The notes under the pieces: generated by a model
Told to the model about the DNA's origin: nothing
Databases searched by the model: none
The model's input: only the letters and a program-made list of their open reading frames with translations
Shown: positions 1-64,000 of the stretch, in pieces
How the letters are laid out: each line of letters begins with the position of its first letter
Position numbering within the stretch: position 1 is the stretch's first letter
Source: Armatimonadota bacterium
Lineage (GTDB): Bacteria > Armatimonadota > Fimbriimonadia > Fimbriimonadales > Fimbriimonadaceae
Length of the DNA stretch: 64,000 nt
NCBI GenBank assembly: GCA_018268335.1
Contig: JAFDWT010000043.1
Coordinates: forward strand, 16,450-80,449
Direction of reading: 5' to 3'
Position numbers and translations under genes: made by a program

Positions 1-1128
1 GGCTATGTCGGCCGCGACGTGGAATCCATGGTCCGCGACCTGGCCGCGCTGGCCGTCCGGCTGGTGGAGCAGGAGCGCATGGACGCCGTCCGTCAGGACG
101 CCTTCGACGCAGCGGTGGAGTCGGTGGTCGACATCCTGGACGGCCCGAACAACAGCGGTTACACGTCGACTTTCTTCTCGCCGTTCTCCACCACTGAAAT
201 TGAAACTCCCGAAGACACGGAGAAAGCCTACGCCGACGAGGAGGCACGCCAAGTGCGCCGCAACGAGTGGCGACGGCAGATCGAAGCGAACGAACTCAAC
301 GACCACGTTATTGACATCGAGACCGAGGAGGAGGGCGGCAGCCAGTTCCTACAGGTCTTTACGCCTCAAGGAATGGAAGAGATGGGCGTGGACATGAACC
401 AGCTGATGGGCCGCGGCTCCACCCACTGGGTCACGCGGAAGGTCACTGTCCCCGAAGCGATCGAGCTCCTGACCGAGAAAGAGGCGAACAAACGCCTGGA
501 CAAGACGAGCGTCACCAAAGAGGCCGTGTTGCGCACCGAACAGACTGGCATCATCTTCCTGGACGAGATCGACAAGATCGCCATGAAGTCCGGCGGCTCC
601 GGCCCCGATGTCAGCCGCGAAGGCGTCCAGCGTGACTTGCTGCCCATCATCGAGGGCTCCACCGTCCCCAGCAAGTACGGCCCGATCCGCACCGACCACA
701 TCCTGTTCATCGCTGCCGGTGCTTTCAACGTCGCCAACCCGAGTGACCTGATCCCCGAGCTCCAGGGCCGTTTGCCAATAAGGGTGATGTTGGAGAGCCT
801 GGGCGAGGACGATTTCCGCCGCATCCTCAGCGAACCCCAGAACGCCCTCACAAGACAGTACGAGAAACTGCTCAGCGTCGAAGGCGTCAAGTTGGAGTTC
901 ACCAGCGCCGCGCTCGACGAGGTCGCCCACCTGGCAACTGAGGCCAATACGAAAGCCGGCAACACTGGCGCCCGGCGGCTGCAAACCCTTCTGGAACGCC
1001 TATTGGAAGACCTGATGTACGACGCCGCTAGCATGCGGGGACAGACGGTCACACTCGACGTCGCCGACGTGCGCGAGAAACTCGGCCCCATCGTCCGCGA
1101 CGCCGTCCAGAACCAGGCACTTATCTGA
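1..1128 (+). CDS. hslU: HslU, ATPase subunit of the HslUV protease (5' end missing)
   Basis: The reading frame is open from the first base of the window, so the gene starts upstream; 375 codons are visible. The first visible residues, GYVGRDVESMVRDL, are the HslU motif that follows the Walker A region. The P-loop and roughly 80 N-terminal residues are therefore outside the window. Walker B (IIFLDEID) is near visible residue 184 and the sensor-2 segment GARRL near 323. The stretch between them corresponds to the HslU intermediate domain. HslU is an AAA+ unfoldase that feeds substrates to HslV in the cytoplasm; hslV is probably just upstream, which I cannot see. The C-terminus ends in QALI, a plausible HslV-docking tail. 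Family assignment is secure. Confidence 0.96.
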   Translation, partial: GYVGRDVESMVRDLAALAVRLVEQERMDAVRQDAFDAAVESVVDILDGPNNSGYTSTFFSPFSTTEIETPEDTEKAYADEEARQVRRNEWRRQIEANELNDHVIDIETEEEGGSQFLQVFTPQGMEEMGVDMNQLMGRGSTHWVTRKVTVPEAIELLTEKEANKRLDKTSVTKEAVLRTEQTGIIFLDEIDKIAMKSGGSGPDVSREGVQRDLLPIIEGSTVPSKYGPIRTDHILFIAAGAFNVANPSDLIPELQGRLPIRVMLESLGEDDFRRILSEPQNALTRQYEKLLSVEGVKLEFTSAALDEVAHLATEANTKAGNTGARRLQTLLERLLEDLMYDAASMRGQTVTLDVADVREKLGPIVRDAVQNQALI

Positions 1129-1193
1129 ATCCTGGGCCCGGGTTTTGGGGTACTAACAAAGAACCGCCCGAAGCCGGGCGCGGTGGCACGCCC

Positions 1194-2501
1194 TTGGCTC
1201 GCACTGGATTCGAAGGAGCATACGACTCGGCTGGACTGACGGTGGTCCAGACCGCCGCGCGCATGGTCGAACTGGTCCGCGACCTGGGCGACTGCGAAGA
1301 CTCTCGCCAGATTTTTGTCAGCGCCGGGCGGCATTTTCGGCAGCTGTTCGGCGACTACAACGCGGTCATCCTGGCGCTGGAAAACGACCTCGAGGGCGAC
1401 TGGTCGCTGCTGACCTTGGAGAGCCCCTACACCCCTTCCTGGGGTGGCATCGCCAACCACCAGATTCCGGACGGCACCGACACCGACGAAATCGTTCGGC
1501 GGCTGGGCAAGGTCGTCGGGCACCGGCTTTCCACCGACTCGGCTCTGCGCGGCAGCCTGATCGAGTCGTCCGAGCCGTTTTGGGCTTGTGACAATGTGCT
1601 CGCGGTGCGCCTCGCCTCGGTTTCTGGGGCACCGAGCCGGAGCTTTATGGGGACTCCCTGGAAGCGGCCCGACTCGCGCAACGGCTGGCTGGTCCTGGGC
1701 TATACAGAGCCTCGGGTGATCGGTGACGACGCGGTCAAGCTTTTTACGACCGCTGTTCAAGTCACCAGCCGCTTGAGCATGTACCCGGCGCTCGTCAACC
1801 ACATCGCCCGGCAGCAGCGGATCAACGACGCCGTCCGCCGCAACTTGGTCCACGATCTGAAAACGCCCATCGCCGTCATCAAGGGCTCGGCAGAGACCCT
1901 CCAAATGGAGGAGATGTGGGAAGACATCCAGACCAGAAAGGAGCTGCTGGAGAACGTCGTCGAATCATGCACGCGCCTGCTGGAGGACATCAAGGACATC
2001 TTGGAGCCGGTGGGCGAGGCCTGGACTCCGCAGGCAACCATGTTCGACCTCGGCCAACTCCTGCACAAAACCGTGATGGCCGAAAGAATGACCGACCGGG
2101 CCAAGGGGCACTCCATTATGCTCATCGGTGCCGACAAGCCTTTGCACGTACAAGCCGACCAACGGAAGATTAGGCGCGTGGTCGAGAACCTGCTCTCTAA
2201 CGCTGTCAAGTACTCGCCTGGCCAAGACAAGACCGTCAAAGTCCACCTGTCGACCATCGACAACGAAGTGCAGGTGGCGTTTGTCGACGAAGGCATTGGG
2301 ATGTCGGAGGTCCAGCTTGAGCGCGTGATGAACGGCGCCGGTCGGGCTGTGGACGACAAACTCGGCATCGAAGGCTCGGGATTCGGACTCGACTCGGCCC
2401 GCACCGTGCTGGAAGCGCATGGTGGTCGGCTGGAAGCTCGATCGGCCCCTGGCCGAGGCTCGACCTTTGTCGCCGTCCTTCCGCGTTGGCCAGAAGAGTG
2501 A
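1194..2501 (+). CDS. Sensor histidine kinase with N-terminal GAF-like region
   Basis: A 435-residue soluble histidine kinase with no membrane segment. The H-box HDLKTP puts the phospho-acceptor at about His220. The N-box ENLLSNAVKYS is near 331, the G1 box VDEGIGMS near 364 and the G2 box GSGFGLDSA near 394. Residues 20-200 look like a GAF-type sensory domain, judged from pattern only. No response regulator gene lies beside it, so its partner is unknown. The chosen start is a TTG without a clear Shine-Dalgarno, and a short GC hairpin (1165-1180) sits just upstream. The true start may therefore lie further in, for example at the ATG at 1263. The kinase identity does not depend on this. Confidence 0.88.
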   Translation: MARTGFEGAYDSAGLTVVQTAARMVELVRDLGDCEDSRQIFVSAGRHFRQLFGDYNAVILALENDLEGDWSLLTLESPYTPSWGGIANHQIPDGTDTDEIVRRLGKVVGHRLSTDSALRGSLIESSEPFWACDNVLAVRLASVSGAPSRSFMGTPWKRPDSRNGWLVLGYTEPRVIGDDAVKLFTTAVQVTSRLSMYPALVNHIARQQRINDAVRRNLVHDLKTPIAVIKGSAETLQMEEMWEDIQTRKELLENVVESCTRLLEDIKDILEPVGEAWTPQATMFDLGQLLHKTVMAERMTDRAKGHSIMLIGADKPLHVQADQRKIRRVVENLLSNAVKYSPGQDKTVKVHLSTIDNEVQVAFVDEGIGMSEVQLERVMNGAGRAVDDKLGIEGSGFGLDSARTVLEAHGGRLEARSAPGRGSTFVAVLPRWPEE

Positions 2502-2549
2502 CCTGACGATTTGAGGCGGCTGGCTCCGTCTCTTGTCTCGGACCCACCA

Positions 2550-3947
2550 ATGAAACGCCGGACCAAAATCGTCTGCACGCTCGGACCCGCCGTCGCCAGC
2601 GAATCCAAAATCAAAGAACTCGTCAGTGCCGGCATGAACGTGGCCAGGCTCAACTGCAGCCACGGTGACTGGGCGAGCAAGGCCGAGATGGTCGGCTGGA
2701 TCAAAAAATGTGAGTCGCAATGCGGCCGCGTCGCCATCCTTGCCGACTTGCAGGGGCCCAAATTCCGGATCGGCAAGTTCGCCGACAACTCGATCACCCT
2801 GACGACAGGCCAGTCGATCACCGTCGGTCATGGCGACGTGACGATTCCAGTGCCCTACGGCGAAATCTGGGACGCGATGAGCAACGGGGCTCGGCTCCTG
2901 CTCGGAGACGGCGAGGTCGAGATCAAGCTGGGCGTCAAGAAAGACGAGGTCTATGACGCAAAAGTTGTCACGGGCGGACTGGTCAAGAGCCGCCAAGGCG
3001 TCACTCTTGTCGGCAAGTCGTTCGACGTCCCCTGCCTGACCACTCAAGACCTCATGGACATCGAGGAAGCTGTCAAGCTCGGCGTCGATTTCATCGCCCT
3101 CAGCTATGTCCGCCGAGCCAGCGACATGCGCGAACTGCGCCGGATCGTCGAGCGTCTGGATCCCTCCGTCCACCTGGTCTCCAAGATCGAAACGAAAGAA
3201 GCTCTGAAGGACCTCGAAGAGATCGTCAAACTCAGCGACGCGGTGATGGTGGCCCGCGGCGACTTGGGGCTACAAATGGACATCGAAGACGTCCCCGCGG
3301 CGCAGCGGCGCATTATCATGGTCTGTAACCGGGCGGGCAAGCCCGTGATCACCGCCACCCAGATGCTGGAAAGCATGGTGGTGAACGCCCGGCCGACACG
3401 CGCCGAGGCGACCGACGTCGCCAACGCCATCTTGCAAGGCACGGACGCCGTGATGCTGAGCGGCGAAACCGCCGCTGGCGCGTATCCCGTCGAAGCCGTC
3501 AAGGTCATGTCCCGGATCGCCGAGAAGACCGACCCATTTGTCCGCCTCTCGGAAGACCTGGAGAACATCCACGAGAGCAACAAAGAGACACACACCGACG
3601 CCGTCGCCCACGCGGCGGTCTCGATCTCGGAGAGTCTGAAGGCCAAGGCGGTCGTCACGACGACGACCAGCGGCGCCACGCCCAAGGTCGTCAGCAAATA
3701 CCGGCCGCGCGCCCCAATCTACTGCACCTGCTGGCACGAGCGGGTGCAGCGTCACTTGGCCTTGGTCTGGGGCGTAGAGGCGATCCTGTCTGATCCCCCG
3801 CTCAACACCGACGACAGCATCGCGAAAGCAGTGGACTCCTTCCTGCGCCACAAGCGGCTGAAGGTCGGCGACCTGGTCGTCGTCACCGCTGGCGTGCCGG
3901 CCGGCCGGCCGGGCAACACCAATATGATCTTGGTCCAGCACGTTTGA
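2550..3947 (+). CDS. pyk: Pyruvate kinase
   Basis: Converts phosphoenolpyruvate and ADP to pyruvate and ATP, the last step of glycolysis. The 465-residue protein opens with KRRTKIVCTLGPA and has MNVARLNCSHG, the metal-site segment SKIETKEAL (about residue 211), ARGDLG (about 235) and the C-terminal-side signature around GTDAVMLSGETAAG. Length matches bacterial pyruvate kinases without the extra PEP-utiliser domain. I chose the ATG at 2550 rather than an upstream in-frame TTG because family members begin at the (K)RRTKIVCTLGP segment. It follows the histidine kinase by about 50 bp. Confidence 0.97.
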   Translation: MKRRTKIVCTLGPAVASESKIKELVSAGMNVARLNCSHGDWASKAEMVGWIKKCESQCGRVAILADLQGPKFRIGKFADNSITLTTGQSITVGHGDVTIPVPYGEIWDAMSNGARLLLGDGEVEIKLGVKKDEVYDAKVVTGGLVKSRQGVTLVGKSFDVPCLTTQDLMDIEEAVKLGVDFIALSYVRRASDMRELRRIVERLDPSVHLVSKIETKEALKDLEEIVKLSDAVMVARGDLGLQMDIEDVPAAQRRIIMVCNRAGKPVITATQMLESMVVNARPTRAEATDVANAILQGTDAVMLSGETAAGAYPVEAVKVMSRIAEKTDPFVRLSEDLENIHESNKETHTDAVAHAAVSISESLKAKAVVTTTTSGATPKVVSKYRPRAPIYCTCWHERVQRHLALVWGVEAILSDPPLNTDDSIAKAVDSFLRHKRLKVGDLVVVTAGVPAGRPGNTNMILVQHV

Positions 3948-3989
3948 TGTAGACTGGCGCAGATCACCCCACGGACGGGGAGGCACAGT

Positions 3990-4247
3990 ATGAGACGATG
4001 GACCGGATATCTCAGCGCGATCGTTGTCGGCGCACTCGTCGGACTCGCATTTTCTCTGAAACCATGGCAAGAAGCTGCACGTCAGCATGCCAAGAGCGAA
4101 GAGGCAAAGACTGAAATGCGGAAACTGGAGGCTAAGCGCGCCGCATTGATCGGGGCCAACGCGAGGTTCGAGTCGACCTCCGGCATGGAGGCCGAGGCCC
4201 GAGCCCACGGCTACCGCAAGCCCGAAGAGAAGCCCATCGACAACTGA
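3990..4247 (+). CDS. Small single-pass membrane protein with coiled coil
   Basis: An 85-residue protein with a good Shine-Dalgarno (GGGGAGG) upstream of its ATG. One transmembrane helix spans about residues 7-23 (YLSAIVVGALVGLAF), followed by a charged heptad-like helix rich in Glu, Lys and Ala. The layout resembles FtsL/DivIC-type septal proteins, but there is no diagnostic motif and no cell-division neighbour, so I leave the function open. It is two bases upstream of the next gene and probably co-transcribed with it. Confidence 0.7.
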   Translation: MRRWTGYLSAIVVGALVGLAFSLKPWQEAARQHAKSEEAKTEMRKLEAKRAALIGANARFESTSGMEAEARAHGYRKPEEKPIDN

Positions 4248-4249
4248 CC

Positions 4250-4903
4250 ATGACCGCGTTGCTGTTCGCCGTCGCGCTAGGTCAAAGCGCGTTGCCCCGC
4301 CCTGGGCTGCAAAAGGGACAAGAGATTGTGTTCCAGGTGAACATGGTCTTCTCCGATGTCAAAGAGAGCGACCTCGGCATGCGGCAAGAATGGCGACTGG
4401 CGTTCAAATCGACAGACAAAGGCACTGTCGGCAGCCGCAAGCTTTTGAAGATGCAGGTCGACGGACAAGACATCAAGCTGGACAAGGTCGAAGAAGAACA
4501 CTGGACGGAGTCCCGGGACAGCCGTGGCATGCCGATCACCAGAAGCGTCGCGAACGACGGCGATATGGAAAAACGACGCTGGATCCGATTGTTTGATATT
4601 TCCTTCCCGGCAGCCTCGCTACGAAAAGGCTCGACGTGGACCACCGTCGACGACTTCACCGAACTCCCCCGCCTGTCGTCCAGTTATACGGTCGAGAACC
4701 TGGACGACGACTACTTGACCATTAAGTTCTCCCGCACGGAAAGCGGGCAAAGTGGTCGCACCACGACTGGCACTGCCCGCTGCGACAAGAGAACTGGTTG
4801 GCCACGGGACATGCGGGGCACGATCGACCGCTACACCTTCCCTGACGATGAGGAGAGGCGGACGTACCGTGTGGAGTACACGGTACGCCAAACATCCCGC
4901 TGA
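4250..4903 (+). CDS. Secreted protein of unknown function
   Basis: A 217-residue protein with a short hydrophobic N-terminus (MTALLFAVALGQSALP) that looks like a signal peptide. The body is charged and beta-strand-rich, with no cysteine pair apart from one near the C-terminus and no motif I recognise. It starts two bases after the preceding gene's stop, so the two form a pair. It ends five bases from the convergent peroxiredoxin gene. No function is assigned. Confidence 0.7.
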   Translation: MTALLFAVALGQSALPRPGLQKGQEIVFQVNMVFSDVKESDLGMRQEWRLAFKSTDKGTVGSRKLLKMQVDGQDIKLDKVEEEHWTESRDSRGMPITRSVANDGDMEKRRWIRLFDISFPAASLRKGSTWTTVDDFTELPRLSSSYTVENLDDDYLTIKFSRTESGQSGRTTTGTARCDKRTGWPRDMRGTIDRYTFPDDEERRTYRVEYTVRQTSR

Positions 4904-4907
4904 CCAG

Positions 4908-5540
4908 CTACTTAGCTGATTTAGCGGCGGCGACGATGTCGTCACCCTTCATGCGAATCTTGTAGTCCGGGTTCGTGTATTCGAACACGATCTTGCCCGA
5001 CTTGTCCAGCAGAAACACGGACGGCACCGGCAGGATGTGGTGGGTCGCTCCCGACTCCTTTTCAAGGTCGAGCTTGAAGGAGTTCTTGTACTTGTCGTAC
5101 GTTCCGTCGTCGACCCGAAACGCCACGCCGAACTTCTTGAATGTCTCGGCCGTGGTGTCGGAGTAGAGCCGGTAGGTCAGCTTGTCCTTGTCCTCCATCG
5201 GCTTCAGCTTCTCGGGCTTGTCCGGGCTGACAGCCACGATCTGGTAGCCCATGCTACGCAGCTGGCCCTCGACGCGAGCGAGGTCGGACAGGTGGGCGTT
5301 GCAGAACGGGCACCACGAGCCACGATAGAAGATCAAGACGGTCGGCTTGCCTGCGGTCACCTGCTTAAGGCTGGTCGACTTGCCGTCGGTCCCGCGCCAG
5401 GCGGCGTCAGGGGCCTTGGTGCCGACCTTGATCGGCTTAGTCTCGGCCGCCGACTTAGCGACCATGTCGTCGGCCAAAACGGCACCGGCGGCAATCGGCA
5501 AAACAAGGGCAAGGCTGGCGAGAGCGTGGCGTGGGCTCAT
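4908..5540 (-). CDS. Exported AhpC/TSA-family peroxiredoxin-like protein
   Basis: A 210-residue thioredoxin-fold protein with an N-terminal signal peptide (hydrophobic residues 6-22, then ADD). The redox motif is WCPFC, with cysteines at about 77 and 80, preceded by FYRGS and followed by helix residues NAHLSDL. This is the AhpC/TSA (peroxiredoxin-like 2) pattern, with the resolving cysteine only two residues away. It probably reduces peroxides or acts as a thiol-disulfide protein outside the cytoplasm. The gene is read toward the secreted-protein pair and downstream of the GH20 gene on the same strand, 24 bp apart. Confidence 0.85.
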   Translation of the reverse strand: MSPRHALASLALVLPIAAGAVLADDMVAKSAAETKPIKVGTKAPDAAWRGTDGKSTSLKQVTAGKPTVLIFYRGSWCPFCNAHLSDLARVEGQLRSMGYQIVAVSPDKPEKLKPMEDKDKLTYRLYSDTTAETFKKFGVAFRVDDGTYDKYKNSFKLDLEKESGATHHILPVPSVFLLDKSGKIVFEYTNPDYKIRMKGDDIVAAAKSAK

Positions 5541-5564
5541 ATCGATGTCAATGCATATGTCCGG

Positions 5565-6587
5565 TCATCGGTTCGCCGATTCGACCATAGCCCTAAAGGT
5601 CTCGGCGCTTTCTTTGGTCGCCTTGTTGCCGTCTTTGCCATGCAGGGCGTCAATGAACCCTTCCGCCCCCGTCCAGGTTGTGGCCAACACTCCCTTGGCA
5701 TGTGCGGCGATGGACTTGTTCGCCGCCAGCAGAGAGCGCATGAACGCGACCTGGCCCTTGGCGACATCGGCCTTGCGCCAGGGGCAGGAGAGCACGTCGA
5801 AGCCCTTGTAGGCGAAGAACGCCGCGGTGGGCTCGGCCTTCTCGTAGTGCCAGTCGCAGATCACGATGTCCTTCGGCACCATGTCGACAGCGCTCTCGGT
5901 GCCGTTCGTCGCCGCTTCCCATTCACCGAGACCGTTGGCGCGTCCGTCCAGGAACCGGTCGCCCCACATGTACATCCGGCGGCCTTTGGACTTGAAGTGG
6001 TCGTGCAGGGCGTTGACCTCTTGGGCAAACAGGCTGGCGGTCGACTTGCCGGCGCACCGCTTGCAGTCTTTGTCGCCAAGGATAAAGACCTCATCCAACC
6101 CGACATGAAAGGCCTTGGCGTCGAAGGCGTCGGCGATCTCGTCGACTAGGTCGAAAACAAACTGGTGCACCCCAGGGTGGTTGGGACAGTAGCTTCGGCA
6201 ATAGATGTCTTTGTTGCCCTTGTATTTGCCTGGCGTCTCGTCGAATTCGGGATGCTTGGCCAGCAACCGTCCGTTCGTCTCGGCCCACGACTGGTGGCCC
6301 AGGAGGTTCGTCTGCGGCACCAACTCAATGCCAGCCGCCTTGCATGTTGAAGCGATCTTCTTGGCATCGGCCGCTGACATGTCGCCCTTGTCGCCCATCT
6401 CCGGGTGTGACTTGAATTGGAAATCGTAGTCGACCTCCAGCACCAAGAGGTTCACACCCATGGGCTTGAGGTCTTTGGTGATGAAATCGCAAAACTTCTC
6501 CACGTTGGCTTTGGCCGGAGCGCCCAGATGGAGGCCGATGACCGGCAACGGCGCGGCAAGGACGGTGGCGGCAAGGGCGGCAAGCAT
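5565..6587 (-). CDS. Exported GH20-like glycoside hydrolase (beta-N-acetylhexosaminidase family)
   Basis: A 340-residue protein with a short signal-like N-terminus and one catalytic-domain-sized barrel. The segment FHVGLDEVF (Asp165-Glu166) matches the GH20 H-x-G-x-D-E motif, whose Asp-Glu pair carries out substrate-assisted hydrolysis of N-acetylhexosaminides. Tryptophans expected to line the sugar site follow (MYMWGDRF, VICDWHY, TTWTGAEG). The usual GH20 N-terminal domain is missing, so this is a compact version. Cysteines near 130, 134, 174 and 177 could form disulfides or a metal knuckle. Substrate is not determined; chitin or peptidoglycan fragments are possible. Confidence 0.78.
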   Translation of the reverse strand: MLAALAATVLAAPLPVIGLHLGAPAKANVEKFCDFITKDLKPMGVNLLVLEVDYDFQFKSHPEMGDKGDMSAADAKKIASTCKAAGIELVPQTNLLGHQSWAETNGRLLAKHPEFDETPGKYKGNKDIYCRSYCPNHPGVHQFVFDLVDEIADAFDAKAFHVGLDEVFILGDKDCKRCAGKSTASLFAQEVNALHDHFKSKGRRMYMWGDRFLDGRANGLGEWEAATNGTESAVDMVPKDIVICDWHYEKAEPTAAFFAYKGFDVLSCPWRKADVAKGQVAFMRSLLAANKSIAAHAKGVLATTWTGAEGFIDALHGKDGNKATKESAETFRAMVESANR

Positions 6588-6625
6588 GTCACCAATGTAC
6601 TTGGTCCGGATAAGCTACGCGGCGG

Positions 6626-8131
6626 ATGTTCACCCAAGCCCACGCCGCCACGCTAGTGGGGATCGACGCGCTGCCTGTGGTGGTCGAGGTGGACACGCAT
6701 CCAGGCGAGAACTTCTTCACCCTGGTCGGCCTGCCCGACAAGGCGGTGCAGGAAGCCGAAGAGCGCGTCCGCGCGGCGATGCGCAACAGCGACCTGGACT
6801 TCCCCCGAGGCCGCGTCGTCGTCAATCTCGCTCCGGCGGATATCAAGAAGGAAGGCCCTTCGCTAGACCTCCCGCTAGCTGTCGCCTTGCTGGCCATCGA
6901 CCGCCAAGTCAACCCTGAATTCTTAACGGAGACCTTGTTCTTGGGCGAACTTGGCCTGGACGGCAGGCTGAGGACTATCGACGGGGCGGTCAACGTGGCT
7001 TTGCTTTGTCGAGAGAAGGGATTCAAGCGCCTCGTCGTCCCTCGGGTTAACGCCTCTGAGGCAGCGGTCGTGCCGGGGCTGGAAGTCTACGGCGTGGACA
7101 CCCTGCTTGACGTCGTCTATTTGACCAACGGCGACTTGACCGCCCAGCCTGTCCAACTGACAAAGTCAGCACCGACGAAGGTCGACTATCCCGTCGATTT
7201 CAGCGACGTCAAGGGCCAACGGCAGGCGATCAGGGCCCTGGAGATCGCCGCAGCGGGCGGTCACAACGTCTTGATGGTCGGCCCTCCGGGCAGTGGCAAG
7301 ACGCTCCTGGCCCGCCGTCTGCCGACCATCTTGCCTCCGCTGAGCTTGCAGGAAAGCATTGACGTCACCCGCGTCTACTCAGCCGCCGGCGAGCGCAGTG
7401 GGCAGCAGGGGCTGGTCTGGGAGCGGCCTTTCCGCACGCCACACCACACGGCGAGCTACGCCGCCGTGGTCGGCGGCGGCAAGTCGCCCAGGCCGGGTGA
7501 GATTTCGCTCGCACACCTGGGTGTGCTGTTCATGGACGAACTCTCAGAGTTCGGGCGCGATGTGCTGGAGGCCCTGCGTCAGCCACTGGAAGACGGCGTC
7601 GTCACTGTCGCCCGGGTGCAGAACACTCTCACCTTCCCTGCCCGGTGCGTGGTAGTGGGTGCGATGAACCCCTGTCCTTGTGGCTTCAAGGGCTACCCAG
7701 AGGCCAACTGTGTCGGGGCCAACGCTTGTCAGCGCTACTCCGCCAAGATCAGCGGCCCTCTGCTGGACCGGATCGACCTGCATGTGACCGTCCCGCGCCT
7801 AAAGCCCGACGAACTGGCGGCGATCCCGACCGGCGAGGCCAGTGCGGCGATCCAGGAGCGGGTCGTCCGCGCCCGATCGGCCCAGACAGAGCGACTCGGC
7901 GAAGGCCGGACCAACGCTGCCATGACGCCGCGGGAGCTGCGCGAGACCATCCAAACAGACACGGATTGCACCGCCTTTATGAAGGGCGTGGCGGCCCGGC
8001 TGAACATCTCGGCCCGGGTGTACGACCGCATCTTGAAGGTCGGTCGAACGATCGCCGACTTGGGCGGATCAGCAGCTGTGCAGAAACAGCATCTGGCTGA
8101 GGCTGTGCAATACCGGAGTCTGAGCGACTAG
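6626..8131 (+). CDS. comM: YifB/ComM-family Mg-chelatase-like AAA+ ATPase
   Basis: A 501-residue protein with three parts: an N-terminal Lon-S5-like domain (about 1-170, with DFPRGRVVVNLAPADIKKEG), an AAA+ core with Walker A GPPGSGKT (about 219) and Walker B LFMDELSEF, and the family's cysteine segment MNPCPCG. ComM is a hexameric helicase-like motor that extends branch migration during natural transformation. Whether this host is naturally competent is not shown, though a full type IV pilus locus lies about 11 kb away. It is divergent from the GH20 gene with 38 bp between starts. Confidence 0.95.
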   Translation: MFTQAHAATLVGIDALPVVVEVDTHPGENFFTLVGLPDKAVQEAEERVRAAMRNSDLDFPRGRVVVNLAPADIKKEGPSLDLPLAVALLAIDRQVNPEFLTETLFLGELGLDGRLRTIDGAVNVALLCREKGFKRLVVPRVNASEAAVVPGLEVYGVDTLLDVVYLTNGDLTAQPVQLTKSAPTKVDYPVDFSDVKGQRQAIRALEIAAAGGHNVLMVGPPGSGKTLLARRLPTILPPLSLQESIDVTRVYSAAGERSGQQGLVWERPFRTPHHTASYAAVVGGGKSPRPGEISLAHLGVLFMDELSEFGRDVLEALRQPLEDGVVTVARVQNTLTFPARCVVVGAMNPCPCGFKGYPEANCVGANACQRYSAKISGPLLDRIDLHVTVPRLKPDELAAIPTGEASAAIQERVVRARSAQTERLGEGRTNAAMTPRELRETIQTDTDCTAFMKGVAARLNISARVYDRILKVGRTIADLGGSAAVQKQHLAEAVQYRSLSD

Positions 8132-8516
8132 CTTCCTCCATCAAGGGCGCACTTCAACAACACTCAAATGGTTCTATATAGGCATATTGGCCTAAGCTGG
8201 TGTCGCAAATCCTAACTTACCGCTTTTTGTCCGATGGCATTTTTCTCAGTTTTAGCTTCAATTTAGATGCAAGTGCAACGGATGCATGCGACTTTTTCAC
8301 ATGCGCTCAACACTCCAGCGATGACCGAATTATTACGGGGGTCAGCTCTCTATACTATTCACCGGGCTTTGTAGGGCCTGCCATTTCCACCGGCGATGGT
8401 GCCGGTGGGATTCGGATGTGATTGGTTCGGTTTGATTTGGCATGGGATTGGGGAGCCATTCAAATCCAGTCGGTCTTCGAATCCAAAGGTTGCCCCTCTG
8501 CAAAGAAAGAATACGT
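8132..8516. other. Non-coding stretch upstream of the first secreted paralogue
   Basis: About 385 bases without a convincing gene. It is more AT-rich than its surroundings. It contains a TATACT hexamer at 8351-8356 that could be a -10 box, and a perfect 8-bp hairpin (CCACCGGC 8387-8394, loop 6, GCCGGTGG 8401-8408) that would lie in the 5' untranslated region of the next gene. I see no clear terminator for comM and no strong -35 box. Confidence 0.4.
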
Positions 8517-10298
8517 ATGAATCTGCGCTTCAAATCGTTCCTCGTTGCCGCTGCAACGACAGCGTTGAGCGTCCTGACAGTCTCAAGCGCGGTTGCCCAA
8601 ACAAGAGGGCAGGCAAGCTTGACGCTGACCAACAGTGACGCCAACTTCTGTTACAAGCACGACAACCTCTGGTCTCTCACCAAGACCTCACCTGGCCTTG
8701 CCGCTCCTGGCACATCCGGAACCGTCACTTGGACTGTCACAGCCATCAAGAGTGACGGCGGCACCAGCTTCAACGTGTATGGCGGTTTAACGATCACAAA
8801 CACGGGCAGCGCGCCAGCCACGATCGGCAACATCGTCATCAACCTGCAAAAGCCGAACAGCCAAAAGATCGCTGGCAAAAACGTCCCGTGGGTTTCCGCA
8901 GCGGCCGACATTGCCGACGCGACGAACGGCAATGCTGCGACGAAGGCGAACATCGTGGCCGCTGGCTCACAGGAGGCTCAAGCGTTCAATGCGGCTTTCG
9001 GAGCTAATAACTACACAGTGTCTGGTGCACAAGGAACATTCAAGGAGACTCCTGCTTCGGGAGACATCGTCTTCACGAACTGTGCCGACGACTCGGTCTT
9101 TAACCTGGTGCCGCAACCGACACTGCCGGTCGGCCAGTCGATAACTCTGCTGTACAAAGCAAACTTCAACCTCAATGCCCTGACCGTAGCAGGCAAGACG
9201 TTCCGTGTTGAGGCCTTGGTCACGTTTGGCAACGCTGGCGCCCGCGGTGGCAGCGGTGCGACGGCCACCAACATCGACATCAATGGCAACGGTTTGATCG
9301 ACAGCGACGAAGCCAACGTCCGCACAGTGCCCTCTCGCGTCACCATGGCCACCGTGCCAGTGCTGCCCGAGGAGTGCAACGGCACGGTCACCGTCTTCGA
9401 CGGCTGCCTGAGCGAGGTGACCGGTTCGGTCACGACTTCGAACCCGGTCGGATTCGATGCTTTCACGCATCCTGATCCGGCTTCCACCGTAGACGTGCCG
9501 CTGCCCGACCTTCCTGGCGCGGTCATCTCTGGCAACGCTTCGTGGATCGTCAGTGTCGATGTCGATGGCGGCAAGGACGGCGGTGAAGTATGCAACGAAG
9601 CCACCCTTGTCGGTACTAGCGACGGCATCACGCTCGGCGTCTTGTGCAACGGCGTGCCCGTGTTCATCCAGTGCTGCACTGCGGCAAGCTTCTCAGCCGA
9701 GAGTTGTGTGATCGTCAATGGCGACGGTGGTCCTCCAGACGGATGGCACGACGGGGACTACTACACGTACACCAAAGGCAAGTACCAGACCAGCAACGGT
9801 AGCCCGGTTGCCGACTACCTGCAGGCGAACTTCAGTTCCTTGTTCCCTGGCGGGCTGACCATCGGCATTGCCGACGGCGCAGGCCCTAGGCACAACGCCA
9901 CCTGGACAGATGTCAACGTGTTTCGCAGTTGGATCGGAGGTGGAGGTCCATCTGGAGCTCTGGCAGGCGACACTCTCAATGCGGCGAGCACTTCAGGTGG
10001 CACTTTAGCCAAGCAGGCCGCGACGCTGACTGTCTCGATCAAATTGAGTGGCGTCATGCCAGGCGACCCAGCGGGCCTTGGCGGATTGCACCTCAAGGAC
10101 ACTGGCTTGACCATCGCCGGTACAGCGATCGACGGGCTGACGATTCAGCAAGTGTTGGATCTGGCCAACCAGATCCTGGGCGGCACGACCGGCAGCGGCA
10201 GCGACTTTAGTGCCATGAACACCTTGTTGACGAACATCAACGAGTCCTTTGACGATGGCGCGGTTCACACCTTTGCCATCGAGCATCTGGAGCCATAA
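8517..10298 (+). CDS. Large secreted protein, paralogue A, with EF-hand-like loop
   Basis: A 593-residue exported protein. The signal peptide runs to about residue 28 (hydrophobic core, then SSAVAQ). The mature part is rich in Thr, Gly, Ser and Asn, as in adhesive surface proteins. A calcium-loop-like segment, DINGNGLIDSDE, lies near the middle, and eight or more cysteines suggest disulfides. No enzymatic motif is visible. I set the start at the ATG at 8517 because the signal peptide begins there; an upstream in-frame start would add 25 hydrophilic residues. The next gene is a clear paralogue with the same N-terminus (AQTRGQASLTLTN). A hairpin terminator follows 30 bp downstream. Function unknown; surface or matrix role inferred only. 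Confidence 0.82.
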   Translation: MNLRFKSFLVAAATTALSVLTVSSAVAQTRGQASLTLTNSDANFCYKHDNLWSLTKTSPGLAAPGTSGTVTWTVTAIKSDGGTSFNVYGGLTITNTGSAPATIGNIVINLQKPNSQKIAGKNVPWVSAAADIADATNGNAATKANIVAAGSQEAQAFNAAFGANNYTVSGAQGTFKETPASGDIVFTNCADDSVFNLVPQPTLPVGQSITLLYKANFNLNALTVAGKTFRVEALVTFGNAGARGGSGATATNIDINGNGLIDSDEANVRTVPSRVTMATVPVLPEECNGTVTVFDGCLSEVTGSVTTSNPVGFDAFTHPDPASTVDVPLPDLPGAVISGNASWIVSVDVDGGKDGGEVCNEATLVGTSDGITLGVLCNGVPVFIQCCTAASFSAESCVIVNGDGGPPDGWHDGDYYTYTKGKYQTSNGSPVADYLQANFSSLFPGGLTIGIADGAGPRHNATWTDVNVFRSWIGGGGPSGALAGDTLNAASTSGGTLAKQAATLTVSIKLSGVMPGDPAGLGGLHLKDTGLTIAGTAIDGLTIQQVLDLANQILGGTTGSGSDFSAMNTLLTNINESFDDGAVHTFAIEHLEP

Positions 10299-10328
10299 GC
10301 CAATAATCAGTTGACGCAGGCTTAAGAG

Positions 10329-10354
10329 TGGCCGGAGACATTGATCTCCGGCCA
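10329..10354 (+). terminator. Hairpin terminator after paralogue A
   Basis: TGGCCGGAGA, a six-base loop, then TCTCCGGCCA: a perfect 10-bp stem starting 30 bp after the stop codon. There is no T-tract. The hairpin after paralogue B shares the GGCCGGAGA core, so the pair seem to have been duplicated with their terminators. Confidence 0.75.
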
Positions 10355-10767
10355 TTCACACTTTAGAACACCAGCCGACTCGCTTGCCAAAACCTACGGC
10401 CTTCACGGGCCCACATGGCGCCTTATGTCAATTGGGACTCACTCCCTTCGGAAATGACAATTCGCAAAGTCAGTGCACGGCCTTGACGCGTCAAGACACC
10501 GAAGTATTGGTTCAAAAGCGATTGGTTACACTGCCCTGTACCACTAGCGAGGACAAAGTCATACAAAAGACACAGTAAATCTACGGGGGACCACGCATAC
10601 TAGGAATGTGCCCCATGCCCCATTGCTCTATAGTCTTTGGCCATGACGGCATCGGTCTGGATTCTGTGAGCGGGTGACTTCTATGGCTCTGTGCCGGTGG
10701 AAACTGTTCTACCGGAGGGCAGTGACCAAAGCACCCGGCGCCACGGATCCAGAAGGACAACCATTCA
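10355..10767. other. Non-coding stretch upstream of paralogue B
   Basis: About 410 bases with no gene I can support. Short open frames here have no Shine-Dalgarno and no family look. A weak inverted repeat (CCGGT near 10693, ACCGG near 10710) lies about 60 bp before the next start. Position and composition resemble the leader of paralogue A, so it probably holds the promoter and 5' leader of paralogue B. Confidence 0.35.
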
Positions 10768-12513
10768 ATGAAGATTACTTTGCGTCCGTTCCTCGTGGCT
10801 GCCGCCACATTCGGGATCGGCGTCTTGACGGCGACCAGTGCAGTGGCCCAAACCCGTGGCCAAGCCAGTCTCACCCTCACAAACAACGACGCCACTTACT
10901 GTTTCAAGCACCAGAACAACTGGTCCCTGTCCAAAACTGACGACTTCGCCGGCGGCACGAGCGGCCATGTGACGTGGACCGTGACTGCCGTCAAAACTGA
11001 CGGAGGCACAAGCTTCACCGTCCTCGGCGGGTTGACGATCACGAACACCGGCTCCGGACTGGCCCCGATCGGCAACATCGTCATCAATCTGCAACGCAAG
11101 AACAGCCACAAGATCAACGGCAAACTGACCCCCTGGGTCTCCGTCGCCGCCGACGTGGCAGACGCCACCAACGGCGACAACGCCACTGTGGCCAACATCG
11201 CTTCCGCCGGCTCCCAAGAGGATCCGGCCACCAACAGCCTCTACGGCATCGGCAACTATGTCGTCAGCGGTTCCAAGGGTACGTTCACAGAGTCGGCCGG
11301 CTCCGGCAAGCTGGAGTTCACTGACGCCAATTCCAACTCGATTTTCTCGCTCGTTCCGCAGCTTTATCTGCCGGCAGGCGCGTCGATCACGCTGCTCTAT
11401 AGGGCCGAGTTCGACCCGACCGTGATCGCGGCGGCGGGCAACGACTTCCGCGTCGAGGCTCTCGTGACATTTGGAAGGGCCGGCTTGCGTGGCGGCAGCG
11501 GCGCCTCAGCCCCCAGCATCGACATCAACGGCAATGGCACCGTCGACAAGGATGAGAACTGGGTCCGCACAGTCCCAGCCCGCACGTCGATGGGCCTCGT
11601 GCTGAGCACTCCAGAAGAGTGCAACGACTCGGCGACAATAGGCGACCTTGGTCTCGACAGCGAGGGCGACGCGACTTTCAGCAACGTCACTGGCCTGGAC
11701 CAGTTCCCGGCGACGGTGAACGCATCCCAGGTCTGGACGATCGAGGCCGACGTCGACGGCGGCGTTGACGGCGGATTTGTCTGCAACGAAGCGACGCTGG
11801 ATTCAGCTGGCGACAGCAAGACGCTGAACATCGTGGTCGGACACGACCCTCTTGGCAACCCGATCTACTTGACCGTGCCGTGCTGCTTTGACGTCCATCT
11901 GACCGCGCAAGACTGTGTGCCTGTCGATGGCGACGGTGGCCCTCCGACGGGGTTCCCAGACGGCAGTTACTTCACATTCACGCAAGGTAAGTACAACGAC
12001 CACGCTAACAACGCAGTGGCGAACTATGTCGAAGCGCATTTTGCCTCCCTATTCGTCGGCGGCAAGTTGACGATCGGAGTCATCGGCGCCACGACCCACG
12101 ACGCATCGTGGACCGACGTCGACGCCTTCCGGCTCTGGATCGGCGGCGGCGGGCCTTCGGGTGCGCTGACGGCAGACACTCTCAACGCGACAAGCACGTC
12201 TGGTGGAACTCTGGCCAAGCAGACTGGTGCCCTGACACTGACTCTCGCCCTTCAAGGAGCGGTGATTCCAGGAGTCAACGGTGGCAACCCGCTCCCCAGC
12301 GGACTGGGTTCGCTAAAGCTGAAGGACACTGGCACCTCTCTGGACGGCCAGACGGTGAGCCAGATCCTGGCGGCGGCCAATCAAGCGCTCGGTGCCGGGA
12401 CCTTGCCTCCTGGCTACACGTTCAGTAGCCTCAACGACCTGATTGACAACCTCAACAAGGCGTTCGACGACGGTATCACCTCAAGCTGGGCCAACGCCCA
12501 CTTGACCACTTGA
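10768..12513 (+). CDS. Large secreted protein, paralogue B, with EF-hand-like loop
   Basis: A 581-residue exported protein paralogous to the preceding gene along its whole length. Shared landmarks are the signal peptide ending SAVAQ, the mature start TRGQASLTLTN, GGLTITNTGS, LVPQ, FRVEALVTFG, the loop DINGNGTVDKDE, VNGDGGPP/VDGDGGPP, WIGGGGPSGAL and a C-terminal KDTG segment. The start ATG is placed at the signal peptide. Conserved cysteines again suggest disulfides. The tandem arrangement, with similar hairpins after each gene, indicates duplication as a unit. It is probably an envelope or matrix protein, with a subtilisin-like protease gene convergent to it 80 bp away. Confidence 0.85.
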   Translation: MKITLRPFLVAAATFGIGVLTATSAVAQTRGQASLTLTNNDATYCFKHQNNWSLSKTDDFAGGTSGHVTWTVTAVKTDGGTSFTVLGGLTITNTGSGLAPIGNIVINLQRKNSHKINGKLTPWVSVAADVADATNGDNATVANIASAGSQEDPATNSLYGIGNYVVSGSKGTFTESAGSGKLEFTDANSNSIFSLVPQLYLPAGASITLLYRAEFDPTVIAAAGNDFRVEALVTFGRAGLRGGSGASAPSIDINGNGTVDKDENWVRTVPARTSMGLVLSTPEECNDSATIGDLGLDSEGDATFSNVTGLDQFPATVNASQVWTIEADVDGGVDGGFVCNEATLDSAGDSKTLNIVVGHDPLGNPIYLTVPCCFDVHLTAQDCVPVDGDGGPPTGFPDGSYFTFTQGKYNDHANNAVANYVEAHFASLFVGGKLTIGVIGATTHDASWTDVDAFRLWIGGGGPSGALTADTLNATSTSGGTLAKQTGALTLTLALQGAVIPGVNGGNPLPSGLGSLKLKDTGTSLDGQTVSQILAAANQALGAGTLPPGYTFSSLNDLIDNLNKAFDDGITSSWANAHLTT

Positions 12514-12536
12514 CGCCAAGTCGTGCATACAACGAA

Positions 12537-12577
12537 CGCCGGTGGCCGGAGACGTCGTCTCCGGCCACCGGCGTTTT
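12537..12577 (+). terminator. Strong hairpin terminator after paralogue B
   Basis: A perfect 17-bp stem (12537-12553 with 12557-12573) and a three-base loop, followed by TTTT. It lies 24 bp after the stop of paralogue B. Because the stem is symmetric it may also serve the convergent protease gene, whose stop is at 12594. Confidence 0.88.
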
Positions 12578-12593
12578 CGGCTTTGGTGTCCGA

Positions 12594-14327
12594 CTATTTG
12601 CTCACTGTCACGTTGCTTGAGCTGCCGACGTTGCCGGCCGCGTCATAGGCCCGGCAGACCAGAGTGTGGTTGCCACGTGCCCATTTCCTGGTGTTCAGGC
12701 TAAAGCTCGGATTGGCCAAGGTCGAGCTGGCCGCCAGCTTGCCGTCGAGCCAAAGTTCAGTCTTGACGACACCCATGTTGTCCGACGCGCTGGTTTTGAC
12801 GGACAATGTCGTGCCAACCACGACGCCGATACCCGGCGAGACGATGGTCGCGCTCGGAGCCGTCGTGTCGACGACGTTGTTCACGTTCACCGTGGCTTGC
12901 ACCTGCGAGGTGTTCCCCGCCGAGTCGGCGGCGACGGCCAAGAGCGTGTGGCTGCCGTTAGCCAGCTTCGTCGTGTCCCAGCTGTAGCTGAACGGAACCA
13001 CCGACCACGACTGCGCCAAAGCGCCGTCGACATACAGCTTCATGCTCGTCACGCCGACGTTGTCCGTTGCGTTGAGGCCGATGGATACCGAGCCAGCGAC
13101 AGATGCACCATCAGTCGGGTTCGAGAAGGAAACTGAAGGCGGGATCGTGTCCTGCGTGTTCAGGCCCTTGGCGCTCATTACCGCCTTATAGGAGTTGACG
13201 CGGCCCGCGCCGAACGAAGCGTCCCAACCAGCAGAACCAAGATCGTCGCTGGTGTTCTTCAGCAGGTCATAGACCTGATATCCGGTCAGGCCCGGGTTCG
13301 CCGAGAGGACGAGTGCAGCCGCACCGGCCGTGATCGGCGCTGAGAACGACGTGCCGCTCCACGAGCCGTAACCGCCACCGTTGTTCGTCGTGTAAATCGA
13401 AACGCCGGGTGCGGTCAAATCGACGTCGGCACCAGTTGTCGAGAACGAGGCCTTTGCATCGGCGCTGTCGGTAGCACCAACAGTCAATATGTACGGGCTA
13501 TCGGCGGTCGTGTCCGCCGCACCGGTGTTGCCGGATGACACGCAGACCACGCCGCCGTGGTCCATGAAGTACTTGGCCGCGTTGGCCACCGCCGAGCTGC
13601 CAGTCATCTGATAGCTGATGTTGGCCACCTTGGCCCCATGGTCAGAAGCCCAGGTCAACGCCGAAGAGATCGTGCTGCTATAGCCATAGCCGTTTACATC
13701 GCTGATGCGCATCGGCATGATCTGGCTGCCATAGGCCATGCCAGCGATGCCGAGGCTATTGTTGCCAGTAGCAGCCGCGCAACCGGCGACAGCGGTGCCG
13801 TGGCCATACACGTCGTGGGTGTCGCTGGTGTTGTCGTAGGTGTTCCACCCGCCGACATACCGGCCGACCAGATCCGGGTGCGTCGGGTCGCAGCCGGTGT
13901 CCAGGATCGCAATGGTGACACCCATGCCACTGGAATAGGCCCAGGTGCTGCTCGCTTGCGTCTTGTTCACATACCACTCGCTGGCAAGGCTCGGGTCGTT
14001 GACGGCTGCGGCCGGCTTCATGGCCCAGTCGGGTTCGGCAAATTCGACGTCGGATCGCTTGGCGAGCGCGCTGGCAAAAGCCTTCTCGGAGGCCTGGGCT
14101 GGGAGTTGGAGGACGTAAGTGTCGATCCCATTGAAGTGGTCTGCCTTACGGGCTCCGGAGTTGCCGATGACCCGGTCCGCCTGGGCCTGGGTCACGCCCG
14201 GTTTGAACTTCACCAGGATGCGATGCGGGGCGAAATCTTGGGCAAAGGCCGCGGCCGCGAGACCAGCGACCGCCGCAGTGGGAACCACGACCTTCAAGAA
14301 GCGGGCACGAAAACCGCGACAATTCAC
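12594..14327 (-). CDS. Secreted subtilisin-like serine protease (S8) with two Ig-like domains
   Basis: A 577-residue exported protease. It has a signal peptide to about residue 30, an inhibitor-I9-like propeptide (30-100, starting PHRILVKFKPGVT) and an S8 catalytic domain. The triad is Asp143 (ILDTG), His176 (GHGT) and Ser327 (SGTSFSAP), with the oxyanion Asn267 in SSGNTG. The fold is thermitase-like. Two C-terminal repeats of about 90 residues each (both with the pattern LYVDG/LWLDG... GNHTL / GSHTL... AAGN) are bacterial Ig-like domains, usually for binding a surface or polymer. It is convergent to the secreted paralogues, and an extracellular degradative or processing role is inferred. Confidence 0.93.
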   Translation of the reverse strand: MNCRGFRARFLKVVVPTAAVAGLAAAAFAQDFAPHRILVKFKPGVTQAQADRVIGNSGARKADHFNGIDTYVLQLPAQASEKAFASALAKRSDVEFAEPDWAMKPAAAVNDPSLASEWYVNKTQASSTWAYSSGMGVTIAILDTGCDPTHPDLVGRYVGGWNTYDNTSDTHDVYGHGTAVAGCAAATGNNSLGIAGMAYGSQIMPMRISDVNGYGYSSTISSALTWASDHGAKVANISYQMTGSSAVANAAKYFMDHGGVVCVSSGNTGAADTTADSPYILTVGATDSADAKASFSTTGADVDLTAPGVSIYTTNNGGGYGSWSGTSFSAPITAGAAALVLSANPGLTGYQVYDLLKNTSDDLGSAGWDASFGAGRVNSYKAVMSAKGLNTQDTIPPSVSFSNPTDGASVAGSVSIGLNATDNVGVTSMKLYVDGALAQSWSVVPFSYSWDTTKLANGSHTLLAVAADSAGNTSQVQATVNVNNVVDTTAPSATIVSPGIGVVVGTTLSVKTSASDNMGVVKTELWLDGKLAASSTLANPSFSLNTRKWARGNHTLVCRAYDAAGNVGSSSNVTVSK

Positions 14328-14580
14328 GTGAGTCCTATTCCTGACTCAACCCAGGCCCGGGCTCCGAACAATACCAAGATTCGCTCGCGAACCAGCAATT
14401 TCGCGACTGCGCTGGAGTCAATTCTCTAGACATGCAATCGCCAATCTAAGTGGATCTTAGGGTCAACTTTCGCCCTTGCTTTCACTGTCTGTGCGGACAA
14501 ACAGGGTCTACAAAAAAGCATCAACTTAAGGGGCTCTGCGCCCGGCAGATTATCGCCGCCTGGCAAATTGACCAATATAG

Positions 14581-16539
14581 ATGAATGTGTCCGCCGACGC
14601 GCGTCGCGGCGGGCCAGACGCTGGTGCAATGGGAGACACACGGGACAATACGGCTCGAAAGAGCAAAACCAATAAGGTGTTCTTTACGCCGGACCGGATC
14701 GCCTATGTCCTGGTCTTTGTCCTGGCGGTGGCCCTGTACTACCGGTCACTCTATTATGTCGCCGTTTGGGACGACCATGCCTTGATGACGGGCGAGGCGC
14801 TCGGCGGCGGGACCTTTTGGGGCGCGCTGACCAAGCCGTTCCTGGGCCAGTACTACCGGCCACTAACTTCCCTTTCCTACTGGTTCGACTTCCAGAACTT
14901 CAGGTCGAACATCTTCCTCTGGCACCAGTCCAGCATCCTTCTGCACGCCTTTGGGGCCATGGTCGCCGGCATGTTGGGCAAGGCGGTGTCGGGGAACAAG
15001 TGGGTCGGAGTCCTGGCGGCGGCAGCGTTTGCGGTGCAACCGTCGCAGGTCGCTGCAGCGGCATGGGTCGGCGGACGCACGGACGTTTTGTCCGCTCTTG
15101 TCGTGCCGCTTTTCCTCTTACTGACCGTCAAGTTCTTTCAGACAGACAAAGGCAGGTACTTGGTAGGAGCGACCTTGGTGCTCTATGTCGCCGCGATGGT
15201 GAAAGAGCAAAACCTCGCAATCTTGCTCGCCGTCCCGGCGCTGCAAGCAGCCTTCGGCACACCCACACGAAAGCGGCTTGCAGTGACCGCGACCGCATTA
15301 GCCGTGCCGACCATTGTCTTCATTGCCACCTGGCTTCAGTATCGACAATACGCTTCGACCACCTTCCCTCCCTCCATTGTTGAAGGTATCGCCCGCGTGG
15401 GCGGCTGCGCAGCCAACTACTTTTTTCTTTTGGTGGCGCCGACCTCAGCTCCACAGGCGACGATTTCCCTGGCCAATTTCGAGTCCATCGGGTGGATCGC
15501 GTTCGGCATGGCCGTCCTTGTCGGCAGCTTGGTCGCCGTCTGGCTGGTCTATAAAAAGGACAAAGTCCTGGCCGCCGTAGGAGCCTGTGCCTTGGCTCTC
15601 TACTTCCCGGTTTCGAACGCCATTCCCATGCCGTCGCTGCTGGTGGGGCCGTACCGGGTGGCGACTGTCGGGGCACTTCTGGCCGTCTTGGCGGCCATGC
15701 TGGTCGAAAGACAATGGGCCAATAAGCGGCCGGCAGTTGCCGTCGCCGTCGGCGTTGTCATCGCCTTTTGGGCTTGGGCGACGCACCGGGACATGGACGT
15801 GTGGAAGACCGAGGCCGGATTCTTCCAGGCAGTGGCCAAGCATGACCCGCACAGCATCATCGGCCAGCTCAATGTCGTTAGCTCGCTGATCGCCGACCGA
15901 AGGTTTGAAGAGGCATTCAGTGCGTCCGAGGCGTATCTCGGCTGGCTGATGGAGGGCAGTGATTGGCGAGCCAGCTTGGACGCGGGCAAGGGGCTCACTA
16001 TGAACGCCAGGCAGTCGCGACGGTTGGAATACAACACCGGCGTCAGGATTCTGGACACTAAGTACCTCTCCGGTGTCGTGTGCAACCGGGCCACAGCGAT
16101 GTCGGGGCTTGGCCAAACCAAACAAGCCAAAGCCTGTTTCGAATCCGCCCTGCAAATCGACCCGAAGTGCGCTCCCGCTCTCTTTGCCCTTGGTGACATC
16201 GCTACGCCGACGGACAAAGAGCTCGCCGTCCGGCTCTTCAAAAAGGCGATCGCCGTGCGCGGGGTCATGGCCGAATACGCCCACCTGGGCGCGATCCTCA
16301 AGGACCTTGGGCGATACGAAGAAGCGGCGGAGGCCTATCGGGGTGCCCTCAAACGGGGTGACTGGCTGGGCGACCTCTGGGTCGATCTTGCCGAATCGGA
16401 AGACATGGCTGGCAAGAGTCTGCTGGCGCAAGAGGCCATCGCCGCCGCGGAAGGCAAGCTCATCGCCAATAAAGACAGATTCAAGGAAATAAAGGACAGG
16501 ATCAGCCGGAAATCCGCAACTTTGAAGTCGAAGGGCTAG
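14581..16539 (+). CDS. TMTC-like multi-pass membrane protein with C-terminal TPRs
   Basis: A 652-residue protein. About ten membrane helices fill residues 38-400. The first outer loop carries WDDHAL and the later segment FLGQYYRPLTSLSY, which resemble the acidic motif and the YYRPL box of TMTC/GT-C glycosyltransferases that use polyprenyl-phosphate sugars. From about residue 470 there are TPR-type repeats (NRATAMSGLGQTKQAKACFE, AEYAHLGAILKDLGRYEEAA). Such proteins O-glycosylate exported proteins in eukaryotes; a similar role here is inference. The start is uncertain: neither the ATG at 14581 nor the one at 14629 has a good Shine-Dalgarno. The 253 bp before it, shared with the divergent protease, are AT-rich with no clear boxes. 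Confidence 0.7.
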   Translation: MNVSADARRGGPDAGAMGDTRDNTARKSKTNKVFFTPDRIAYVLVFVLAVALYYRSLYYVAVWDDHALMTGEALGGGTFWGALTKPFLGQYYRPLTSLSYWFDFQNFRSNIFLWHQSSILLHAFGAMVAGMLGKAVSGNKWVGVLAAAAFAVQPSQVAAAAWVGGRTDVLSALVVPLFLLLTVKFFQTDKGRYLVGATLVLYVAAMVKEQNLAILLAVPALQAAFGTPTRKRLAVTATALAVPTIVFIATWLQYRQYASTTFPPSIVEGIARVGGCAANYFFLLVAPTSAPQATISLANFESIGWIAFGMAVLVGSLVAVWLVYKKDKVLAAVGACALALYFPVSNAIPMPSLLVGPYRVATVGALLAVLAAMLVERQWANKRPAVAVAVGVVIAFWAWATHRDMDVWKTEAGFFQAVAKHDPHSIIGQLNVVSSLIADRRFEEAFSASEAYLGWLMEGSDWRASLDAGKGLTMNARQSRRLEYNTGVRILDTKYLSGVVCNRATAMSGLGQTKQAKACFESALQIDPKCAPALFALGDIATPTDKELAVRLFKKAIAVRGVMAEYAHLGAILKDLGRYEEAAEAYRGALKRGDWLGDLWVDLAESEDMAGKSLLAQEAIAAAEGKLIANKDRFKEIKDRISRKSATLKSKG

Positions 16540-16637
16540 AAAGCGCGAATCAAACATAAATAGTTGGAACAAGATGGTGCAGAATTCGCCTACAATATCG
16601 TTTAAACTGAACGGATCGGAAGGCCGCCGAACCTGCT

Positions 16638-18935
16638 TTGGCCGGATCCGGACTTGCGGAAACTGTCGTGGCGGAAGCCACGACAATCGGGGAGAGAACA
16701 TTTTGTCGTTTTGTTTTGTCGACGGGCGGGAGACCGCCAAGGACTGACTGGGCTGTGGAAGCGCGGAGCCAGTTAGAAGTGGTCGAAAGGGTCGGGCAAC
16801 GCCCGCCCCTGGTCGTCCATCCCTTGCCCGCCGCCCCACAGTTCGTCGGTCGCAGCCTTGAAATCCGCACACTCGAGCGGTTCTGGGAAGTCGGCAAAGG
16901 CGTCTTCGCTTTGGTCGGCATTGGTGGAGCAGGAAAAACCGCCATCCTGCGTCAATTTCTGGATGCGCACCTACACGACCCGGACATTGACGGCGCGCTG
17001 GTCTGGAGCTTCTACGACGATCCAGATACCAATGCCTTTCTGCGTACGACCGTCGGCTACCTAGAAGGACGCCACAACGACACGGCGTCGGGCATCGGCT
17101 GGTACCACGGTCTGCGCACCGCCTTAGAAGGTGACAAACGGTATCTGCTCGTGCTGGACGGCCTGGAGCGCGTGCAGCGCGCTGGTACCGACGCCGTCGG
17201 CCTGCATGGCGAGATGGAAGACCCGCTGCTCCGCAGCCTGCTCGTCCGTCTGGCCACATCATCGTCTCGCAGCCAAGTCGTCGTCACTAGCCGTTTTCCA
17301 CTCTCGGACCTCGAAAAGTTCACCGGCGACCGTTACCAAGCCATCGACATCGACCAGATGGACAGCGAGACGGCAGTCCAACTGCTGGCGAACCGGGGTG
17401 TCCACGGCACGGTCAATGAACTGTCTGGGTTCGCTGACCGACTTGGCCGGCACGCCTTGACACTGGACCTGGCCGCCTCGGCGGTGGCGACTTTCTTCGA
17501 CGGCGACTTCGCAAAGATGCCTGTCGTCGATCTGCCCGAACAAGCCAGTGCCAACGACCAAGCCGTCCGCTTAGGCGGAGTGCTGCAGGTCTTTGAAAAG
17601 GGGCTCTCTCACGAAGACGCGGACTTAATGTCGCGAATGTGCATTTTTCGGTTCGGCGTGAACCTCGAGTCCATTGTCCAGATCTTCCGCAAGAACCCTG
17701 AGGCAGCCGGTTCATTGGCTGGGAAATCGGCCCTGGCATTACAAGAACCCGCCGACCGCCTGGTAGCACACCATCTTGTCCATCTGGACGCCGACGGCTC
17801 CTATACAGTCCACCCGGCCGTCCGCGACCACTTCTATCGGACGTTCCGCGACGCCTCGACTGTCCACGGCGCGATCACCCAGCACCTGCTCGACCTTTCT
17901 GGGCGGCCTGGTATCGGACTGCCGACAGCGAAAGCTTCTCTAGACCTCCTAGAAGAACTAGTCCATCACGCCCTGCGTTCGGGTCACCACCAGGAAGCCT
18001 GGGATGTTTATTCGACCCGCATGGGCGGTGACGAACACCTTAACGTTAACCTGGGCGAATATTCGCGCAGCTTCCGGATCCTCTCACAGATGCCGCCGGG
18101 CACAGATCCGAGCGCCGAGTACCACTGCTACCGGGCGTTCGGCTCGCTACAGCAGGCTCAGGCGCGGCGGCCGCAAAACAGCTATATCCGGCTGATCGGG
18201 GACAACCTCGCCGAGCTGGCCAGCGACAGCCTGCACGCGACGCGAGTCGTTGCCCAGTTCCTGCGCGGCAGCGAAATCTCTCTACCCGAGCGATTGGCAG
18301 ACTTTCCGCTGTCACTCGCCCAAGTCTATCTATGCGCAGACAAGGTCGCCCAAGCAGAATCGGCCGCAATCCGAGAGCGCGAAGAGTCGATGTTCCAGGA
18401 CGACACCGTCCGCTGCGAGATCGCGCTGGCCGAAGTCAGCCGCCGCAACGGCAACACCAAACTGGCCATGGAGCGGCTCGTCGAGCCAAGCGAATGGGCG
18501 ATGCGGTCGGGATCATGTGAGCATCTGGCCGCTTTGTTCTTGGTCCGCGGCGCTCTAGAGACCGACATGGGCCAGACACGTTCGGCACTGACAACATTCG
18601 AAGAGGCCAGGCAAATCTGCCAGGACGGCAATTTCAGACTCCTCAAGATAGATGTCTTAGTCGCCCTTGCCAATCTTTATTTGAAGACTCAGAACCTCAA
18701 GGACGCCATCGAAGCTGCCGCGTTAGCCGTGCTATACGCCGCCGCGCCCACCATGGGATACGTTTGGGGCGAATGCCGGGCATTGCGGGTTCACGCCGAC
18801 GCTTGTCTTGCTAGCGGCCTGGGAACAGAAGCCAAGGCATCACTCGTCAGACTCATGGAGCTACAGAGGTCTCTTGGCCTACGCATAGCGACAGTTACTG
18901 AGCAAGAAATTCGCAAAACCTGGCCAAATGACTAA
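16638..18935 (+). CDS. STAND (NB-ARC-like) NTPase with C-terminal TPR-like repeats
   Basis: A protein of up to 765 residues. The NTPase begins at FVGRSLEIRTLERFW. The P-loop is GIGGAGKT (about residue 94), Walker B is YLLVLDGLE, a sensor-like VVVTSR follows, then the GxP-type region GRHALTLDL and a winged-helix-like VHPAVRDHF. Residues 420-765 are alpha-helical and TPR-like. STAND proteins are signal-activated switches that usually carry an N-terminal effector, but fewer than 80 residues precede the NTPase and none looks like an effector. The start is unresolved: TTG 16638 has no Shine-Dalgarno, and a GGGGAG at 16690-16695 is spaced for a TTG in another frame. Signalling or defence is possible; I cannot decide. 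Confidence 0.8.
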   Translation: MAGSGLAETVVAEATTIGERTFCRFVLSTGGRPPRTDWAVEARSQLEVVERVGQRPPLVVHPLPAAPQFVGRSLEIRTLERFWEVGKGVFALVGIGGAGKTAILRQFLDAHLHDPDIDGALVWSFYDDPDTNAFLRTTVGYLEGRHNDTASGIGWYHGLRTALEGDKRYLLVLDGLERVQRAGTDAVGLHGEMEDPLLRSLLVRLATSSSRSQVVVTSRFPLSDLEKFTGDRYQAIDIDQMDSETAVQLLANRGVHGTVNELSGFADRLGRHALTLDLAASAVATFFDGDFAKMPVVDLPEQASANDQAVRLGGVLQVFEKGLSHEDADLMSRMCIFRFGVNLESIVQIFRKNPEAAGSLAGKSALALQEPADRLVAHHLVHLDADGSYTVHPAVRDHFYRTFRDASTVHGAITQHLLDLSGRPGIGLPTAKASLDLLEELVHHALRSGHHQEAWDVYSTRMGGDEHLNVNLGEYSRSFRILSQMPPGTDPSAEYHCYRAFGSLQQAQARRPQNSYIRLIGDNLAELASDSLHATRVVAQFLRGSEISLPERLADFPLSLAQVYLCADKVAQAESAAIREREESMFQDDTVRCEIALAEVSRRNGNTKLAMERLVEPSEWAMRSGSCEHLAALFLVRGALETDMGQTRSALTTFEEARQICQDGNFRLLKIDVLVALANLYLKTQNLKDAIEAAALAVLYAAAPTMGYVWGECRALRVHADACLASGLGTEAKASLVRLMELQRSLGLRIATVTEQEIRKTWPND

Positions 18936-19038
18936 GGCCAGAAGGTCTATTCCAGACAAAACCTTCGTTTGGAATTGATCACTGATCTATACTTTTGAGT
19001 ACTGGCTGGCACAAGAATTGCTGAAAGGAGACACGAAC

Positions 19039-20769
19039 ATGAAAACTGCAGCCGTGAATCCCAATTCCCTTGTGCAAGGTGGACCGCGCCGGATCATCAG
19101 GTTGGGCGAAAGACTCTTGAGCAGCGGTGTCATCACCGACCAGGTCTTGCGCCAGGCGGTCGAAAAGCAAAAGAAGTCGGGCGGGTTCATCGGCGAGATC
19201 CTGGTCGACATGGGTGCAGTTTCTTCGCAAGACATCCAAGAGCACCTGGAAGAGTCCACCGGCTTCCCTTTCTTCAGTATCACCAAGAACGAAGTCGACA
19301 AAGCCGTTGCCACGCAGCTACCTGAGGCCTTTGTCACCAGCAAGAAAGTCTTGCCCTTTAAGGAAGAAGATGGCCAGATCCTCATGGCCATGGTCGATCC
19401 TCTCGACATCACGGTGATCGACGAGGCCCGCGCTCTACTGCAAAAGCCGGTCCGGCCGTACCTGGCTCTGACCACAGAAGTCCAAGAAGGCATCAAAGCT
19501 GCCTTTGACGTCCGGCACAAGACTTCGGGTGTCATCGACGAAATCGTCGTCGACGCCCCAGCCACCGATAGCTTCCTGGAAACCATCGAGCAGATGGACC
19601 AGGCGCCGCTCGTCCGTCTGGTGAACGGCATCATGGACGGCGCGATCTCGGCCAACGCCAGCGACATCCACATCGAGCCGATGGAGAACAACGTCCGCGT
19701 GCGTTATCGCATCGACGGCGTGCTCTACGACCAGATGACGATGCCGCGAACCCACTTGGCCGCCTGTGTTTCGCGCATCAAGGTCGTCTCGAACCTCGAC
19801 ATCGCCGAGCGACGCCGCCCACAAGACGGCCGCATGACATACACCGCCGAGTCTGGAGCGCGCTTCGACGTCCGCGTCAGCATCATGGGCACGGTCCATG
19901 GCGAAAAGGTTTGTATGCGCCTGTTGGAAAAGACCAACAGGCTTGCCAACCTGGAGAGCATCGGCTTCATCCAGGGTCAACGGGCGATGTTCCAGAAGTT
20001 CGTCGGCCGGCCGCACGGCTTGGTGCTCGTGACCGGACCGACCGGTTCCGGAAAGTCGACGACCCTCTACGCAGGGCTACAGAGCATCAACGAAACGACG
20101 CGCAACATTAGCACGATCGAAGACCCTGTCGAATACGCCCTGCCCGGTGCCAACCAGGTGCAGGTGAACCCGAAGATCGACGTCACCTTCGCCACCGGCT
20201 TGCGCACGCTGGTCCGCCAAGACCCGGACGTCATCTTGGTCGGAGAGATCCGTGACCCAGAAACGGCAGACATCGCTGTCCAGGCTGCCTTGACTGGCCA
20301 CTTGGTCCTTAGTTCTTTACACACCAACAGCGCCCCAGGGGCCGTCACCCGGTTGCTGAACATGGGCGTCGAACCGTTCTTGGTCTCAGCCGCCTTGGTT
20401 GGCGTCGTCGGGCAGCGCCTGGTCCGCACGGTGTGCGCCCACTGCATCGAGACGTACCTGCCGACCCAGGAAGAGATGGACATCCTGCGTTCCTTTGGCA
20501 TCGAAGAGACCAACGTCAACCTCACTCGGGGCCGGGGCTGCAAGCGCTGTGGCAACCGGGGGACCAAGGGTCGGACTGCCGTCATGGAAATGTTCAGCGT
20601 TTCCGATGAACTCCGCCGCCTGATCTTGGCCGGCGCCACTGGCGTCGAGCTTGACCAGCAGGTCGAACGTGAAGGGTTTATGAGCATGCGCAAAGTCGCT
20701 GGCTTGAAGGTTTTGGCTGGCGAAACCACACTCGAAGAAGTCCTCCGGGTGTTCGCCGCAGACGAATAA
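19039..20769 (+). CDS. pilB: Type IV pilus assembly ATPase PilB
   Basis: A 576-residue GspE/PilB ATPase that drives pilus extension from the inner-membrane base. The N-terminal MshEN domain (about 12-160) may bind c-di-GMP. The motor has Walker A GPTGSGKST (about 333), the Asp box, Walker B RQDPDVILVGEIRD and the His box TGHLVLSSLHTN. A zinc site is formed by CAHC and CKRCGNRG. The ATG at 19039 is preceded by AAAGGAG; an upstream in-frame start has no such site. A TATACT at 18988-18993 may be its -10 box. It starts the pilus locus and is followed two bases later by pilC. No pilT or pilD is visible in the window. Confidence 0.96.
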   Translation: MKTAAVNPNSLVQGGPRRIIRLGERLLSSGVITDQVLRQAVEKQKKSGGFIGEILVDMGAVSSQDIQEHLEESTGFPFFSITKNEVDKAVATQLPEAFVTSKKVLPFKEEDGQILMAMVDPLDITVIDEARALLQKPVRPYLALTTEVQEGIKAAFDVRHKTSGVIDEIVVDAPATDSFLETIEQMDQAPLVRLVNGIMDGAISANASDIHIEPMENNVRVRYRIDGVLYDQMTMPRTHLAACVSRIKVVSNLDIAERRRPQDGRMTYTAESGARFDVRVSIMGTVHGEKVCMRLLEKTNRLANLESIGFIQGQRAMFQKFVGRPHGLVLVTGPTGSGKSTTLYAGLQSINETTRNISTIEDPVEYALPGANQVQVNPKIDVTFATGLRTLVRQDPDVILVGEIRDPETADIAVQAALTGHLVLSSLHTNSAPGAVTRLLNMGVEPFLVSAALVGVVGQRLVRTVCAHCIETYLPTQEEMDILRSFGIEETNVNLTRGRGCKRCGNRGTKGRTAVMEMFSVSDELRRLILAGATGVELDQQVEREGFMSMRKVAGLKVLAGETTLEEVLRVFAADE

Positions 20770-20771
20770 AG

Positions 20772-22007
20772 ATGCCGCAATACGATTACATCGCCAGGGA
20801 CAGAGACGGAAACGCCGCAGCCGGCAAGCTGGAGGCGGCGGACGAGCGCGACCTGCGCAAAGCACTCCGGTCGAGCGACCTCTTCCTCATCAAGGCCAAA
20901 GGCCATGGAGAAGAAGCAGCCAAAACGGCGCGTGGCCGCCAAGGCCTCTTTGAGGGCAAGCCTAACCTGCGCGACCAAGTGATCGTCTTACGGCAGCTGT
21001 CGACGTTGTTCCGAGCTGGCTTAGTGATGTCCGAGGCGATGGAAATCGTTGCAGGCCAAACCAATAACCGCTTGCTACGGGCCGCCTTAGAAGACATGCG
21101 GTCGCAAGTCATCGAGGGTGTGTCGCTGTCGAACGCGATGCGCCGGTATCCAACCGTCTTTATTCCTCTCGTGGTCTCGCTTGCCGAAGCCGGAGAAACA
21201 GCCGGCACCCTGGACTACACTCTTGAGCTGGCGGCTAGCCAGCTGGACCGCGAGGCCGTCCTCCGGCAAAAGGTCAAGGCAGCGACGCTTTATCCCAAGA
21301 TTGTTGTCGCCGCCTGCGTGGGCACCGTCGCCCTGATGTTGATCCTCGTGGTGCCGACCTTCGCTTCAGTGTACACGTCCTTACACGCGACGTTGCCATG
21401 GGCGACATTGACGCTGATAGCCATCAGCGATTTCGTCCTGCATTCGTGGTGGCTGGCCCTCTTGATCTGTCTCGGTTTGTGGTGGGCCTATCGCGAATAT
21501 GCCAAGACGGCTAACGGTCGAAAAAACTTGGACATCATCGCGCTGAAGATCCCTGTGCTTGGCGAAGTACTGCGCAAGATCGCCATCGCTCGGTTTGTCC
21601 AGACATTGGGGGGCGCCTTGCGTGGTGGCGTGCCGGTTTTGATCTCCTTGGGCATCAGTGCCGGGACCTCGGGGAACACCGTCATCCGCGACGCCGTCAC
21701 AACCGTTGCCCAGCGCGTCCGTGACGGAGCACAAATGGGGCGCGAACTAGAAAAGACGGGTCAATTCCCGCTCATGGTGTCGCGTATGGTCGCGGCCGGT
21801 GAGTCGAGCGGTGAAATCGACAAGATGCTGGATGAGATCAATCGGTTTTACGAAAGAGATATAGAAGCAGCGACTGAAGCATTGACAAGACTTGTTGAGC
21901 CAGTCATGACGGTAGCGGTCGGTTCTATAGTCCTTTTAGTGTTGCTCGCGCTCTATATGCCGATCTTCAGTCTCGGTAAGGCTTTCCAAGCTTCAGAGAA
22001 ACATTAG
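20772..22007 (+). CDS. pilC: Type IV pilus inner-membrane platform protein PilC
   Basis: A 411-residue GspF/PilC family protein. It has two repeated cytoplasmic helical-bundle domains (LRQLSTLFRAGLVMSEAM and a second copy near FVQTLGGALRGGVPV) and three membrane helices (about 175-200, 215-235 and 380-405). It forms the platform that PilB turns. It starts two bases after pilB and ends before a 160-bp gap holding the promoter of the first pilin gene. Confidence 0.95.
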   Translation: MPQYDYIARDRDGNAAAGKLEAADERDLRKALRSSDLFLIKAKGHGEEAAKTARGRQGLFEGKPNLRDQVIVLRQLSTLFRAGLVMSEAMEIVAGQTNNRLLRAALEDMRSQVIEGVSLSNAMRRYPTVFIPLVVSLAEAGETAGTLDYTLELAASQLDREAVLRQKVKAATLYPKIVVAACVGTVALMLILVVPTFASVYTSLHATLPWATLTLIAISDFVLHSWWLALLICLGLWWAYREYAKTANGRKNLDIIALKIPVLGEVLRKIAIARFVQTLGGALRGGVPVLISLGISAGTSGNTVIRDAVTTVAQRVRDGAQMGRELEKTGQFPLMVSRMVAAGESSGEIDKMLDEINRFYERDIEAATEALTRLVEPVMTVAVGSIVLLVLLALYMPIFSLGKAFQASEKH

Positions 22008-22064
22008 TTTCCTGCCAAAAATACCGGGAACATGTGAAAAACATTACTCGTCTCAGTACCTGAA

Positions 22065-22096
22065 TTGACAAGTAAACCATAGAAGTGGCATACTAT
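22065..22096 (+). promoter_or_regulatory. Candidate sigma70-type promoter of the first pilin gene
   Basis: A consensus -35 TTGACA (22065-22070) is followed by CATACT at 22089-22094 (18-bp spacer), overlapping TACTAT at 22091-22096. It lies about 75 bp upstream of the pilin ATG. A dedicated promoter here fits the need for much more pilin than assembly ATPase. Confidence 0.6.
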
Positions 22097-22170
22097 CTGC
22101 GGCACACTTGTCCAACTGGGGAGAGTCCCAAAAGTACTTTGCTCCAAATTTCGTGAGGTCTTCAAATACC

Positions 22171-22578
22171 ATGAACCGCAAATCCTCGAAGAAGGGCTTT
22201 ACGCTCATCGAACTTCTCGTCGTCATCCTGATCCTTGGCATTCTTGTCGCTGTCGCTCTGCCGGCTTACCTGAGCTCGGTCAAGGACGCCCGCGAGAAGA
22301 CCGCCAACACGAACGCCCGCGCTTTGGCCACGGCTATCCAGGCGAACTATGTCCGCCTCGGTGGCACCAGCTACCTGAACGTCATCGCTTCGGACGGTTC
22401 CTCTGACATCAGCGGTAACCTGGCCACCGACATGGGCGGCACCATCCCCGCCACGCCGTGCGGCACCGCTACCGGACTGGGCGCTTATGTCATCGTCGCC
22501 ACCGCGACCAAGGTCACCGTTACCCCCGCGACCCAAGCGAACTGCACGACCGTGTCCACCTACACGCTCGGCAGCTAA
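22171..22578 (+). CDS. Type IV prepilin 1 (PilA-like)
   Basis: A 135-residue prepilin with leader MNRKSSKKG and the cleavage site [12 protein letters not shown], Glu at +5 and a typical hydrophobic N-terminal helix. The C-terminal half is short and strand-rich, with two cysteines (near PATPCG and QANCTT) likely forming the D-loop disulfide. The ATG at 22171 gives a normal-length leader; upstream in-frame codons would give an abnormal one. It has its own promoter and a strong terminator, so it is probably the highly expressed major pilin. Two paralogues follow. Confidence 0.93.
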   Translation: MNRKSSKKGFTLIELLVVILILGILVAVALPAYLSSVKDAREKTANTNARALATAIQANYVRLGGTSYLNVIASDGSSDISGNLATDMGGTIPATPCGTATGLGAYVIVATATKVTVTPATQANCTTVSTYTLGS

Positions 22579-22599
22579 GTCCTGCTCAGCAGAAACATA

Positions 22600-22638
22600 C
22601 AACCGCCCCATGCCAATCGGCATGGGGCGGTTGTGTTT
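22600..22638 (+). terminator. Rho-independent terminator after prepilin 1
   Basis: A perfect 15-bp stem (22600-22614 pairing with 22619-22633) with a four-base loop and a T-rich tail, 22 bp after the stop codon. It isolates prepilin 1 as a monocistronic unit. Confidence 0.92.
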
Positions 22639-22761
22639 ATGCCCGCTGCCAAAGTAGGCAATAGTTCAGCCAAATCAGAACAATCTGTCGTACAATGAGT
22701 CCGGAGAGCTTGCCGGACTTGCAGCATTGCGGTTCGTCGGCACTTCACGAAGGGGAGACAA

Positions 22762-23181
22762 TTGAAAACAAAGAACCGAAGGCCAGCAGGCCTGCGGGGT
22801 TACTCGCTAGTCGAGTTCCTTGTCGTGCTGCTGATCGTCCAGGTGGCCGTGGCCATCGCACTGCCGTCACTGCTCAGCACAACTAGAACGGCGAGGACCA
22901 AAGCGGCGAACGCCAATGCGAGAGCCTTAGCGACCACGGTGCAAGCCAACTACATGCGGCTCGGCGGTAAAGACTACACCACGGTCATCACTTCCTCTGG
23001 CTCGGATGTGACCGGCAATATCGCCAAGGACCTGGGCGGCACAGTTCCTGTCAACCCATGCACAGGTGGCAGCACCCTAGGAATCGACTATATCTTGACG
23101 TCGGATTCAACCAGCGCTTCGGTGCAAGCCAAGCCAGGCAGCAACTGTGATGCGACGACGACCTACAGCATGGGAACTTGA
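22762..23181 (+). CDS. Type IV prepilin 2
   Basis: A 139-residue prepilin starting at TTG with the Shine-Dalgarno AGGGGAGA. The leader ends GLRG and the mature protein begins YSLVEFLVV, so +1 is Tyr, not the usual Phe, while Glu at +5 is kept. The C-terminal part shares a block with prepilin 3 (SGSDVTGNIAKDLGG, NPCTGG) and has a second cysteine in GSNCDATT, fitting a disulfide loop. It could be an alternative subunit or a variant donor. A TACAAT at 22691-22696 may be its -10 box. Confidence 0.88.
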   Translation: MKTKNRRPAGLRGYSLVEFLVVLLIVQVAVAIALPSLLSTTRTARTKAANANARALATTVQANYMRLGGKDYTTVITSSGSDVTGNIAKDLGGTVPVNPCTGGSTLGIDYILTSDSTSASVQAKPGSNCDATTTYSMGT

Positions 23182-23337
23182 GAAAGTTTGCCTTGGCAAT
23201 GTCATATGTCAACGATTGTTGAAGAATGCGAGGAACTAACAGGTTGTGACTTATACATAGTTTGTGATATATTCTCTGCTGATTCTCTACAGAGTCGGCT
23301 TTGGCACAACTTGTGGAGAGTCAGGGAGAGCACTCAT

Positions 23338-23757
23338 ATGTCTTTGCGTACCTTGCGACGAAACCGCTCGGCTGGTTTCACGCTCGTAGAACTACTCGTC
23401 GTCGTTTTGATCCTACAGATCCTGGCCGTCGTCGCCCTACCTGCCTACCTGACTGCAGCCAAAGAAGCGAGGACAAAAACGGCCAACAGCAACGCCAGGG
23501 CCATCGCGAGCACAGTGAAGGCCAACTGGATGCGCCTAGGGGCGACCAACTACACATCGGTCATCACTTCGACCGGTAGCGACGTGACGGGCAACCTTGC
23601 TAAAGACCTGGGCGGCTCGATCCCCAGCAACCCCTGCACGGGCGGCAAGGTCCTTGGAACCGACTACACGATCACGTCGGCGACAACGACCTGTACGATC
23701 AAGGCCGTCACCAGTGGTAGTTGCAACGCCACGACGACGTTCACACTTTCGGGCTAG
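23338..23757 (+). CDS. Type IV prepilin 3
   Basis: A 139-residue prepilin. The leader ends RSAG and the mature protein begins FTLVELLVV with Glu at +5. The C-terminal half repeats the block of prepilin 2 (GSDVTGNLAKDLGG, NPCTGG) and carries a cysteine pair plus an extra cysteine (TTCTIKA). I chose the ATG at 23338, after CAGGGAGAG, since upstream in-frame starts would give a 60-residue leader. A weak promoter (TTGTGA, 17 bp, ATATAT) can be read near 23245-23273. A 12-bp hairpin follows downstream. Confidence 0.9.
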   Translation: MSLRTLRRNRSAGFTLVELLVVVLILQILAVVALPAYLTAAKEARTKTANSNARAIASTVKANWMRLGATNYTSVITSTGSDVTGNLAKDLGGSIPSNPCTGGKVLGTDYTITSATTTCTIKAVTSGSCNATTTFTLSG

Positions 23758-23820
23758 GGCCAGCGAACAGGCCTTGGAACTAGGCAAAATCGTATAAGTT
23801 AGTGCGAGAAGCGGCATTTT

Positions 23821-23855
23821 TGATGGGATTTCCTATGGCTTTTGAAATCCCATCA
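23821..23855 (+). terminator. Hairpin terminator after prepilin 3
   Basis: TGATGGGATTTC (23821-23832), an 11-base loop, then GAAATCCCATCA (23844-23855): a perfect 12-bp stem about 65 bp after the prepilin 3 stop. The tail is only moderately T-rich. Confidence 0.7.
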
Positions 23856-23959
23856 GTCTCGTTTGCGTTTTGAACGCAACCAACCTTCCCGAAAATACTC
23901 TATTGGTGTTGTTTTCGAGTACACTATAGGGGTCGTTACCCTAGGGAGGGATTGTCCGG

Positions 23960-25723
23960 ATGTTTCGTCCCATGAGGAAAATAGCCGCTGTCGCTTTGGT
24001 GCCTGCCATCGCGTTCGTTTTCGCGATCTCGCTCGTCCTGGGCGGGACGATGGTGCTTGTCGCGAACCACTACAACCTCGGTTGGTACAACTCCAGGACT
24101 GACAGCGCTCTCCTACTGGCTGAAGCTGGCATCAACGACGAGATCACCTACATCGCCCAACACCTCGGTGACACAGCTGTCACGTCGAAGTCGTCGCAAC
24201 CGACCGCTGGTGTCGGTGAGACGGAGGTCTATCCCGGCGAAGGCCACGTCGTATACGGTCGCAAGGGCACAGTCAGTGGGTTCTCCAGCAAGTACTTCTG
24301 GGTGTATTCCAGCATGGACTCCGCGGGTGCGACAGCATGGGACGGCATCACGCCGAACTTTTATGTGACGGCACGGGCGAAGGTGGACGGCGCCTGGCGC
24401 AAGGTGCAGGCCCAAGTCAAAGGCGAGTCTGTGTTCAGCCTCTACGCCATCGTCGCCCTAGCCAGCTACACCAACAACTCAAACGCGATTTCGCTATCGA
24501 GTGCCACTGCGACGATCAGTGGGACGATGCTGACTAACGGACAGGTCTCGAACTCCAGCAGCACGATCGTGGCGAGTAACGCGATCAACGCGAACACGAT
24601 CTCGAACAACACGGGTCAGTTCACTGCCTCCAACGTCGCCAACGGTGGAACGCTGTATAGTCAAAGCGCTCCGTGGGTCTATCCTTCGACGGTCGAGGTG
24701 TTGAAATTGTTGAAGGGTCAGACCGGTCTTTCCGACTCTGCCGCCTGGACCTGGATCGGCACGGCGGCCAACAACTCGAACGCTACGGGCATCTACACCT
24801 ACAGGACGACGGCACAAAACAGCACGATCAGCTCCGGTAACTGCCAGCTGGCCTCAGGTGTCTCCCTGGGCGGCACGCCAGTGCTGCAGAATTCCACCTT
24901 CACAGGTGCAAACGCCAAGCCGGGTACGACGAGGTCGTCCAACAACGTGACCATTTCGGCGATCGGCAACACGACCCCGATCTCAATCACCACCTCGTCG
25001 AACCATGGCTTGGGCACGGGTGATTCGGTGCAGATCACCGGGGCGACGCCAGCAGGCGTGAATGGACAATGGGTCGTCACCAAGACCGGGCCCAAGTCTT
25101 TCACATTGAACGGCAGTACAGCGCTAGGGGCCGGATCGACCGGCACGGCGTCCCCCAACTTGGTCAAGACCATCATCCTGGAGCCCGGCGACTATTACCT
25201 GAGCCAGATCAACATCTCTTACGCCAGCACCATCGAACTCATTGTCGATCCAAACGCCTTGGCGAGCGGGGGTACGGCCGGCCAGGTCCGCATTTGGATC
25301 AACGACACGACAAACGGTGCCCAGAACGACACGCTTTCGATCCCGATCAGCGGACCGAATGGAACCACCCTGAGCCCGGACTCTTTCCGGCTGTACTACG
25401 GAAAGGACAACAGGGGCATTACGATCAGCCGTCCAAACAGCATCACGGACTACGCTGGCAACACAATCTCCGCCGATTTCACCCTCTATGGCGGTGTCTA
25501 TTGCGTCACCAAAAAACCCGGGGACGCCAGCAGCCTCAACGGGACGCAGATCACGTTCTCGGGCAACACCAGCGGCAACACGGCCAAAATCGTCCTGAAC
25601 GGTGCACTGGTCGCTGACAAGGTGGCGTTCCAAGGCCTTTGCCAGATTACATACAGCCCGTCCAGCAAGACCGACCCTCTCATTGGAACGGGCATATCGG
25701 GAGGCTACACTGACTTCCCGTAG
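23960..25723 (+). CDS. PilX-like large pilus-associated protein
   Basis: A 587-residue protein with an N-terminal hydrophobic helix (about 10-35) followed by LLLAEAGINDEITYIA, the pattern of PilX-type minor pilins, which lack a standard prepilin signal. The long body is rich in Ser, Thr, Asn and Gly and looks like a beta-solenoid adhesin. Residues 345-385 hold a motif of the kind HGLGTGDSVQITG...NGQWVV...FTLNG that I associate with tail-type beta domains. The start has an AGGGAGGG site. It is first in a run of minor-pilin genes and may be a tip or adhesive subunit. Confidence 0.75.
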   Translation: MFRPMRKIAAVALVPAIAFVFAISLVLGGTMVLVANHYNLGWYNSRTDSALLLAEAGINDEITYIAQHLGDTAVTSKSSQPTAGVGETEVYPGEGHVVYGRKGTVSGFSSKYFWVYSSMDSAGATAWDGITPNFYVTARAKVDGAWRKVQAQVKGESVFSLYAIVALASYTNNSNAISLSSATATISGTMLTNGQVSNSSSTIVASNAINANTISNNTGQFTASNVANGGTLYSQSAPWVYPSTVEVLKLLKGQTGLSDSAAWTWIGTAANNSNATGIYTYRTTAQNSTISSGNCQLASGVSLGGTPVLQNSTFTGANAKPGTTRSSNNVTISAIGNTTPISITTSSNHGLGTGDSVQITGATPAGVNGQWVVTKTGPKSFTLNGSTALGAGSTGTASPNLVKTIILEPGDYYLSQINISYASTIELIVDPNALASGGTAGQVRIWINDTTNGAQNDTLSIPISGPNGTTLSPDSFRLYYGKDNRGITISRPNSITDYAGNTISADFTLYGGVYCVTKKPGDASSLNGTQITFSGNTSGNTAKIVLNGALVADKVAFQGLCQITYSPSSKTDPLIGTGISGGYTDFP

Positions 25724-26222
25724 GCGCCTCCAGCGCGGGCTTGGCTTCATTGAGGCCATTGTCGCAGCGGTGATCATGAGCGTGTCTTTGGTCGCGCTCA
25801 TCAACCTGTGGACGGTCGCTTTCAACCAGTACACGCGGACTGGCGAAGTGCAAATGGCCGCCCAACTGGCCCGCGCTGAGCTCGAGCGATGCAAGGCATT
25901 TGGCACGGACAACCTACCGCTCGGTTCGGTCTCTGGAACGACGGCGACTTACACCGGTTCGTTCAACACTGCGTCGAACACTTGGGCCAGCGGCACAATC
26001 CAGTACTACGACTACACTGGCACCCGGCTTAGCGGTGCCAACGCGGCCGGCGTCCGGTTCTCCTTGACCGACACCATCACCGACGCCGACATCCAGACGA
26101 CCGCTTCTTCCTACGGCTTCTCCATCAAGAGCAAACGCTCAGTCGTGGTGACCGTGACGGCCTTGCCTGCGGGGACACAGGTCGTCAAGATGGGGACGAA
26201 CATCGTCAAGGGGGGCCTGTGA
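25710..26222 (+). CDS. PilV-like minor prepilin, probable CTG start
   Basis: A minor prepilin of about 170 residues. Cleavage after QRG gives a mature start LGFIEAIVAAV with Glu at +5, the expected spacing. No ATG, GTG or TTG lies at a sensible distance. The nearest upstream in-frame ATG (25602) would need a 46-residue leader overlapping the previous gene by 120 bases. A CTG at 25710 lies five bases after GGGAGG (25699-25704) and gives a 13-residue leader, so I chose it. It overlaps the previous gene by 14 bases and ends at the next gene's start. Confidence 0.72.
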   Translation: MTSRRRLQRGLGFIEAIVAAVIMSVSLVALINLWTVAFNQYTRTGEVQMAAQLARAELERCKAFGTDNLPLGSVSGTTATYTGSFNTASNTWASGTIQYYDYTGTRLSGANAAGVRFSLTDTITDADIQTTASSYGFSIKSKRSVVVTVTALPAGTQVVKMGTNIVKGGL

Positions 26223-26788
26223 TGCGTCGCCGTGGCTTCACCTTGGTCCAGGCGTCTGTGGGCAGCTTCGTCCTTGTCGTCGTCGCCGGGGGCATGTTCT
26301 CAGTCATCAACAACTTCCACAAGGTCCAGACTCTGAACACGACTCTGCCAGCCATCCAGGTCGACGCCGAGACCGCCGCCGAGACCCTCGCCAACGACAT
26401 TCGGCGTGCTTCCCTTTGCACATCCTCGGACTCGGGATGCACCGTGGACTCGGCCTTTGCCAACGCGACTTCGACCAGCCTGACCGTCTATGCCCGGCCG
26501 AGCTCGCTGGAGCAGAGAGTCTATTCAGCCCCCGGTGGTAGTTTCCAAAAAGTGGTCGGTGGTACGACGACCACATTCATGTCCGACGTCACCCTGACAC
26601 TGACCTATTACCAAGGCACGGGGTACAGAACTTCCTCGTGGACGGCATTCACGCCCGACTCGACGACCGTCAAGCAGATCATCGGTGTAGGCATCACCGT
26701 CTCGATCACCCGCAACAACACCACCGCGAGCTATAGCACGATCGTCCGGCCGCGCAACTCGCCGAAGAAAACATCGACTTACGAATGA
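26222..26788 (+). CDS. PilW-like minor prepilin with Gln at +5
   Basis: A 188-residue minor prepilin. The leader is MRRRG and the mature helix begins FTLVQASVGSF. The residue at +5 is Gln where almost all pilins have Glu. Size and position (after a PilV-like gene) suggest PilW, and a cysteine pair (SLCTSSDSGCT) is near residue 65. The ATG at 26222 overlaps the previous stop by one base (TGATG); a GTG one codon earlier is possible. Loss of Glu+5 is a trait of the terminal GspK-type pseudopilin, so this may be the outermost subunit of the tip. Confidence 0.8.
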   Translation: MRRRGFTLVQASVGSFVLVVVAGGMFSVINNFHKVQTLNTTLPAIQVDAETAAETLANDIRRASLCTSSDSGCTVDSAFANATSTSLTVYARPSSLEQRVYSAPGGSFQKVVGGTTTTFMSDVTLTLTYYQGTGYRTSSWTAFTPDSTTVKQIIGVGITVSITRNNTTASYSTIVRPRNSPKKTSTYE

Positions 26789-26795
26789 TTTGACC

Positions 26796-28346
26796 ATGGC
26801 AACCAAGACCAACACCTATGTGGGCGTCGAACTGACCGACGCGGAGATCCGAGTGGCGGCAATGACGCTGCGCGGGGACAAGATCATGGACACCAAGGTC
26901 GCGTACGGCCCAGTGCCCGGCGGCGCGTTTGCCCGCGGCCTAGTCCAGCACCCCGGCGCGATGGCGGCCGCCATCAAGGGTCTGCTCAATGCGATCAACG
27001 TGGACACCGATGCGAAAGTGGTCTTCGGCGTCAATGCGGAGCATGTCGCTGTCCGCGTCCTTCCTGTTCCTCCTGTGCCCGACGACGAGCTGCCGATTAT
27101 CGTCGCCGGTGAGGTCGAACACTTCGGCTTAGTCCGGTCCGCAGGTGGCGGCCACGCGTTCTTCAAATTTGTCGCCCCGTCACGTATGGGTGAGGTCCCG
27201 CAGGCCAACGTCGCCATCATGGGTATCGAAGCCGAAGTCAACGGCCCGCTAGCCCAAATCGCCGACGGCCTCGGCATGGACATTGAGGCGATTGAGACCA
27301 CGCCACTCGCATCGCTCCGATGCGCTCTGACCGCCCTCGGCGGCCAAGGCGGGGCCCTCGTGGTGATCCTCGGCAAGACCAGTTCCGAGATCATCCCGGT
27401 TGTGCGCGGCTCTCTGATCGGCTACCGACGACTGGAGACTGGCTCCAGGGCTCTGCTGCCCAACGCGGCGGCTTCCGGCCCGTCTCTGGCGAATCCGACC
27501 TTTGTCGCTTCGGAAGTCCAGAACCTCACCCTGGAGGTCCGCCGGACCCTCGAGTTCTACCGCCGCGAGTATCCCGACCTCCCGACCGCTGACAAAGTCG
27601 TCCTCTGCTTGGACGACGACCGCTTGCTAGAGCTCGGTTCCGAGATTCAAACAGCGACCGGAGTCGAAACGATGGTCCTCGATCCTGGCAAAGCGGGCTG
27701 GACGGCGGAAGGGTCGTCCCCTCGTTACGTTGCAGCGGCAGGTCTGGCCATGCACGGCAGACCCTCGGCGCTTGGCCACCCCAAGGTCGACTTCTTTGCC
27801 CGGCACCGTGCCCACGCGGCCGACTCGGCCGTCAAACGGAACTTCATGGGCTCCATAGTGGTGTCCATGCTGGCGGTCGCCGCCGGTGCCGTCGGGTTCT
27901 ATCTCTACAACCAGCAGATCACGACCCGCGAGATGTATGTGAAGAGCTGGGAGGACCGGAGTGTCGGCATCAAGCAGGAGGTCGACTCCATCAAAGCCGA
28001 GCGACAAACCGCCCAAACACGGCTGAACGCGCTGCGCCGCGACGGCCTGCCGCTCCCCATCATCATGGAGTACATCGTCGGAAGCGTCGGCCCTGGCATC
28101 GGCATCACCTCAGTCACTGCCACACCGGACTTGAAAGTGACGATCACAGGCGAAGCGGTCGACGAGAACGCGATGCTTAACATGGTGGCGAACCTGCAAA
28201 GTTGCCCCATCATCAGCAATGTGCAAGTGACCTCGTTCTCCAGGCCAAGCCCACCGGTCGGCGACGCGGTGGTCTTCCAATTGACAGGCAGAACGGTCAC
28301 ACTCGACCGGATCAAGACACTTCCCAAATTTAAGGAGACAAACTAA
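26796..28346 (+). CDS. PilM-PilN fusion, pilus alignment protein
   Basis: A 516-residue protein. Residues 1-340 form an actin-like PilM domain (TYVGVELTDAEIRVAA, TLEFYRREYP, and a C-terminal AAAGLAMHG typical of PilM). A single membrane helix follows (about 350-372, SIVVSMLAVAAGAVGFYLY), then a coiled coil and a beta-rich tail typical of PilN. PilN normally binds PilM through a short cytoplasmic N-terminal peptide; here the two are covalently joined. No separate pilN is present and pilO overlaps the stop codon, so the fusion takes pilN's place. It links PilB/PilC to PilO-PilP-PilQ. Confidence 0.88.
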   Translation: MATKTNTYVGVELTDAEIRVAAMTLRGDKIMDTKVAYGPVPGGAFARGLVQHPGAMAAAIKGLLNAINVDTDAKVVFGVNAEHVAVRVLPVPPVPDDELPIIVAGEVEHFGLVRSAGGGHAFFKFVAPSRMGEVPQANVAIMGIEAEVNGPLAQIADGLGMDIEAIETTPLASLRCALTALGGQGGALVVILGKTSSEIIPVVRGSLIGYRRLETGSRALLPNAAASGPSLANPTFVASEVQNLTLEVRRTLEFYRREYPDLPTADKVVLCLDDDRLLELGSEIQTATGVETMVLDPGKAGWTAEGSSPRYVAAAGLAMHGRPSALGHPKVDFFARHRAHAADSAVKRNFMGSIVVSMLAVAAGAVGFYLYNQQITTREMYVKSWEDRSVGIKQEVDSIKAERQTAQTRLNALRRDGLPLPIIMEYIVGSVGPGIGITSVTATPDLKVTITGEAVDENAMLNMVANLQSCPIISNVQVTSFSRPSPPVGDAVVFQLTGRTVTLDRIKTLPKFKETN

Positions 28347-28966
28347 TGGGCTCGCTCTATAGGATCATCGGTTGGGTCGTGCCCCTGCTCTGTGTCGCCG
28401 GGGCAGGTGTCGTCATCTATAACCGGCAGAACGAGCTGCTGGCGACGGACAGCAAACAGAAGGCGGCCGAGCAGCAGTTCCAGCTTGTCGTCACCGAAAA
28501 AGCCCAGGTCATGGCCGAACCACAGGACTTGCGCTTTGCCGCCGCTCCCGCACAGCCGCTAGAAGAAGCGCGGTTCATCGACGAGCTGCGCAAACGGGCG
28601 ACACTCAACCGAGTCACAATCGTCTCGTGGACATCGTCCAGTGCGACTTTCGGCGCCAGGGAGCAAAGCGCGCTGACCAGCTCACAATTTTCAGAAGAGG
28701 AAGCCAAGGCGATTTCTGGCGTGACCAGGATCACCTGCGACCTCAAACTCAAAGGGGACTATCTGGCACTTCGAGCCTTCATCCACGGCATCAGCGGTGA
28801 GGACAGGCTTCTGACACTGAACAAGGTCACGTGGACGCGCAGCCAGGAGGGTTCGGACTTGAGCCTCTCCCTCTCGCGCTACACGATTGCCGAGGCGCCG
28901 TCAATTCCGGCGCTACAGACCGACAAGGCGAGTTCAAACACGACGGGCAAGACAGGAAATCCATGA
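28346..28966 (+). CDS. pilO: PilO-like inner-membrane alignment protein
   Basis: A 206-residue single-pass protein (helix at about 8-25, WVVPLLCVAGAGVVIY) with a short coiled coil and a ferredoxin-like periplasmic domain (segments FIDELRKRATLNRV and LRAFIHGISGEDRLL). This fits PilO, which pairs with PilN. Its ATG overlaps the stop of the PilM-PilN fusion by one base and its stop overlaps the pilQ ATG by four, so translation is probably coupled. The family call rests on position and layout more than on sequence. Confidence 0.82.
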   Translation: MGSLYRIIGWVVPLLCVAGAGVVIYNRQNELLATDSKQKAAEQQFQLVVTEKAQVMAEPQDLRFAAAPAQPLEEARFIDELRKRATLNRVTIVSWTSSSATFGAREQSALTSSQFSEEEAKAISGVTRITCDLKLKGDYLALRAFIHGISGEDRLLTLNKVTWTRSQEGSDLSLSLSRYTIAEAPSIPALQTDKASSNTTGKTGNP

Positions 28967-30810
28967 GAAGAGCTCTAGCACTGCTGGCCGCCATCGCGGC
29001 GACGTCGATGGCGATGGCCCAGCAGCCAGCCAACGGCAAACCGTTCAACGTCACCTTCTCAGGTGCGGAATTGAACTTCGCCCTGAAGGCCCTGAGCCTG
29101 ACGACCGGTGCCAACATCGTTGTCTCCGGCGCAGACAAAACGACCGTCACGCTCAGCGTGACGGTCAACACCACGGATGAAGCCGTGCGCGCTGTGGCGT
29201 CTGCGGCAGGAGTCCTCTTCCGAAAGGTCGGCAACACCTATGTGGTCGCTCCCGAAGCCAACCTGAAGAAGGCGCTTGAGCCGTTTGCCAAGCGGGCCAA
29301 TCTGGAAGTCGACGTCAAAGACCCTGCGACCCTGGTCAGCAAACTCCGTGACGCGCTTCCCTATGCGTCCGTGACGATGTTGGCTGGCAAGGTCAACGTT
29401 TTGGGTGTCCCCGAAGACATCGACTCGGCCAAGGAAATCGCAAGCGAATACGCCCGGACCGAGGTGGACAGCATGGAGGTCAGCGAAGCCGTCCTCCTCA
29501 CCTACGCCAAGGGCAAAGAAGTCGCCGAGCTCCTCACCGGCCTGTACCCCAAAGTCAAAGTCTCGTCGTCCACTGGCGAAGGGGGCGGCGGCGCTGTCGG
29601 CCTCTATGGCCCAGCCTCCATGGTGCGGGCGGCCAAAGACCTGGCCCAGCAGCTGGACGCAAGGTCTGACAATCGGGACAGCGAAACAACCTACCACGTT
29701 TACCAGTTGAAGTACGCCAGCGCCCCGACGGTCGTGGAGTTCTTCAAGGGCAAAAAGGAAGAGCCTGGCATCATGCCGGACGTAGAAGCCTTTGTGGCTC
29801 CAGAGTCTTTTTCTCCCAAGCGAGCCACCTTTAACCCTCTGACAGCCCAACTAAGCTCCGGTTCCGGCTTCTTCGGTGGCGGCGCCAGCGGTGGCGGTGG
29901 CAACGGCGGCGGAGGCGGACTCGGTGGCCAACAGGGTGGCCAGCAGCAAGGCGGCCAACAAGGTGGCGTACAGACTCAGACCGTCAAAGGCGACCGCTCC
30001 AAGGCGGTCATCCTCAAAGGCCGCAAGACGTCGGTCGATAAGGCATTGACGCTGCTCGCCCAACTCGACGTCAAACCGCAGCAGGTCGTCATCGAAGTCA
30101 ACATTATCGAGACGACGCCCGAGAACAGCACGAAAACCGGTATCGACTGGACCTGGTCTCCGTTCGACTTCCATGAACTACCTGCTGGAACAGGCATCGC
30201 CGACAACCCGGCGGGCGGCTCGTTCACCAAGAGCATCGAGACGAAGCCGGTCGGCATTGGACAGTTCAGCCGAACGCCGTCCAACTTCCGAGCGATCTTG
30301 CAGGGCATGGTCACCAGGTCGGAAGCGAAGATCCTCGCCAGGCCCAGCCTGACCGTCATCGACAACGACCAGGCGTCGTTCTTTATCGGTAACACGATCC
30401 GGGCGCGCATCACCAGCCAAGGTGCCTTGGGCGCGCAGAACGTCCAGATCCAGGAGTTCCCTGTGGGCATCATCCTTCTGATCGCCCCGCGGGTCAATGC
30501 AGACGGCAACATTACGTTGCACGTCAATCCCGTCGTCAGCACGGTGACCGCCGTCGATTCGGACAACGTGCCTCAGACAGCGGCACGCGAAGCAGAGACG
30601 ACCACAGTCATCAAAGACGGCGAGACCATCGTCATCGGCGGCCTGATCCGCGACGACGAGCTCAAGACGATCAGCGAGATTCCGATCCTCTCCAAGATCC
30701 CCATCTTGGGCGAGCTGTTCCGCAGCCGCACGACCAGCCACAAGAAGACCGACCTGATCTTCAGCATCACCCCGCATATTGTTAAAGAGACGGGGCCGGG
30801 AGGCAAGTGA
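28963..30810 (+). CDS. pilQ: Type IV pilus secretin PilQ
   Basis: A 615-residue secretin forming the outer-membrane channel for the pilus. It has a signal peptide (to about residue 21, AMAQ), an STN/N0-like domain (FNVTFSGAELNFALKALSL), further N domains, and a Gly/Gln-rich linker (about 305-330). The secretin core has VVIEVNIIETT, RPSLTVIDNDQASFFIG and the signature ETIVIGGLIRDDE...IPILSKIPILGELFR...DLIFSITPHIV. I chose the ATG at 28963 because it begins the signal peptide and overlaps the pilO stop as ATGA. Its presence shows a diderm envelope. Confidence 0.95.
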   Translation: MRRALALLAAIAATSMAMAQQPANGKPFNVTFSGAELNFALKALSLTTGANIVVSGADKTTVTLSVTVNTTDEAVRAVASAAGVLFRKVGNTYVVAPEANLKKALEPFAKRANLEVDVKDPATLVSKLRDALPYASVTMLAGKVNVLGVPEDIDSAKEIASEYARTEVDSMEVSEAVLLTYAKGKEVAELLTGLYPKVKVSSSTGEGGGGAVGLYGPASMVRAAKDLAQQLDARSDNRDSETTYHVYQLKYASAPTVVEFFKGKKEEPGIMPDVEAFVAPESFSPKRATFNPLTAQLSSGSGFFGGGASGGGGNGGGGGLGGQQGGQQQGGQQGGVQTQTVKGDRSKAVILKGRKTSVDKALTLLAQLDVKPQQVVIEVNIIETTPENSTKTGIDWTWSPFDFHELPAGTGIADNPAGGSFTKSIETKPVGIGQFSRTPSNFRAILQGMVTRSEAKILARPSLTVIDNDQASFFIGNTIRARITSQGALGAQNVQIQEFPVGIILLIAPRVNADGNITLHVNPVVSTVTAVDSDNVPQTAAREAETTTVIKDGETIVIGGLIRDDELKTISEIPILSKIPILGELFRSRTTSHKKTDLIFSITPHIVKETGPGGK

Positions 30811-31502
30811 TGGTGCTGAGGCCAGAGGACAGAGGCAAGGCTGCTGCGCTCGGCGCGGCCGTCGTGCTGGTGGGTGGGTTCATTGTCTTCCGAGTGGTCT
30901 CGGACAGCGCCGGACCACCACCAAAGGAGGCAGGCCCGGTCGAAGCCATTGGAGGGAACTCAGCCGTTGGTGCGGCAAAAACAGCGGTCTCCGACACCAA
31001 TGCTGCAACCCAAAAGACGGTCAACACGGCAAGCGGCACGAACCCAGCAGCCCTGCCGGTCAACCCGCCCGCCGCGACAGGTGGGCAACCAGGAACGCAA
31101 ACCGCGACCGGGACGCCCAAGGCGACCGGCGACATCGAAGTCCCTTCGATGTACGCCAACAACACCGCCGACCCGTTCCGCTCTGTCATCCAAAAGCCGA
31201 CCACGACAACTGCCCCGCCGCCCAAGCAGATCTTCACCAGCAAGGGCTCGGGCACCGGCAGCGTCGGCCCAGTGGATCCGATCGGCAAGGGCGCGCCTCC
31301 TGAGATGTTTGTCATGCCAGACATCAAAGTCATGGGTGTGATCACCGGCGAAGATGAGGTCGCTGTATTGAAGATCGGTGACCGCAACTACATCGCCCAC
31401 GTCGGCGACAGCATTGGCGGTGGCATGACTCTGCGGAAGATCACCCGGAGCGGGATTTCCGTTCGGTCAGGCAAGCAGACCTTCGAAGTCCCGATACAAT
31501 AA
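30810..31502 (+). CDS. PilP/GspC-like pilus periplasmic protein
   Basis: A 230-residue protein with one membrane helix near the N-terminus (about 12-30), a long Ala/Thr/Pro/Gly-rich linker, and a C-terminal beta domain (MPDIKVMGVITGEDEVAVLK, YIAHVGDSIGGGMTLRKI). The latter matches the homology region of PilP and GspC that contacts the secretin. Unlike PilP it lacks a lipobox and is anchored by a helix, as in GspC. The ATG at 30810 overlaps the pilQ stop by one base and has GGGAGG six bases upstream. It is the last gene of the pilus locus. Confidence 0.78.
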   Translation: MVLRPEDRGKAAALGAAVVLVGGFIVFRVVSDSAGPPPKEAGPVEAIGGNSAVGAAKTAVSDTNAATQKTVNTASGTNPAALPVNPPAATGGQPGTQTATGTPKATGDIEVPSMYANNTADPFRSVIQKPTTTTAPPPKQIFTSKGSGTGSVGPVDPIGKGAPPEMFVMPDIKVMGVITGEDEVAVLKIGDRNYIAHVGDSIGGGMTLRKITRSGISVRSGKQTFEVPIQ

Positions 31503-31509
31503 TCAGGCT

Positions 31510-31605
31510 ATCGCTTGCCTTTCGTCCCTCGAAATGGGTCTGACGCTGACCGATGATCGCCGTGCGGGCAAGCGATGTCAGCCGCGACTGAGCCGTCTGG
31601 CTGAC
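31510..31605. repeat. Two adjacent inverted repeats between convergent genes
   Basis: ATCGCTTGCC (31510-31519) pairs with GGCAAGCGAT (31567-31576), and directly after it GTCAGCC (31577-31583) pairs with GGCTGAC (31599-31605). Both are perfect. They sit in the 136-bp gap between the end of the pilus locus and the convergent crp gene. A bidirectional terminator is the simplest reading, though the first loop is long (47 bases). Confidence 0.4.
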
Positions 31606-31638
31606 GTTCCGAACTTCCCACAGTGGGTTCGGTACTGC

Positions 31639-32337
31639 TTAAGTCGGACTTCTTGCCTGCTTGCCATTTGCAGCTTCAAGCAACAGGCCTGGTTCGCGCA
31701 CGCAGACCTTGCCGTGGTGTGAGACGACGATCCCTTCGTCTTCCCACCTACAGAGAAGTCGGATCGTGGTCTCGACCGTGGTCGCCACGGTGTCGGCCAA
31801 GATCTGCCTGGTCACCGGAAGCCAGGTCTCGCCTGTCTCCGAGGCCGGTGTCAGCTCGCGCAGACGCAGCAAGACAAGGGCGAGGCGGCAAGCGACGTCG
31901 CTAGTCGCCATCTGGGCGAGAAACCCGAAGGCCGAGAGTATGCGTGAGACGGCCTCTTGAATGGACTGAGTCCGGTCGACAGCCAGGCTGGACCAGAGCG
32001 CCGAGGGCACTCGAACGGCCTCCACATCGACCAGCGCCGTGGCTGTGAACGGGTGCCCAGTCCGACCGACGGTGGCGAGCAGTCCACTGACCTCGCCTGC
32101 ACCGAGAAGCTCGGCGACGATGTGTCGGCCAGAGGGGGTTGGCTGGGACAACCTGAGCACCCCGGCGGTCAAGAGGACGAAGAACTCCGCCGGGTCACCC
32201 GCCGACCACAGAACCTCGCCGCGGCGGTAGGAGCGTCGCTCACAGTGCGGCAACAGGACATCCCAGCCTCCGGGAGCCAAGCAGCCGGCGACGGGGGAGC
32301 GCATCAACAGCTCGCGCACATCAGCAGGAGAAGACAT
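31639..32337 (-). CDS. Crp/Fnr-family transcription regulator 1
   Basis: A 232-residue regulator with a cyclic-nucleotide-binding-like N-terminal domain (GEVLWSAGDPAEFFVLLTAGVLRL), a dimer helix and a winged helix-turn-helix (TRQILADTVATTVETTIRLLCRWEDEG). The recognition helix keeps Glu and Arg spaced as in FNR (E-x3-R), fitting recognition of a TGA core. It lacks FNR's N-terminal cysteine cluster, so it is not an obvious Fe-S oxygen sensor; NO/haem sensing of the Dnr type is possible. Its start overlaps the end of the NnrS-like gene by 17 bases, so narK, this NnrS-like gene and the regulator form one operon. Confidence 0.9.
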   Translation of the reverse strand: MSSPADVRELLMRSPVAGCLAPGGWDVLLPHCERRSYRRGEVLWSAGDPAEFFVLLTAGVLRLSQPTPSGRHIVAELLGAGEVSGLLATVGRTGHPFTATALVDVEAVRVPSALWSSLAVDRTQSIQEAVSRILSAFGFLAQMATSDVACRLALVLLRLRELTPASETGETWLPVTRQILADTVATTVETTIRLLCRWEDEGIVVSHHGKVCVREPGLLLEAANGKQARSPT

Positions 32338-33682
32338 GCGCCACCTTCCGGGGCACGAGCAACCTGAGCATCACGTTGGCCCAGAGAGCCAGGCCGACCA
32401 GTTCGACGAAACCTGTCATGCCCATCGGCTGGAAGGCTGCCGGCATCGTGTCGGTCAGCACCTCAAGGACGACACGGCCAGTGTTGCCCGCGTTGATCAG
32501 GAACCAGGCTCCGCCCAGGGTCGAAACCGCCGCTACCGGAACGCCCCGAAAACGAGTCGCGGCGTGCAAACCCACGCCAAGGATCATCTGCGAAATAAAG
32601 CCGACGGTGACGGCGTGGCGGATCGCGCCGATGTAGGCGTGCGAGAACGGCATGCCTATTTGCGACAAGCGCAGGGGTTCGCCGACTAGCATCACCCCCG
32701 CCACCAACAGCCAGACAAAGGCCGACCGGATGAACTTCTGGCTTGGATTGGTATCCCGTACCGGATCAAAGACGCGCAGCGAGACCGTCATCGCCAGTGC
32801 CCCCAAGAAGAGGAGCGCAGCTCCCAGTCGGTACAGGCCGTCGCCCCTGGGGGCCATACCCATGTCGAAATAGCTCAACCAGCCGAGCACACGGCAAGTC
32901 AGACCACCAAGCCACAGAACGAAGGCAGAGACGCCCAGTGCTTTGTTGGCTGGCTCAAATCCCAGACAGGAAGAGAATTTCGAGGCCGCCACGCCAAAGA
33001 CCATCATCGAGACAAAGCCAAGGAACTGGACCTCGCGCAATGGAGTAAACCATCGGGCGACGAAGAGGATCGAGTCTTGTGCTTGGGCTTGGTGGCTCAT
33101 GACGAAGACCACCGGCTCGGCCAGGGTCACGAGCACCAGACACCCCAGTGACCCAAAGACGAAGGCGGTCGGCCATGTCAGTGGGCCAGGTTTCCGGTAT
33201 CGGTTGACACTGGTGTTGTAGACAAACAGGGCGACCGCCACCACTTGCAGCAGCCCGGAAACGACACCAAGCGGCACCCCGACAGCCGGGTCGGACTTGG
33301 CCAGGGGTTCGGCGATGAACCGGAGCCCGATGCCCAGTCCCATGGACACCAAGGCCCCAGTCGCGACGGCCTCGAACGACCTTTGTCGGGCAAGGCTGGT
33401 GCCGTGCTGCTGCATGGCGAATCCCATGATAAAGAACCCGACCCAGCCGAACAACTGCGAATTGGCATGGGCCAAGACGTAAGGAGTCCACTCACTGGCG
33501 ACGTACGATCCCCTTGCCGCGATGCCGAAGAGGGCTATCGCCCCCAAGAGGCAGCCAACAGACAACACCGTGACGATGCCGGCGATGAAGAAGGGCCGCA
33601 GGACGGACACCGGCGCCTGGTCGCTGCTGACTGTCTTCGCGCTCAAGTTGATGCTGACGAGACTAGGTTTCGGTTGGTACAT
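32321..33682 (-). CDS. NnrS-like multi-pass membrane protein
   Basis: A 453-residue protein with about twelve membrane helices. The first paired helices contain LAHANSQLFGWVGFFIMGF, which resembles the His-containing haem/copper region of NnrS, and a later helix has HAYIGAIRHAVTVGF. NnrS proteins protect against nitrosative stress in denitrifiers. Some features also recall haem-copper oxidase subunit I, so I keep the call at NnrS-like. It lies between a narK and a Crp/Fnr gene on the same strand, which supports a role in nitrogen-oxide metabolism. Confidence 0.6.
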   Translation of the reverse strand: MYQPKPSLVSINLSAKTVSSDQAPVSVLRPFFIAGIVTVLSVGCLLGAIALFGIAARGSYVASEWTPYVLAHANSQLFGWVGFFIMGFAMQQHGTSLARQRSFEAVATGALVSMGLGIGLRFIAEPLAKSDPAVGVPLGVVSGLLQVVAVALFVYNTSVNRYRKPGPLTWPTAFVFGSLGCLVLVTLAEPVVFVMSHQAQAQDSILFVARWFTPLREVQFLGFVSMMVFGVAASKFSSCLGFEPANKALGVSAFVLWLGGLTCRVLGWLSYFDMGMAPRGDGLYRLGAALLFLGALAMTVSLRVFDPVRDTNPSQKFIRSAFVWLLVAGVMLVGEPLRLSQIGMPFSHAYIGAIRHAVTVGFISQMILGVGLHAATRFRGVPVAAVSTLGGAWFLINAGNTGRVVLEVLTDTMPAAFQPMGMTGFVELVGLALWANVMLRLLVPRKVAHVFSC

Positions 33683-33719
33683 GAGTTCAACCTCCGCGGC
33701 CCGGCTCTTGGCTACGGCA

Positions 33720-35069
33720 CTAACATGGCTTCTCTGCCCCCTTGCGGGCGTAGAACCAGAAGTTGACGAGCAGGTTGGCCACGCAGAAGACAGCCAGGCC
33801 CGTGAAGAACGGACCAGCGTTCTTGCCCGTCCCCATCACGGCGGCGAGCAGGACGCTGACCAGGAACGGACCATAGGCGGCGACCGCCGACGTCCAGCCG
33901 ATCACGCCGCTCGCTTGGCGAGCCTCGAAAATCATCGGGATCTGCTTAAAGGTCGAGGCGTTGCCAATGCCGCAGAAGAAGAAGATCCCCAGCATCAGGC
34001 CGAGGAAGTTCGGCCAGGTCGCCAAGGAAGTTGGGCTCGCGAAGGGGACAATGGCGAAGGCGCAAGCGACCATGCCGACTGCGCTGACCATAGTCACCTT
34101 GGCACCGCCTACTTTGTCAGCCACTGGACCGGCCAAGACGCGCACACCGGCACCGACGAACGGGCCAAGAAAGGCGAACTTCAGAGGATCGGGGCCACTC
34201 GGGAACCCAGCGTAGAGCTGTTTGATCAACAGCGGGAAGGCGGCGGCCAGCCCACTGAACGAACCGAAAGTCATGACGTAGAGCGACGTCATGAGCCAGG
34301 TGTGTTTCTCCTTGAAGATGTCCAACTGCTCGCGGAAACTGGCCTGGACGGGGACATCGCGCAAGCTGATCCACGCCAAAACGACACCGATCAGAATGAA
34401 CGGCACCCAAATCAAGGATGCGTTCTGCAAGTAAATCAGGGTCGTCTTGTGCGTCTTGGCGTCCGTCAATGTCTGCGAGGCACCCAGCATCGAGACGCCG
34501 ATGACGGCCGGGATCAAGAACTGGGCGACACTGACGCCGAAGTTGCCGATGCCAGCTTGAATTCCCAGCGCTGTACCAAGCTTCTGCTTGGGGAAGAACA
34601 GGGACGTGCTGGGCATGAACGAGCTGAAGTTGCCCCCTCCCAAGCCAGCCAGGAAGCCCAGCAACAGGAAGGTGGTGTAGCTCGTGTTCTTGTCCATCAC
34701 GGCCATGCCCCAACCGACGGCGGGGACAGCCAGGAGCAAAGTGGAGACGGCGATAGTCTTGCGCGTCCCGAATATCGGAATCAGAAACGTATGGACAATG
34801 CGCAGAGTGCCGGCAGCAAGCCCGGGCATGGCGGTCAGCCAGAACAGCTGCGGTGCCGTCAGCTTAAAGCCGATGCCGGTCAACTTGACGACGATGGCAC
34901 TGACCATAAACCAGGTGGAGAAGCTCAGCAGCAAGCAGAACGTCGTCACCCACAGGGTCCTCCAAGCCACCTTTTTTCCTTGTGACTCCCAAAAAGCAGG
35001 ATCGTTGGGTTGCCAGACGTCAATGGTCTGCTGAGGTACGGAATGGTCGGCAGCGTGCGTATGTGCCAT
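33720..35069 (-). CDS. narK: NarK-type nitrate/nitrite transporter 1
   Basis: A 449-residue MFS protein with twelve helices after a 40-residue N-terminal tail. NarK traits are the glycine-rich segments GFLAGLGGGNFSSFMPSTS (helix 5) and the matching repeat GIFFFCGIGNASTFKQ (helix 11), with the conserved Arg in GTLRIVHTF. It exchanges or imports nitrate/nitrite across the inner membrane. I chose the ATG at 35069 because AGGTGG lies eight bases upstream; two earlier in-frame starts lack this. It heads the narK-nnrS-crp operon and faces a palindromic operator (35126-35145) shared with divergent moaA. Confidence 0.92.
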   Translation of the reverse strand: MAHTHAADHSVPQQTIDVWQPNDPAFWESQGKKVAWRTLWVTTFCLLLSFSTWFMVSAIVVKLTGIGFKLTAPQLFWLTAMPGLAAGTLRIVHTFLIPIFGTRKTIAVSTLLLAVPAVGWGMAVMDKNTSYTTFLLLGFLAGLGGGNFSSFMPSTSLFFPKQKLGTALGIQAGIGNFGVSVAQFLIPAVIGVSMLGASQTLTDAKTHKTTLIYLQNASLIWVPFILIGVVLAWISLRDVPVQASFREQLDIFKEKHTWLMTSLYVMTFGSFSGLAAAFPLLIKQLYAGFPSGPDPLKFAFLGPFVGAGVRVLAGPVADKVGGAKVTMVSAVGMVACAFAIVPFASPTSLATWPNFLGLMLGIFFFCGIGNASTFKQIPMIFEARQASGVIGWTSAVAAYGPFLVSVLLAAVMGTGKNAGPFFTGLAVFCVANLLVNFWFYARKGAEKPC

Positions 35070-35125
35070 ATGAAGGTCCACCTCGACGTGAAACACCTTC
35101 ATTCTTCGAGCCACGAGACGGGAAA

Positions 35126-35145
35126 ACTATGACTGCGATCATAGT
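35126..35145. promoter_or_regulatory. Palindromic Crp/Fnr-type operator between narK and moaA
   Basis: ACTATGA, six bases (CTGCGA), TCATAGT: a perfect 7-6-7 dyad. The spacing equals the Crp consensus and the core is ATGA-N6-TCAT. It lies about 65 bp from both the narK and moaA start codons, so one site could control both directions. Three more sites with the same core lie near 42583, 51917 and 52524, each beside nitrate or molybdenum-cofactor genes. Confidence 0.75.
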
Positions 35146-35200
35146 GGCGTGAGAAAGATGCAACTAGCATCTAGATGTTGTGAACAAAGGACGCGCATTG

Positions 35201-36169
35201 ATGGACAGATATGGTCGTCGACACGACTACCTGCGCGTCTCGCTCACCGACAGATGCAATTTGCGATGCCTCTATTGCATGCCGGCAGAAGGAGTGCAAT
35301 GGCGCGAGAAAGCTGAGATTCTCACCCTTGAGGAAATCGAGCAGTTGGTCAGGGTGTTTGTGGAACATGGCGTCCGTAAAGTCCGGCTGACCGGCGGCGA
35401 GCCGAGCGTGCGCAAGGGCTATATCGGTCTGGTCCAACGGCTAGCTGGCATTCCTGGCCTGGAACAACTTGGGCTCACCACCAACGGTTTGACCTTGGCC
35501 TACGACGCCCATGCGCTCAAGGCGGCGGGGCTGGATTCTGTCAACGTCAGCCTCGACACCCTGTCCCCCGATCGGTTCTTCCAGCTGGCCCGTCGCCCAG
35601 GCCACCACCGGGTGCTCGCGGGAATCCGAGCGGCAGTAGAGTCCGGGCTCACCACAAAGGTCAATGTAGTGGTGCTGGCTGGCACGAACGACGACGAGGT
35701 GCTGGACTTCGTCGGCCTGACCCGAGACTGGCCGGTGACCGTAAGGTTCATCGAGTTCATGCCTTTCCTCGGCAACAATTGGCAACCCGACCGGGTGATC
35801 CCGAGTGCCGAGATCCGCGAGCGGGTGAGCCGCGCCTTTCCGACCCGGCCCGTGGCGAGGCAGGCATCCGATGTGGCCAGCGAACTCGACATCGAAGGGC
35901 ACGCTGGCAAGGTGGGGTTTGTGTCGAGCGTCTCTGAGAGTTTCTGCGGTGACTGCAACCGGCTGCGCCTCACTGCCGACGGGCAACTGAAATGCTGTCT
36001 TTTCCTCTCCCCCGACGGCAACCTCCGCGACGCTTTGCGCGCCGGGGCATCCGGCGACAAACTAGCGGCAATAGCGCAGAATTGTCTAGACCATAAGTGG
36101 AGAGCGCACCCTGACATGTCGGATTGGCAGCAGCGCGACGTCCTTCCCATGGTGCAGATAGGCGGATGA
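35201..36169 (+). CDS. moaA: MoaA, GTP 3',8-cyclase
   Basis: A 322-residue radical SAM enzyme for the first step of molybdenum-cofactor synthesis, converting GTP to the cyclic intermediate that MoaC turns into cPMP. The SAM cluster motif CNLRCLYC follows RVSLTDR. The C-terminal cluster is CGDCNRLRLTADGQLKCC, and the functionally needed C-terminal Gly-Gly is present (IGG). I chose ATG 35201, nine bases after AAAGGA, over a GTG 21 bases upstream. The stop overlaps the next gene's ATG. It starts the moa-moe operon. Confidence 0.96.
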   Translation: MDRYGRRHDYLRVSLTDRCNLRCLYCMPAEGVQWREKAEILTLEEIEQLVRVFVEHGVRKVRLTGGEPSVRKGYIGLVQRLAGIPGLEQLGLTTNGLTLAYDAHALKAAGLDSVNVSLDTLSPDRFFQLARRPGHHRVLAGIRAAVESGLTTKVNVVVLAGTNDDEVLDFVGLTRDWPVTVRFIEFMPFLGNNWQPDRVIPSAEIRERVSRAFPTRPVARQASDVASELDIEGHAGKVGFVSSVSESFCGDCNRLRLTADGQLKCCLFLSPDGNLRDALRAGASGDKLAAIAQNCLDHKWRAHPDMSDWQQRDVLPMVQIGG

Positions 36170-37068
36170 GAGACGTTTCCTTCAAACCAACAACACTCCG
36201 GACGGCCATTGCCGAAGCACGGTTAATCGTCTCGCCAGGGACTACCGAGCGTGTACGGACTGGTGACCTGCCCAAAGCCGATCCGGTAGCCATCGCTCGC
36301 ACCGCCGGCGTCATGGCGGCCAAGAAGACGACCGAGTGGATCCCCTATTGCCACAACATACCGATCGAGCACGTTCAGATCGACATCGACCTGAATGATG
36401 CCGAAATCCTGGTCAAAGCCAAGGTAGCCAGCGTGGCCCGGACGGGTGTCGAAATGGAAGCCATGACGGCGGCAGCCGCGACCGCCATCACCCTCTACGA
36501 CATGCTCAAGATCATCGACGACGACATGGAGATCGTCGGCGTCAAGTTGCTGGAGAAGCGTGGTGGCAAGTCCGACCGCCAGTTCGTGGGCGACTGGACG
36601 GCGGCCGTGATCACCGTGTCGGACAGCGCGGCCACGGGAACCCGGGAAGACGTGAGCGGTCGCATCTTGGAGCACGGTCTCGCCGGGTTGGGGGCGACTT
36701 CGGTACACCGTGCGACAGTTGCCGACGAGGCAACCGAGATCAAGTCTGCGCTCGAAGGTGTGTTGGCAGCTGGACATACAGTCGTTCTTCTGACGGGCGG
36801 TACCGGGGTTGGCCCGCGCGACCGGACGCCGGAGGCCGTCCGCCCTGTTTTGGAGACAGAACTTCCCGGCGTGGCGCAGACGTTCATCCAATACAGTCAG
36901 GCCCGCCATCCGCGGGCAATGCTCAGCCGCATTGTCGCCGGGATCGCCCAGGGAGCGGTGGTCGTCGCTTTGCCAGGCTCGCCGGGGGCATGCCAAGACG
37001 CGCTGGACTGCCTGTTCCCTGCCCTCCTGCACACGCGCGACATGCTGGCCGGCGCCGGACACCCATGA
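36166..37068 (+). CDS. MoaC-MoaB fusion (cPMP synthase plus molybdopterin adenylyltransferase-type domain)
   Basis: A 300-residue fusion. Residues 1-145 are MoaC (MAAKKTTEWIPYCHNI, VEMEAMTAAAATAITLYDM), which makes cPMP. Residues 150-300 are a MoaB/MogA domain (AAVITVSDSAATGTREDVSG, LTGGTGVGPRDRTPEAV), which adenylates molybdopterin before metal insertion by MoeA. The ATG overlaps the moaA stop (ATGA) and its own stop overlaps the moeA ATG in the same way. The two fused enzymes act at separate steps of the pathway. Confidence 0.94.
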   Translation: MRDVSFKPTTLRTAIAEARLIVSPGTTERVRTGDLPKADPVAIARTAGVMAAKKTTEWIPYCHNIPIEHVQIDIDLNDAEILVKAKVASVARTGVEMEAMTAAAATAITLYDMLKIIDDDMEIVGVKLLEKRGGKSDRQFVGDWTAAVITVSDSAATGTREDVSGRILEHGLAGLGATSVHRATVADEATEIKSALEGVLAAGHTVVLLTGGTGVGPRDRTPEAVRPVLETELPGVAQTFIQYSQARHPRAMLSRIVAGIAQGAVVVALPGSPGACQDALDCLFPALLHTRDMLAGAGHP

Positions 37069-38228
37069 TCTCCGTCGACCAGGCCCTGAGCGAAGTCCTT
37101 TCCCGGCGACCTGCACCGGCTTCAGAGCCCGTCGCCCTCAAAGACGCTTTGGGCAGGAAGACATCCAGTGACATCCTGAGTCCGGTCGACCTTCCCCTGT
37201 TCGACAACAGCGCGATGGACGGCTATGCCGTCGGCGCGTGTGACCGAGACAGATGGCAGGTCGTCGGCGAAGTCCGGGCAGGAACCGCAAGGCCCGACCA
37301 ACTCGGCCCCGGCGAGGCCGTCCGTGTCTTCACTGGTGCAAAACTTCCCCCGGGAACTGTTGCTGTCTTGATGCAAGAGGACGCCCACATCGAGGCCGGC
37401 AGTTTGCGCGCCCTCGTGCCAGTCCGGCCTGGTGCCCATGTCCGGTATCGCGGAGAAGAGATTCAGTCAGGAAGTCTGCTCGTCGCAGGTGGGACACGGC
37501 TGACCCCGCCCGTCTGCGCTACCCTTGCCGCGGTGGGTTTGGACACGGTTGAGGTACAGGCGAGGCAGCTGGTCAGCGTCGTCTGCACCGGCGACGAAGT
37601 CGTCGCGCCCGGAGGACACCTCGACGACGGAAAGATCTTTGAATCCAACGGGACGGCCGTCGTATCGTCGCTACAGTCGTTAGGGTTCAAAGCGGATGTG
37701 CGCCGCATGCCTGACGACGAAAGTTCGCTCGCGGTGGCGTTTCGGGTCGTCGCCGAGAAACACGACGTCCTGGTGACGACCGGCGGCGTGTCGGTGGGCG
37801 ACTATGACCATGTCGTTGCGGCTGCTCAATCCGCTGGATTCGACCTGGTCTTCCACGGTGTCGCGATGAAGCCTGGCAAGCCGATCGCGTTCGGCGTGCA
37901 TCCGTCTGGATGCGCCTGGTTTGGCTTGCCTGGCAACCCCATGTCGGCCATGGTCGGCCTCCTGCTGTTTGTCGCTCCTTACTTGGGAGTTCCACTACGG
38001 CGCCTGCGCCTCTCCCTTGCTGAGGAGATCACCCAAGGCGGCGGACGCGAGGAATACGTCCCTGGATGCCTGACCGACAAGGGTCAGGTGGTCGCGACTC
38101 CGACCATCGGGTCTCACGCCCAGAAAGGGCTAGTCGACGCCGACCTTCTCATCCGCGTCCCCATCGGTGCGACACTGGAGACAGGTGACTTCGCCGAAGT
38201 GCTACTGTTGCCCTGGAGGAACGCCTGA
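37065..38228 (+). CDS. moeA: MoeA, molybdopterin molybdenumtransferase
   Basis: A 387-residue MoeA that inserts molybdate into adenylated molybdopterin. It shows LPLFDNSAMDGYAV, the Gly-rich RVFTGAKLPPGTVAVLMQE, CTGDEVVAPG, the MPT-binding TTGGVSVGDYDH and the conserved GLPGNPMSAMVG. The ATG at 37065 overlaps the previous stop codon; in-frame upstream codons would run into the MoaB domain. It is followed directly by moaD. Confidence 0.96.
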   Translation: MISVDQALSEVLSRRPAPASEPVALKDALGRKTSSDILSPVDLPLFDNSAMDGYAVGACDRDRWQVVGEVRAGTARPDQLGPGEAVRVFTGAKLPPGTVAVLMQEDAHIEAGSLRALVPVRPGAHVRYRGEEIQSGSLLVAGGTRLTPPVCATLAAVGLDTVEVQARQLVSVVCTGDEVVAPGGHLDDGKIFESNGTAVVSSLQSLGFKADVRRMPDDESSLAVAFRVVAEKHDVLVTTGGVSVGDYDHVVAAAQSAGFDLVFHGVAMKPGKPIAFGVHPSGCAWFGLPGNPMSAMVGLLLFVAPYLGVPLRRLRLSLAEEITQGGGREEYVPGCLTDKGQVVATPTIGSHAQKGLVDADLLIRVPIGATLETGDFAEVLLLPWRNA

Positions 38229-38468
38229 ATGACTCTCAAAGTGAAGTACTTCGCTGTCCTGCGAGAACGGCGCGGATTGGCTGAAGAGACCGTCGAAGTC
38301 GAACCGACGACTGCCGGCGGATTCACGGCGTGGATCCTGCGCGAGCACAGTTTGGGTCTGCCTCCGGCACTTGTCCGCCTGGCCATGGACGGCACGTTCC
38401 TGGCCGACGACGAGCCCTTGCGCGACGGCGCGGAGGTCGTCCTGATCCCACCAGTGGCCGGAGGATGA
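38229..38468 (+). CDS. moaD: MoaD, molybdopterin synthase sulfur carrier
   Basis: A 79-residue ubiquitin-like protein ending in VAGG. The C-terminal Gly-Gly is adenylated by a MoeB-type enzyme, thiolated, and donates sulfur to cPMP in complex with MoaE. Opening strand KVKYFAVLRERRGL and late segment DGAEVVLIPPVAGG are family-typical. It begins immediately after moeA and overlaps the next gene, which encodes its MoaE partner and its activator in one chain. Confidence 0.93.
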   Translation: MTLKVKYFAVLRERRGLAEETVEVEPTTAGGFTAWILREHSLGLPPALVRLAMDGTFLADDEPLRDGAEVVLIPPVAGG

Positions 38469-39901
38469 GATTCAGCCTGACCCGCGAACCGATCACGGTC
38501 TCCCGCGAGCCTTCGCCCGGAGCTGGTGGGTTTGTCACCTTCGACGGGCGCGTCCGAGACAACGCCGACGGCCAGTCGGTGCTGCGCCTCGAGTACGAGG
38601 CGTTTGACGAAATGGCCCTGGCCGAGGGTCAGAAGCTTGTTGAGGAAGCCGCTGCGCGTTTTGAGTTGGTCGATGCGGACGTCGTCCACCGGCTCGGTCT
38701 ACTCGAGGTCGGTGAGTCAGCAGTAGTCATTACCGTCGCCGCACCCCATCGACGCGAAGCGTTCGGCGCTTGCGAGTGGATCATTGACCAGCTCAAGTGG
38801 CGGGTGCCGATCTGGAAGAAGGAGCACTATGCCTCCGGCGAATCGGAATGGGTCTTGGCTCAGGCCAGCCCAACCGAAGCGACCGACGGCCTCTATGACC
38901 GCCAGATCCGAATGCCGGAGATCGGGGCGGAGGGCCAGCAGAAGATCGGCGCCGCTTCCGTCCTTTTGGTCGGGCTGGGTGGCCTGGGTGCGGCTGTTCT
39001 GCCAGCGTTGGCAGGGGCAGGCGTCGGCCGGCTGGTCTTAGTCGACGCCGACACAGTCGACGCGACGAACCTCCATCGGCAGACGATCTACCGTCGGAGC
39101 GACGTCGGCCGTGGCAAGGCCGAGAGGGCGGCACGGTTCGCCAAGGAACTTAATCCTTCGGTCGATGTCGCCGCAGTGCCCGAGATGCTCGACGCGGCCA
39201 ACGCTGAGCGCCTGGTGCAGAGCTGCGAGATTGTCGTCGACGGCACCGACTCGCTCGCAACCAAATTCTTGCTGAACGCGACGTGCAAACGCCTGGGCAA
39301 GACCCTGGTCACCGCGAGCATCCATGGCTTTGAGGGCCAAGTCTTCACCGTCACACCGGACGGGCCGTGCCTTCAGTGCCTGTTCCCCGAGACCCCGACC
39401 GACGGGTGCGTCGATACCTGCGCCGTGAACGGGACGGTCAGTGTCGTGCCGGCGTTCTTTGGCGTCCTGCAGGCCAACGAGGTGGTCCAGTCGCTCATCG
39501 GGGGACCAGTGCTGATGGATGAGCTCCTTCTTTTTGACCTGGCTGGCAAGTCCATGACAAAGCTCCGTCGATGGCACCGTCCTGGTTGCCGAGGATGCCT
39601 GGGCGAATTTGTTTCGGAGACCCCAGGTTGGGAAGTGGACACCGTCGAAGAGGCCCAGGAGAGACATGCGGACCTTCAGGTCGTCGATATCCGAGAGCTG
39701 GACGAGGAGCCAGACGGGCCGGTGGGTAGCACAAGGATTCCGATGGGAGAATGGGCGGGTCGAGTGCCCGAGGCTCCGACTCTTTTTATTTGCGCCTCGG
39801 GGGCCAGGAGCGGACGGCTTGTCGTGGACATGCGGTCGCGCGGCGTGTCTAGGGTCTATTCGCTTCGCGGCGGCGTCCACGGGATGGTGGAGCGCAATTG
39901 A
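38465..39901 (+). CDS. MoaE-MoeB-rhodanese triple fusion
   Basis: A 478-residue three-domain protein. Residues 1-135 are MoaE, the large subunit of molybdopterin synthase (GFVTFDGRVRDN, LEYEAF, PHRREAF, catalytic-type Lys in PIWKKEHY). Residues 140-375 are a MoeB/ThiF-type E1 enzyme (YDRQIRMPEIG, nucleotide loop VLLVGLGGLGA, zinc pairs CLQC and CRGC). Residues 385-478 are a rhodanese with active-site loop CASGARS. Together these can adenylate MoaD, deliver sulfur to it and use it on cPMP. The ATG at 38465 overlaps the moaD stop; upstream in-frame codons overlap moaD and do not match MoaE. Confidence 0.93.
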   Translation: MRFSLTREPITVSREPSPGAGGFVTFDGRVRDNADGQSVLRLEYEAFDEMALAEGQKLVEEAAARFELVDADVVHRLGLLEVGESAVVITVAAPHRREAFGACEWIIDQLKWRVPIWKKEHYASGESEWVLAQASPTEATDGLYDRQIRMPEIGAEGQQKIGAASVLLVGLGGLGAAVLPALAGAGVGRLVLVDADTVDATNLHRQTIYRRSDVGRGKAERAARFAKELNPSVDVAAVPEMLDAANAERLVQSCEIVVDGTDSLATKFLLNATCKRLGKTLVTASIHGFEGQVFTVTPDGPCLQCLFPETPTDGCVDTCAVNGTVSVVPAFFGVLQANEVVQSLIGGPVLMDELLLFDLAGKSMTKLRRWHRPGCRGCLGEFVSETPGWEVDTVEEAQERHADLQVVDIRELDEEPDGPVGSTRIPMGEWAGRVPEAPTLFICASGARSGRLVVDMRSRGVSRVYSLRGGVHGMVERN

Positions 39902-40623
39902 GCGTCGCCCTCGCCGTCGGTGTGTTCTTTGTGGCCCTGGCCTACAGCCTGGTCGGCCATGGCGGGGCCTCGGGCTACCTCGCTCTCTTGGCCTTCACAT
40001 CTGTCGACCAAAAGACGGCGTCGACGACGGCCCTCGGCCTTAACCTTGTCGTCGCCGGAGTCACCTTCTTCACGTTCCGGCGCGCCAAGCACTTCTCGTG
40101 GCCGCTGGTCTGGCCGTTCTTGGTCGGTTCGGTTCCCTTCGCCTTCCTGGGTGGTTCCCTCAAGATGGAGAGCCGCGTCCAGAGCTGGATCCTCGCCGCG
40201 ACACTGACCTACGCGGCGGTGGCTTTGGTGCTGCCAGTCAAGGCTGGAACCGAAGAAACACGCCCACCCCATCGTGGCATCGCCATTGCGACTGGCGCGG
40301 GCATCGGCTTGCTCTCAGGCATTGTCGGCGTGGGTGGCGGCATTTTCCTTTCGCCGGTCATGATCTTGGCGAAGTGGGCCAAACCGCACGTGGTCGCTAG
40401 CGCGTCGGCGGTTTTTATCTTCGCCAACTCGTTCGCAGGGCTCTTGGCCCGCCCGCCTCGTCACCTCGCCGACGCAGCCGCCTATTGGCCTCTGATCCTA
40501 GCTGGGCTTGTGGGAGCGGTGGCCGGAAGCTACGTCGGTGCGTTCAAGACGTCCGGGCCAGTCATGCGCCGGGCCTTGGGGGCCGTCCTGTTGGTCGCTG
40601 TCTGGAAGCTTGTCGTCAAGTAG
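39898..40623 (+). CDS. TauE/SafE-family membrane transporter
   Basis: A 241-residue protein with about eight membrane helices and the duplicated TauE/SafE pattern (SLVGHGGASGYLAL in the first half, GLLSGIVGVGGGIFLSPVM in the second). The family exports sulfite or other sulfur-containing anions. It starts at TTG overlapping the stop of the rhodanese-containing fusion, so it is co-transcribed with molybdenum-cofactor genes. Clearing sulfur by-products or moving an oxyanion is plausible but not shown. It converges on crp gene 2 with an 8-base overlap. Confidence 0.87.
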   Translation: MSVALAVGVFFVALAYSLVGHGGASGYLALLAFTSVDQKTASTTALGLNLVVAGVTFFTFRRAKHFSWPLVWPFLVGSVPFAFLGGSLKMESRVQSWILAATLTYAAVALVLPVKAGTEETRPPHRGIAIATGAGIGLLSGIVGVGGGIFLSPVMILAKWAKPHVVASASAVFIFANSFAGLLARPPRHLADAAAYWPLILAGLVGAVAGSYVGAFKTSGPVMRRALGAVLLVAVWKLVVK

Positions 40624-41344
40624 AGCCACGGACAGTGGACACCAAAGCGTCCTTGTCCTTCAACAAGATCATCTTCGACTTGGTGGTGACGAGCCCCGAT
40701 TTCTGCCACTTGCTCATCACCCGGATCGTGGACTCGACGGTCGTCCCGGCGATCTCGGCAATGTCCTGCCGAGTCAAAGGCACGGAAATCACGACTCCAC
40801 TGTCCTTGCCGACACCATAGGAGTTCGCGAGCATCAGCAGGACGGCGGCGATGCGCTGGTCGACCTTGCCCGAACTCAGGTGCGAGATCATGTCGTACGA
40901 CTGGCGCAAGCGGTTCGTCGTGCGGCGGACCAGGTGCTCCTTAAGAACCACATTGGTGTTGTAGATCGGCATGATGGACGCCTTCGGCACTTTCAGGTAC
41001 CAGGTGTCGCATACCGCTTTGGCGGTCTGCGGGCAGCCAGTGCCGTCAACGACGCCCAAAAGGCCAAAGATCTGGCCGGGGCCCATGATCTCCGTGGTCA
41101 CCTCTTGCCCGGCAGCTGTGGTCCGAGTCATCTTGACAAACCCAGAGGCGACGATCCCAAAGAAAGTGACACTGCTGCCGTCGAGCCAGATCAACTCAGC
41201 CCGCTCGGCGTGGGCAGGCCGCGAGACGACCGCCAGTTCCTCGATCTGCTCGTCGGTGAGCCCGTTCAGGAGACTACTGCTCCGGATCACCTCCAACTTG
41301 GACGGAGGCTCGTGCATGTGGGCCGATTCTACACCCCCGTCCAT
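40616..41344 (-). CDS. Crp/Fnr-family transcription regulator 2
   Basis: A 242-residue regulator with a cyclic-nucleotide-fold sensor domain (SSVTFFGIVASGFVKMTRT, GQIFGLLGVVDG) and a winged helix (LTRQDIAEIAGTTVESTIRVMSKWQKSGLV). The recognition helix has the E-x3-R spacing of FNR-type proteins. FNR's N-terminal cysteines are absent. An internal ATG nine codons in is an alternative start. It follows the porin-like gene by 15 bp and is probably in its operon, downstream of the operator at 42577-42590, so it may control its own expression. Confidence 0.9.
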   Translation of the reverse strand: MDGGVESAHMHEPPSKLEVIRSSSLLNGLTDEQIEELAVVSRPAHAERAELIWLDGSSVTFFGIVASGFVKMTRTTAAGQEVTTEIMGPGQIFGLLGVVDGTGCPQTAKAVCDTWYLKVPKASIMPIYNTNVVLKEHLVRRTTNRLRQSYDMISHLSSGKVDQRIAAVLLMLANSYGVGKDSGVVISVPLTRQDIAEIAGTTVESTIRVMSKWQKSGLVTTKSKMILLKDKDALVSTVRGST

Positions 41345-41359
41345 CCTGAATCATCTCAC

Positions 41360-42529
41360 CTAAAACTTCTTGGTGATCGCGACGTAGCCCCAGAGTTGCC
41401 GGTTGGACGACCCGACCTGCAGGTTCTGAGGAAACGTGCCTGGCCAGAAGACTCCGGCGCCTGCGGTCAGTGTGTATGTCGTGTCGAACTTGTAGCTGAA
41501 GTCCAGATCGAGTTCGCGGCCCAAGTGGCGGCCCGAAGCCCCGGTGGCGTCCGTATAGGTGCCGCCTGTGCGGGTGTTCACACCGCCACCGACTCCATAC
41601 CAGCTGTCACCAGAGTCATAGAGGCTGAGATCCATCACCTGGACTTTGAAGGTCTCCTTCGGAGACACGTTGAAGCGAAGCCCAGCACCGAGCTGCCTGA
41701 CATTTTGCCATCCGGTCGTGTCCATCAGGCCGACTCGGTCGTGACCGGTCGGATAGAGCTGGTCGAACGTGTTGACAGTGTCCGTGCTCTTGCCGCCACT
41801 GGCGATGTTGGTCTCGAAGAACCCATCGATCTTCTTGGCCACTGGCATCGTGTATCGGGCAAAGCCAGCCCAGGCGCGCACGGCCTTGCCGTCCTCGTGC
41901 CCGATTTGTCCGGCCACTTGATAGTCGACACTGCCCTTGCCGAGCTTGAACTTGCCCTCGCGAGAAAGCGTCAGCCTTCCCTTCTGGACGTTGTTGAGCT
42001 CGTCCGTTTTGACGACGGCCATGGTCAGACCCTGCGAGTCCTTCATCGTGACGCCGCCGAGGAAGAGGTTCTTGTCCGGCACCACGCCGACACCCTGTTT
42101 GGCGACGAACGCGGAGAAGCGGTCCCTCTCGTACGACACCGCGTCGAAAGAGTTTGAGACGTTGTGCCAGTTCAACTCGCCAATGAGGCGTTGCGAGCCG
42201 ACCGCCAACCTTTGCCGTCCCAGCGTCACCTTGGCCTTGTCGACTGAGAACGACGCGTTGGCCTCGACCATGTCGCTCCTGTCGTTCGACGAGTTGCTGC
42301 CCAAGGTCCACACCCAGTCGTGGGCGTACTGATAGACAAACCGTCCAGTGAAATCCTTGCCTTTCAGATTCACGCCGGCCCGATACCGGCCAAAAACGTC
42401 GCCACGGTTGTCTGAAACGTTGCTCAGAAAGTCCTTGTCTGTCCTGCGCTCATAGCGCTCGCGAATCTCAAAGACAGGCTCGACCTTGATCTTCAGCTTC
42501 GCGTCGTCGATGGGAATGTACAGCCACAT
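41360..42529 (-). CDS. Alginate-export-like outer-membrane beta-barrel protein
   Basis: A 389-residue protein of alternating polar and hydrophobic strands ending in Phe, as expected for an outer-membrane barrel. Segments such as VTLGRQRLAVGSQRLIGELNW and NSFDAVSYERDRFSAFVAK fit the alginate-export porin family, members of which occur in denitrification clusters. No signal peptide is visible: the chain starts MWLYIPIDDAKLKIKVEPVF, although GAGGGA sits at a good distance upstream of this ATG. The missing signal is odd for a barrel. It may help nitrate or nitrite cross the outer membrane. Confidence 0.65.
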   Translation of the reverse strand: MWLYIPIDDAKLKIKVEPVFEIRERYERRTDKDFLSNVSDNRGDVFGRYRAGVNLKGKDFTGRFVYQYAHDWVWTLGSNSSNDRSDMVEANASFSVDKAKVTLGRQRLAVGSQRLIGELNWHNVSNSFDAVSYERDRFSAFVAKQGVGVVPDKNLFLGGVTMKDSQGLTMAVVKTDELNNVQKGRLTLSREGKFKLGKGSVDYQVAGQIGHEDGKAVRAWAGFARYTMPVAKKIDGFFETNIASGGKSTDTVNTFDQLYPTGHDRVGLMDTTGWQNVRQLGAGLRFNVSPKETFKVQVMDLSLYDSGDSWYGVGGGVNTRTGGTYTDATGASGRHLGRELDLDFSYKFDTTYTLTAGAGVFWPGTFPQNLQVGSSNRQLWGYVAITKKF

Positions 42530-42576
42530 TTGTTTGTCCCTCAGTTGATTCTCTTATCCTCGCCAGAACCCCAACC

Positions 42577-42590
42577 ATGACATGCGTCAT
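42577..42590. promoter_or_regulatory. Crp/Fnr-type operator upstream of the porin-crp operon
   Basis: ATGA-CATGCG-TCAT, centred about 55 bp before the porin-like gene's start codon. It shares its core and spacing, and nearly its spacer, with the site upstream of the molybdoenzyme operon (ATGA-TCTGCG-TCAT). Position suits an activator site. Confidence 0.68.
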
Positions 42591-42682
42591 ATTTTGCCAA
42601 ATCGTGGGCTGGTTGGCACTGTTCGGAGTCGAGGCTGTTCTCCTCTTCATCATCGGAGCGCTGGAGCCAGGTCCAGCAGAAT

Positions 42683-43009
42683 CTAGGGCGTGTTCACACT
42701 TCGAGGATGAATCTGGACTTCCTGAAGTCTGCTTGGGCATCCTCGCGCAGCCTATATCCCGCCGCTCGTCACTCCTGCGCAGGCAGGAGTCTAGCTCGGG
42801 ACAAACCGAGTCCGTTTCCGCTGTGCCCAAGTCGGAACGGACTGTGCCAGGCCGGAGCGCTGGACCCCTGCCTGCGCAGGGGTGACGGGTGGTAGTTGGC
42901 ACTCGCCCCTCAGTCAATAGATCAAGATGGGACTACCCGACTAGCCCTGTGCGACGCACCGCTCCGACGCCTGGCTTCTCGTACCTGCCGAAATGTGAAC
43001 ACGCCCTAG
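42683..43009. mobile_element. MITE-like element with 21-bp terminal inverted repeats
   Basis: The ends are 21-base inverted repeats (left 42683-42703, right 42989-43009) differing at one position. Each end carries CTAG, which can be read as a 4-bp target duplication of the YTAR type used by IS5-like elements; the core would then be 42687-43005, 319 bp. There is no transposase and no believable gene inside. Two copies of a 26-30-base palindromic repeat face each other inside (about 42769-42795 and 42861-42886). The right-hand CTAG supplies the TAG stop codon of the neighbouring cytochrome gene. Confidence 0.72.
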
Positions 43010-44289
43010 TTTCGAGAACCGAATTGCGGCACAGATTGGCTGAGGATGTCGAGTGCCGCCTTCTTGTCTTCGCTGGAGAACGACGCGAGGTCTAGTGTCT
43101 GGTCACTGCCAGACAAAACTTGGCGCAGACGCTCGAACACCCGTGCCTTGGCTTTTGCCGGCAAGCCCTCGATGCTCTTGGAATAGACCAGCGGGCTGCA
43201 GGGATAGCGGAACAACCTGGTCTTGAGATTGAGGTCAGACAGCCGGCGTCCGTCTTTATCACTCGGTGCGGATTGCGATAGATGGGCCGTAAATTGGCTT
43301 GTGCCCGCAATTGGAGAAGTCAGAGTCGGCTCGCCGACATGCAGCAAGGCCTTCACCAGTGGTTCACAAGCGTACGCGACCCGATCGTTGAGTTGCTGCT
43401 CGATATGCTTCGCATCAAACTTGAGGTCAGTCAAGTTCTTGGCCTCAGCGAGAGCGCGGCGCGTCAGTTGACCGGCTCGAGTGGCCAAATTGACAACTGT
43501 CAATTGGTGTTCAAAGACCATGAGCGCGACGATGTCCGAGTGGCCGGTCAGATAGTCCTTGACATCGCAATAGCTGGCCAAGTCCTTCTTGTTCGCACCT
43601 CTTTCCCGGTCGAGGCCATCGTTGGCACCGCTGCCCCTTGCGACTTCGTTCCCCATGTGCCTCATGCTGCCATGGGTGCCGGTGACGTACCAGCCGCCCC
43701 ATCTCTCCTCCATTGGACTCGACGCCGTTGTCTTGTAGGATCCAAACGCCAGCCTGGAGCTGCCATCAGGTGCGACAAACACAGACCTCGCCAAAAGACC
43801 AGGCACGTTGCCAGTGGCGGGGGTGAAGTGGCACTGAAAGCAGTCGTCGGTTTTGCGCTGGACATCCGGCCGGTCGCTCTTTTGGTTGGCGAGAATGTAG
43901 AACACCGGCCCGACTTCCGGGTCGATGCTCATGATCTCGATGTACGGTGCGCCTGGGATCCAGCCGATGGAGTTCTCCGCATTGAAATAGACCGCCCTTG
44001 GGTTGCTTGGTGAGATGTACTGTGATTGCAGACTGGTCTTCGAGAACACCAGCAGCTGCGACGAAGGCGGGACGCCCAGCTTGTCCAGCAGGGACTTGAG
44101 GTATCCCTGCTTGGGCTCATAGTCGAGCGTGGCCTTCCCCGACTTCATGTCTTGCACTAGTCGTGCGACCGGGTCTGCCACATCACTTTTGTAGAACTCG
44201 CTTTGTCCTGCTTGATCTTGCAAGGGACTAGCTGCCAACAAGGCGTACGGCACAAGGCAGAGGCCAGCGAGCAGGGTCTTTCTTGTCAT
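43006..44289 (-). CDS. Exported mono-haem cytochrome c-like protein
   Basis: A 427-residue protein with a signal peptide (about 5-22) and one haem c site, CFQCH (Cys150, Cys153, His154). Further on is ERWGGWYVTGTHGSMRHMGN, a block I associate with a family of exported haem proteins of unknown function; the recall is from pattern, not a search. No other haem site is visible. I chose the ATG at 44289; an in-frame TTG ten codons upstream is less likely. It ends the molybdoenzyme operon, 72 bp after narK 2, so periplasmic electron transfer is likely. Its stop codon lies in the terminal CTAG of the MITE. Confidence 0.75.
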   Translation of the reverse strand: MTRKTLLAGLCLVPYALLAASPLQDQAGQSEFYKSDVADPVARLVQDMKSGKATLDYEPKQGYLKSLLDKLGVPPSSQLLVFSKTSLQSQYISPSNPRAVYFNAENSIGWIPGAPYIEIMSIDPEVGPVFYILANQKSDRPDVQRKTDDCFQCHFTPATGNVPGLLARSVFVAPDGSSRLAFGSYKTTASSPMEERWGGWYVTGTHGSMRHMGNEVARGSGANDGLDRERGANKKDLASYCDVKDYLTGHSDIVALMVFEHQLTVVNLATRAGQLTRRALAEAKNLTDLKFDAKHIEQQLNDRVAYACEPLVKALLHVGEPTLTSPIAGTSQFTAHLSQSAPSDKDGRRLSDLNLKTRLFRYPCSPLVYSKSIEGLPAKAKARVFERLRQVLSGSDQTLDLASFSSEDKKAALDILSQSVPQFGSRN

Positions 44290-44361
44290 GGCGAGTGGCT
44301 TGCCCCTAAACGTCCGCAACCGCGCGTCAATGAGGCAGCCTCTGGAAACAGTTTGCCCAAC

Positions 44362-45858
44362 TCACGCTCCTTCGCCAGCGACCAGGCCGGGCATCTCCAT
44401 CTTCTGGTTTTTTGTCATACGCAAGATGACCAAGTGCATCCAGGTCAGACAGACCACACTCAGCACGCCCAGGAACAACCAGCACGAAGTCCAGAGTCCT
44501 GTCCACTTGAGCAAGTAGCCGAAGAGGATCGGACAGAAGAAGCCGCCTAGCCCGCCGATGACACCGACGATGCCACCGACGACGCCCACGTCATGCGGGA
44601 AGTACTCCGGGATGTGCTTGTAGACCGCCGCCTTGCCGACGCCCATCATGATGCCGGCCAGGAAGACGAGTGCGGTGAAAACCGCGATGTTGGCCTGGAA
44701 GTAGATGTGGGTCACACCTCGGGCGAGCACTTCTTTGCGCTTGACTTTTTGACCGACATCGACCGCTGGCTCGTGCCAGGTGTCGATCTTCGGCCACACG
44801 AGCGCGCCTTCAGGGAGGCTGCTCTGACGGTTCTCTACAGCAGGTGTGAGCTTATAAGCCTTGTCCCCGACCTTGACCTCACCCGCTGACACAGCGGTCA
44901 CTTGCCCTGGCTTGTCGGCCATGACGCCCTCGCCAGGGGACTGGATGTCCATGCGGGGAGCGACCAACAAGGCGAAAAGGACGCAGCAAGACCCCAGCAC
45001 CCAGTACATCGTCGACCTCGCGCCGAATTTGTCCGACGCCCATCCACCCAGCGCTCGGATGACTCCAGATGGGAAGCTGAACACTGCCGCCAAGAGGCCG
45101 GCGGTGGCCAAATTCAGGCCATAGACGTTCAGATAGTAAGGAACGAGCCACTGCGACAAGGCGACGAACGCCCCGAAGACGAGGAAGTAATACAGGCCGA
45201 ACCGCCAGACACGCACGTCTTGGAGCGGTTTGAGCATCTGGGCTGCCGTCTTGGAAGCGGCTCCCTCGTCCTTCTTGTTCGTGGTCAGCAAGGCGAAAAT
45301 GACCGCCATCGCGATCAGGCAGTAGGCGTACAGCTGCGGCAGCTTGCGCCAACCTTCTACGTCCGCGCCGCCGTGAGTGAAGGACGCCAACAACTGCGGC
45401 CCGAAGACGGTGGTCAAGGCCGAGCCCGCGTTGCCCATGCCGAACACACCAAGGGCCGTGCCCTGGCTCTGCTTGGGGAACCAGACTGACGAATAGGCGA
45501 TGCCGACGGCGAACGAAGCCCCCGACATGCCGAACATCAAGCCACCAAACAGGAAGTGCGCAAACGTGGTGGCGAAGCTGGTCAGGAAAACGGAAACGCC
45601 AGCGAAGAGCATGACCGCGATGTAGACCGGTTTGCCGCCATACCGTTCGGTGAGCATCCCCACCGGGAGGCGGAACAAGGACCCCGTCAGAACCGGGATG
45701 CCCAAAAGCCACCCCATCTGCGATTTGTCGATCTGCAGCACCTTGTTATCGACGAGGAAGGTGACCAGCACCCCGTACATCGTCCAGACGGCGAAGCAGA
45801 CCGTGAACGCGACCGTGTTGACGATCAGGGTCCGGTTGGCTGCCGCCCGCCCGGTCAT
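44362..45858 (-). CDS. NarK-type nitrate/nitrite transporter 2 with extra soluble insert
   Basis: A 498-residue MFS transporter of the NarK type (FGGLMFGMSGASFAVGIAYSS, GVFGMGNAGSALTT, and the late repeat GIVGVIGGLGGFF). Between helices, at about residues 302-386, lies an 85-residue soluble insert rich in beta strands. Its end, PAVDVGQKVKRKEVLARG, looks like a barrel-sandwich (lipoyl/biotinyl-like) hairpin but without a modifiable MKM lysine. I do not know this insert from NarK. The ATG overlaps the cytochrome b stop by four bases, so it is translated with the respiratory complex. Confidence 0.9.
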   Translation of the reverse strand: MTGRAAANRTLIVNTVAFTVCFAVWTMYGVLVTFLVDNKVLQIDKSQMGWLLGIPVLTGSLFRLPVGMLTERYGGKPVYIAVMLFAGVSVFLTSFATTFAHFLFGGLMFGMSGASFAVGIAYSSVWFPKQSQGTALGVFGMGNAGSALTTVFGPQLLASFTHGGADVEGWRKLPQLYAYCLIAMAVIFALLTTNKKDEGAASKTAAQMLKPLQDVRVWRFGLYYFLVFGAFVALSQWLVPYYLNVYGLNLATAGLLAAVFSFPSGVIRALGGWASDKFGARSTMYWVLGSCCVLFALLVAPRMDIQSPGEGVMADKPGQVTAVSAGEVKVGDKAYKLTPAVENRQSSLPEGALVWPKIDTWHEPAVDVGQKVKRKEVLARGVTHIYFQANIAVFTALVFLAGIMMGVGKAAVYKHIPEYFPHDVGVVGGIVGVIGGLGGFFCPILFGYLLKWTGLWTSCWLFLGVLSVVCLTWMHLVILRMTKNQKMEMPGLVAGEGA

Positions 45859-47045
45859 CTCATCGCCTCCACGTTGGTCGGCGCCTTCTTATGCTCGGGC
45901 GGCGTGTCCAGAAGGCCCTTGAGGGTCAGTAGTCCGATCAACAGGATCACGGCCATGCCCATCATGATCACCCACTGCCTCTTGCCCGGATGGCGCGACT
46001 TCGAACGGTCGAGCCATGGCAGAGCGAACATGCCGATGGTGATCAGGCCCGGGATGATCGCAGTCGCCACGACCTCGAAGCCGGTCGGCATGATTTTCAG
46101 GAGCTCATAAAGTCCCAGGAAGTACCACTCCGGCCGAGGGCTGAAGTCGGTGCCGGTCGGGTCTGCGATCGCTTCGAGTGACGGCGGCAAGCCAACAGCC
46201 AGGTAGACGAGCAGACCGACACCGACGACGAGCACGATGGCGTCCTTGAACAGCTGGTCGGGATAGAACGGCACCGGTTTGCCTTTTTGCGGCACTACCG
46301 GCCCGGCGATGTGGTGTTTGCGCACCAGGAACATGTGCAACCCAGCCACGACCAACAGCGACGCCGGCAGCAGCATCACGTGTAGCGAGAAGAACCGCGT
46401 GAGTGTCAGAGCCCCGACCTCTTCGCCACCCCTAATCAACACCAACATCATGTGGCCGACCACCGGGATCGTCGCCGCGATGCGCGTGCCGACAACCGTC
46501 GCCCAGTACGCCTTCTGGTCCCACGGCAGCAGATAGCCGGTGAAGGAGAAGCCGAGGATGATCTGGAAGATGATCACGCCGACGATCCAGGTCAGTTCGC
46601 GCGGCTTCTTGTAGGAGCCCCAGAAGAAGACCCTCAGCAAGTGGAGCGCCGTCACGATCACGATGACCGTGCTGCCCCAGACGTGCAGGCCACGGACAAA
46701 CGTTCCGGCACCGACCTCGTAGGTGATGTGCTTGACGCTGGCGTGGGCGCCTTCGGCGCTGGGTGTATAAAACATCGCCAAGGCAAAGCCGGTGACGAAC
46801 TGGAAGATGAGCAGCGTCATCAGCAGGTTGCCGAGCGTCTGCCACCAGCCGACACCGGGCGGCATCGGCTCGTCGAGGTTCTTGCGGACAAAGCCGTACC
46901 ACCCCAGCCGGAGATCCATCCAATCCTTGAAGCTCGGTCGGTCGATCTCGACCCGCTCGGCTTTGGATGCTTCACGAGGCTGGTCGACGCGGACTTCGGG
47001 CGACAGCGTCGGCGCTTCTTTGGGTTCGTAAGTCTTGCGGGACAT
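45855..47045 (-). CDS. Cytochrome b of a Rieske/cytochrome b complex
   Basis: A 396-residue, single-chain cytochrome b with N-terminal (b6-like) and C-terminal (subunit IV-like) parts. Haem ligands are in LHVWGSTVIVIVTALHLLRV and SLHVMLLPASLLVVAGLH, and the quinol-site motif is PEWYF. About 45 hydrophilic residues precede the first helix. It starts two bases after the Rieske gene. In this operon it would oxidise quinol, passing electrons to the Rieske protein and onward. A Rieske plus cytochrome b pair beside a nitrate reductase is known from haloarchaeal nar operons. Confidence 0.94.
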   Translation of the reverse strand: MSRKTYEPKEAPTLSPEVRVDQPREASKAERVEIDRPSFKDWMDLRLGWYGFVRKNLDEPMPPGVGWWQTLGNLLMTLLIFQFVTGFALAMFYTPSAEGAHASVKHITYEVGAGTFVRGLHVWGSTVIVIVTALHLLRVFFWGSYKKPRELTWIVGVIIFQIILGFSFTGYLLPWDQKAYWATVVGTRIAATIPVVGHMMLVLIRGGEEVGALTLTRFFSLHVMLLPASLLVVAGLHMFLVRKHHIAGPVVPQKGKPVPFYPDQLFKDAIVLVVGVGLLVYLAVGLPPSLEAIADPTGTDFSPRPEWYFLGLYELLKIMPTGFEVVATAIIPGLITIGMFALPWLDRSKSRHPGKRQWVIMMGMAVILLIGLLTLKGLLDTPPEHKKAPTNVEAMR

Positions 47046-47047
47046 GG

Positions 47048-47542
47048 CTAGACCTCCCTCTCCACCCAGATCTTGCCGTTCTCGACCTTCACTGGATGAC
47101 GTTCAAGCGGCTTCGGCGGCGGGCCGGACTTGTTCGTCCCGTCGTCGTTGAAGACGCCACCGTGGCAGGGGCAGACGAAGCGGTGTTTGTCGGTTTGGTA
47201 CCGCACACGGCAGCCCAAGTGGGTGCACGCGGGGTCGATGGCCATGACCCCGGCTTCGTCCCGGCGGACGTAGACCGTGTACTTGCGCTCGGTCTCGTGG
47301 TAGCCGTCGACGATCTTCATCGAGAAGTTGACCTCTTTAACTTCGCCCGGGGCGATCTGGTCGTCGGGCATCAGTTCGACCCACACCTTCTTCCGTTTGG
47401 TCTGCAAGGGCGACGTGACAAACTCCGCCACCGGGAGGCCGACCACGGCGATCAGTCCGAGGTTGATGACCCCGACGACGACACCCATCATCTTTCTGCG
47501 CGACATCAGGGCTTCTGCGTCTTGTTCTTCGTTGTGAGGCAT
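47048..47542 (-). CDS. Rieske iron-sulfur protein
   Basis: A 164-residue protein with one N-terminal membrane anchor (about 20-40) and the 2Fe-2S motifs CTHLGC and CPCHGG. It is followed by a short GPPPKPLERHPV loop, as in bc1/b6f Rieske proteins. The two Cys and two His ligands are all present. It takes electrons from quinol at the cytochrome b Qo site. The next gene, two bases on, is cytochrome b. Its acceptor is unknown; the cytochrome c fused to the NarI-like subunit is a candidate. Confidence 0.95.
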   Translation of the reverse strand: MPHNEEQDAEALMSRRKMMGVVVGVINLGLIAVVGLPVAEFVTSPLQTKRKKVWVELMPDDQIAPGEVKEVNFSMKIVDGYHETERKYTVYVRRDEAGVMAIDPACTHLGCRVRYQTDKHRFVCPCHGGVFNDDGTNKSGPPPKPLERHPVKVENGKIWVEREV

Positions 47543-47551
47543 GGTGGTCTC

Positions 47552-48682
47552 CTAGGGGTAGTAGCGGATGGTCACGGAGCCTTCGTATTCGGGCCCCAGT
47601 TGGCTGAGCACGCTCTCGGCGATCGCCACCGACTTGTGGTGGCGGCCCGGGGAAGGCTCTCTCTCGAATCCAATATCGACGCCCGCCGCGATGACGGCGT
47701 CGGTCAGTCGGGTCATGGCCGCCAAGGCCGGCGCGACATAGGCGTGCTGGAACCTGGTGAACGGCGCTGTGACGATCAGCAGCAGGACGGCGGCCAGGTG
47801 GTACAGATAGACCGTCATCACCCAATCGTGGGCTCCTGCGCGCTTGAGCAACACCACCAAGAAGCCGCTGAACGCCACATGGACAAGGAAGTTCACAAAG
47901 GCAAAGTCGCGTCCGAGCGTCAGGCCGTTGTCGATGTACTCGTCCTTCTTGTAGCGGTACATCACATAGCTGACGCCGATGAACACGGCGACACCGGAAA
48001 GGAGCGGCAGCATCTTGAGCGGGTCGGTCAGGGGCAGTTGGCTGCGCTGCGGGTTGTTGACAGCGATCAGGATGTCAGCGATGATCAGGCCGCAGAACCC
48101 GTACAGCATCAAGCCGTGCATCAGCCACCGGCGCTTGTCGTGCTTGTACAGCGACTGCACCAGGAACCCGTCCAGGAACAGGCTCTTGATCGTGATCCCG
48201 GCGACCTTGCCCCAGCCCAACTTGGCTAAGGAGGGCATGAGTCGAGGCAGCCCAGCCGCCCTGAGCCACTTGCCCAGGCTGACCATCGCCATCACGAATG
48301 CTAAGCCAAACGCGAACATGAAGATGCGCGACACGCTCTTGGGCGAGAGGAACTGGCCGACTTTGTAGGCGACCGGAATCTCCTCCGGAACCCAAGGCTT
48401 GGCTTTGACTTCCGCGTAGAGCAGCGGGAGGTCGGCGTCAGAGATGTCGTCCTGCTTGATCGCCGGCATCATGCCTTTGCCCTTGCGGACGATGTCCATG
48501 AACTCCTTCTCTTCCACCTTGGTCTGGGCCAGCGGTGGGCCAAGGCCGCCCATAGCCGTCTGGCCGTGGCAGCCGGTGCAGCTCGAGGTCGAGAAGACGT
48601 CCTTGGCGTGGGCTTGGGCCGGACTCTGGGCAAAGCCTAACGAGACGACACACATGGCGAGAATGGTGGTGAGGACTCTCAT
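47552..48682 (-). CDS. Cytochrome c - NarI-like membrane cytochrome b fusion
   Basis: A 376-residue protein with a signal peptide (about 1-19), an N-terminal cytochrome c domain with CTGCH (Cys35, Cys38, His39) and Met candidates near GMMPAIK. A membrane domain of five to six helices follows. His residues in LMHGLMLYGF, LVHVAFSGF and YLYHLAAV suit haem b ligation, as in NarI or DsrM-type subunits. It would collect electrons at the outer face and/or oxidise quinol and pass them to the ferredoxin subunit. Its ATG overlaps the preceding stop by four bases. Confidence 0.82.
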   Translation of the reverse strand: MRVLTTILAMCVVSLGFAQSPAQAHAKDVFSTSSCTGCHGQTAMGGLGPPLAQTKVEEKEFMDIVRKGKGMMPAIKQDDISDADLPLLYAEVKAKPWVPEEIPVAYKVGQFLSPKSVSRIFMFAFGLAFVMAMVSLGKWLRAAGLPRLMPSLAKLGWGKVAGITIKSLFLDGFLVQSLYKHDKRRWLMHGLMLYGFCGLIIADILIAVNNPQRSQLPLTDPLKMLPLLSGVAVFIGVSYVMYRYKKDEYIDNGLTLGRDFAFVNFLVHVAFSGFLVVLLKRAGAHDWVMTVYLYHLAAVLLLIVTAPFTRFQHAYVAPALAAMTRLTDAVIAAGVDIGFEREPSPGRHHKSVAIAESVLSQLGPEYEGSVTIRYYP

Positions 48683-49404
48683 GCTGACCCCTTGGACTTC
48701 TGAGGCCGTTGGGCTTCAGCGGTCTTTGCCTCGCCGATCCCGTCGGTCTGACCGAGCGTCTGTGGAATTTGGGAGGCCATCGGGCCGAGGTAGCAGCCTG
48801 CGGGCTTCGTCCCGGCCTCGGGCAACAGGTGGAACGGCGACCGGCCCGTCGACTCCTTCTGCTCGGCGACATAGGTCGAGATCGGGCTCTCTGGGTCGTC
48901 CAGGTCGCCAAAGATGCGGGCGGTGGTCGGACAAGCGACGACACAAGCCGGGTCGAGCCCATTGTCGACCCGCTGGGCGCAGTACGTGCACTTGCGGGCG
49001 ACGTTGGGCTTCAGGCGTTTCTTGACGAAGTCCTTCTCGTAGGGCTCCTCCGCGGTCAAGTACCAGTCGTCTTCCGCCTGGTTGAGGATGATGTTGCCGT
49101 AAGGGCAAGCCGAGACGCACGCGCCGGTGCCTTTGCACCGCTCTTGGTCGACCAGGACGATCCCGTCGCCCCGGCGGACTATAGCCTTGTTGGGGCACGA
49201 CTTGAGGCACGGCGCGTCGTCGCAGTGGTTGCAGAGGACGGGGATGTACAGCCGTTTGACGTTGGGGTACGTGCCGACCTCGACATTGATCACGCGAGCG
49301 AAGAACGTGTCCACCGGCGTGCCGTTCTCCTGTTTGCAGGCCAGCGTGCAGGCGTCGCAGCCGATGCACCTGGTCAGGTCGATGAGCATCGACAGACGTG
49401 CCAT
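48679..49404 (-). CDS. Four-cluster ferredoxin electron-transfer subunit
   Basis: A 241-residue NarH/DmsB-type subunit with four complete cysteine motifs: CIGCDACTLAC, CNHCDDAPCLKSCP, CKGTGACVSACP and CTYCAQR...PACVVACP. All sixteen ligands are cysteine. This differs from NarH, where one motif has Trp and binds a 3Fe-4S cluster. I chose the ATG at 49404, which overlaps the stop of the molybdoenzyme gene; an upstream in-frame start would overlap it by about 200 bases. No signal peptide, so it is cytoplasmic. It wires the catalytic subunit to the membrane cytochrome. Confidence 0.94.
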   Translation of the reverse strand: MARLSMLIDLTRCIGCDACTLACKQENGTPVDTFFARVINVEVGTYPNVKRLYIPVLCNHCDDAPCLKSCPNKAIVRRGDGIVLVDQERCKGTGACVSACPYGNIILNQAEDDWYLTAEEPYEKDFVKKRLKPNVARKCTYCAQRVDNGLDPACVVACPTTARIFGDLDDPESPISTYVAEQKESTGRSPFHLLPEAGTKPAGCYLGPMASQIPQTLGQTDGIGEAKTAEAQRPQKSKGSA

Positions 49405-51845
49405 TATTTGACCCTCCTGACATCGACCCGCGTGTCTTTCCAGTGCTGACCCGGGGCATACACAGCGGGCAAGTAGTACGCCTCGTGGGTCGGTTTGACC
49501 TTTTGATAGGTGTGCACGGAGTGGTATTTCCCGGCTCCCAGGTACCTGTCCCACCACCCGTGGTCCACGCAGACGACGCCGGGCTTGATCGTCTCGGTCA
49601 CCAGCGCCCACAGCTTGTAGGCACCGTAGTCGTTGTAAATCTCCACGGGGTCTCCGTCATGGATGCCTCGTGCGGCCGCGTCGCGCGGGTTGATCTCCAC
49701 CACCGGCTTACGGTTGAGGTTCCGGAGGAACGGGTTGTTGCAGTGGGTGGAGTGGACCCGCCACTTCGAGTGCGGCGTGACAATCGCCAGCGGCATCTCC
49801 TGGGCGGGCTGAGGCAAGTGCTCGAACGCCCAGTGGTAGGTGGGGATCGTCTCGCCCATCTTCTGGAAGATCTCTTCCTCCTTGTAGAACTCCATCCGGC
49901 CGGTCTTCAAGAATTCCCGTTGCGCCCCCTCGGGGAACGGATAGGCTCGTGGCGGGAAGAGTTTGTCTTCGTGGAACTGCTCGTCGCAGCCGCACTCAGG
50001 ATCATGGACTTTGAGCCGGACCGGCCCCTTTTGGAGCATTACTAGGGAGATGCCCTCGACTTCCTTGCCGCCGCCTTTCAGCATCATGTCAATGGCCTCC
50101 TCCTCTGAGAAGTCCATGTCTTTGAGCTTGGTGGGGTCGACCCGGCGGATCAGTTCCTTGGCGACCCACATCTCGGTACGACTGTCGTATTGCGGTGGGA
50201 CGACCTCTTGTTGGATTTGCAGGTATGGGTGGCAACTGGTTCCCACCAGGTCGACCTTTTCCCAGAACGTCGGCGCGGGAAGGACGACGTCGGCGTATTC
50301 GCAGGTCGGTGTCATCGAGAAATCAGTGACGACGAACAGGTCCAGCGCGTCGATAGCGTCCTTCATCGGTGCCGAGAACTCAGTGACCAGCGGGTTCGCG
50401 TGGCTGACAAATAGAGCCTTGAACCCGTTCTTGGGGAACTTGATCTTCGGGTGAATCGTCTCCGTCGGCTTGCCGAGGACGAAGTAGTGCATCGGCACCC
50501 CATTCGGCCGCTTGCCGCCTGGGAACCACCACGGCGAAACGTCGAGCCGGAAGTGGTGCTGGCCCGAGTAGATAGAGACCGATTCGCCCGGCTTTCCATG
50601 GGCGCCGACCAGAGTCGCGAGAAGCAAGACGGCGCGGATCGTCAAGTCGCCGTGGAGCCGGTGGTTGATGCCCATGCCGATGATGATCGAGCTGGGCCGC
50701 TCGGTGGCATAGCGGATAGCGACTTGGCGGATCGTCTCGCCGGGGATGTCGCAAATCTTTGCTACATTCTCCAGCGCATACTCCGGTCGCATGATCTCGT
50801 CTTCGAGCAGTTCATAGACCGGCGTGACCGTAGTCGAACTGCCGTCGGCCAGCTGGACTTGGCGCTTGCCGTTGAGCGCGTAGCGCGCTCCTTCCGGCAA
50901 CTTGAGCGTTTCGGCTGGCAGCTTGGCCAGGCGGTCGGACTCTTCGTCCCAGACGACGAACTCCATGTCCGTCCCCATGCCGACGTCCGAGGCCCGCAGC
51001 CTCATCCCGTTGTCGTCGCGCACCAAGGTGCAGAAGTCGGAGTACTTCTGGACAAACTCCCGGTCGACCAGTTGGTTCTCGATGACGACCCGGCACATCG
51101 CCAGGGCGAGCGCGCCGTCTGTGCCTGGGTTGACCGGGAGCCACTGGTCGGCGCCTTTGGCGGTCTGGCTGCAACGCGGGTCGATGCTGATGATCTGGCA
51201 GTTGTTGCGTTGCTTGGCGTAGGTGGTCAGGAACTTGGCGTCGGGGATGCGGGTCTGAAAGACGTTGCTGGACCACAGGATCGCGGTCTTGCAGTGGCCC
51301 CAGCTCTTGGTCTCGCACTCCACACAGTCGATGCCGACCGTCTGGGTGAAGCCCATGCTGATGTCGCCGTTGAAATCGTAGGCGGTCGCGAACGACATGC
51401 CGAGCAACGCCGCCATCCGGACTTGGGCGCCTTTCTGCACATACCCGGTGCCGACCACTTGGTTGAAGAGCAGCATCGACTCTGGCCCATGCTCGTCGCT
51501 GATCCTGCGCATGTGCCCGGCGATATAGTCGAGGGCTTCGTCCCAGGTCGCCTCGCGCCACTTGTTCTCGCCGCGCTCACCAGTCCGGATCAGCGGCGTG
51601 TGGATGCGGTCGGGGCCGTAGATGATGTGGGTCATCGACATGCCGCGCAGACAGCCGCGCGGGTTGTATTCCTGGCACGGATAGTCCGCCGCCGGCTTCA
51701 GATCGACGATGACGTCGTCGACGACGGTGGCCAACCAGCCGCACGCACCGGTGCAATTGGGGCTGTCTGTCGTCCGGACGACCCGTGTCCGCTCTGTCGG
51801 TGCTTTTGTCGGGCCTCTGCCGGGTACCGCGTGTCGCGTTGCCAT
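49404..51845 (-). CDS. Molybdopterin oxidoreductase, NarG-like catalytic subunit
   Basis: An 813-residue DMSO-reductase-family enzyme. The N-terminal cluster site is NCTGACGW (Cys31, Cys35) with NPRGCLRG (Cys65); the residue four before Cys31 is Asp27 where NarG has His. The probable Mo ligand is Asp161 in DFNGDIS, aligning with NarG's YDWYCDLP, which places it in type II. WSSNVFQTRIPDAKFLT is NarG-like. There is no Tat signal, so it faces the cytoplasm. It is much shorter than NarG (about 1240). I chose ATG 51845 (GGAG seven bases upstream); ATG 51875 is possible. Nitrate reduction is likely; nitrite oxidation or another oxyanion cannot be excluded. Confidence 0.88.
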   Translation of the reverse strand: MATRHAVPGRGPTKAPTERTRVVRTTDSPNCTGACGWLATVVDDVIVDLKPAADYPCQEYNPRGCLRGMSMTHIIYGPDRIHTPLIRTGERGENKWREATWDEALDYIAGHMRRISDEHGPESMLLFNQVVGTGYVQKGAQVRMAALLGMSFATAYDFNGDISMGFTQTVGIDCVECETKSWGHCKTAILWSSNVFQTRIPDAKFLTTYAKQRNNCQIISIDPRCSQTAKGADQWLPVNPGTDGALALAMCRVVIENQLVDREFVQKYSDFCTLVRDDNGMRLRASDVGMGTDMEFVVWDEESDRLAKLPAETLKLPEGARYALNGKRQVQLADGSSTTVTPVYELLEDEIMRPEYALENVAKICDIPGETIRQVAIRYATERPSSIIIGMGINHRLHGDLTIRAVLLLATLVGAHGKPGESVSIYSGQHHFRLDVSPWWFPGGKRPNGVPMHYFVLGKPTETIHPKIKFPKNGFKALFVSHANPLVTEFSAPMKDAIDALDLFVVTDFSMTPTCEYADVVLPAPTFWEKVDLVGTSCHPYLQIQQEVVPPQYDSRTEMWVAKELIRRVDPTKLKDMDFSEEEAIDMMLKGGGKEVEGISLVMLQKGPVRLKVHDPECGCDEQFHEDKLFPPRAYPFPEGAQREFLKTGRMEFYKEEEIFQKMGETIPTYHWAFEHLPQPAQEMPLAIVTPHSKWRVHSTHCNNPFLRNLNRKPVVEINPRDAAARGIHDGDPVEIYNDYGAYKLWALVTETIKPGVVCVDHGWWDRYLGAGKYHSVHTYQKVKPTHEAYYLPAVYAPGQHWKDTRVDVRRVK

Positions 51846-51909
51846 TGCTCGCTCCGGGCGTGTGGCCACGCCCATGCGGCAAGTGTCGAGCCTAAGCTAG
51901 AGACAAACA

Positions 51910-51923
51910 ATGATCTGCGTCAT
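51910..51923. promoter_or_regulatory. Crp/Fnr-type operator upstream of the molybdoenzyme operon
   Basis: ATGA-TCTGCG-TCAT, centred about 70 bp before the ATG at 51845 and about 40 bp before the alternative ATG at 51875. It shares core, spacing and the TGCG spacer element with the site at 42577-42590. The first position suits activation from -41.5. Confidence 0.7.
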
Positions 51924-51955
51924 ATATGGACAAAAACGTGCTTGACGGCAGGAGA

Positions 51956-52558
51956 TCACGGATTATCTGCTGCCAGAAGGGTGGATAGCTCTTCAGGTGT
52001 GTTGACTCCTGTCACCCATTCGGGACGAATCCCGAGGGCAGCAAGACCGTCCCCATCCAAGCGCCGCACGTTGAGCCGAGAAATCCAGTCCATCACCCGC
52101 CCCGACGCCAAGGCGGCGGGCAGCGAATGCCAGGCGGCACGACTGTAGAGGGCGCACAGGGGCTGGTCTCTGCCGCTCACCACTGGAACCACCGCGTCGT
52201 AGTCGCCGATCTCGCCGATAAATTGCTGGGCGACGGATGCCGTGAACAAGGGCACGTCGCACGACAGGACGAAGATGAACTCGGCTACCGGCGTAAAGCG
52301 CGACAGGGCCGCTAGCGGCCCAGCGTACAAGGCGGCGTCATGGACGAAACTGCATCCATCTATCGGCTCCCGGCCCAGGACAGTGACGGGCCAGCCAGCC
52401 TGGATCAGCCTCTCCGCTTGCTGGTCGGCCAACGGCTTTCCTTCTACCAGCATGGCGGCCTTGTCGAAACCCATCCGTCGGCTGGCCCCGCCGGTCAGGA
52501 TCACCGCTTCGCGGTTATGACCATTGTCATAGGTTGTTTGCCCTTGGCCTGCGTACAC
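51956..52558 (-). CDS. mobA: MobA, molybdenum cofactor guanylyltransferase
   Basis: Links GMP to molybdenum cofactor to form the bis-MGD needed by DMSO-reductase-family enzymes such as the one next door. The GTP-binding signature is ILTGGASRRMGFDKA and the metal site DVPLF (in SCDVPLF). The start is unclear: GTG 52558 adds an N-terminus before the usual first strand, while GTG 52504 would begin exactly at the first strand and leave the palindrome at 52516-52531 outside the gene. Neither has a good Shine-Dalgarno. Both are on the minus strand, downstream of the molybdoenzyme promoter region but read away from it. Confidence 0.88.
   Translation of the reverse strand: MYAGQGQTTYDNGHNREAVILTGGASRRMGFDKAAMLVEGKPLADQQAERLIQAGWPVTVLGREPIDGCSFVHDAALYAGPLAALSRFTPVAEFIFVLSCDVPLFTASVAQQFIGEIGDYDAVVPVVSGRDQPLCALYSRAAWHSLPAALASGRVMDWISRLNVRRLDGDGLAALGIRPEWVTGVNTPEELSTLLAADNP
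52516..52531. promoter_or_regulatory. Fourth ATGA-N6-TCAT palindrome, at the mobA 5' end
   Basis: TATGA-CCATTG-TCATA, a perfect 5-6-5 dyad. It lies between the two candidate mobA starts and about 45 bp before the divergent AhpD-like gene. It matches the core and spacing of the other three sites but lacks TGCG in the spacer. It could control mobA (if translation starts at 52504) or the AhpD-like gene. Confidence 0.5.
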
Positions 52559-52568
52559 TGACAACAGT

Positions 52569-52889
52569 ATGGCGAGACTCCCCAAGCGCTACGTGAGGTT
52601 CCACGAGCAGTTCCCCGCTGTGGGCAAGGCTTACGAAGCCTATGGCGAGGCCGTCGCCCAGGCCGGGCCGCTTGATGAGAAGACCCGGTGCCTAGTCAAG
52701 CTAGGCATGTCCATCGCCGCGCGCATGGAAGGCGCCGCCAAGAGCCACGCTCACAAGGCCCTGCAGGCTGGGGCCAGTGCCGAAGAAATTCGCCACGTGG
52801 CCCTATTGGCCGCACCGACCATCGGCTTCCCCAACATGATGGCCGGCCTCGGTTGGGTCGACGAGATCCTCATCGAGCACGCAAGCTAG
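52569..52889 (+). CDS. Carboxymuconolactone decarboxylase/AhpD-like protein
   Basis: A 106-residue all-helical protein of the CMD family (segments [43 protein letters not shown]). AhpD-type members have a CxxC; here the site reads KSHAH, so the peroxidase-partner chemistry is missing and only the His is kept. Function unknown. It is divergent from mobA with the operator-like palindrome between them. Confidence 0.85.
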
Positions 52890-52897
52890 GCAGGGCC

Positions 52898-52983
52898 TGG
52901 TGCCCAGAGTGGGACTCGAACCCACACGGCCTTGCGGCCAACGGATTTTAAGTCCGCTGCGTCTACCATTCCGCCATCCGGGC
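52898..52983 (-). tRNA. tRNA-Leu (anticodon TAA)
   Basis: Reading the minus strand gives an acceptor stem GCCCGGA/TCTGGGC, discriminator A and an encoded CCA. The T-arm is GGGTTCGAGTCCC. The anticodon loop CTTAAAA sets the anticodon as TAA, and a long variable arm (TTGGCCGCAAGGCCG) marks a class II tRNA. Length is 86 bases with CCA. Confidence 0.96.
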
Positions 52984-53020
52984 CTGGGGCAACAGTATAC
53001 AGTCGGCCTATCATAGGCGT

Positions 53021-53284
53021 ATGTCCAGCCGACCGTGGATCGACGAACAGGGCCGGCTCTCGCGCTGGCCGATGAAGAAGAAGGCGGAGCGGCCGGAGAT
53101 GCTGGCCTGGCTGGCCGATCAGCTCCCGGTCGACAAGATGATGACCGAGAAGGAAGTCAACGAGACCATCAAAGCCAAAGTCGCGGTGCTGGACCACGTG
53201 TACTTCCGGCGGTATCTGGTGGACGCCGGCCTGCTGTGGCGCTTGCCGGACTGCAGCAAGTACTGGCGCCCGCCGGGTCCTTGA
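53021..53284 (+). CDS. DUF2087 domain protein
   Basis: An 87-residue basic protein with the DUF2087 pattern: [36 protein letters not shown] and a terminal YWR. The domain is winged-helix-like and often follows a helix-turn-helix regulator; here it stands alone. It is between tRNA-Leu and the ribosomal protein genes. Function unknown. Confidence 0.85.
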
Positions 53285-53346
53285 TGCCGGGGGCCTGAAC
53301 CTGTCATCATATGCGTCCGACTCATTCTTAAGGGCGAGGCTGGACC

Positions 53347-53517
53347 ATGGCGAAAAAGAAAGGCGAGAAGAGAGAGATCATCCGGCTGGTCTGCACCGAG
53401 GACAACAAGCACTACGTCACGACCACCAAGAACAAGCAGAACACGCAAGGCAAGCTGGAACTCAACAAATACAACCCCAGCCTGCGCAAAGTGACCCTGC
53501 ACCGGGAGAAAAAGTAA
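53347..53517 (+). CDS. rpmG: 50S ribosomal protein L33
   Basis: A 56-residue protein: MAKKKGEKREIIRLVCTEDN then HYVTTTKNKQNTQGKLE. The sequence is the L33 family pattern through to the C-terminal lysines (TLHREKK). It has one cysteine only, so it is the zinc-free form. It is one base upstream of rpmF. Confidence 0.97.
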   Translation: MAKKKGEKREIIRLVCTEDNKHYVTTTKNKQNTQGKLELNKYNPSLRKVTLHREKK

Positions 53518-53518
53518 G

Positions 53519-53710
53519 ATGCCGAACCCGAAACGCAAATTTTCACACCAACGTACCGCCCTTCGTCGCACCCACTGGCAGACCACCCTGCCCGTGTTGA
53601 GCGAGACCAAGAACGTCGCTGGCGAGCCCCTTCACCGCCGCCACTGCGCCAGCCCCGACGGCTACTACAAGGGCCGCCGCCTGCCGGGCTACAAAGACAA
53701 GTCCGCTTAG
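53519..53710 (+). CDS. rpmF: 50S ribosomal protein L32
   Basis: A 63-residue protein beginning MPNPKRKFSHQRTALRRTHW, the L32 signature, and ending YYKGRRLPGYKDKSA. Only one of the usual zinc-finger cysteines remains (RRHC), so it is a zinc-independent form. It is co-transcribed with rpmG and followed by a strong terminator. Confidence 0.96.
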   Translation: MPNPKRKFSHQRTALRRTHWQTTLPVLSETKNVAGEPLHRRHCASPDGYYKGRRLPGYKDKSA

Positions 53711-53729
53711 AGGCTGGAGGCAAGGGGAT

Positions 53730-53770
53730 AGAGGCTGGGATGCACTGATTGCATCCCAGCCTCTTTCTTT
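53730..53770 (+). terminator. Rho-independent terminator after rpmG-rpmF
   Basis: A perfect 15-bp stem (53730-53744 with 53750-53764), a five-base loop, then TTCTTT, 20 bases after the rpmF stop. Confidence 0.93.
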
Positions 53771-53821
53771 GCCAAGTCAATGCCTTGGGGGGAGACCCGA
53801 CCCTAAAGGGATCGGGCCACC

Positions 53822-53849
53822 CTAGCTCCTAGCTCCTAGCCCCTAGCCT
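53822..53849. repeat. Four tandem heptamers
   Basis: CTAGCTC, CTAGCTC, CTAGCCC, CTAGCCT in direct tandem, just after the convergent DUF4139 gene's stop. It is a short microsatellite-like tract in a small gap; no function is evident. Confidence 0.6.
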
Positions 53850-53855
53850 CAATCT

Positions 53856-55400
53856 TCACCGGCTCGGCTGGTAGAGCTTGTAGGTGTAGTTCAGCTCCAG
53901 TTTGTCGCCGCCTTTGATATCGGTCTCCCAGGTCACCTTGGAGGGCGTGTTCACGTCGGAGAGGCGACGGACGAACTTGGTGATCTTGCCAGTGTGGTCG
54001 GCCTCCGTGGCTTCGCCCACGAGATCCTTGGCGATCATCATTTTCACAACGTCTTTTTTGCGACTGGTGACGACGATCTTTCCGTGAATCGTGACGAGAT
54101 CCCAGACCGGGTTGCCGAACCGGTCTTTGATCTCCCCCCGGACGCGGCCCGTTTCTTCTTCCATTTGGTCCGCCGAGATGTCGAGGGCCTTGGTGATCTT
54201 GACAAACTGTTCGGCGCCCACAGGTGTGTAGGTCAACATGTCCTGTCCAAGAAGCTCCCCGTTCTTTTCCGTCAGGATGGTGCCGGTCGTCAGCGGCTGC
54301 TTGGACGTGTTCTTGAACTTGAGCTCGTGCCAAGTTTCCAGGGGCGGAAGGTTACGGCCCGGGGTGGTGTCCATCGGCATCTGCGGCACGTCGAGGGTGT
54401 AGATGTGCTCGTAATCCGACTTGGCCTGCATCAAGACGTAATAGCCCCGGTCGCCCTTCTTCAATGTCACCTTGTCCTGGCGATAAAAGAAGAGGTCTTC
54501 AGCAGAGAACCCCTCCAGGTCACTCAATGGCATCGGCGCAATGCTTGCTTCGGCGGCCCTGTACGCCATCTGGCCTCCAAACCCACCGCCACCCATCGGC
54601 ATGTTGTTCGCGAACTGGTCGCGGCTGCCGCGGTTCAACATGCCGTTTAAGTACTGCTCGGCGACAACCGCCGCTGAAAATGGGTCGGGCAGATTGATAA
54701 AGGGAATGTTTGGGAAACCAGTGACCAGCCGAAGCTCCAAGCCGTTGATGTCTTCCAGGTCGTCCAAAATGGTCGCCTTGGCCGTCAGAGTCAGCTCCTT
54801 GGGGTCGCTGATGTCCACCTGATAGGCGGGCGTCCATGTCAGACCACGCTGGAGAACCGTGTAATAGACCTTGCCTCCCGGCGTCCCCGACATCCGCACT
54901 GCTTGCTGGCTGCTGGTCTGCTTGGCCTTCCACTCGAGGCCACCGTCCGTCGACATGACGGCGGCGACAAATCCTTTGGGAAACGTGACCACGCCCTCTT
55001 GCGACTTAAAGACGATGATCTGTCCTTCCGCCGACAAGATAGTGCCGACCATCCGACTCGCACCGGTGCTGTTGCCGTTCATCAAGAGCGTGACATTCCT
55101 GCCCTTGTTGGCCTGGATGATTTCGTCGATCGTGCCAATGTCGCGCGAAGTCTCGTCGCTGACCGTCGTGGCGACGATCTCCTTCAGCGTCACGTCTTTG
55201 GGTGCCGAGACCCAAAAGGTGCCAAGGGCGACGTTTTGAGGCTGCCGCAACAGAAGGCGGCCGCTGGCCGGGATCGTGGCCTCGCGCAGCACGACGGCAT
55301 AGCCGTTCTTAAAGAGCGACGCACCGACGACCTTGGCGTCGGTGATCGGATCGGCAGAGGTCGAAGCCAAAACTAGCAGAGCGGAAGTCAAGAGTGCCAT
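53856..55400 (-). CDS. Exported DUF4139 domain protein
   Basis: A 514-residue protein with a signal peptide (about 1-17) and a long beta-rich body typical of DUF4139 proteins (VLREATIPASGRLLL, TWTPAYQVDI, LELRLVTGFPNIPF, and the late segment NTSKQPLTTGTILTEKNG). A Gly/Met-rich loop (MPMGGGGFGGQM) lies in the middle. The ATG at 55400 is preferred over a GTG one codon earlier. Function is unknown in the family. It is upstream of nothing obvious and is 40 bp after the end of recN. Confidence 0.83.
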   Translation of the reverse strand: MALLTSALLVLASTSADPITDAKVVGASLFKNGYAVVLREATIPASGRLLLRQPQNVALGTFWVSAPKDVTLKEIVATTVSDETSRDIGTIDEIIQANKGRNVTLLMNGNSTGASRMVGTILSAEGQIIVFKSQEGVVTFPKGFVAAVMSTDGGLEWKAKQTSSQQAVRMSGTPGGKVYYTVLQRGLTWTPAYQVDISDPKELTLTAKATILDDLEDINGLELRLVTGFPNIPFINLPDPFSAAVVAEQYLNGMLNRGSRDQFANNMPMGGGGFGGQMAYRAAEASIAPMPLSDLEGFSAEDLFFYRQDKVTLKKGDRGYYVLMQAKSDYEHIYTLDVPQMPMDTTPGRNLPPLETWHELKFKNTSKQPLTTGTILTEKNGELLGQDMLTYTPVGAEQFVKITKALDISADQMEEETGRVRGEIKDRFGNPVWDLVTIHGKIVVTSRKKDVVKMMIAKDLVGEATEADHTGKITKFVRRLSDVNTPSKVTWETDIKGGDKLELNYTYKLYQPSR

Positions 55401-55442
55401 CACAGTTCCCCATGGCTCTGACGCTCTGTAGCCTGCATGATT

Positions 55443-57110
55443 TCAGTCGGCCCCGCGCAACATTTCGCGTGCGTGGGTCTTGGCGCTCTCGCCGACCTCT
55501 TCGCCGGCGATCATCCGGGCCACCTCTTCGACTCGGTGGTCGGCTTCCAGTCGCTCGACCGACGTGTGGACTCGCCCGCCCGTCTCTGTCTTCTTGATGA
55601 GGAAGTGCACATCGGCGGCACTGGCGATCTGGGGCAGATGGCTGATCGCCATGACCTGGTTGTGCTGGGCCAAGGTCGCCATCTTGCGGGCGGCGGTGGC
55701 AGCGGCCTTGCCGCTGAGACCTGTGTCGATCTCATCGAAGATGAGTGTCGGTACGCCGGCCCGGCCAGCCGAAGCGACCTTGACTGCGAGCATCAGGCGG
55801 CTGAGTTCGCCGCCGCTGGCGACCTTGCCCAGCGGCCGGGGCGGCTCGCCCGCGTTAGCGGTGAAGAAGAACTCGATGAAGTCCTGCCCGTCAGGGCCGG
55901 GAGTCTGGCGCTGGAGTCGCACCTCGAACTGGGCACTGGGCATGGCCAGTTCGCGTAGCTCGACGGTGACGACCTGGGAGAACTTGCTGGCGTGCTTCTC
56001 CCGGACGGCGGTCAGTCGGGCAGCGGTGTCCAACATCGCGGCCTGCGCGGCCTCGGCCTCGGCGGCTAGCTCGTCTTCAGAAAGGTCTTCGCCCTCCAGC
56101 GACGCCAACTCAGCCTCAGCGGCGGCCAAGTGCTCCAGGACGGCGGCCTCGTCTTCGCCGTACTTGCGTTTCAGGCGCGACAGAAGGTCTTGTCGCGCCG
56201 CGGCTTGCTCCAAGGCCTCGGGGTCGTCCTCCAAGGTCGCGGCATAGGCCCGCACGGTTCTGACGGCTTCGTCCAACACGGCTTGTCCTTCGGCCAACTG
56301 ATCAACCGCCGACGCCAGACCGGGGTCTAGATCGGCCAGTCCGTGCAAGGTGCGCAGGCTAGATTGGGTCGTCGTCAAGGCTGCGGGTTCCCCATCGGCC
56401 AAGGCAGCCAGGACTTCTTGGACGCCAGCCGTCAGCCGGGCGACGTTTTTAAGCCGCGACATGCGGCTCTCCAACTCCTCGGTCTCGCCAGGGACAGGGG
56501 CGGCGGTCTGGATCTCGTCGATCTGGAACCGCAAGACGTCGATCCTCTGTTCGCGGGCTCGCTGGCCGCTTCGCAGACTCGCCAACCGACGGGCCAGCGA
56601 CTCGTGCCGCCGGAACGCCTCCTCAACCGCTACGACCAGGGCCAAAGCCTCGTCGCCGATCCAGGCGTCCAAAAACCCACCTTGCCGCTCCTGGTGCATC
56701 AGGGCTTGATGGTCGTGTTGGCCGTGCATGTCGACGAGCAGCGAACCAATCTCGCGCAAAGTGCCGACCGCTGCGGGCCGGCCGTTGAGCCGGACGGTGG
56801 AGCGACCGTCATGGCTGACTTCCCTTTGCACGACCAGCTGGCCGTCGTCAAACGAGACCCCGTGCTCGGCGCACTTGGCCATCGCCAATGGGTTCGAGCG
56901 CAGGTCGACCAAGAGGGTGACGACTGCCCGTGCCGCGCCATGGCGGACCAAATCCGAGTCTGCCCGTGCCCCCAGCGCCAGGCCGATGGCGTCCACCAAC
57001 AGCGACTTTCCCGCCCCAGTCTCGCCGGTGAGGACCGTGAAGCCAGTGCCCGGGCGGAACGAAGCCCGCTCGATCACCGCAACGTTTTCGACCGTCAGCT
57101 CTTGGACCAT
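55443..57110 (-). CDS. recN: DNA repair ATPase RecN
   Basis: A 555-residue SMC-like ATPase used in double-strand break repair. It has Walker A GETGAGKS (about residue 31), two long coiled coils in the middle, the signature SGGELSRLMLAVK, and Walker B TLIFDEIDTGLSG. Length is normal. It is divergent from the CDF gene. Confidence 0.96.
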   Translation of the reverse strand: MVQELTVENVAVIERASFRPGTGFTVLTGETGAGKSLLVDAIGLALGARADSDLVRHGAARAVVTLLVDLRSNPLAMAKCAEHGVSFDDGQLVVQREVSHDGRSTVRLNGRPAAVGTLREIGSLLVDMHGQHDHQALMHQERQGGFLDAWIGDEALALVVAVEEAFRRHESLARRLASLRSGQRAREQRIDVLRFQIDEIQTAAPVPGETEELESRMSRLKNVARLTAGVQEVLAALADGEPAALTTTQSSLRTLHGLADLDPGLASAVDQLAEGQAVLDEAVRTVRAYAATLEDDPEALEQAAARQDLLSRLKRKYGEDEAAVLEHLAAAEAELASLEGEDLSEDELAAEAEAAQAAMLDTAARLTAVREKHASKFSQVVTVELRELAMPSAQFEVRLQRQTPGPDGQDFIEFFFTANAGEPPRPLGKVASGGELSRLMLAVKVASAGRAGVPTLIFDEIDTGLSGKAAATAARKMATLAQHNQVMAISHLPQIASAADVHFLIKKTETGGRVHTSVERLEADHRVEEVARMIAGEEVGESAKTHAREMLRGAD

Positions 57111-57177
57111 GCCCTACCATTCTGACGGCGACTCGGGCCGCGAAGCACCGAGGGCCTGCCGTCTGCGATAATGAGGC

Positions 57178-58098
57178 ATGACCGTGGCCAGGCCGGGCGA
57201 GAACGCCGTGCGCCGCGCCGTGGCCGTCTCTTTGGCCTCGACGGTCATCGTCGTCGCCTTGAAGCTCGCCGCGGCGGCCGTCAGCCATAGCGTCAGTGTC
57301 CTTTCGGAAGGCCTGCAGTCGGTCGTGGACATTGTGATGTCCGCCGTGGCCCTGTGGACGATCCGACTAGCGAGCATCCCTCCCGACGAAGACCACCCCT
57401 ATGGGCATGGCCGGGCCGAGGTGATCTCCAGCGCGCTGCAGATGCTGGTCGTCATCGGCACCGCCTTTGTCATCGCCTGGCAGGCGACGCTGCGGCTGGC
57501 GAACCCGGTGCCTGTCCACCCCGACTGGGGCCTGGCGGCGATGGCGTATTCCGCGATCGCGAACACTTTGGTCGCCCGATATTGCCTGCGAGTAGCCAAA
57601 CAGCACGGCTCCGCCGCTCTTGAGGGCGAGGCCCAGCACCTCAACAGCGACACGTTTGCTTCCGTCGGTGTTCTGGCCGGACTCGCAGTCGTCAAGATCA
57701 CAGCTTGGCCGACGCTCGATCCGGTCATCGCGATCGTCTTCACGTCCCTCGGTGCCGTCTTTGCCGTGCGCCAACTGGTGCGGCTCACCCACCAATTGAT
57801 GGACGGCTCGCTCCCTCCGGGCGAGGTGGCCAAGGTGGAGGAGGCCTTGCACACCCACGTGCATGTGCGTGGGTTCCACAACTTGCGCACCCGCCAGACC
57901 GGCAATGTGCGGATCGTCACCCTGCATGTCCTGTTGGACGACGACCTCAGCTTTGTCGAAGCCCACGACCTGGCCGAGGACGTCGAGGCGGAGTTGCGGC
58001 AGGTGTTGGGCGGGGCACTCGTGACGGTGCACTACGAGCCGTACCTTGCCGAGTTGGAGCACCAGGCCCGGGAACATGCCCCTGGCGATGCCATGTAG
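57178..58098 (+). CDS. Cation diffusion facilitator family metal transporter
   Basis: A 306-residue CDF protein with about six helices and a C-terminal cytoplasmic domain rich in His (about 225-290). Metal-site residues are in SEGLQSVVDIV (Glu where many have Asp) and HLNSDTFASVG (His and Asp). The HPYGHGRAE motif between helices is typical. It exports Zn2+, Mn2+ or Fe2+ in exchange for protons; the metal is not determined. It ends nine bases before pepF. Confidence 0.93.
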   Translation: MTVARPGENAVRRAVAVSLASTVIVVALKLAAAAVSHSVSVLSEGLQSVVDIVMSAVALWTIRLASIPPDEDHPYGHGRAEVISSALQMLVVIGTAFVIAWQATLRLANPVPVHPDWGLAAMAYSAIANTLVARYCLRVAKQHGSAALEGEAQHLNSDTFASVGVLAGLAVVKITAWPTLDPVIAIVFTSLGAVFAVRQLVRLTHQLMDGSLPPGEVAKVEEALHTHVHVRGFHNLRTRQTGNVRIVTLHVLLDDDLSFVEAHDLAEDVEAELRQVLGGALVTVHYEPYLAELEHQAREHAPGDAM

Positions 58099-58107
58099 AA
58101 TCCATCC

Positions 58108-59919
58108 ATGAGCACCCCCGTCCAAGACGCCGCCGCCCACGGTGTGCGCTGGGATTTGTCCGCCCTCTTCGACAGCGTCAGCGACCCCCGCGTCCAAGCC
58201 TCCTGGGAAGACGCCCACCGGCGGGCCGACGCCTTTGTTGAGAAGTACCGGGGCAAGGTCGCCGAGCTGGACGCTCAGGGTCTGGCAGCGGCAATCCGAG
58301 AGGAAGAGCAGATCCAGAACGAAGCGGCCAAACCGATCATCTTTGCCCACTTGCTTTTCGCCGCCGACACCAGCGACCCGGCCATCGGCTCGTTCTTGCA
58401 AGAGCAGACGGAGAAGTCCAGTTCGCTGCGGGTCAAGATGATGTTCTTTGACCTGGAGCTGCAGAAGATCGAGCCAGGAGTGATGGACACTCTAAAGGCA
58501 GACCCGGCGCTAGCCACCTACCTGCACCACTTGGACGTCGTCCGCGCTTACACGCCGCACATGCTGAGCGAGGCCGAGGAGGTCTTGCTCGAAGAGTGCG
58601 CCAACGTCGGCTCGCGCGCCTGGGTGCGGCTGCACGACGAAGTGACGGCGAACCACGAGTACACCTATGTCGACCCTTCAACCGGCGCCAAAGAGACGCT
58701 GACCGAGCAGGAGGTCCTCGAACGGCTGCGCCACGCCGACAGGGCCGTCCGCGTCGCCGCCGCCGATGCCTTTTCGTCGGGCCTTGGCACGATGCAGCGG
58801 GTTATCACTTATGTCTACAACACCTTGCTCGCCGACAAGAAGCTCGAAGACAGGCTGCGCAAATTCGAAGCCGCCGAGGACAGCCGCCACATGTCCAACG
58901 AGCTGGACCGGCCGACAGTGGACATCGTCATGCGGCTCTGCCGCGAGCGGTCCGACCTGGTCGAGCGGTACTACAAAGTCAAAAGGGACATCCTCGGCCT
59001 GCCTGAGTTGACCCACGTCGACCGGTACGCCCCGCTGTTCGACACCAAGCAACAAGTGCCTTGGGAGCGCGCCCGGGAGATGGTCGTGGACGCGTTTGGC
59101 ACATTCCACCCCGACATGGCGGCCCGGGCCGACGAGTTCTTTGCCAAGAGTTGGATCGAGGCGGAGCCGCGAGCGGGCAAAACAGGTGGCGCCTTCTGCA
59201 GCTATCTGACACCCGACCTACACCCGGTCATCCTCATGACCTACCTCGGCAGCTTGGACAATGTCGAAACGCTGGCCCACGAACTCGGCCATGGCGTCCA
59301 TGCCTCTTTGAGCCGCGATCAGACGCCGTTCAATTATCACGGCACCCTGCCGCTGGCAGAGTTGGCCTCCATCTTCGGCGAGATGATCGTCTTTGAAAAG
59401 CTCACCGGGCAGGCCGACTCTCGGGACAAGCTCGCCCTCTATGCCGGCAAGATCGAAGGCATCTTCGCCAGCGTCCACCGGCAGGCGGCCATGTTCCGGT
59501 TCGAGCAGCGCTGCCACGCCAAGCGCCGGGCGGACGGGGAATTGACTTCCGAGGAGTTCGGAGCCATCTGGCAAGAGGAGATCCAGTCTATGTTCGGCGC
59601 AGGCGTCACCCTGGGCGAGCAGCACCGCGACTGGTGGATGTACGTGGGCCACTTCTTCCACACCCCGTTCTATGTGTACGCCTACTCTTTTGGCGAGCTG
59701 CTGACTTTGTCGGTATACGAGCTAGCCAAGAATGGTGGGCCGGAGTTTGCCACCAAGTATCTCGAGGTGTTGAAGCTCGGTGGCTCTAGGACTCCACACG
59801 AGCTGATGGGCGTCCTCGGCGTCGACTTGCGGTCCGAGGAGTTCTGGCAAGGCGGGTTTGCGGCGATCGACCGCCTAGTGACCACATTTGAAGGGCTATG
59901 GGCTGAAGTGAAGGGCTAG
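58108..59919 (+). CDS. pepF: Oligoendopeptidase F family M3 metallopeptidase
   Basis: A 603-residue zinc peptidase. The HExxH motif is HELGHGVH, followed by a Glu helix (PLAELASIFGEMIVFE). The C-terminal block WWMYVGHFFHTPFYVYAYSFGELL is the usual M3B substrate-binding region. No signal peptide is present, so it cuts short peptides in the cytoplasm. It starts nine bases after the CDF gene. Confidence 0.95.
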   Translation: MSTPVQDAAAHGVRWDLSALFDSVSDPRVQASWEDAHRRADAFVEKYRGKVAELDAQGLAAAIREEEQIQNEAAKPIIFAHLLFAADTSDPAIGSFLQEQTEKSSSLRVKMMFFDLELQKIEPGVMDTLKADPALATYLHHLDVVRAYTPHMLSEAEEVLLEECANVGSRAWVRLHDEVTANHEYTYVDPSTGAKETLTEQEVLERLRHADRAVRVAAADAFSSGLGTMQRVITYVYNTLLADKKLEDRLRKFEAAEDSRHMSNELDRPTVDIVMRLCRERSDLVERYYKVKRDILGLPELTHVDRYAPLFDTKQQVPWERAREMVVDAFGTFHPDMAARADEFFAKSWIEAEPRAGKTGGAFCSYLTPDLHPVILMTYLGSLDNVETLAHELGHGVHASLSRDQTPFNYHGTLPLAELASIFGEMIVFEKLTGQADSRDKLALYAGKIEGIFASVHRQAAMFRFEQRCHAKRRADGELTSEEFGAIWQEEIQSMFGAGVTLGEQHRDWWMYVGHFFHTPFYVYAYSFGELLTLSVYELAKNGGPEFATKYLEVLKLGGSRTPHELMGVLGVDLRSEEFWQGGFAAIDRLVTTFEGLWAEVKG

Positions 59920-59984
59920 GTTCGGGTCTGGGGTCTGGGCTTCCGAACCCAGTACCCCAAGCACGCTCCCCGGCGACCGCCAAT

Positions 59985-60016
59985 ATATCGGAACTCTATA
60001 TGTAGATTTCCGATAT
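59985..60016. promoter_or_regulatory. PadR-type operator upstream of padR
   Basis: ATATCGGAA (59985-59993) and TTCCGATAT (60008-60016) form a perfect 9-bp dyad spaced by 14 bases. It is 22 bp before the padR start, as expected for autorepression. The spacer also contains CTATATGTAG, which is partly symmetric. Confidence 0.72.
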
Positions 60017-60038
60017 TAGGAAGTACGATCGCCGGACC

Positions 60039-60395
60039 ATGGACAACAGCGCACCGCCTCGCCGCAACCAGAACAACTCGGGAGTCATTGACTGGGGGAC
60101 GCTTGTCCTCGCTGTCCTGACCGAAGGGGCATGCCACGGCTACGAGATCGCTCGCCAGGTCGAGCGCCGAGCTGGCGACGACCTGACTCTGGCCCACGGG
60201 ACACTCTATCCCGTCCTCCATCAACTGGAGCGCGACGGCTATATCGCCAGTGCCTGGGAGGGTGAGCCCGGCGAGCGTCGTCGGCGCACTTACCAGATCA
60301 CACCGACCGGTTCGGGCGAACTCCAGGCCCGGATGCGCCGATGGCGCGCTGTGAACCGCGTGCTCGGCCCTCTGGCGGCGGAGGGCGACTCGTGA
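60039..60395 (+). CDS. PadR-family transcription regulator
   Basis: A 118-residue winged-helix repressor (VLAVLTEGACHGYEIARQVE, LAHGTLYPVLHQLERDGYI, RRRTYQITPTGSGEL). The 9-bp dyad just upstream is a likely operator for autorepression. The next gene overlaps its stop by four bases and is a membrane protein of the kind that often accompanies PadR genes. Confidence 0.94.
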   Translation: MDNSAPPRRNQNNSGVIDWGTLVLAVLTEGACHGYEIARQVERRAGDDLTLAHGTLYPVLHQLERDGYIASAWEGEPGERRRRTYQITPTGSGELQARMRRWRAVNRVLGPLAAEGDS

Positions 60396-61147
60396 ACGGC
60401 CCCTTCGACGACTACTTGTCGGCCCTGAGCCAGCCGCTGGTCGGCGTCCTGCCGGGCCCCCTCGTCCGTCGGATCGAAGACGAGGCCCAGAGCCACCTGG
60501 AGGCCATCCAAGAGTCGCTTGAGTTCGGAGGAATGCCTTCCGACGAAGCCGTCCGCGTCGCCATGACCACATTTGGCGATCCCGGTGTCGTCGCCAAGCA
60601 GCACCTGGCCGTCTACCTGGCCGGATCCCGCCGAGGCACTTGGCTGGCTCGCCTGGGTTGGCGCAACGCCTCGACCTTTGTCGCCGTGGGCCAGGCTTCG
60701 TTCCTTGCCTTGGCTCTCGTCACCTTGCGCGTCGTGTGGCCTTCCGAATCCCCCATCTCAGCGGGCGTTGGACGCGCTGTGTTGCACATGAAGGCGCCGT
60801 TCTCGTTCACGCTGGCCGACGGACACCCGACGTCCGTCGCCCTCTTGGCCTTGATGGCCCTGGCACCTTTCCTGATCGGGGCAGTCGTCGGTCGTCTGTC
60901 CCCCTATGACGCCGCATCGACGATCATGGTCTGCTGCCTGGGGGCCTCGGCGGTCACGACCCTTGTCGGCTTCCAAACCTGGCCGAACCCCGAACCCTTG
61001 ATCCTGGCGCTGACCCAGGCTGTGTATTGGGGGCCCTGCGGCGCGATTGTCGCCCACCTCGTGTCGCGACTGCATTGGCGGAGGTCGTCCGCTTCCCACC
61101 GCCTCAAAGAGCCAGATTCAAAGCCTGTACCGACTTCGCCCGCCTAG
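60392..61147 (+). CDS. Membrane protein with HAAS-like N-terminal domain, partner of PadR
   Basis: A 251-residue protein. Residues 1-65 resemble the HAAS/permease-prefix domain ([48 protein letters not shown]). Four membrane helices follow (about 85-105, 140-165, 180-200 and 210-235). Such genes occur beside padR and probably signal to or are controlled by it. It starts at GTG overlapping the padR stop (GTGA). Confidence 0.78.
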
Positions 61148-61161
61148 ACCCGGAGACCACC

Positions 61162-61998
61162 ATGAGACGCGCTTTCACCCTGATCGAACTCCTCGTCGTC
61201 ATCACGATCATCGCCATTCTCGCGGCCATCCTCTTCCCTGTCTTTGCCCAAGCAAAGAGAGCGGCGAAGTCAGCGGTCTGCATTTCTAACACGAAGCAGA
61301 TGGCGCTGGCCTACGTTCTGTACACCCAAGACTACGACGACGTGACAGTGCCGATGTACTACTACGACGGCGACAACTCGGACACGTCGGACTACCAAGG
61401 GTGGTTCTCACGCTTCTCTGCCACGGACTACACGGACGATCCCAAGAAGGGCCTGCTTTATCCCTACATGCGGACGACTAGCGTCGCCGACTGCCCAGAC
61501 GGCGCGCAACTCGTCGGCCTCACGGGGAGCGCCTATGGCATGAACTCCTGGCTGGTCAGCGACTTCGAATTGCCCAACGACCCCTATGGCGTTGTGAACC
61601 TCATGGGTATTCCCTATGGCAAGATCGAGGAGCCGGCGGACACGGTCGCATTCGGCGACAGCGCGCAATTTGGTTTCTGGGACAAGCAGCTCTATCGTTA
61701 CGACTGGCTGACCCCTCCCGGCGCCGGCTCGCCGCCGGGCCAGCAGGGTCGGCACGGTGACTTTCGGGCCAACTTCGCTTGGACGGACGGTCACTCCAAG
61801 TCCATGCGACTCACCCGCTACGCCACCCTGCCCTCGTGGCTTGCCGACCAAGGTGTGACTCTGGCCGACTTCGACCGCAATAACCTGGGCGGACTCACCT
61901 ACAAGGGAATGCCTGTGGTCGAAAGCTGGAGCGACCCTCTGTACTTGCCGTCGATCTATTACTTCCTCGACCAGAAAGTGCATGTAGGAGGATCGTGA
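61162..61998 (+). CDS. DUF1559-type prepilin-like exported protein
   Basis: A 278-residue protein starting with a prepilin signal ([21 protein letters not shown]) and carrying near its end [16 protein letters not shown], an H-x10-DG motif of the DUF1559 group. This group is common in Planctomycetes, Lentisphaerae and Armatimonadetes. The cleavage residue before Phe is Ala rather than Gly, which is a common variation in this family. The ATG at 61162 sets the short leader. It is not linked to the pilus locus and its role is unknown. The following small gene overlaps its stop. Confidence 0.9.
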
Positions 61999-62195
61999 GC
62001 CAGGCCGTCTGGAGGCGACCAATGCGCCCTTGGTGGGCGGTCGCATTCACCATGGCAGGCTTGGCAGTCATCGCGGGCGTGTTCCTCCTGCTCTTTCGCG
62101 ACCCGCCACGGGCCAAACGGCTGAACGACATGCCCCTCGCTGAACGCAAGGCGTATTTCGAGTCGCTCCGCGACACACGGGCCGTCAAGCGCTGA
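61995..62195 (+). CDS. Small membrane protein
   Basis: A 66-residue protein with one membrane helix (about 14-34) and a basic C-terminal tail. It starts at GTG overlapping the preceding stop codon and so is co-translated with the DUF1559 gene. No motif is recognised. It ends one base before the convergent ruvB stop. Confidence 0.6.
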
Positions 62196-62196
62196 G

Positions 62197-63222
62197 CTAG
62201 AGGTCGAGCCTGCCGTCGGTTTCGGCCTTGAGCTTGAGCCCCAGGTGCGAGGCTGCTGCCGGAGTGGCCGTGCGGCCGCGTGGCGTCCGGGCAAGGAGGC
62301 CGCGTTGCAGGAGATAGGGCTCGACGACGTCTTCCAGCGTCCCCGAGTCCTCGCCGAGGGTCGCGGCGATGGTCTCCAGACCGACCGGGCCGCCGCCGTG
62401 TGTCCCCACGATGGCGTAGAGATAGGCGCGGTCGAGGCGGTCGAGCCCTCTCTCGTCGATCTCGAGGGCTCCGAGAGCCTTGACCACCACCGGCAAGCCA
62501 ATGGCGTCGAGCCCATCGACAGTGGCGAAGTCCCTGACGCGGCGCAACAGTCGATTGGCGATGCGCGGCGTGCCGCGCGAGCGGCGGGCGATCTCCCGGG
62601 CACCGGCGTCGTCCATCACGTAACCGAGGAGCCGCGAAGAGCGGGTGACGATCTGGAAAAGCGCCGCCTCGTCATAGAAATCGAAGTGAAAGACGATGCC
62701 GAACCGGTCGCGAAGCGGGCCGGTCAGGAGGCCCTGTCTGGTCGTCGCCCCGACGACCGTGACGGGCGGCACTTCGAGCCGGATGCTTCGGGCGGCTGGG
62801 CCCTTGCCGATCAGGATGTCCACCCGGCGGTCTTCCATGGCGGGATAGAGAATCTCCTCGACCGGACGCGGCAGGCGGTGGATTTCGTCGATGAAAAGGA
62901 CGGCCCCTGGTTCAAGGTTCGTCAAAATGCCGACCAGATCGCCCGGCACTTGCAACGTCGGGCCGCTGGTGACGTGGGCGGTCGTCTGCATCTCGTTGGC
63001 CACGATGTGGGCCAGAGTCGTCTTTCCCAACCCAGGAGGACCGTAAAGAAGCAGGTGGTCCAAACACTCCCTGCGCTTCTGCGCTGCGTCTAGGAAAACG
63101 CTCAGATTCGCCTTGAGCGAATCTTGCCCGATGAACTCACGGAGCAAACGGGGGCGCAAGGAGACTTCGGCACCGGCCTCGGGCGGGTGAAGGTTGGGAT
63201 CCAGTTCGTCGTGGCCGCTCAT
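62197..63222 (-). CDS. ruvB: Holliday junction branch-migration ATPase RuvB
   Basis: A 341-residue AAA+ motor. It opens with [17 protein letters not shown] and has Walker [10 protein letters not shown], Walker [10 protein letters not shown] and a RuvB C-terminal winged helix with [17 protein letters not shown]. The start ATG overlaps the ruvA stop by four bases, so the two are translated together. Confidence 0.97.
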
Positions 63223-63821
63223 CGGACGAGCACCCTCAGCGCGGCGCGGATGCGCTCTTCGACGGTGTGGCTGGTGTCTGAGTCGGCAGCGGCGGCCTCA
63301 GCCTTGTTGCGCGGGTAGCCCAGTGCCAAGAGAGCCGAAACCACTTCGTCCTCGGGCTCGGCAGCAGCTTTGCGCGGAGCGACAGCCGCCACGCCGCGGG
63401 CTTTGAGCTCCAACCCGATCTCCAGCACCTTGTCTTTGAGCGTCACGGCGATCCGCTCGGCCAAACGAGGGCCGACACCAGGGGCCTTCACCAGGGATTT
63501 GTGGTCCTGGAAGGCGATAGCGTCTCGGACCCCTGAAGCCCCCAAGGTGCCGATCAGCGCCAAGCTGGTCTTCGAGCCGCAGCCTTGGACGTCACGGAGC
63601 AGGTCGAAGAGCGCGCGATCCTCTGCCGCCGAGAAGCCGTACAGGGAGATGTCGTCCTCACGGACGATTTGGCGGACGAACAGATTGACCTCTGCCCCCG
63701 CGATACCGAACTCGACAAGCGTCGTCTCGGGGACTTGAACCTCGTAGCCCACGCCGCCGACATCGACCACAAGACGTCCGCCGCCGACCTCCCAGACCGT
63801 CCCCCGAAGCCGCGCGATCAC
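63219..63821 (-). CDS. ruvA: Holliday junction DNA-binding protein RuvA
   Basis: A 200-residue RuvA with the OB-fold start [13 protein letters not shown], the helix-hairpin-helix region (GAS...[28 protein letters not shown]) and a small C-terminal domain ([20 protein letters not shown]) that touches RuvB. It holds the junction while RuvB pumps. It precedes ruvB in the same operon. Confidence 0.96.
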
Positions 63822-63873
63822 GGGTGTATGTTATCCTATGTCTACTGCCTGTGACTAGGGGCTCCCGGAGGCA

Positions 63874-63903
63874 GCACTGGAACCGCTTCGCTCTATCCAG
63901 TGC
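63874..63903 (-). terminator. Hairpin between the hydrolase fragment and ruvA
   Basis: GCACTGGA (63874-63881) and TCCAGTGC (63896-63903) pair perfectly over 8 bp with a 14-base loop, seven bases after the stop of the upstream minus-strand gene. There is no T-tract, so terminator function is uncertain. Confidence 0.4.
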
Positions 63904-63910
63904 CACCCGC

Positions 63911-64000
63911 TCAGAGCGTGTGTTTCAACAGCCAATTCGGCAAGTCCGACTCCATGTACGCCTTGTCCCACGAGTTGTGGCCGATGCCGGGATACATCGT
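63911..64000 (-). CDS. Alpha/beta-hydrolase-like C-terminus (partial)
   Basis: The last 29 codons of a minus-strand gene that begins beyond the window. The peptide GIGHNSWDKAYMESDLPNWL ends the chain with a short tail. GHNSWD with a final WLL segment is typical of phospholipase/carboxylesterase-like alpha/beta-hydrolases, where the His is catalytic. Only the C-terminus is seen. Confidence 0.6.
   Translation of the reverse strand, partial: TMYPGIGHNSWDKAYMESDLPNWLLKHTL

Follow-up and report, generated by a model that had tools for sequence, protein, structure and literature searches.

Locus layout and predicted subunits

The window analysed here, a 64,000-nucleotide stretch of DNA from a bacterium of the little-studied Armatimonadota, carries on its minus strand a run of seven genes that begins with the catalytic subunit of a molybdoenzyme and ends with a mono-haem protein (Table 1). 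All seven were found at the positions given by the first-pass annotation, and from the catalytic subunit to the mono-haem gene they are separated by -1, -4, +9, +2, -4 and +42 bp. The mono-haem protein, which had been counted as the seventh member of the operon, does not belong to the unit because its gene has no homologue at any other compared locus; a role as cytochrome c1 is ruled out for the same reason. No gene for a NarJ/TorD-type chaperone is present among the operon genes and no FNR-like palindromes were found upstream of the operon. Two such palindromes lie within the mono-haem gene, which is about chance level.

Table 1. Genes of the locus and its surroundings, with positions in the window
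Feature	Position	Strand	Remarks
MoaA	35180-36169	+	
MoaC/MoaB	36124-37068	+	
MoeA-like	36990-38228	+	name given by eye from sequence
MoaE-MoeB/ThiF fusion	38330-39901	+	
Cofactor genes, overall	35180-39901	+	
Crp/Fnr-family regulator	40616-41344	-	recurring neighbour
Alginate_exp-type outer-membrane porin	41360-42529	-	neighbour recurring in several loci
Mono-haem (FQCHF) protein, family unknown	43006-44319	-	not conserved with the unit, probably no part of it
NarK-type nitrate/nitrite transporter	44362-45858	-	associated, outside the complex; carries an additional inserted domain (about residues 305-390)
Cytochrome b, full-length, b6 and subunit IV parts in a single chain	45855-47045	-	PEWY, haem His
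Rieske protein	47048-47542	-	CTHLGC...CPCHGG
Signal sequence, mono-haem cytochrome c domain and five-helix NarI/QmoC-like b-type subunit	47552-48682	-	
Four-cluster Fe-S subunit	48679-49404	-	241 aa
Catalytic Mo-bis-PGD subunit	49404-51845	-	813 aa, or 823 aa from an alternative in-frame ATG at 51875
MobA, molybdenum cofactor guanylyltransferase	51956-52585	-	directly upstream of the catalytic subunit

The catalytic subunit had initially been described as NarG-like, a term that holds only loosely, since the protein scores 227 bits against the NCBIfam narG family TIGR01580 (cut-off 1084) and branches in a clade separate from NarG. Even its best family match, TIGR03479, remains below the cut-off (470 versus 984.75 bits), and annotation pipelines searching for narG miss the enzyme. 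In the tree the clade also falls outside that of the haloarchaeal enzymes and is sister to a three-gene version from Desulfosporosinus. The likely FS0 cluster site is D27-x3-C31-x3-C35-x29-C65, in which Asp27 replaces His49 of NarG, and the His-x3-Cys FS0 site of the DMSO reductase type II family is absent. The Asp of the NGD motif (around residue 161) aligns with the corresponding Asp of NarG and PcrA and is the predicted Mo ligand. A Tat signal, previously noted as lacking, was not detected as a motif in any of the N-termini inspected.

The Fe-S subunit contains 15 invariant cysteines in the alignment, and its third motif (CxGTGAC) has a Thr in the position of the second Cys, where NarH has a Trp. 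It is predicted to hold three [4Fe-4S] sites and one [3Fe-4S] site, the latter as in NarH and ClrB. In the adjoining fusion protein the cytochrome c domain possesses a CTGCH haem motif and Met71/72, while H189, H295 and H313 are invariant in the NarI-like part and the fourth His of NarI has no equivalent. Since H189/H313 is the only clear conserved b-haem ligand pair of NarI and the outer H295 is without an obvious partner, the route of electrons from the c-haem to a b-haem is not settled. His268 in TM4 was considered as a haem ligand and rejected, as it is replaced by N in locus L023, by W in L030 and L032 and by L or another residue in Desulfosporosinus. The AlphaFold model of this subunit is weak (pLDDT 70, pTM 0.58) and unfit for judging ligand geometry; its fold matches all had E > 0.1, with NarI ranked second at a probability of 1.0.

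At ten other loci the Fe-S subunit, a hydrophobic segment, the cytochrome c domain and the NarI-like part are fused in one reading frame; provided that the c-haem lies outside, the Fe-S part of such a chain lies on the inside. The K+R counts, 9.5 and 3.6 for the inner loops compared to 0.9 and 0 for the outer loops, agree with this orientation under the positive-inside rule. For the Rieske protein and cytochrome b, the cluster ligands (CxHxxC/CxxH), the PEWY motif and the four haem His are conserved in the family alignments. A cytochrome c1, cytochrome f or equivalent c subunit of the module's own is absent, and at 21 loci no CxxCH gene other than the NarI-fused one occurs in the unit or at a distance of up to 3.5 kb from it. 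Hence, the bc module lacks a cytochrome c1 of its own. That the sole c-haem sits on the NarI-like subunit is the key feature overlooked by the first-pass annotation. A seeming fusion of Rieske protein and cytochrome b at locus L096 turned out to be an overlapping alternative reading frame.

Conservation and co-distribution of the five-gene unit

The conserved unit consists of the genes for the catalytic subunit, the Fe-S subunit, the cytochrome c/NarI-like protein, the Rieske protein and cytochrome b, whose order and strand are kept across Armatimonadota MAGs and in the complete chromosome CP054189.1. Of the 37 Armatimonadota genomes in which the catalytic subunit occurs, nearly all share this gene set; in one of them (G117) the c domain is present, but the nearest cytochrome b (49%) is on a different contig. 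When the catalytic subunit and this cytochrome b were compared over 61 related genomes, the same 22 had both and the remaining 39 had neither (39/39; Fisher p = 5e-17). Fifteen further carriers of the catalytic subunit in Armatimonadota all have a cytochrome b homologue, 14 of them at at least 62% identity. The NarK gene varies in position and strand among the loci and is linked without always being adjacent, and NarK is found in 22/22 carriers of the catalytic subunit compared to 7/39 non-carriers (p = 7e-11). Outside Armatimonadota, where coverage was limited to a single Bacillota phylum and a single pattern scan, the closest relative found is that of Desulfosporosinus.

As the genome of the window is a draft of 126 contigs, chance adjacency or a chimeric assembly might be invoked to explain the locus. 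The genes keep their order, far beyond chance, in numerous assemblies made independently and in a complete chromosome. Together with the perfect co-distribution this leaves virtually no room for such an explanation, which is already refuted by the synteny data. An ordinary bc1 locus that is adjacent by chance had been named beforehand as a finding that would overturn the proposed complex. Such a locus is not what we observe: the co-distribution is perfect, COX1 is present in 59 of the 61 genomes compared to 22 for this cytochrome b, and the sole COX1 of the window's host is on a contig with an alternative-complex-III-like cluster. From the difference between the two counts we argue that the cytochrome b module would not serve oxygen respiration.

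Predicted electron route and alternative readings

From the sequence itself we can read the conserved operon, the co-inheritance, the motifs, the fusion genes and the absence of a separate cytochrome c and of a Tat signal. On this basis we consider it probable that the operon encodes a respiratory nitrate reductase that belongs to a new clade and is hard-wired to a quinol-oxidising Rieske/cytochrome b module of its own. The first-pass annotation suggested that a quinol:nitrate complex has a bc-type module to itself and an active site facing inward; this is the best-supported reading, even though no biochemistry backs it. Physical complex formation, the direction of the electrons, nitrate as the substrate and the extra energy yield are inferred, and quinol:nitrate activity and a Q cycle are only predicted.

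The path would start at the Qo site on the outer side of cytochrome b, where menaquinol is oxidised and one electron passes via the b haems (Q cycle) and the other via the Rieske centre to the outside c-haem, which would stand in for cytochrome c1 on the outer side of the NarI-like subunit. From there, electrons may move inward across the membrane via a NarI-like haem b to the cytoplasmic Fe-S subunit and on to the Mo site, which would reduce nitrate imported by NarK to nitrite. Nitrite would probably be exported by NarK and then be reduced to ammonium by the NrfA present in the host. The crossing of electrons from outside to inside would add to the Q cycle, and together the two would move about twice the charge per nitrate compared to direct quinol oxidation by NarGHI. 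On a stricter version, in which the menaquinol:nitrate supercomplex is obligate, we are evenly divided. Here the NarI-type subunit would have turned into a transmembrane, cytochrome c oxidase-like arm that has lost quinol binding, the c-haem would replace cytochrome c1, and the passage of electrons from the outer face to a nitrate site inside would be a second coupling step following the Q cycle.

Alternatively, the NarI-like subunit might oxidise menaquinol directly as in NarGHI, with the Rieske/cytochrome b module as a co-regulated second branch feeding the c-haem or other periplasmic carriers. The five-helix NarI-type subunit with its conserved haem ligands would permit this, as would the Desulfosporosinus enzyme, which lacks the c domain and an adjacent bc module and presumably oxidises quinol. 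We nevertheless regard this alternative as unlikely, given that the 21 loci offer no further gene for a c-type acceptor within the unit or next to it, that the c-haem is covalently held within the NarI-like subunit and that the catalytic subunit and cytochrome b are strictly co-inherited. The simultaneous lack of c domain and adjacent bc module in Desulfosporosinus indicates that both go together.

The topology, with the catalytic site inside and a cytochrome c outside, is likewise that of Nitrobacter NXR and Thermus NarCGHI (PMC7694296), and the host has NrfA, so that electrons might instead flow outward. They would then either come from nitrite oxidation, as in Nitrobacter, or leave NarI through the c-haem as an outlet towards periplasmic reductases, the role suggested for NarC in Thermus. 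An outlet would, however, have no use for a dedicated bc module that oxidises quinol, Thermus represses complex III under nitrate (PMC7694296), and related genomes hold a Nas-like reductase in an island of NarK and cofactor genes of the same kind. Outward flow is hence quite improbable in our view, and the genomic context of NarK and Nas-like islands argues for a predicted reduction rather than nitrite oxidation of the Nitrobacter type.

The assignment of nitrate as the substrate is inferred from the distribution of NarK, from the [3Fe-4S] signature as in NarH, from the host NrfA and from the Hcp and hemerythrin genes beside the Desulfosporosinus copy. It is also backed by the NarK-bearing non-carriers examined, which have a Nas-like enzyme of about 727 aa, mostly amid the same cofactor genes. 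The same wiring could still serve chlorate, perchlorate, selenate or iodate as the physiological substrate, since perchlorate reductase is the closest solved structure to the catalytic subunit and the best plasmid relative adjoins a chlorite dismutase-family gene. Set against this are the presence of NarK in all 22 carriers, for which no genome-wide count of chlorite dismutase serves as a counterpart, and the Nas-like enzyme taking the place of the catalytic subunit in similar islands; another oxyanion therefore seems to us a slim prospect.

Relation to known nitrate reductases

In textbook inward nitrate reductases the electrons come directly from quinol, without passing through complex III. 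Nar1 of Streptomyces coelicolor, which needs the bcc-aa3 supercomplex and was proposed to be a bc-fed inward enzyme, raised the question of whether enzymes of this type can be supplied by a bc complex; the route was judged energetically feasible (PMC7931247). The kind of wiring is therefore already known, as a proposal for Streptomyces and as outward versions in haloarchaea, whereas the Armatimonadota variant is new, albeit without experimental proof. Our literature search, which left subscription journals mostly outside, returned no description of the gene set in Armatimonadota; nor did we find a characterised complex with this gene set, which had been named as a result that would refute the proposal. 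Deferribacter (PMC6896113) was discarded as a precedent, no such complex being found in the paper, and the DNRA enzyme of Acididesulfobacillus (PMC10949509) is a canonical NarG and not of the same kind. If our reading is true, a higher energy yield of nitrate respiration is predicted for Armatimonadota. The wiring would apparently have been fixed by evolution in one operon and, where genes have fused, to some extent in a single chain, and it would offer a clean test system.

Streptomyces Nar1 shares with the predicted Armatimonadota enzyme the inward orientation, the proposed transfer of electrons from bc c-haems into the NarI haem b and the same gain in proton translocation (PMC7931247). It is a canonical NarGHI, though, whose genes are not linked and whose oxidase supercomplex is a shared one, whereas the Armatimonadota bc module is dedicated and in-operon and the NarI-like subunit itself carries the fused c-haem. 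As pointed out in the first-pass annotation, Rieske and cytochrome b genes also adjoin a type II molybdoenzyme and its Fe-S subunit in the haloarchaeal nar operon (Haloferax larsenii, L109; PMC4683180). This enzyme is outward and Tat-exported, has an EBDH-like gamma subunit but neither NarI nor a c-haem fusion, and its catalytic subunit belongs to another clade; the haloarchaeal-type Tat signal and gamma subunit are both absent from the window operon and both present at a Bacillota locus (L091).

Thermus thermophilus NarCGHI resembles the predicted arrangement in that the enzyme faces inward and NarI binds a c-type cytochrome on the outer side, but NarC is a separate diheme protein, NarG is canonical, and the operon has no bc module while complex III is repressed (PMC7694296). 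The inner Mo and Fe-S subunits, the five-helix b-type anchor, the [3Fe-4S] cluster and a nearby NarK are features in common with E. coli NarGHI, which differs in its NarG (1247 aa, other clade), in possessing NarJ and in lacking a c-haem and Rieske/cytochrome b. Finally, the Desulfosporosinus cluster (L034, L037) combines a sister catalytic subunit (54-55%) with an Fe-S subunit and a NarI-like anchor, and in its lack of the c domain and adjacent bc module it forms with the Armatimonadota unit a natural before/after pair for the rewiring of quinol enzymes to cytochrome c.

Gene order and co-inheritance

The operon lies on contig C64 of the host's 3.09 Mb draft genome (126 contigs). The first-pass annotation had read seven consecutive minus-strand genes, spanning positions 43006-51845, as a possible quinol:nitrate complex with its own bc-type module, and both their order and their tight packing up to narK were confirmed, the gaps between them being -1, -4, +9, +2, -4 and +42 bp.

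Genes of the operon and their coordinates in the window
Product	Position	Strand
Mo-bis-PGD catalytic subunit	49404-51845	minus
Four-cluster Fe-S subunit	48679-49404	minus
Cytochrome c domain fused to NarI/QmoC-like b-type subunit	47552-48682	minus
Rieske protein	47048-47542	minus
Cytochrome b, full-length	45855-47045	minus
NarK	44362-45858	minus
Mono-haem (FQCHF) exported protein, no Pfam or NCBIfam family	43006-44319	minus

Around the operon lie cofactor genes (MoaA, MoaC/MoaB, a MoeA-like gene, a MoaE-MoeB fusion and MobA), two Crp/Fnr regulators, an Alginate_exp porin and an NnrS-like protein. Positions 31639-33682 hold a regulator of the Crp family and a membrane protein with weak similarity to NnrS, the latter being found beside the five-gene unit in many loci. 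NarK contains a soluble domain inserted at about residues 305-390, ahead of the last helices.

A genome-contig scan and whole-genome searches found the catalytic subunit in 37 of 291 Armatimonadota genomes at 71-85% identity, the copy of genome G117 being fragmentary (65%). The five genes from catalytic subunit to cytochrome b keep order and strand wherever the contig is long enough, with few exceptions (e.g. locus L027), and this order is also seen in the complete chromosome CP054189.1. NarK is fixed in neither position nor strand. The mono-haem gene has no counterpart in any other locus compared, and its assignment to the set was not borne out. One record, JADZEW010000030.1 (L015), is titled 'Methanoregulaceae archaeon isolate SJ84', but its match equals that of contig C30 of the Fimbriimonadales genome G012 and the title looks wrong.

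The catalytic subunit and the unit's cytochrome b occur in the identical 22 of 61 related genomes (Fisher p = 5e-17, although related genomes are not independent events). All 15 further carriers possess a cytochrome b homologue, 14 of them at 62-82% identity and G117 at 49% on a separate contig. The same-genus genome G001 lacks catalytic subunit, cytochrome b and NarK. Since 59 of the 61 genomes have COX1, the unit's cytochrome b is not a general complex III. The host's sole COX1 shares its contig with genes for NrfD, cytochrome c, SCO and COX2, which we infer to be in the style of alternative complex III. Co-distribution and synteny thus argue against an ordinary bc locus that is adjacent by chance.

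A Rieske/cytochrome b module requires a c-type acceptor. Every Armatimonadota b-type subunit compared begins with a cytochrome c domain that has CxxCH and a Met pair, and those of loci L023, L024, L029 and L039 bear two such domains. As this NarI-fused gene is the sole CxxCH gene of the unit and the 3.5 kb around it in 21 loci (the copy of L025, masked by an overlapping frame, was seen in a separate sequence comparison), the only encoded c-type acceptor of the bc module resides on the NarI-like subunit. The orthologous Desulfosporosinus cluster, whose neighbours include Hcp and hemerythrin, has neither a c domain nor adjoining Rieske/cytochrome b genes; hence, c domain and bc module go together. 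G117, with the c domain present and the bc genes elsewhere, is a partial exception.

Catalytic and iron-sulfur subunits and their topology

The description of the catalytic subunit as NarG-like held only in part. Type II is its best-matching family, but it reaches neither the family cut-off (470 versus 984.75 bits) nor the curated narG cut-off (227 versus 1084 bits), and its closest solved chain is perchlorate reductase. In a phylogeny computed with IQ-TREE, it groups with Desulfosporosinus (100/100) and next with an NrfD-anchored Bacillota clade (99/98), outside the other clade (100/99) of NarG, haloarchaeal NarG, PcrA, ClrA and a Tat-exported Bacillota group. Because the tree is arbitrarily rooted and contains long branches, its deep order is uncertain. 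Judged by sequence, the catalytic subunit is not NarG. The Mo-ligand Asp is kept, and at the FS0 cluster Asp27 replaces His49 of NarG, the NrfD group having Cys there.

The Fe-S subunit possesses 15 invariant Cys. The second-Cys position of its third motif is Thr (Ala in some), compared to Cys in NrfD-linked relatives and Trp in NarH, and a [3Fe-4S] cluster is therefore predicted, as in NarH and ClrB. Clusters of this kind accompany high-potential acceptors.

In the Bacillota sister clade (L077-L090), an NrfD-type protein rather than NarI is the anchor, all four Cys of the third motif are present, and a second molybdoenzyme gene of ~735 aa often lies alongside. Armatimonadota loci L100-L105 encode molybdoenzymes of ~1160-1360 aa with an N-terminal C(S/A)PN(C/D)THxCR motif, which is reminiscent of NxrA of nitrite oxidisers; genomes G018, G027, G036 and G044 harbor this type together with the five-gene unit.

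The N-termini inspected showed no Tat motif, in line with the first reading. In ten loci (L023, L026, L029-L032, L040, L093, L095, L096), one reading frame joins Fe-S subunit, hydrophobic segment, cytochrome c and five helices. Because c-haem attachment takes place outside the membrane, the fused Fe-S part must lie inside. Positive charges concentrate in the inner loops of the NarI-like helices. The structure predicted for the c-NarI subunit reached only a modest pLDDT of 70; NarI ranked among its best fold matches, at probability 1.0 although with E > 0.1. H189, H295 and H313 are invariant; we take H189 and H313 to correspond to the inner haem ligands of NarI, and the ligand partner of H295 is unresolved. 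In G117 (L094:7728-11869), the catalytic subunit too is seemingly joined to the Fe-S subunit, cytochrome c and NarI-like part in one chain, with the first part in a separate frame and a sequencing frameshift possible.

Nitrate as the inferred substrate

A close NarK is found in 22 of 22 carriers versus 7 of 39 other genomes (p = 7e-11). Six of these seven non-carriers were examined; all six have a molybdoenzyme of ~727 aa close to NarK, surrounded in four cases by the same cofactor genes. NasC is the best family of two such ~730-aa enzymes, taken from a non-carrier and a carrier genome. This looks like a nitrate island in which one nitrate reductase may have been swapped for another. The host genome encodes NrfA and yielded no NirK match, no NIR_SIR domain and, with the catalytic subunit as query, no further molybdoenzyme match, which suggests a route from nitrate via nitrite to ammonium. 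Nitrate as substrate of the catalytic subunit remains an inference.

A Rieske protein paired with a four-cluster ferredoxin was observed close to a Nas-like enzyme or the five-gene unit (L117:11-1120, L114:11112-11993, L022:8339-9022, L093:5742-6883), possibly an electron donor module for assimilatory nitrate reduction.

Proposed electron path and comparison with known systems

Gene fusion and co-inheritance strongly suggest that the five products would make one complex. Armatimonadota use menaquinone. Menaquinol would reduce cytochrome b/Rieske, from which electrons would pass to the outer c-haem on the NarI-like subunit, its haem b, the Fe-S clusters, Mo and finally nitrate. While the gene products and cofactor motifs of this path are observed, the order of transfer and an additional charge translocation are inferred. 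Work on Streptomyces Nar1 gives -75 mV for menaquinol and +430 mV for nitrate and judged four protons per pair feasible (PMC7931247). With these corrections, the quinol:nitrate complex first proposed is supported by co-inheritance, fusions and the lack of Tat motifs, complex and substrate being inferred.

The Bacillota clusters L091:6151-14491 (G403) and L092:6748-13113 (G577) combine a type II molybdoenzyme, diheme cytochrome c, cytochrome b and Rieske protein, with an EBDH-like gamma subunit in L091. A Tat motif is read in both, and they are a bacterial version of the outward-facing haloarchaeal nar design, in which Rieske and cytochrome b genes beside the type II enzyme were confirmed at locus L109. 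The enzyme of the Armatimonadota unit, in contrast, is predicted to face inward. In Thermus, an inward-facing enzyme likewise bears an outer cytochrome, NarC, but without bc (PMC7694296), and Streptomyces Nar1 copurifies with bcc-aa3 (PMC7931247). The neighbourhood comparison showed the same five genes in nearly all of the 37 Armatimonadota genomes with the catalytic subunit, so that the set is not confined to this host, and we know of no described case of this combination within the open-access literature and a partial genome sampling. The Armatimonadota unit unites an inward enzyme, an outer c-haem on the anchor and a dedicated bc module in the operon.

Follow-up and report, generated by a model that had tools for sequence, protein, structure and literature searches.

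A probable IS5-type MITE at a stop codon in an Armatimonadota genome, and elements with the same ends in other bacterial phyla

The stretch at positions 42683 to 43009 of the window (64,000 nucleotides of contig JAFDWT010000043.1, assembly GCA_018268335.1, from an Armatimonadota bacterium of the family Fimbriimonadaceae) is very probably (about 0.9) a non-autonomous transposon (MITE) with IS5-family, IS427-like ends, inserted at a target word that holds the stop codon of the neighbouring gene. This kind of element is already known, and the window copy is a further member of it, with a landing site that is neat but explainable. The genome of the window (G000; 3.09 Mb in 126 contigs, 93.6% complete) was compared with its relatives and with genomes of other phyla, and the results are described below.

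The element is 327 bp long counting both CTAGs, between which 319 bases are located. Its first 21 bases form a terminal inverted repeat with one mismatch, the left repeat CTAGGGCGTGTTCACACTTCG occupying positions 42683–42703 (plus strand) and the right one positions 42989–43009, where it reads CTAGGGCGTGTTCACATTTCG on the minus strand. The inverted-repeat arms reach 25 nt (42679–42703 and 42989–43013) with 92% complementarity and a spacing of 285 nt, and the ungapped score of 17 was not reached in any of 300 dinucleotide shuffles of 1,101 bases (maximum 15, mean 9.5). No transposase-sized frame was found inside the element, as stated in the preliminary description, and the longest listed open reading frames overlapping it run into the flanks. 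Small size (<500 bp), terminal inverted repeats, absence of a transposase gene, dispersed copies (two in its own genome and same-ended elements in other genomes) and a target site duplication (CTAG flanking both ends, with TA likely duplicated) together characterize a MITE, and the MITE-like nature proposed earlier is thus upheld.

The second copy in the same genome is diverged and lies on another contig (C79, from base 13509, 402 bp); it agrees with the window element in 251 of 323 aligned columns. The alignment spans the length of the element and scores 339.5, while 200 shuffles gave 118.9 ± 9.6 with a maximum of 151. Among 101 genomes (the window genome and 100 relatives) the full element sequence was present only in the window genome, and five others gave single matches of 22–31 bases each. 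When as many as 3 mismatches were allowed, 11 of the 101 genomes matched the end pattern, several ends being found only in G000 (3) and in G022 (7), a member of the same family but of another genus, whose same-ended copies of about 310 bp have unrelated interiors. An end pair at 53940–54998 of the window was attributed to chance and dropped. The preliminary description had proposed a search for further genomic copies and regarded their absence from the genome and its relatives, together with a conserved intergenic sequence at this place, as an argument against a mobile element; such copies do exist, the C79 one in the genome itself. With two copies only, recent mobility in this genome is no more than possible.

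Outside the relatives the end sequence was sought by exact scanning of 84,980 species genomes, which gave 31 stretches, in MAGs labelled Dehalococcoidia, Acidobacteria, Proteobacteria, Gammaproteobacteria, Ectothiorhodospiraceae, and Fimbriimonadaceae and in Noviherbaspirillum aerium. Seven such genomes (G101–G107, including the Dehalococcoidia genome G102 and the Noviherbaspirillum genome G103) were then searched whole with up to 2 mismatches and a control pattern alongside, and contained 2 to 49 ends each (G102 49, G103 36, G105 29, G106 8, G104 7, G101 4, and G107 2) with 0 control matches. Paired ends in these genomes enclose MITEs of 92–371 bp, the interiors of which are unrelated between phyla. 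Plasmids searched for a 50-base end of the element yielded a single 19-base match, and no paper on bacteria matched its end sequences at the level of titles and abstract openings.

Intact elements of 831–860 bp with the same ends were identified in G102, G101, and G012, the last belonging to the family of the window genome, and their two overlapping frames match two halves of the IS5-family transposase NF033580. The ends of the G012 element are CTAGGGCGTGTTAACAC. These findings support an IS5-type source of the ends, which had been anticipated; the IS5-like element with such ends that was to be looked for exists in these three genomes but not in the window genome. There, in the 93.6% complete assembly, neither NF033580 nor the G102 transposase protein (at 1e-10) had a match, so the source transposase has been lost, is unassembled, or is located elsewhere. 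G105 and G107 likewise possess the ends with no NF033580 match, and in G103, which has many NF033580 transposases, the places examined showed none of these ends beside them. The complete IS5-family element with CTAGGGCGTGTTAACAC ends at about 1501–2330 of locus L190 (G012:C4) is a possible transposase source in the family.

The assignment to an IS427-like group is based on comparison of size, two ORFs, and duplication length with the Paracoccus elements of the IS427 group, which are mostly 832–865 bp long with 2-bp duplications and one of 4 bp according to the excerpted text of PMC3281130. The window element resembles this group in its ends, which are those of the 831–860 bp elements with the two-ORF NF033580 transposase, and differs in having no transposase and an interior unrelated to the IS. 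Plain intergenic DNA whose inverted repeat arose by chance or serves regulation would agree with the low copy number (two in the genome, no full copy in 100 relatives); nevertheless, a second homologous copy exists and the ends recur in many genomes, also around IS5 transposases, which makes this reading extremely improbable.

The target site was analysed in 40 end pairs of six genomes (G000, G106, G102, G101, G105, and G103); G104 gave none, and the C79 copy is absent from the set owing to more mismatches in its right end. TAG and CTA inside both ends were kept in 23 of the 40 pairs, the outer bases of which were C/G (15 pairs), C/A (3), T/G (2), C/C (2), and T/A (1). The YTAR-type target proposed earlier fits 21 of these 23 pairs. 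In 8 of 23 the two 4-bp words differ while TA is kept, and the outermost base at either end changes together with the adjacent flank, while the inner G and C are constant. Because the outer bases vary independently and the inner ones do not, the duplication judged from these sequences is probably TA inside a YTAR target rather than CTAG, although mutation could also account for the unequal outer bases. The former description of CTAG as the target duplication is therefore correct as to its presence at both ends but less likely as to the duplicated bases, which would be the TA at 42684–42685 within the left CTAG and the TA at 43007–43008.

The right TA provides the T and A of the TAG stop (43006–43008, minus strand) of the gene upstream of the element on its strand (43006–44319, minus), and the G of this stop, which sits in the right-hand CTAG, would be the terminal base of the element if TA is the duplication. 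The gene has one CxxCH motif and no Pfam or NCBIfam match, and its homologue in G006 is 39% identical to it across 392 aligned positions. Judged by its translation, this homologue stops about two codons away from the equivalent position; the stop is therefore native and does not result from truncation by the insertion, in accordance with the earlier claim that the protein was kept intact and only the 3' flank was changed. The next gene (41360–42529, minus) starts 153 bp past the element and encodes an outer-membrane protein (Alginate_exp, PF13372). No empty site was found for the window locus, as the same-genus genome G001 is without the flanking gene and G006 has only the distant homologue. 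The flanking gene, named as a cytochrome in the preliminary description, had a homologue in only 1 of 30 relatives searched.

The insertion may be explained as follows. A transposase supplied in trans, which was not found in the present assembly, would have recognised the ends of 21 bases and placed the element into a YTAR site (CTAG in this case), with duplication of TA. The element would begin with G, and TA together with this G would rebuild the TAG stop, therefore keeping the protein and changing only what follows the gene.

The frequency of stop codons as landing sites was estimated most extensively in G102, in 818 kb with gene calls, a non-random sample of copy-rich contigs and six flanks chosen for holding copies, which contained 22 paired elements, two of them of full IS size. 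Copies truncated at a contig boundary, with a single end remaining, were left out, overlapping end pairs were reduced to the better one, and the gene caller was simple and missed some ends that appear coding on inspection (L233, L236). The 428 background CTAG sites comprise 136 at stops, 121 inside genes, and 171 intergenic ones (77 tandem, 64 divergent, 20 convergent, and 10 edge), and TAG is the stop of 318 of the 715 called genes, which by itself makes CTAG frequent at stops. The paired elements lie on stops in 18 of 22 cases, which exceeds the background of all CTAG sites (136/428, p=3.7e-6) and of sites outside coding interiors (136/307, p=7e-4); a cruder codon model for the site classes gave the same trend. 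When only CTAGs at gene 3' ends (stop or convergent spacer) are considered, the excess is gone (18/19 vs 136/156, p=0.48).

In the window genome both copies are on TAG stops, compared with 12 of 154 background CTAG sites in 116 kb of the genome. The association is weaker in the other genomes, with 1/6 copies on stops in G106 (background 1/10), 5/14 in G105 (5/13), 8/23 in G103 (12/78), and 1/7 in G104 (3/16); G101 was left out of these counts, its rows L149 and L116 being one place.

The C79 copy occupies a site of a special type. Without the element, the two convergent genes end with GGC TAG (plus) and GTC TAG (minus) and one palindromic CTAG is common to both, whereas the insertion gives each of them its own stop. 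The shared stop corresponds to positions 3010–3013 of the empty site (L035), and the element now separates the two genes. Such double-stop CTAGs received 3 of 22 insertions in G102, compared with 11 of 428 background sites (p=0.026).

These counts could be taken as active targeting of stops or gene 3' ends, either by extended target recognition or by terminating transcription, and the G102 excess over both backgrounds, the two stop-located copies of the window genome, and the convergent shared CTAGs would speak for it. But the disappearance of the excess among gene-3'-end CTAGs, its lack in G105, and the unbiased orientation at stops in G102 (9 vs 6 ends abutting the gene, p=0.61) make it unlikely. 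An orientation bias had been suspected by eye and was not upheld by this calculation.

The simplest reading of the stop counts is a preference for CTAG combined with the disappearance of insertions that disrupt genes or promoters, and we infer that selection of this kind caused the bias. Stops would be frequent landing sites because gene ends are rich in CTAG and because elements that insert at other places tend not to persist; since both factors suffice, stop-codon recognition is not needed. More tentatively, IS5-type elements may use the palindromic CTAG as a safe harbour, and the target of the transposase and the end sequence may have been co-shaped for this. If this is true, at a CTAG shared by convergent genes the TA duplication and the G of the element would provide each gene with its own TAG and spare both proteins. 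No report on stop-codon landing of IS5-type MITEs was found in titles and abstract openings.

The interior of the window element contains, at 42762–42892, an inverted pair of 28-nt REP-type palindromic repeats about 90 nt apart (arms 42762–42795 and 42859–42892), which was also found without the outer ends at five other loci scanned (L036–L039, L041) and thus forms a dispersed inverted REP pair, presumably of the kind named REPIN or REP doublet. Most members of this doublet family, which is scattered through the window genome, are not flanked by MITE ends. It resembles REPINs in the inverted pairing of palindromic repeats and their dispersal, and differs in being nested inside a MITE and in not accompanying the Y1_Tnp genes: no REPs beside a RAYT gene were seen in five Y1_Tnp loci (L274–L278; four in G000 and one in G022). 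Two Y1_Tnp genes of G000 exceed the Pfam cut-off, and no copy of the REP-type repeat is beside them. In the MITEs of G102 (L130–L148), CCCCGTGCTTGACACGGGG hairpins form an inverted pair, and in some of them another hairpin is nested inside; the architecture is that of the window interior, while the sequence is unrelated.

Ten MITE copies fold much more strongly than their shuffled versions, with z of −4.4 to −14.2, whereas 14 control stretches taken from the window gave −2.7 to 0.3. This strong folding would suit an element retained as a portable structured 3' UTR, serving as a terminator or mRNA-stabilising hairpin; however, the inverted repeats of any MITE fold strongly, a scan of 42300–43300 revealed no site resembling a terminator or a sigma-70 promoter, the interiors are unrelated between phyla, and the 9/6 split of abutting ends in G102 gives no sign of oriented function. 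Such a role is accordingly quite improbable.

Several known elements are comparable. MITEPsy1 of Pseudomonas syringae is an IS5-related MITE of 100 bp with the target CTAG or YTAA and a 4-bp duplication (excerpted text of PMC3189936, in which no stop-codon association is seen); the window element also inserts at CTAG but has 327 bp and other ends. QMITE1 and QMITE2 of Coxiella burnetii overlap gene 3' ends, QMITE2 contains REP and has variable duplications of 7–11 nt, and one QMITE insertion lengthened the protein instead of keeping its stop, according to excerpts of PMC5896051. The overlap with a gene 3' end and the REP inside are thus shared, while the elements themselves are different and the window insertion kept the stop of the protein.

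In summary, one set of IS5-type ends drives unrelated MITEs in several bacterial phyla, Armatimonadota included. Their build-up at stops would have a simple cause, as the target word abounds where genes end and the terminal base of the element restores the stop, and annotators may otherwise take such sites for special regulation.
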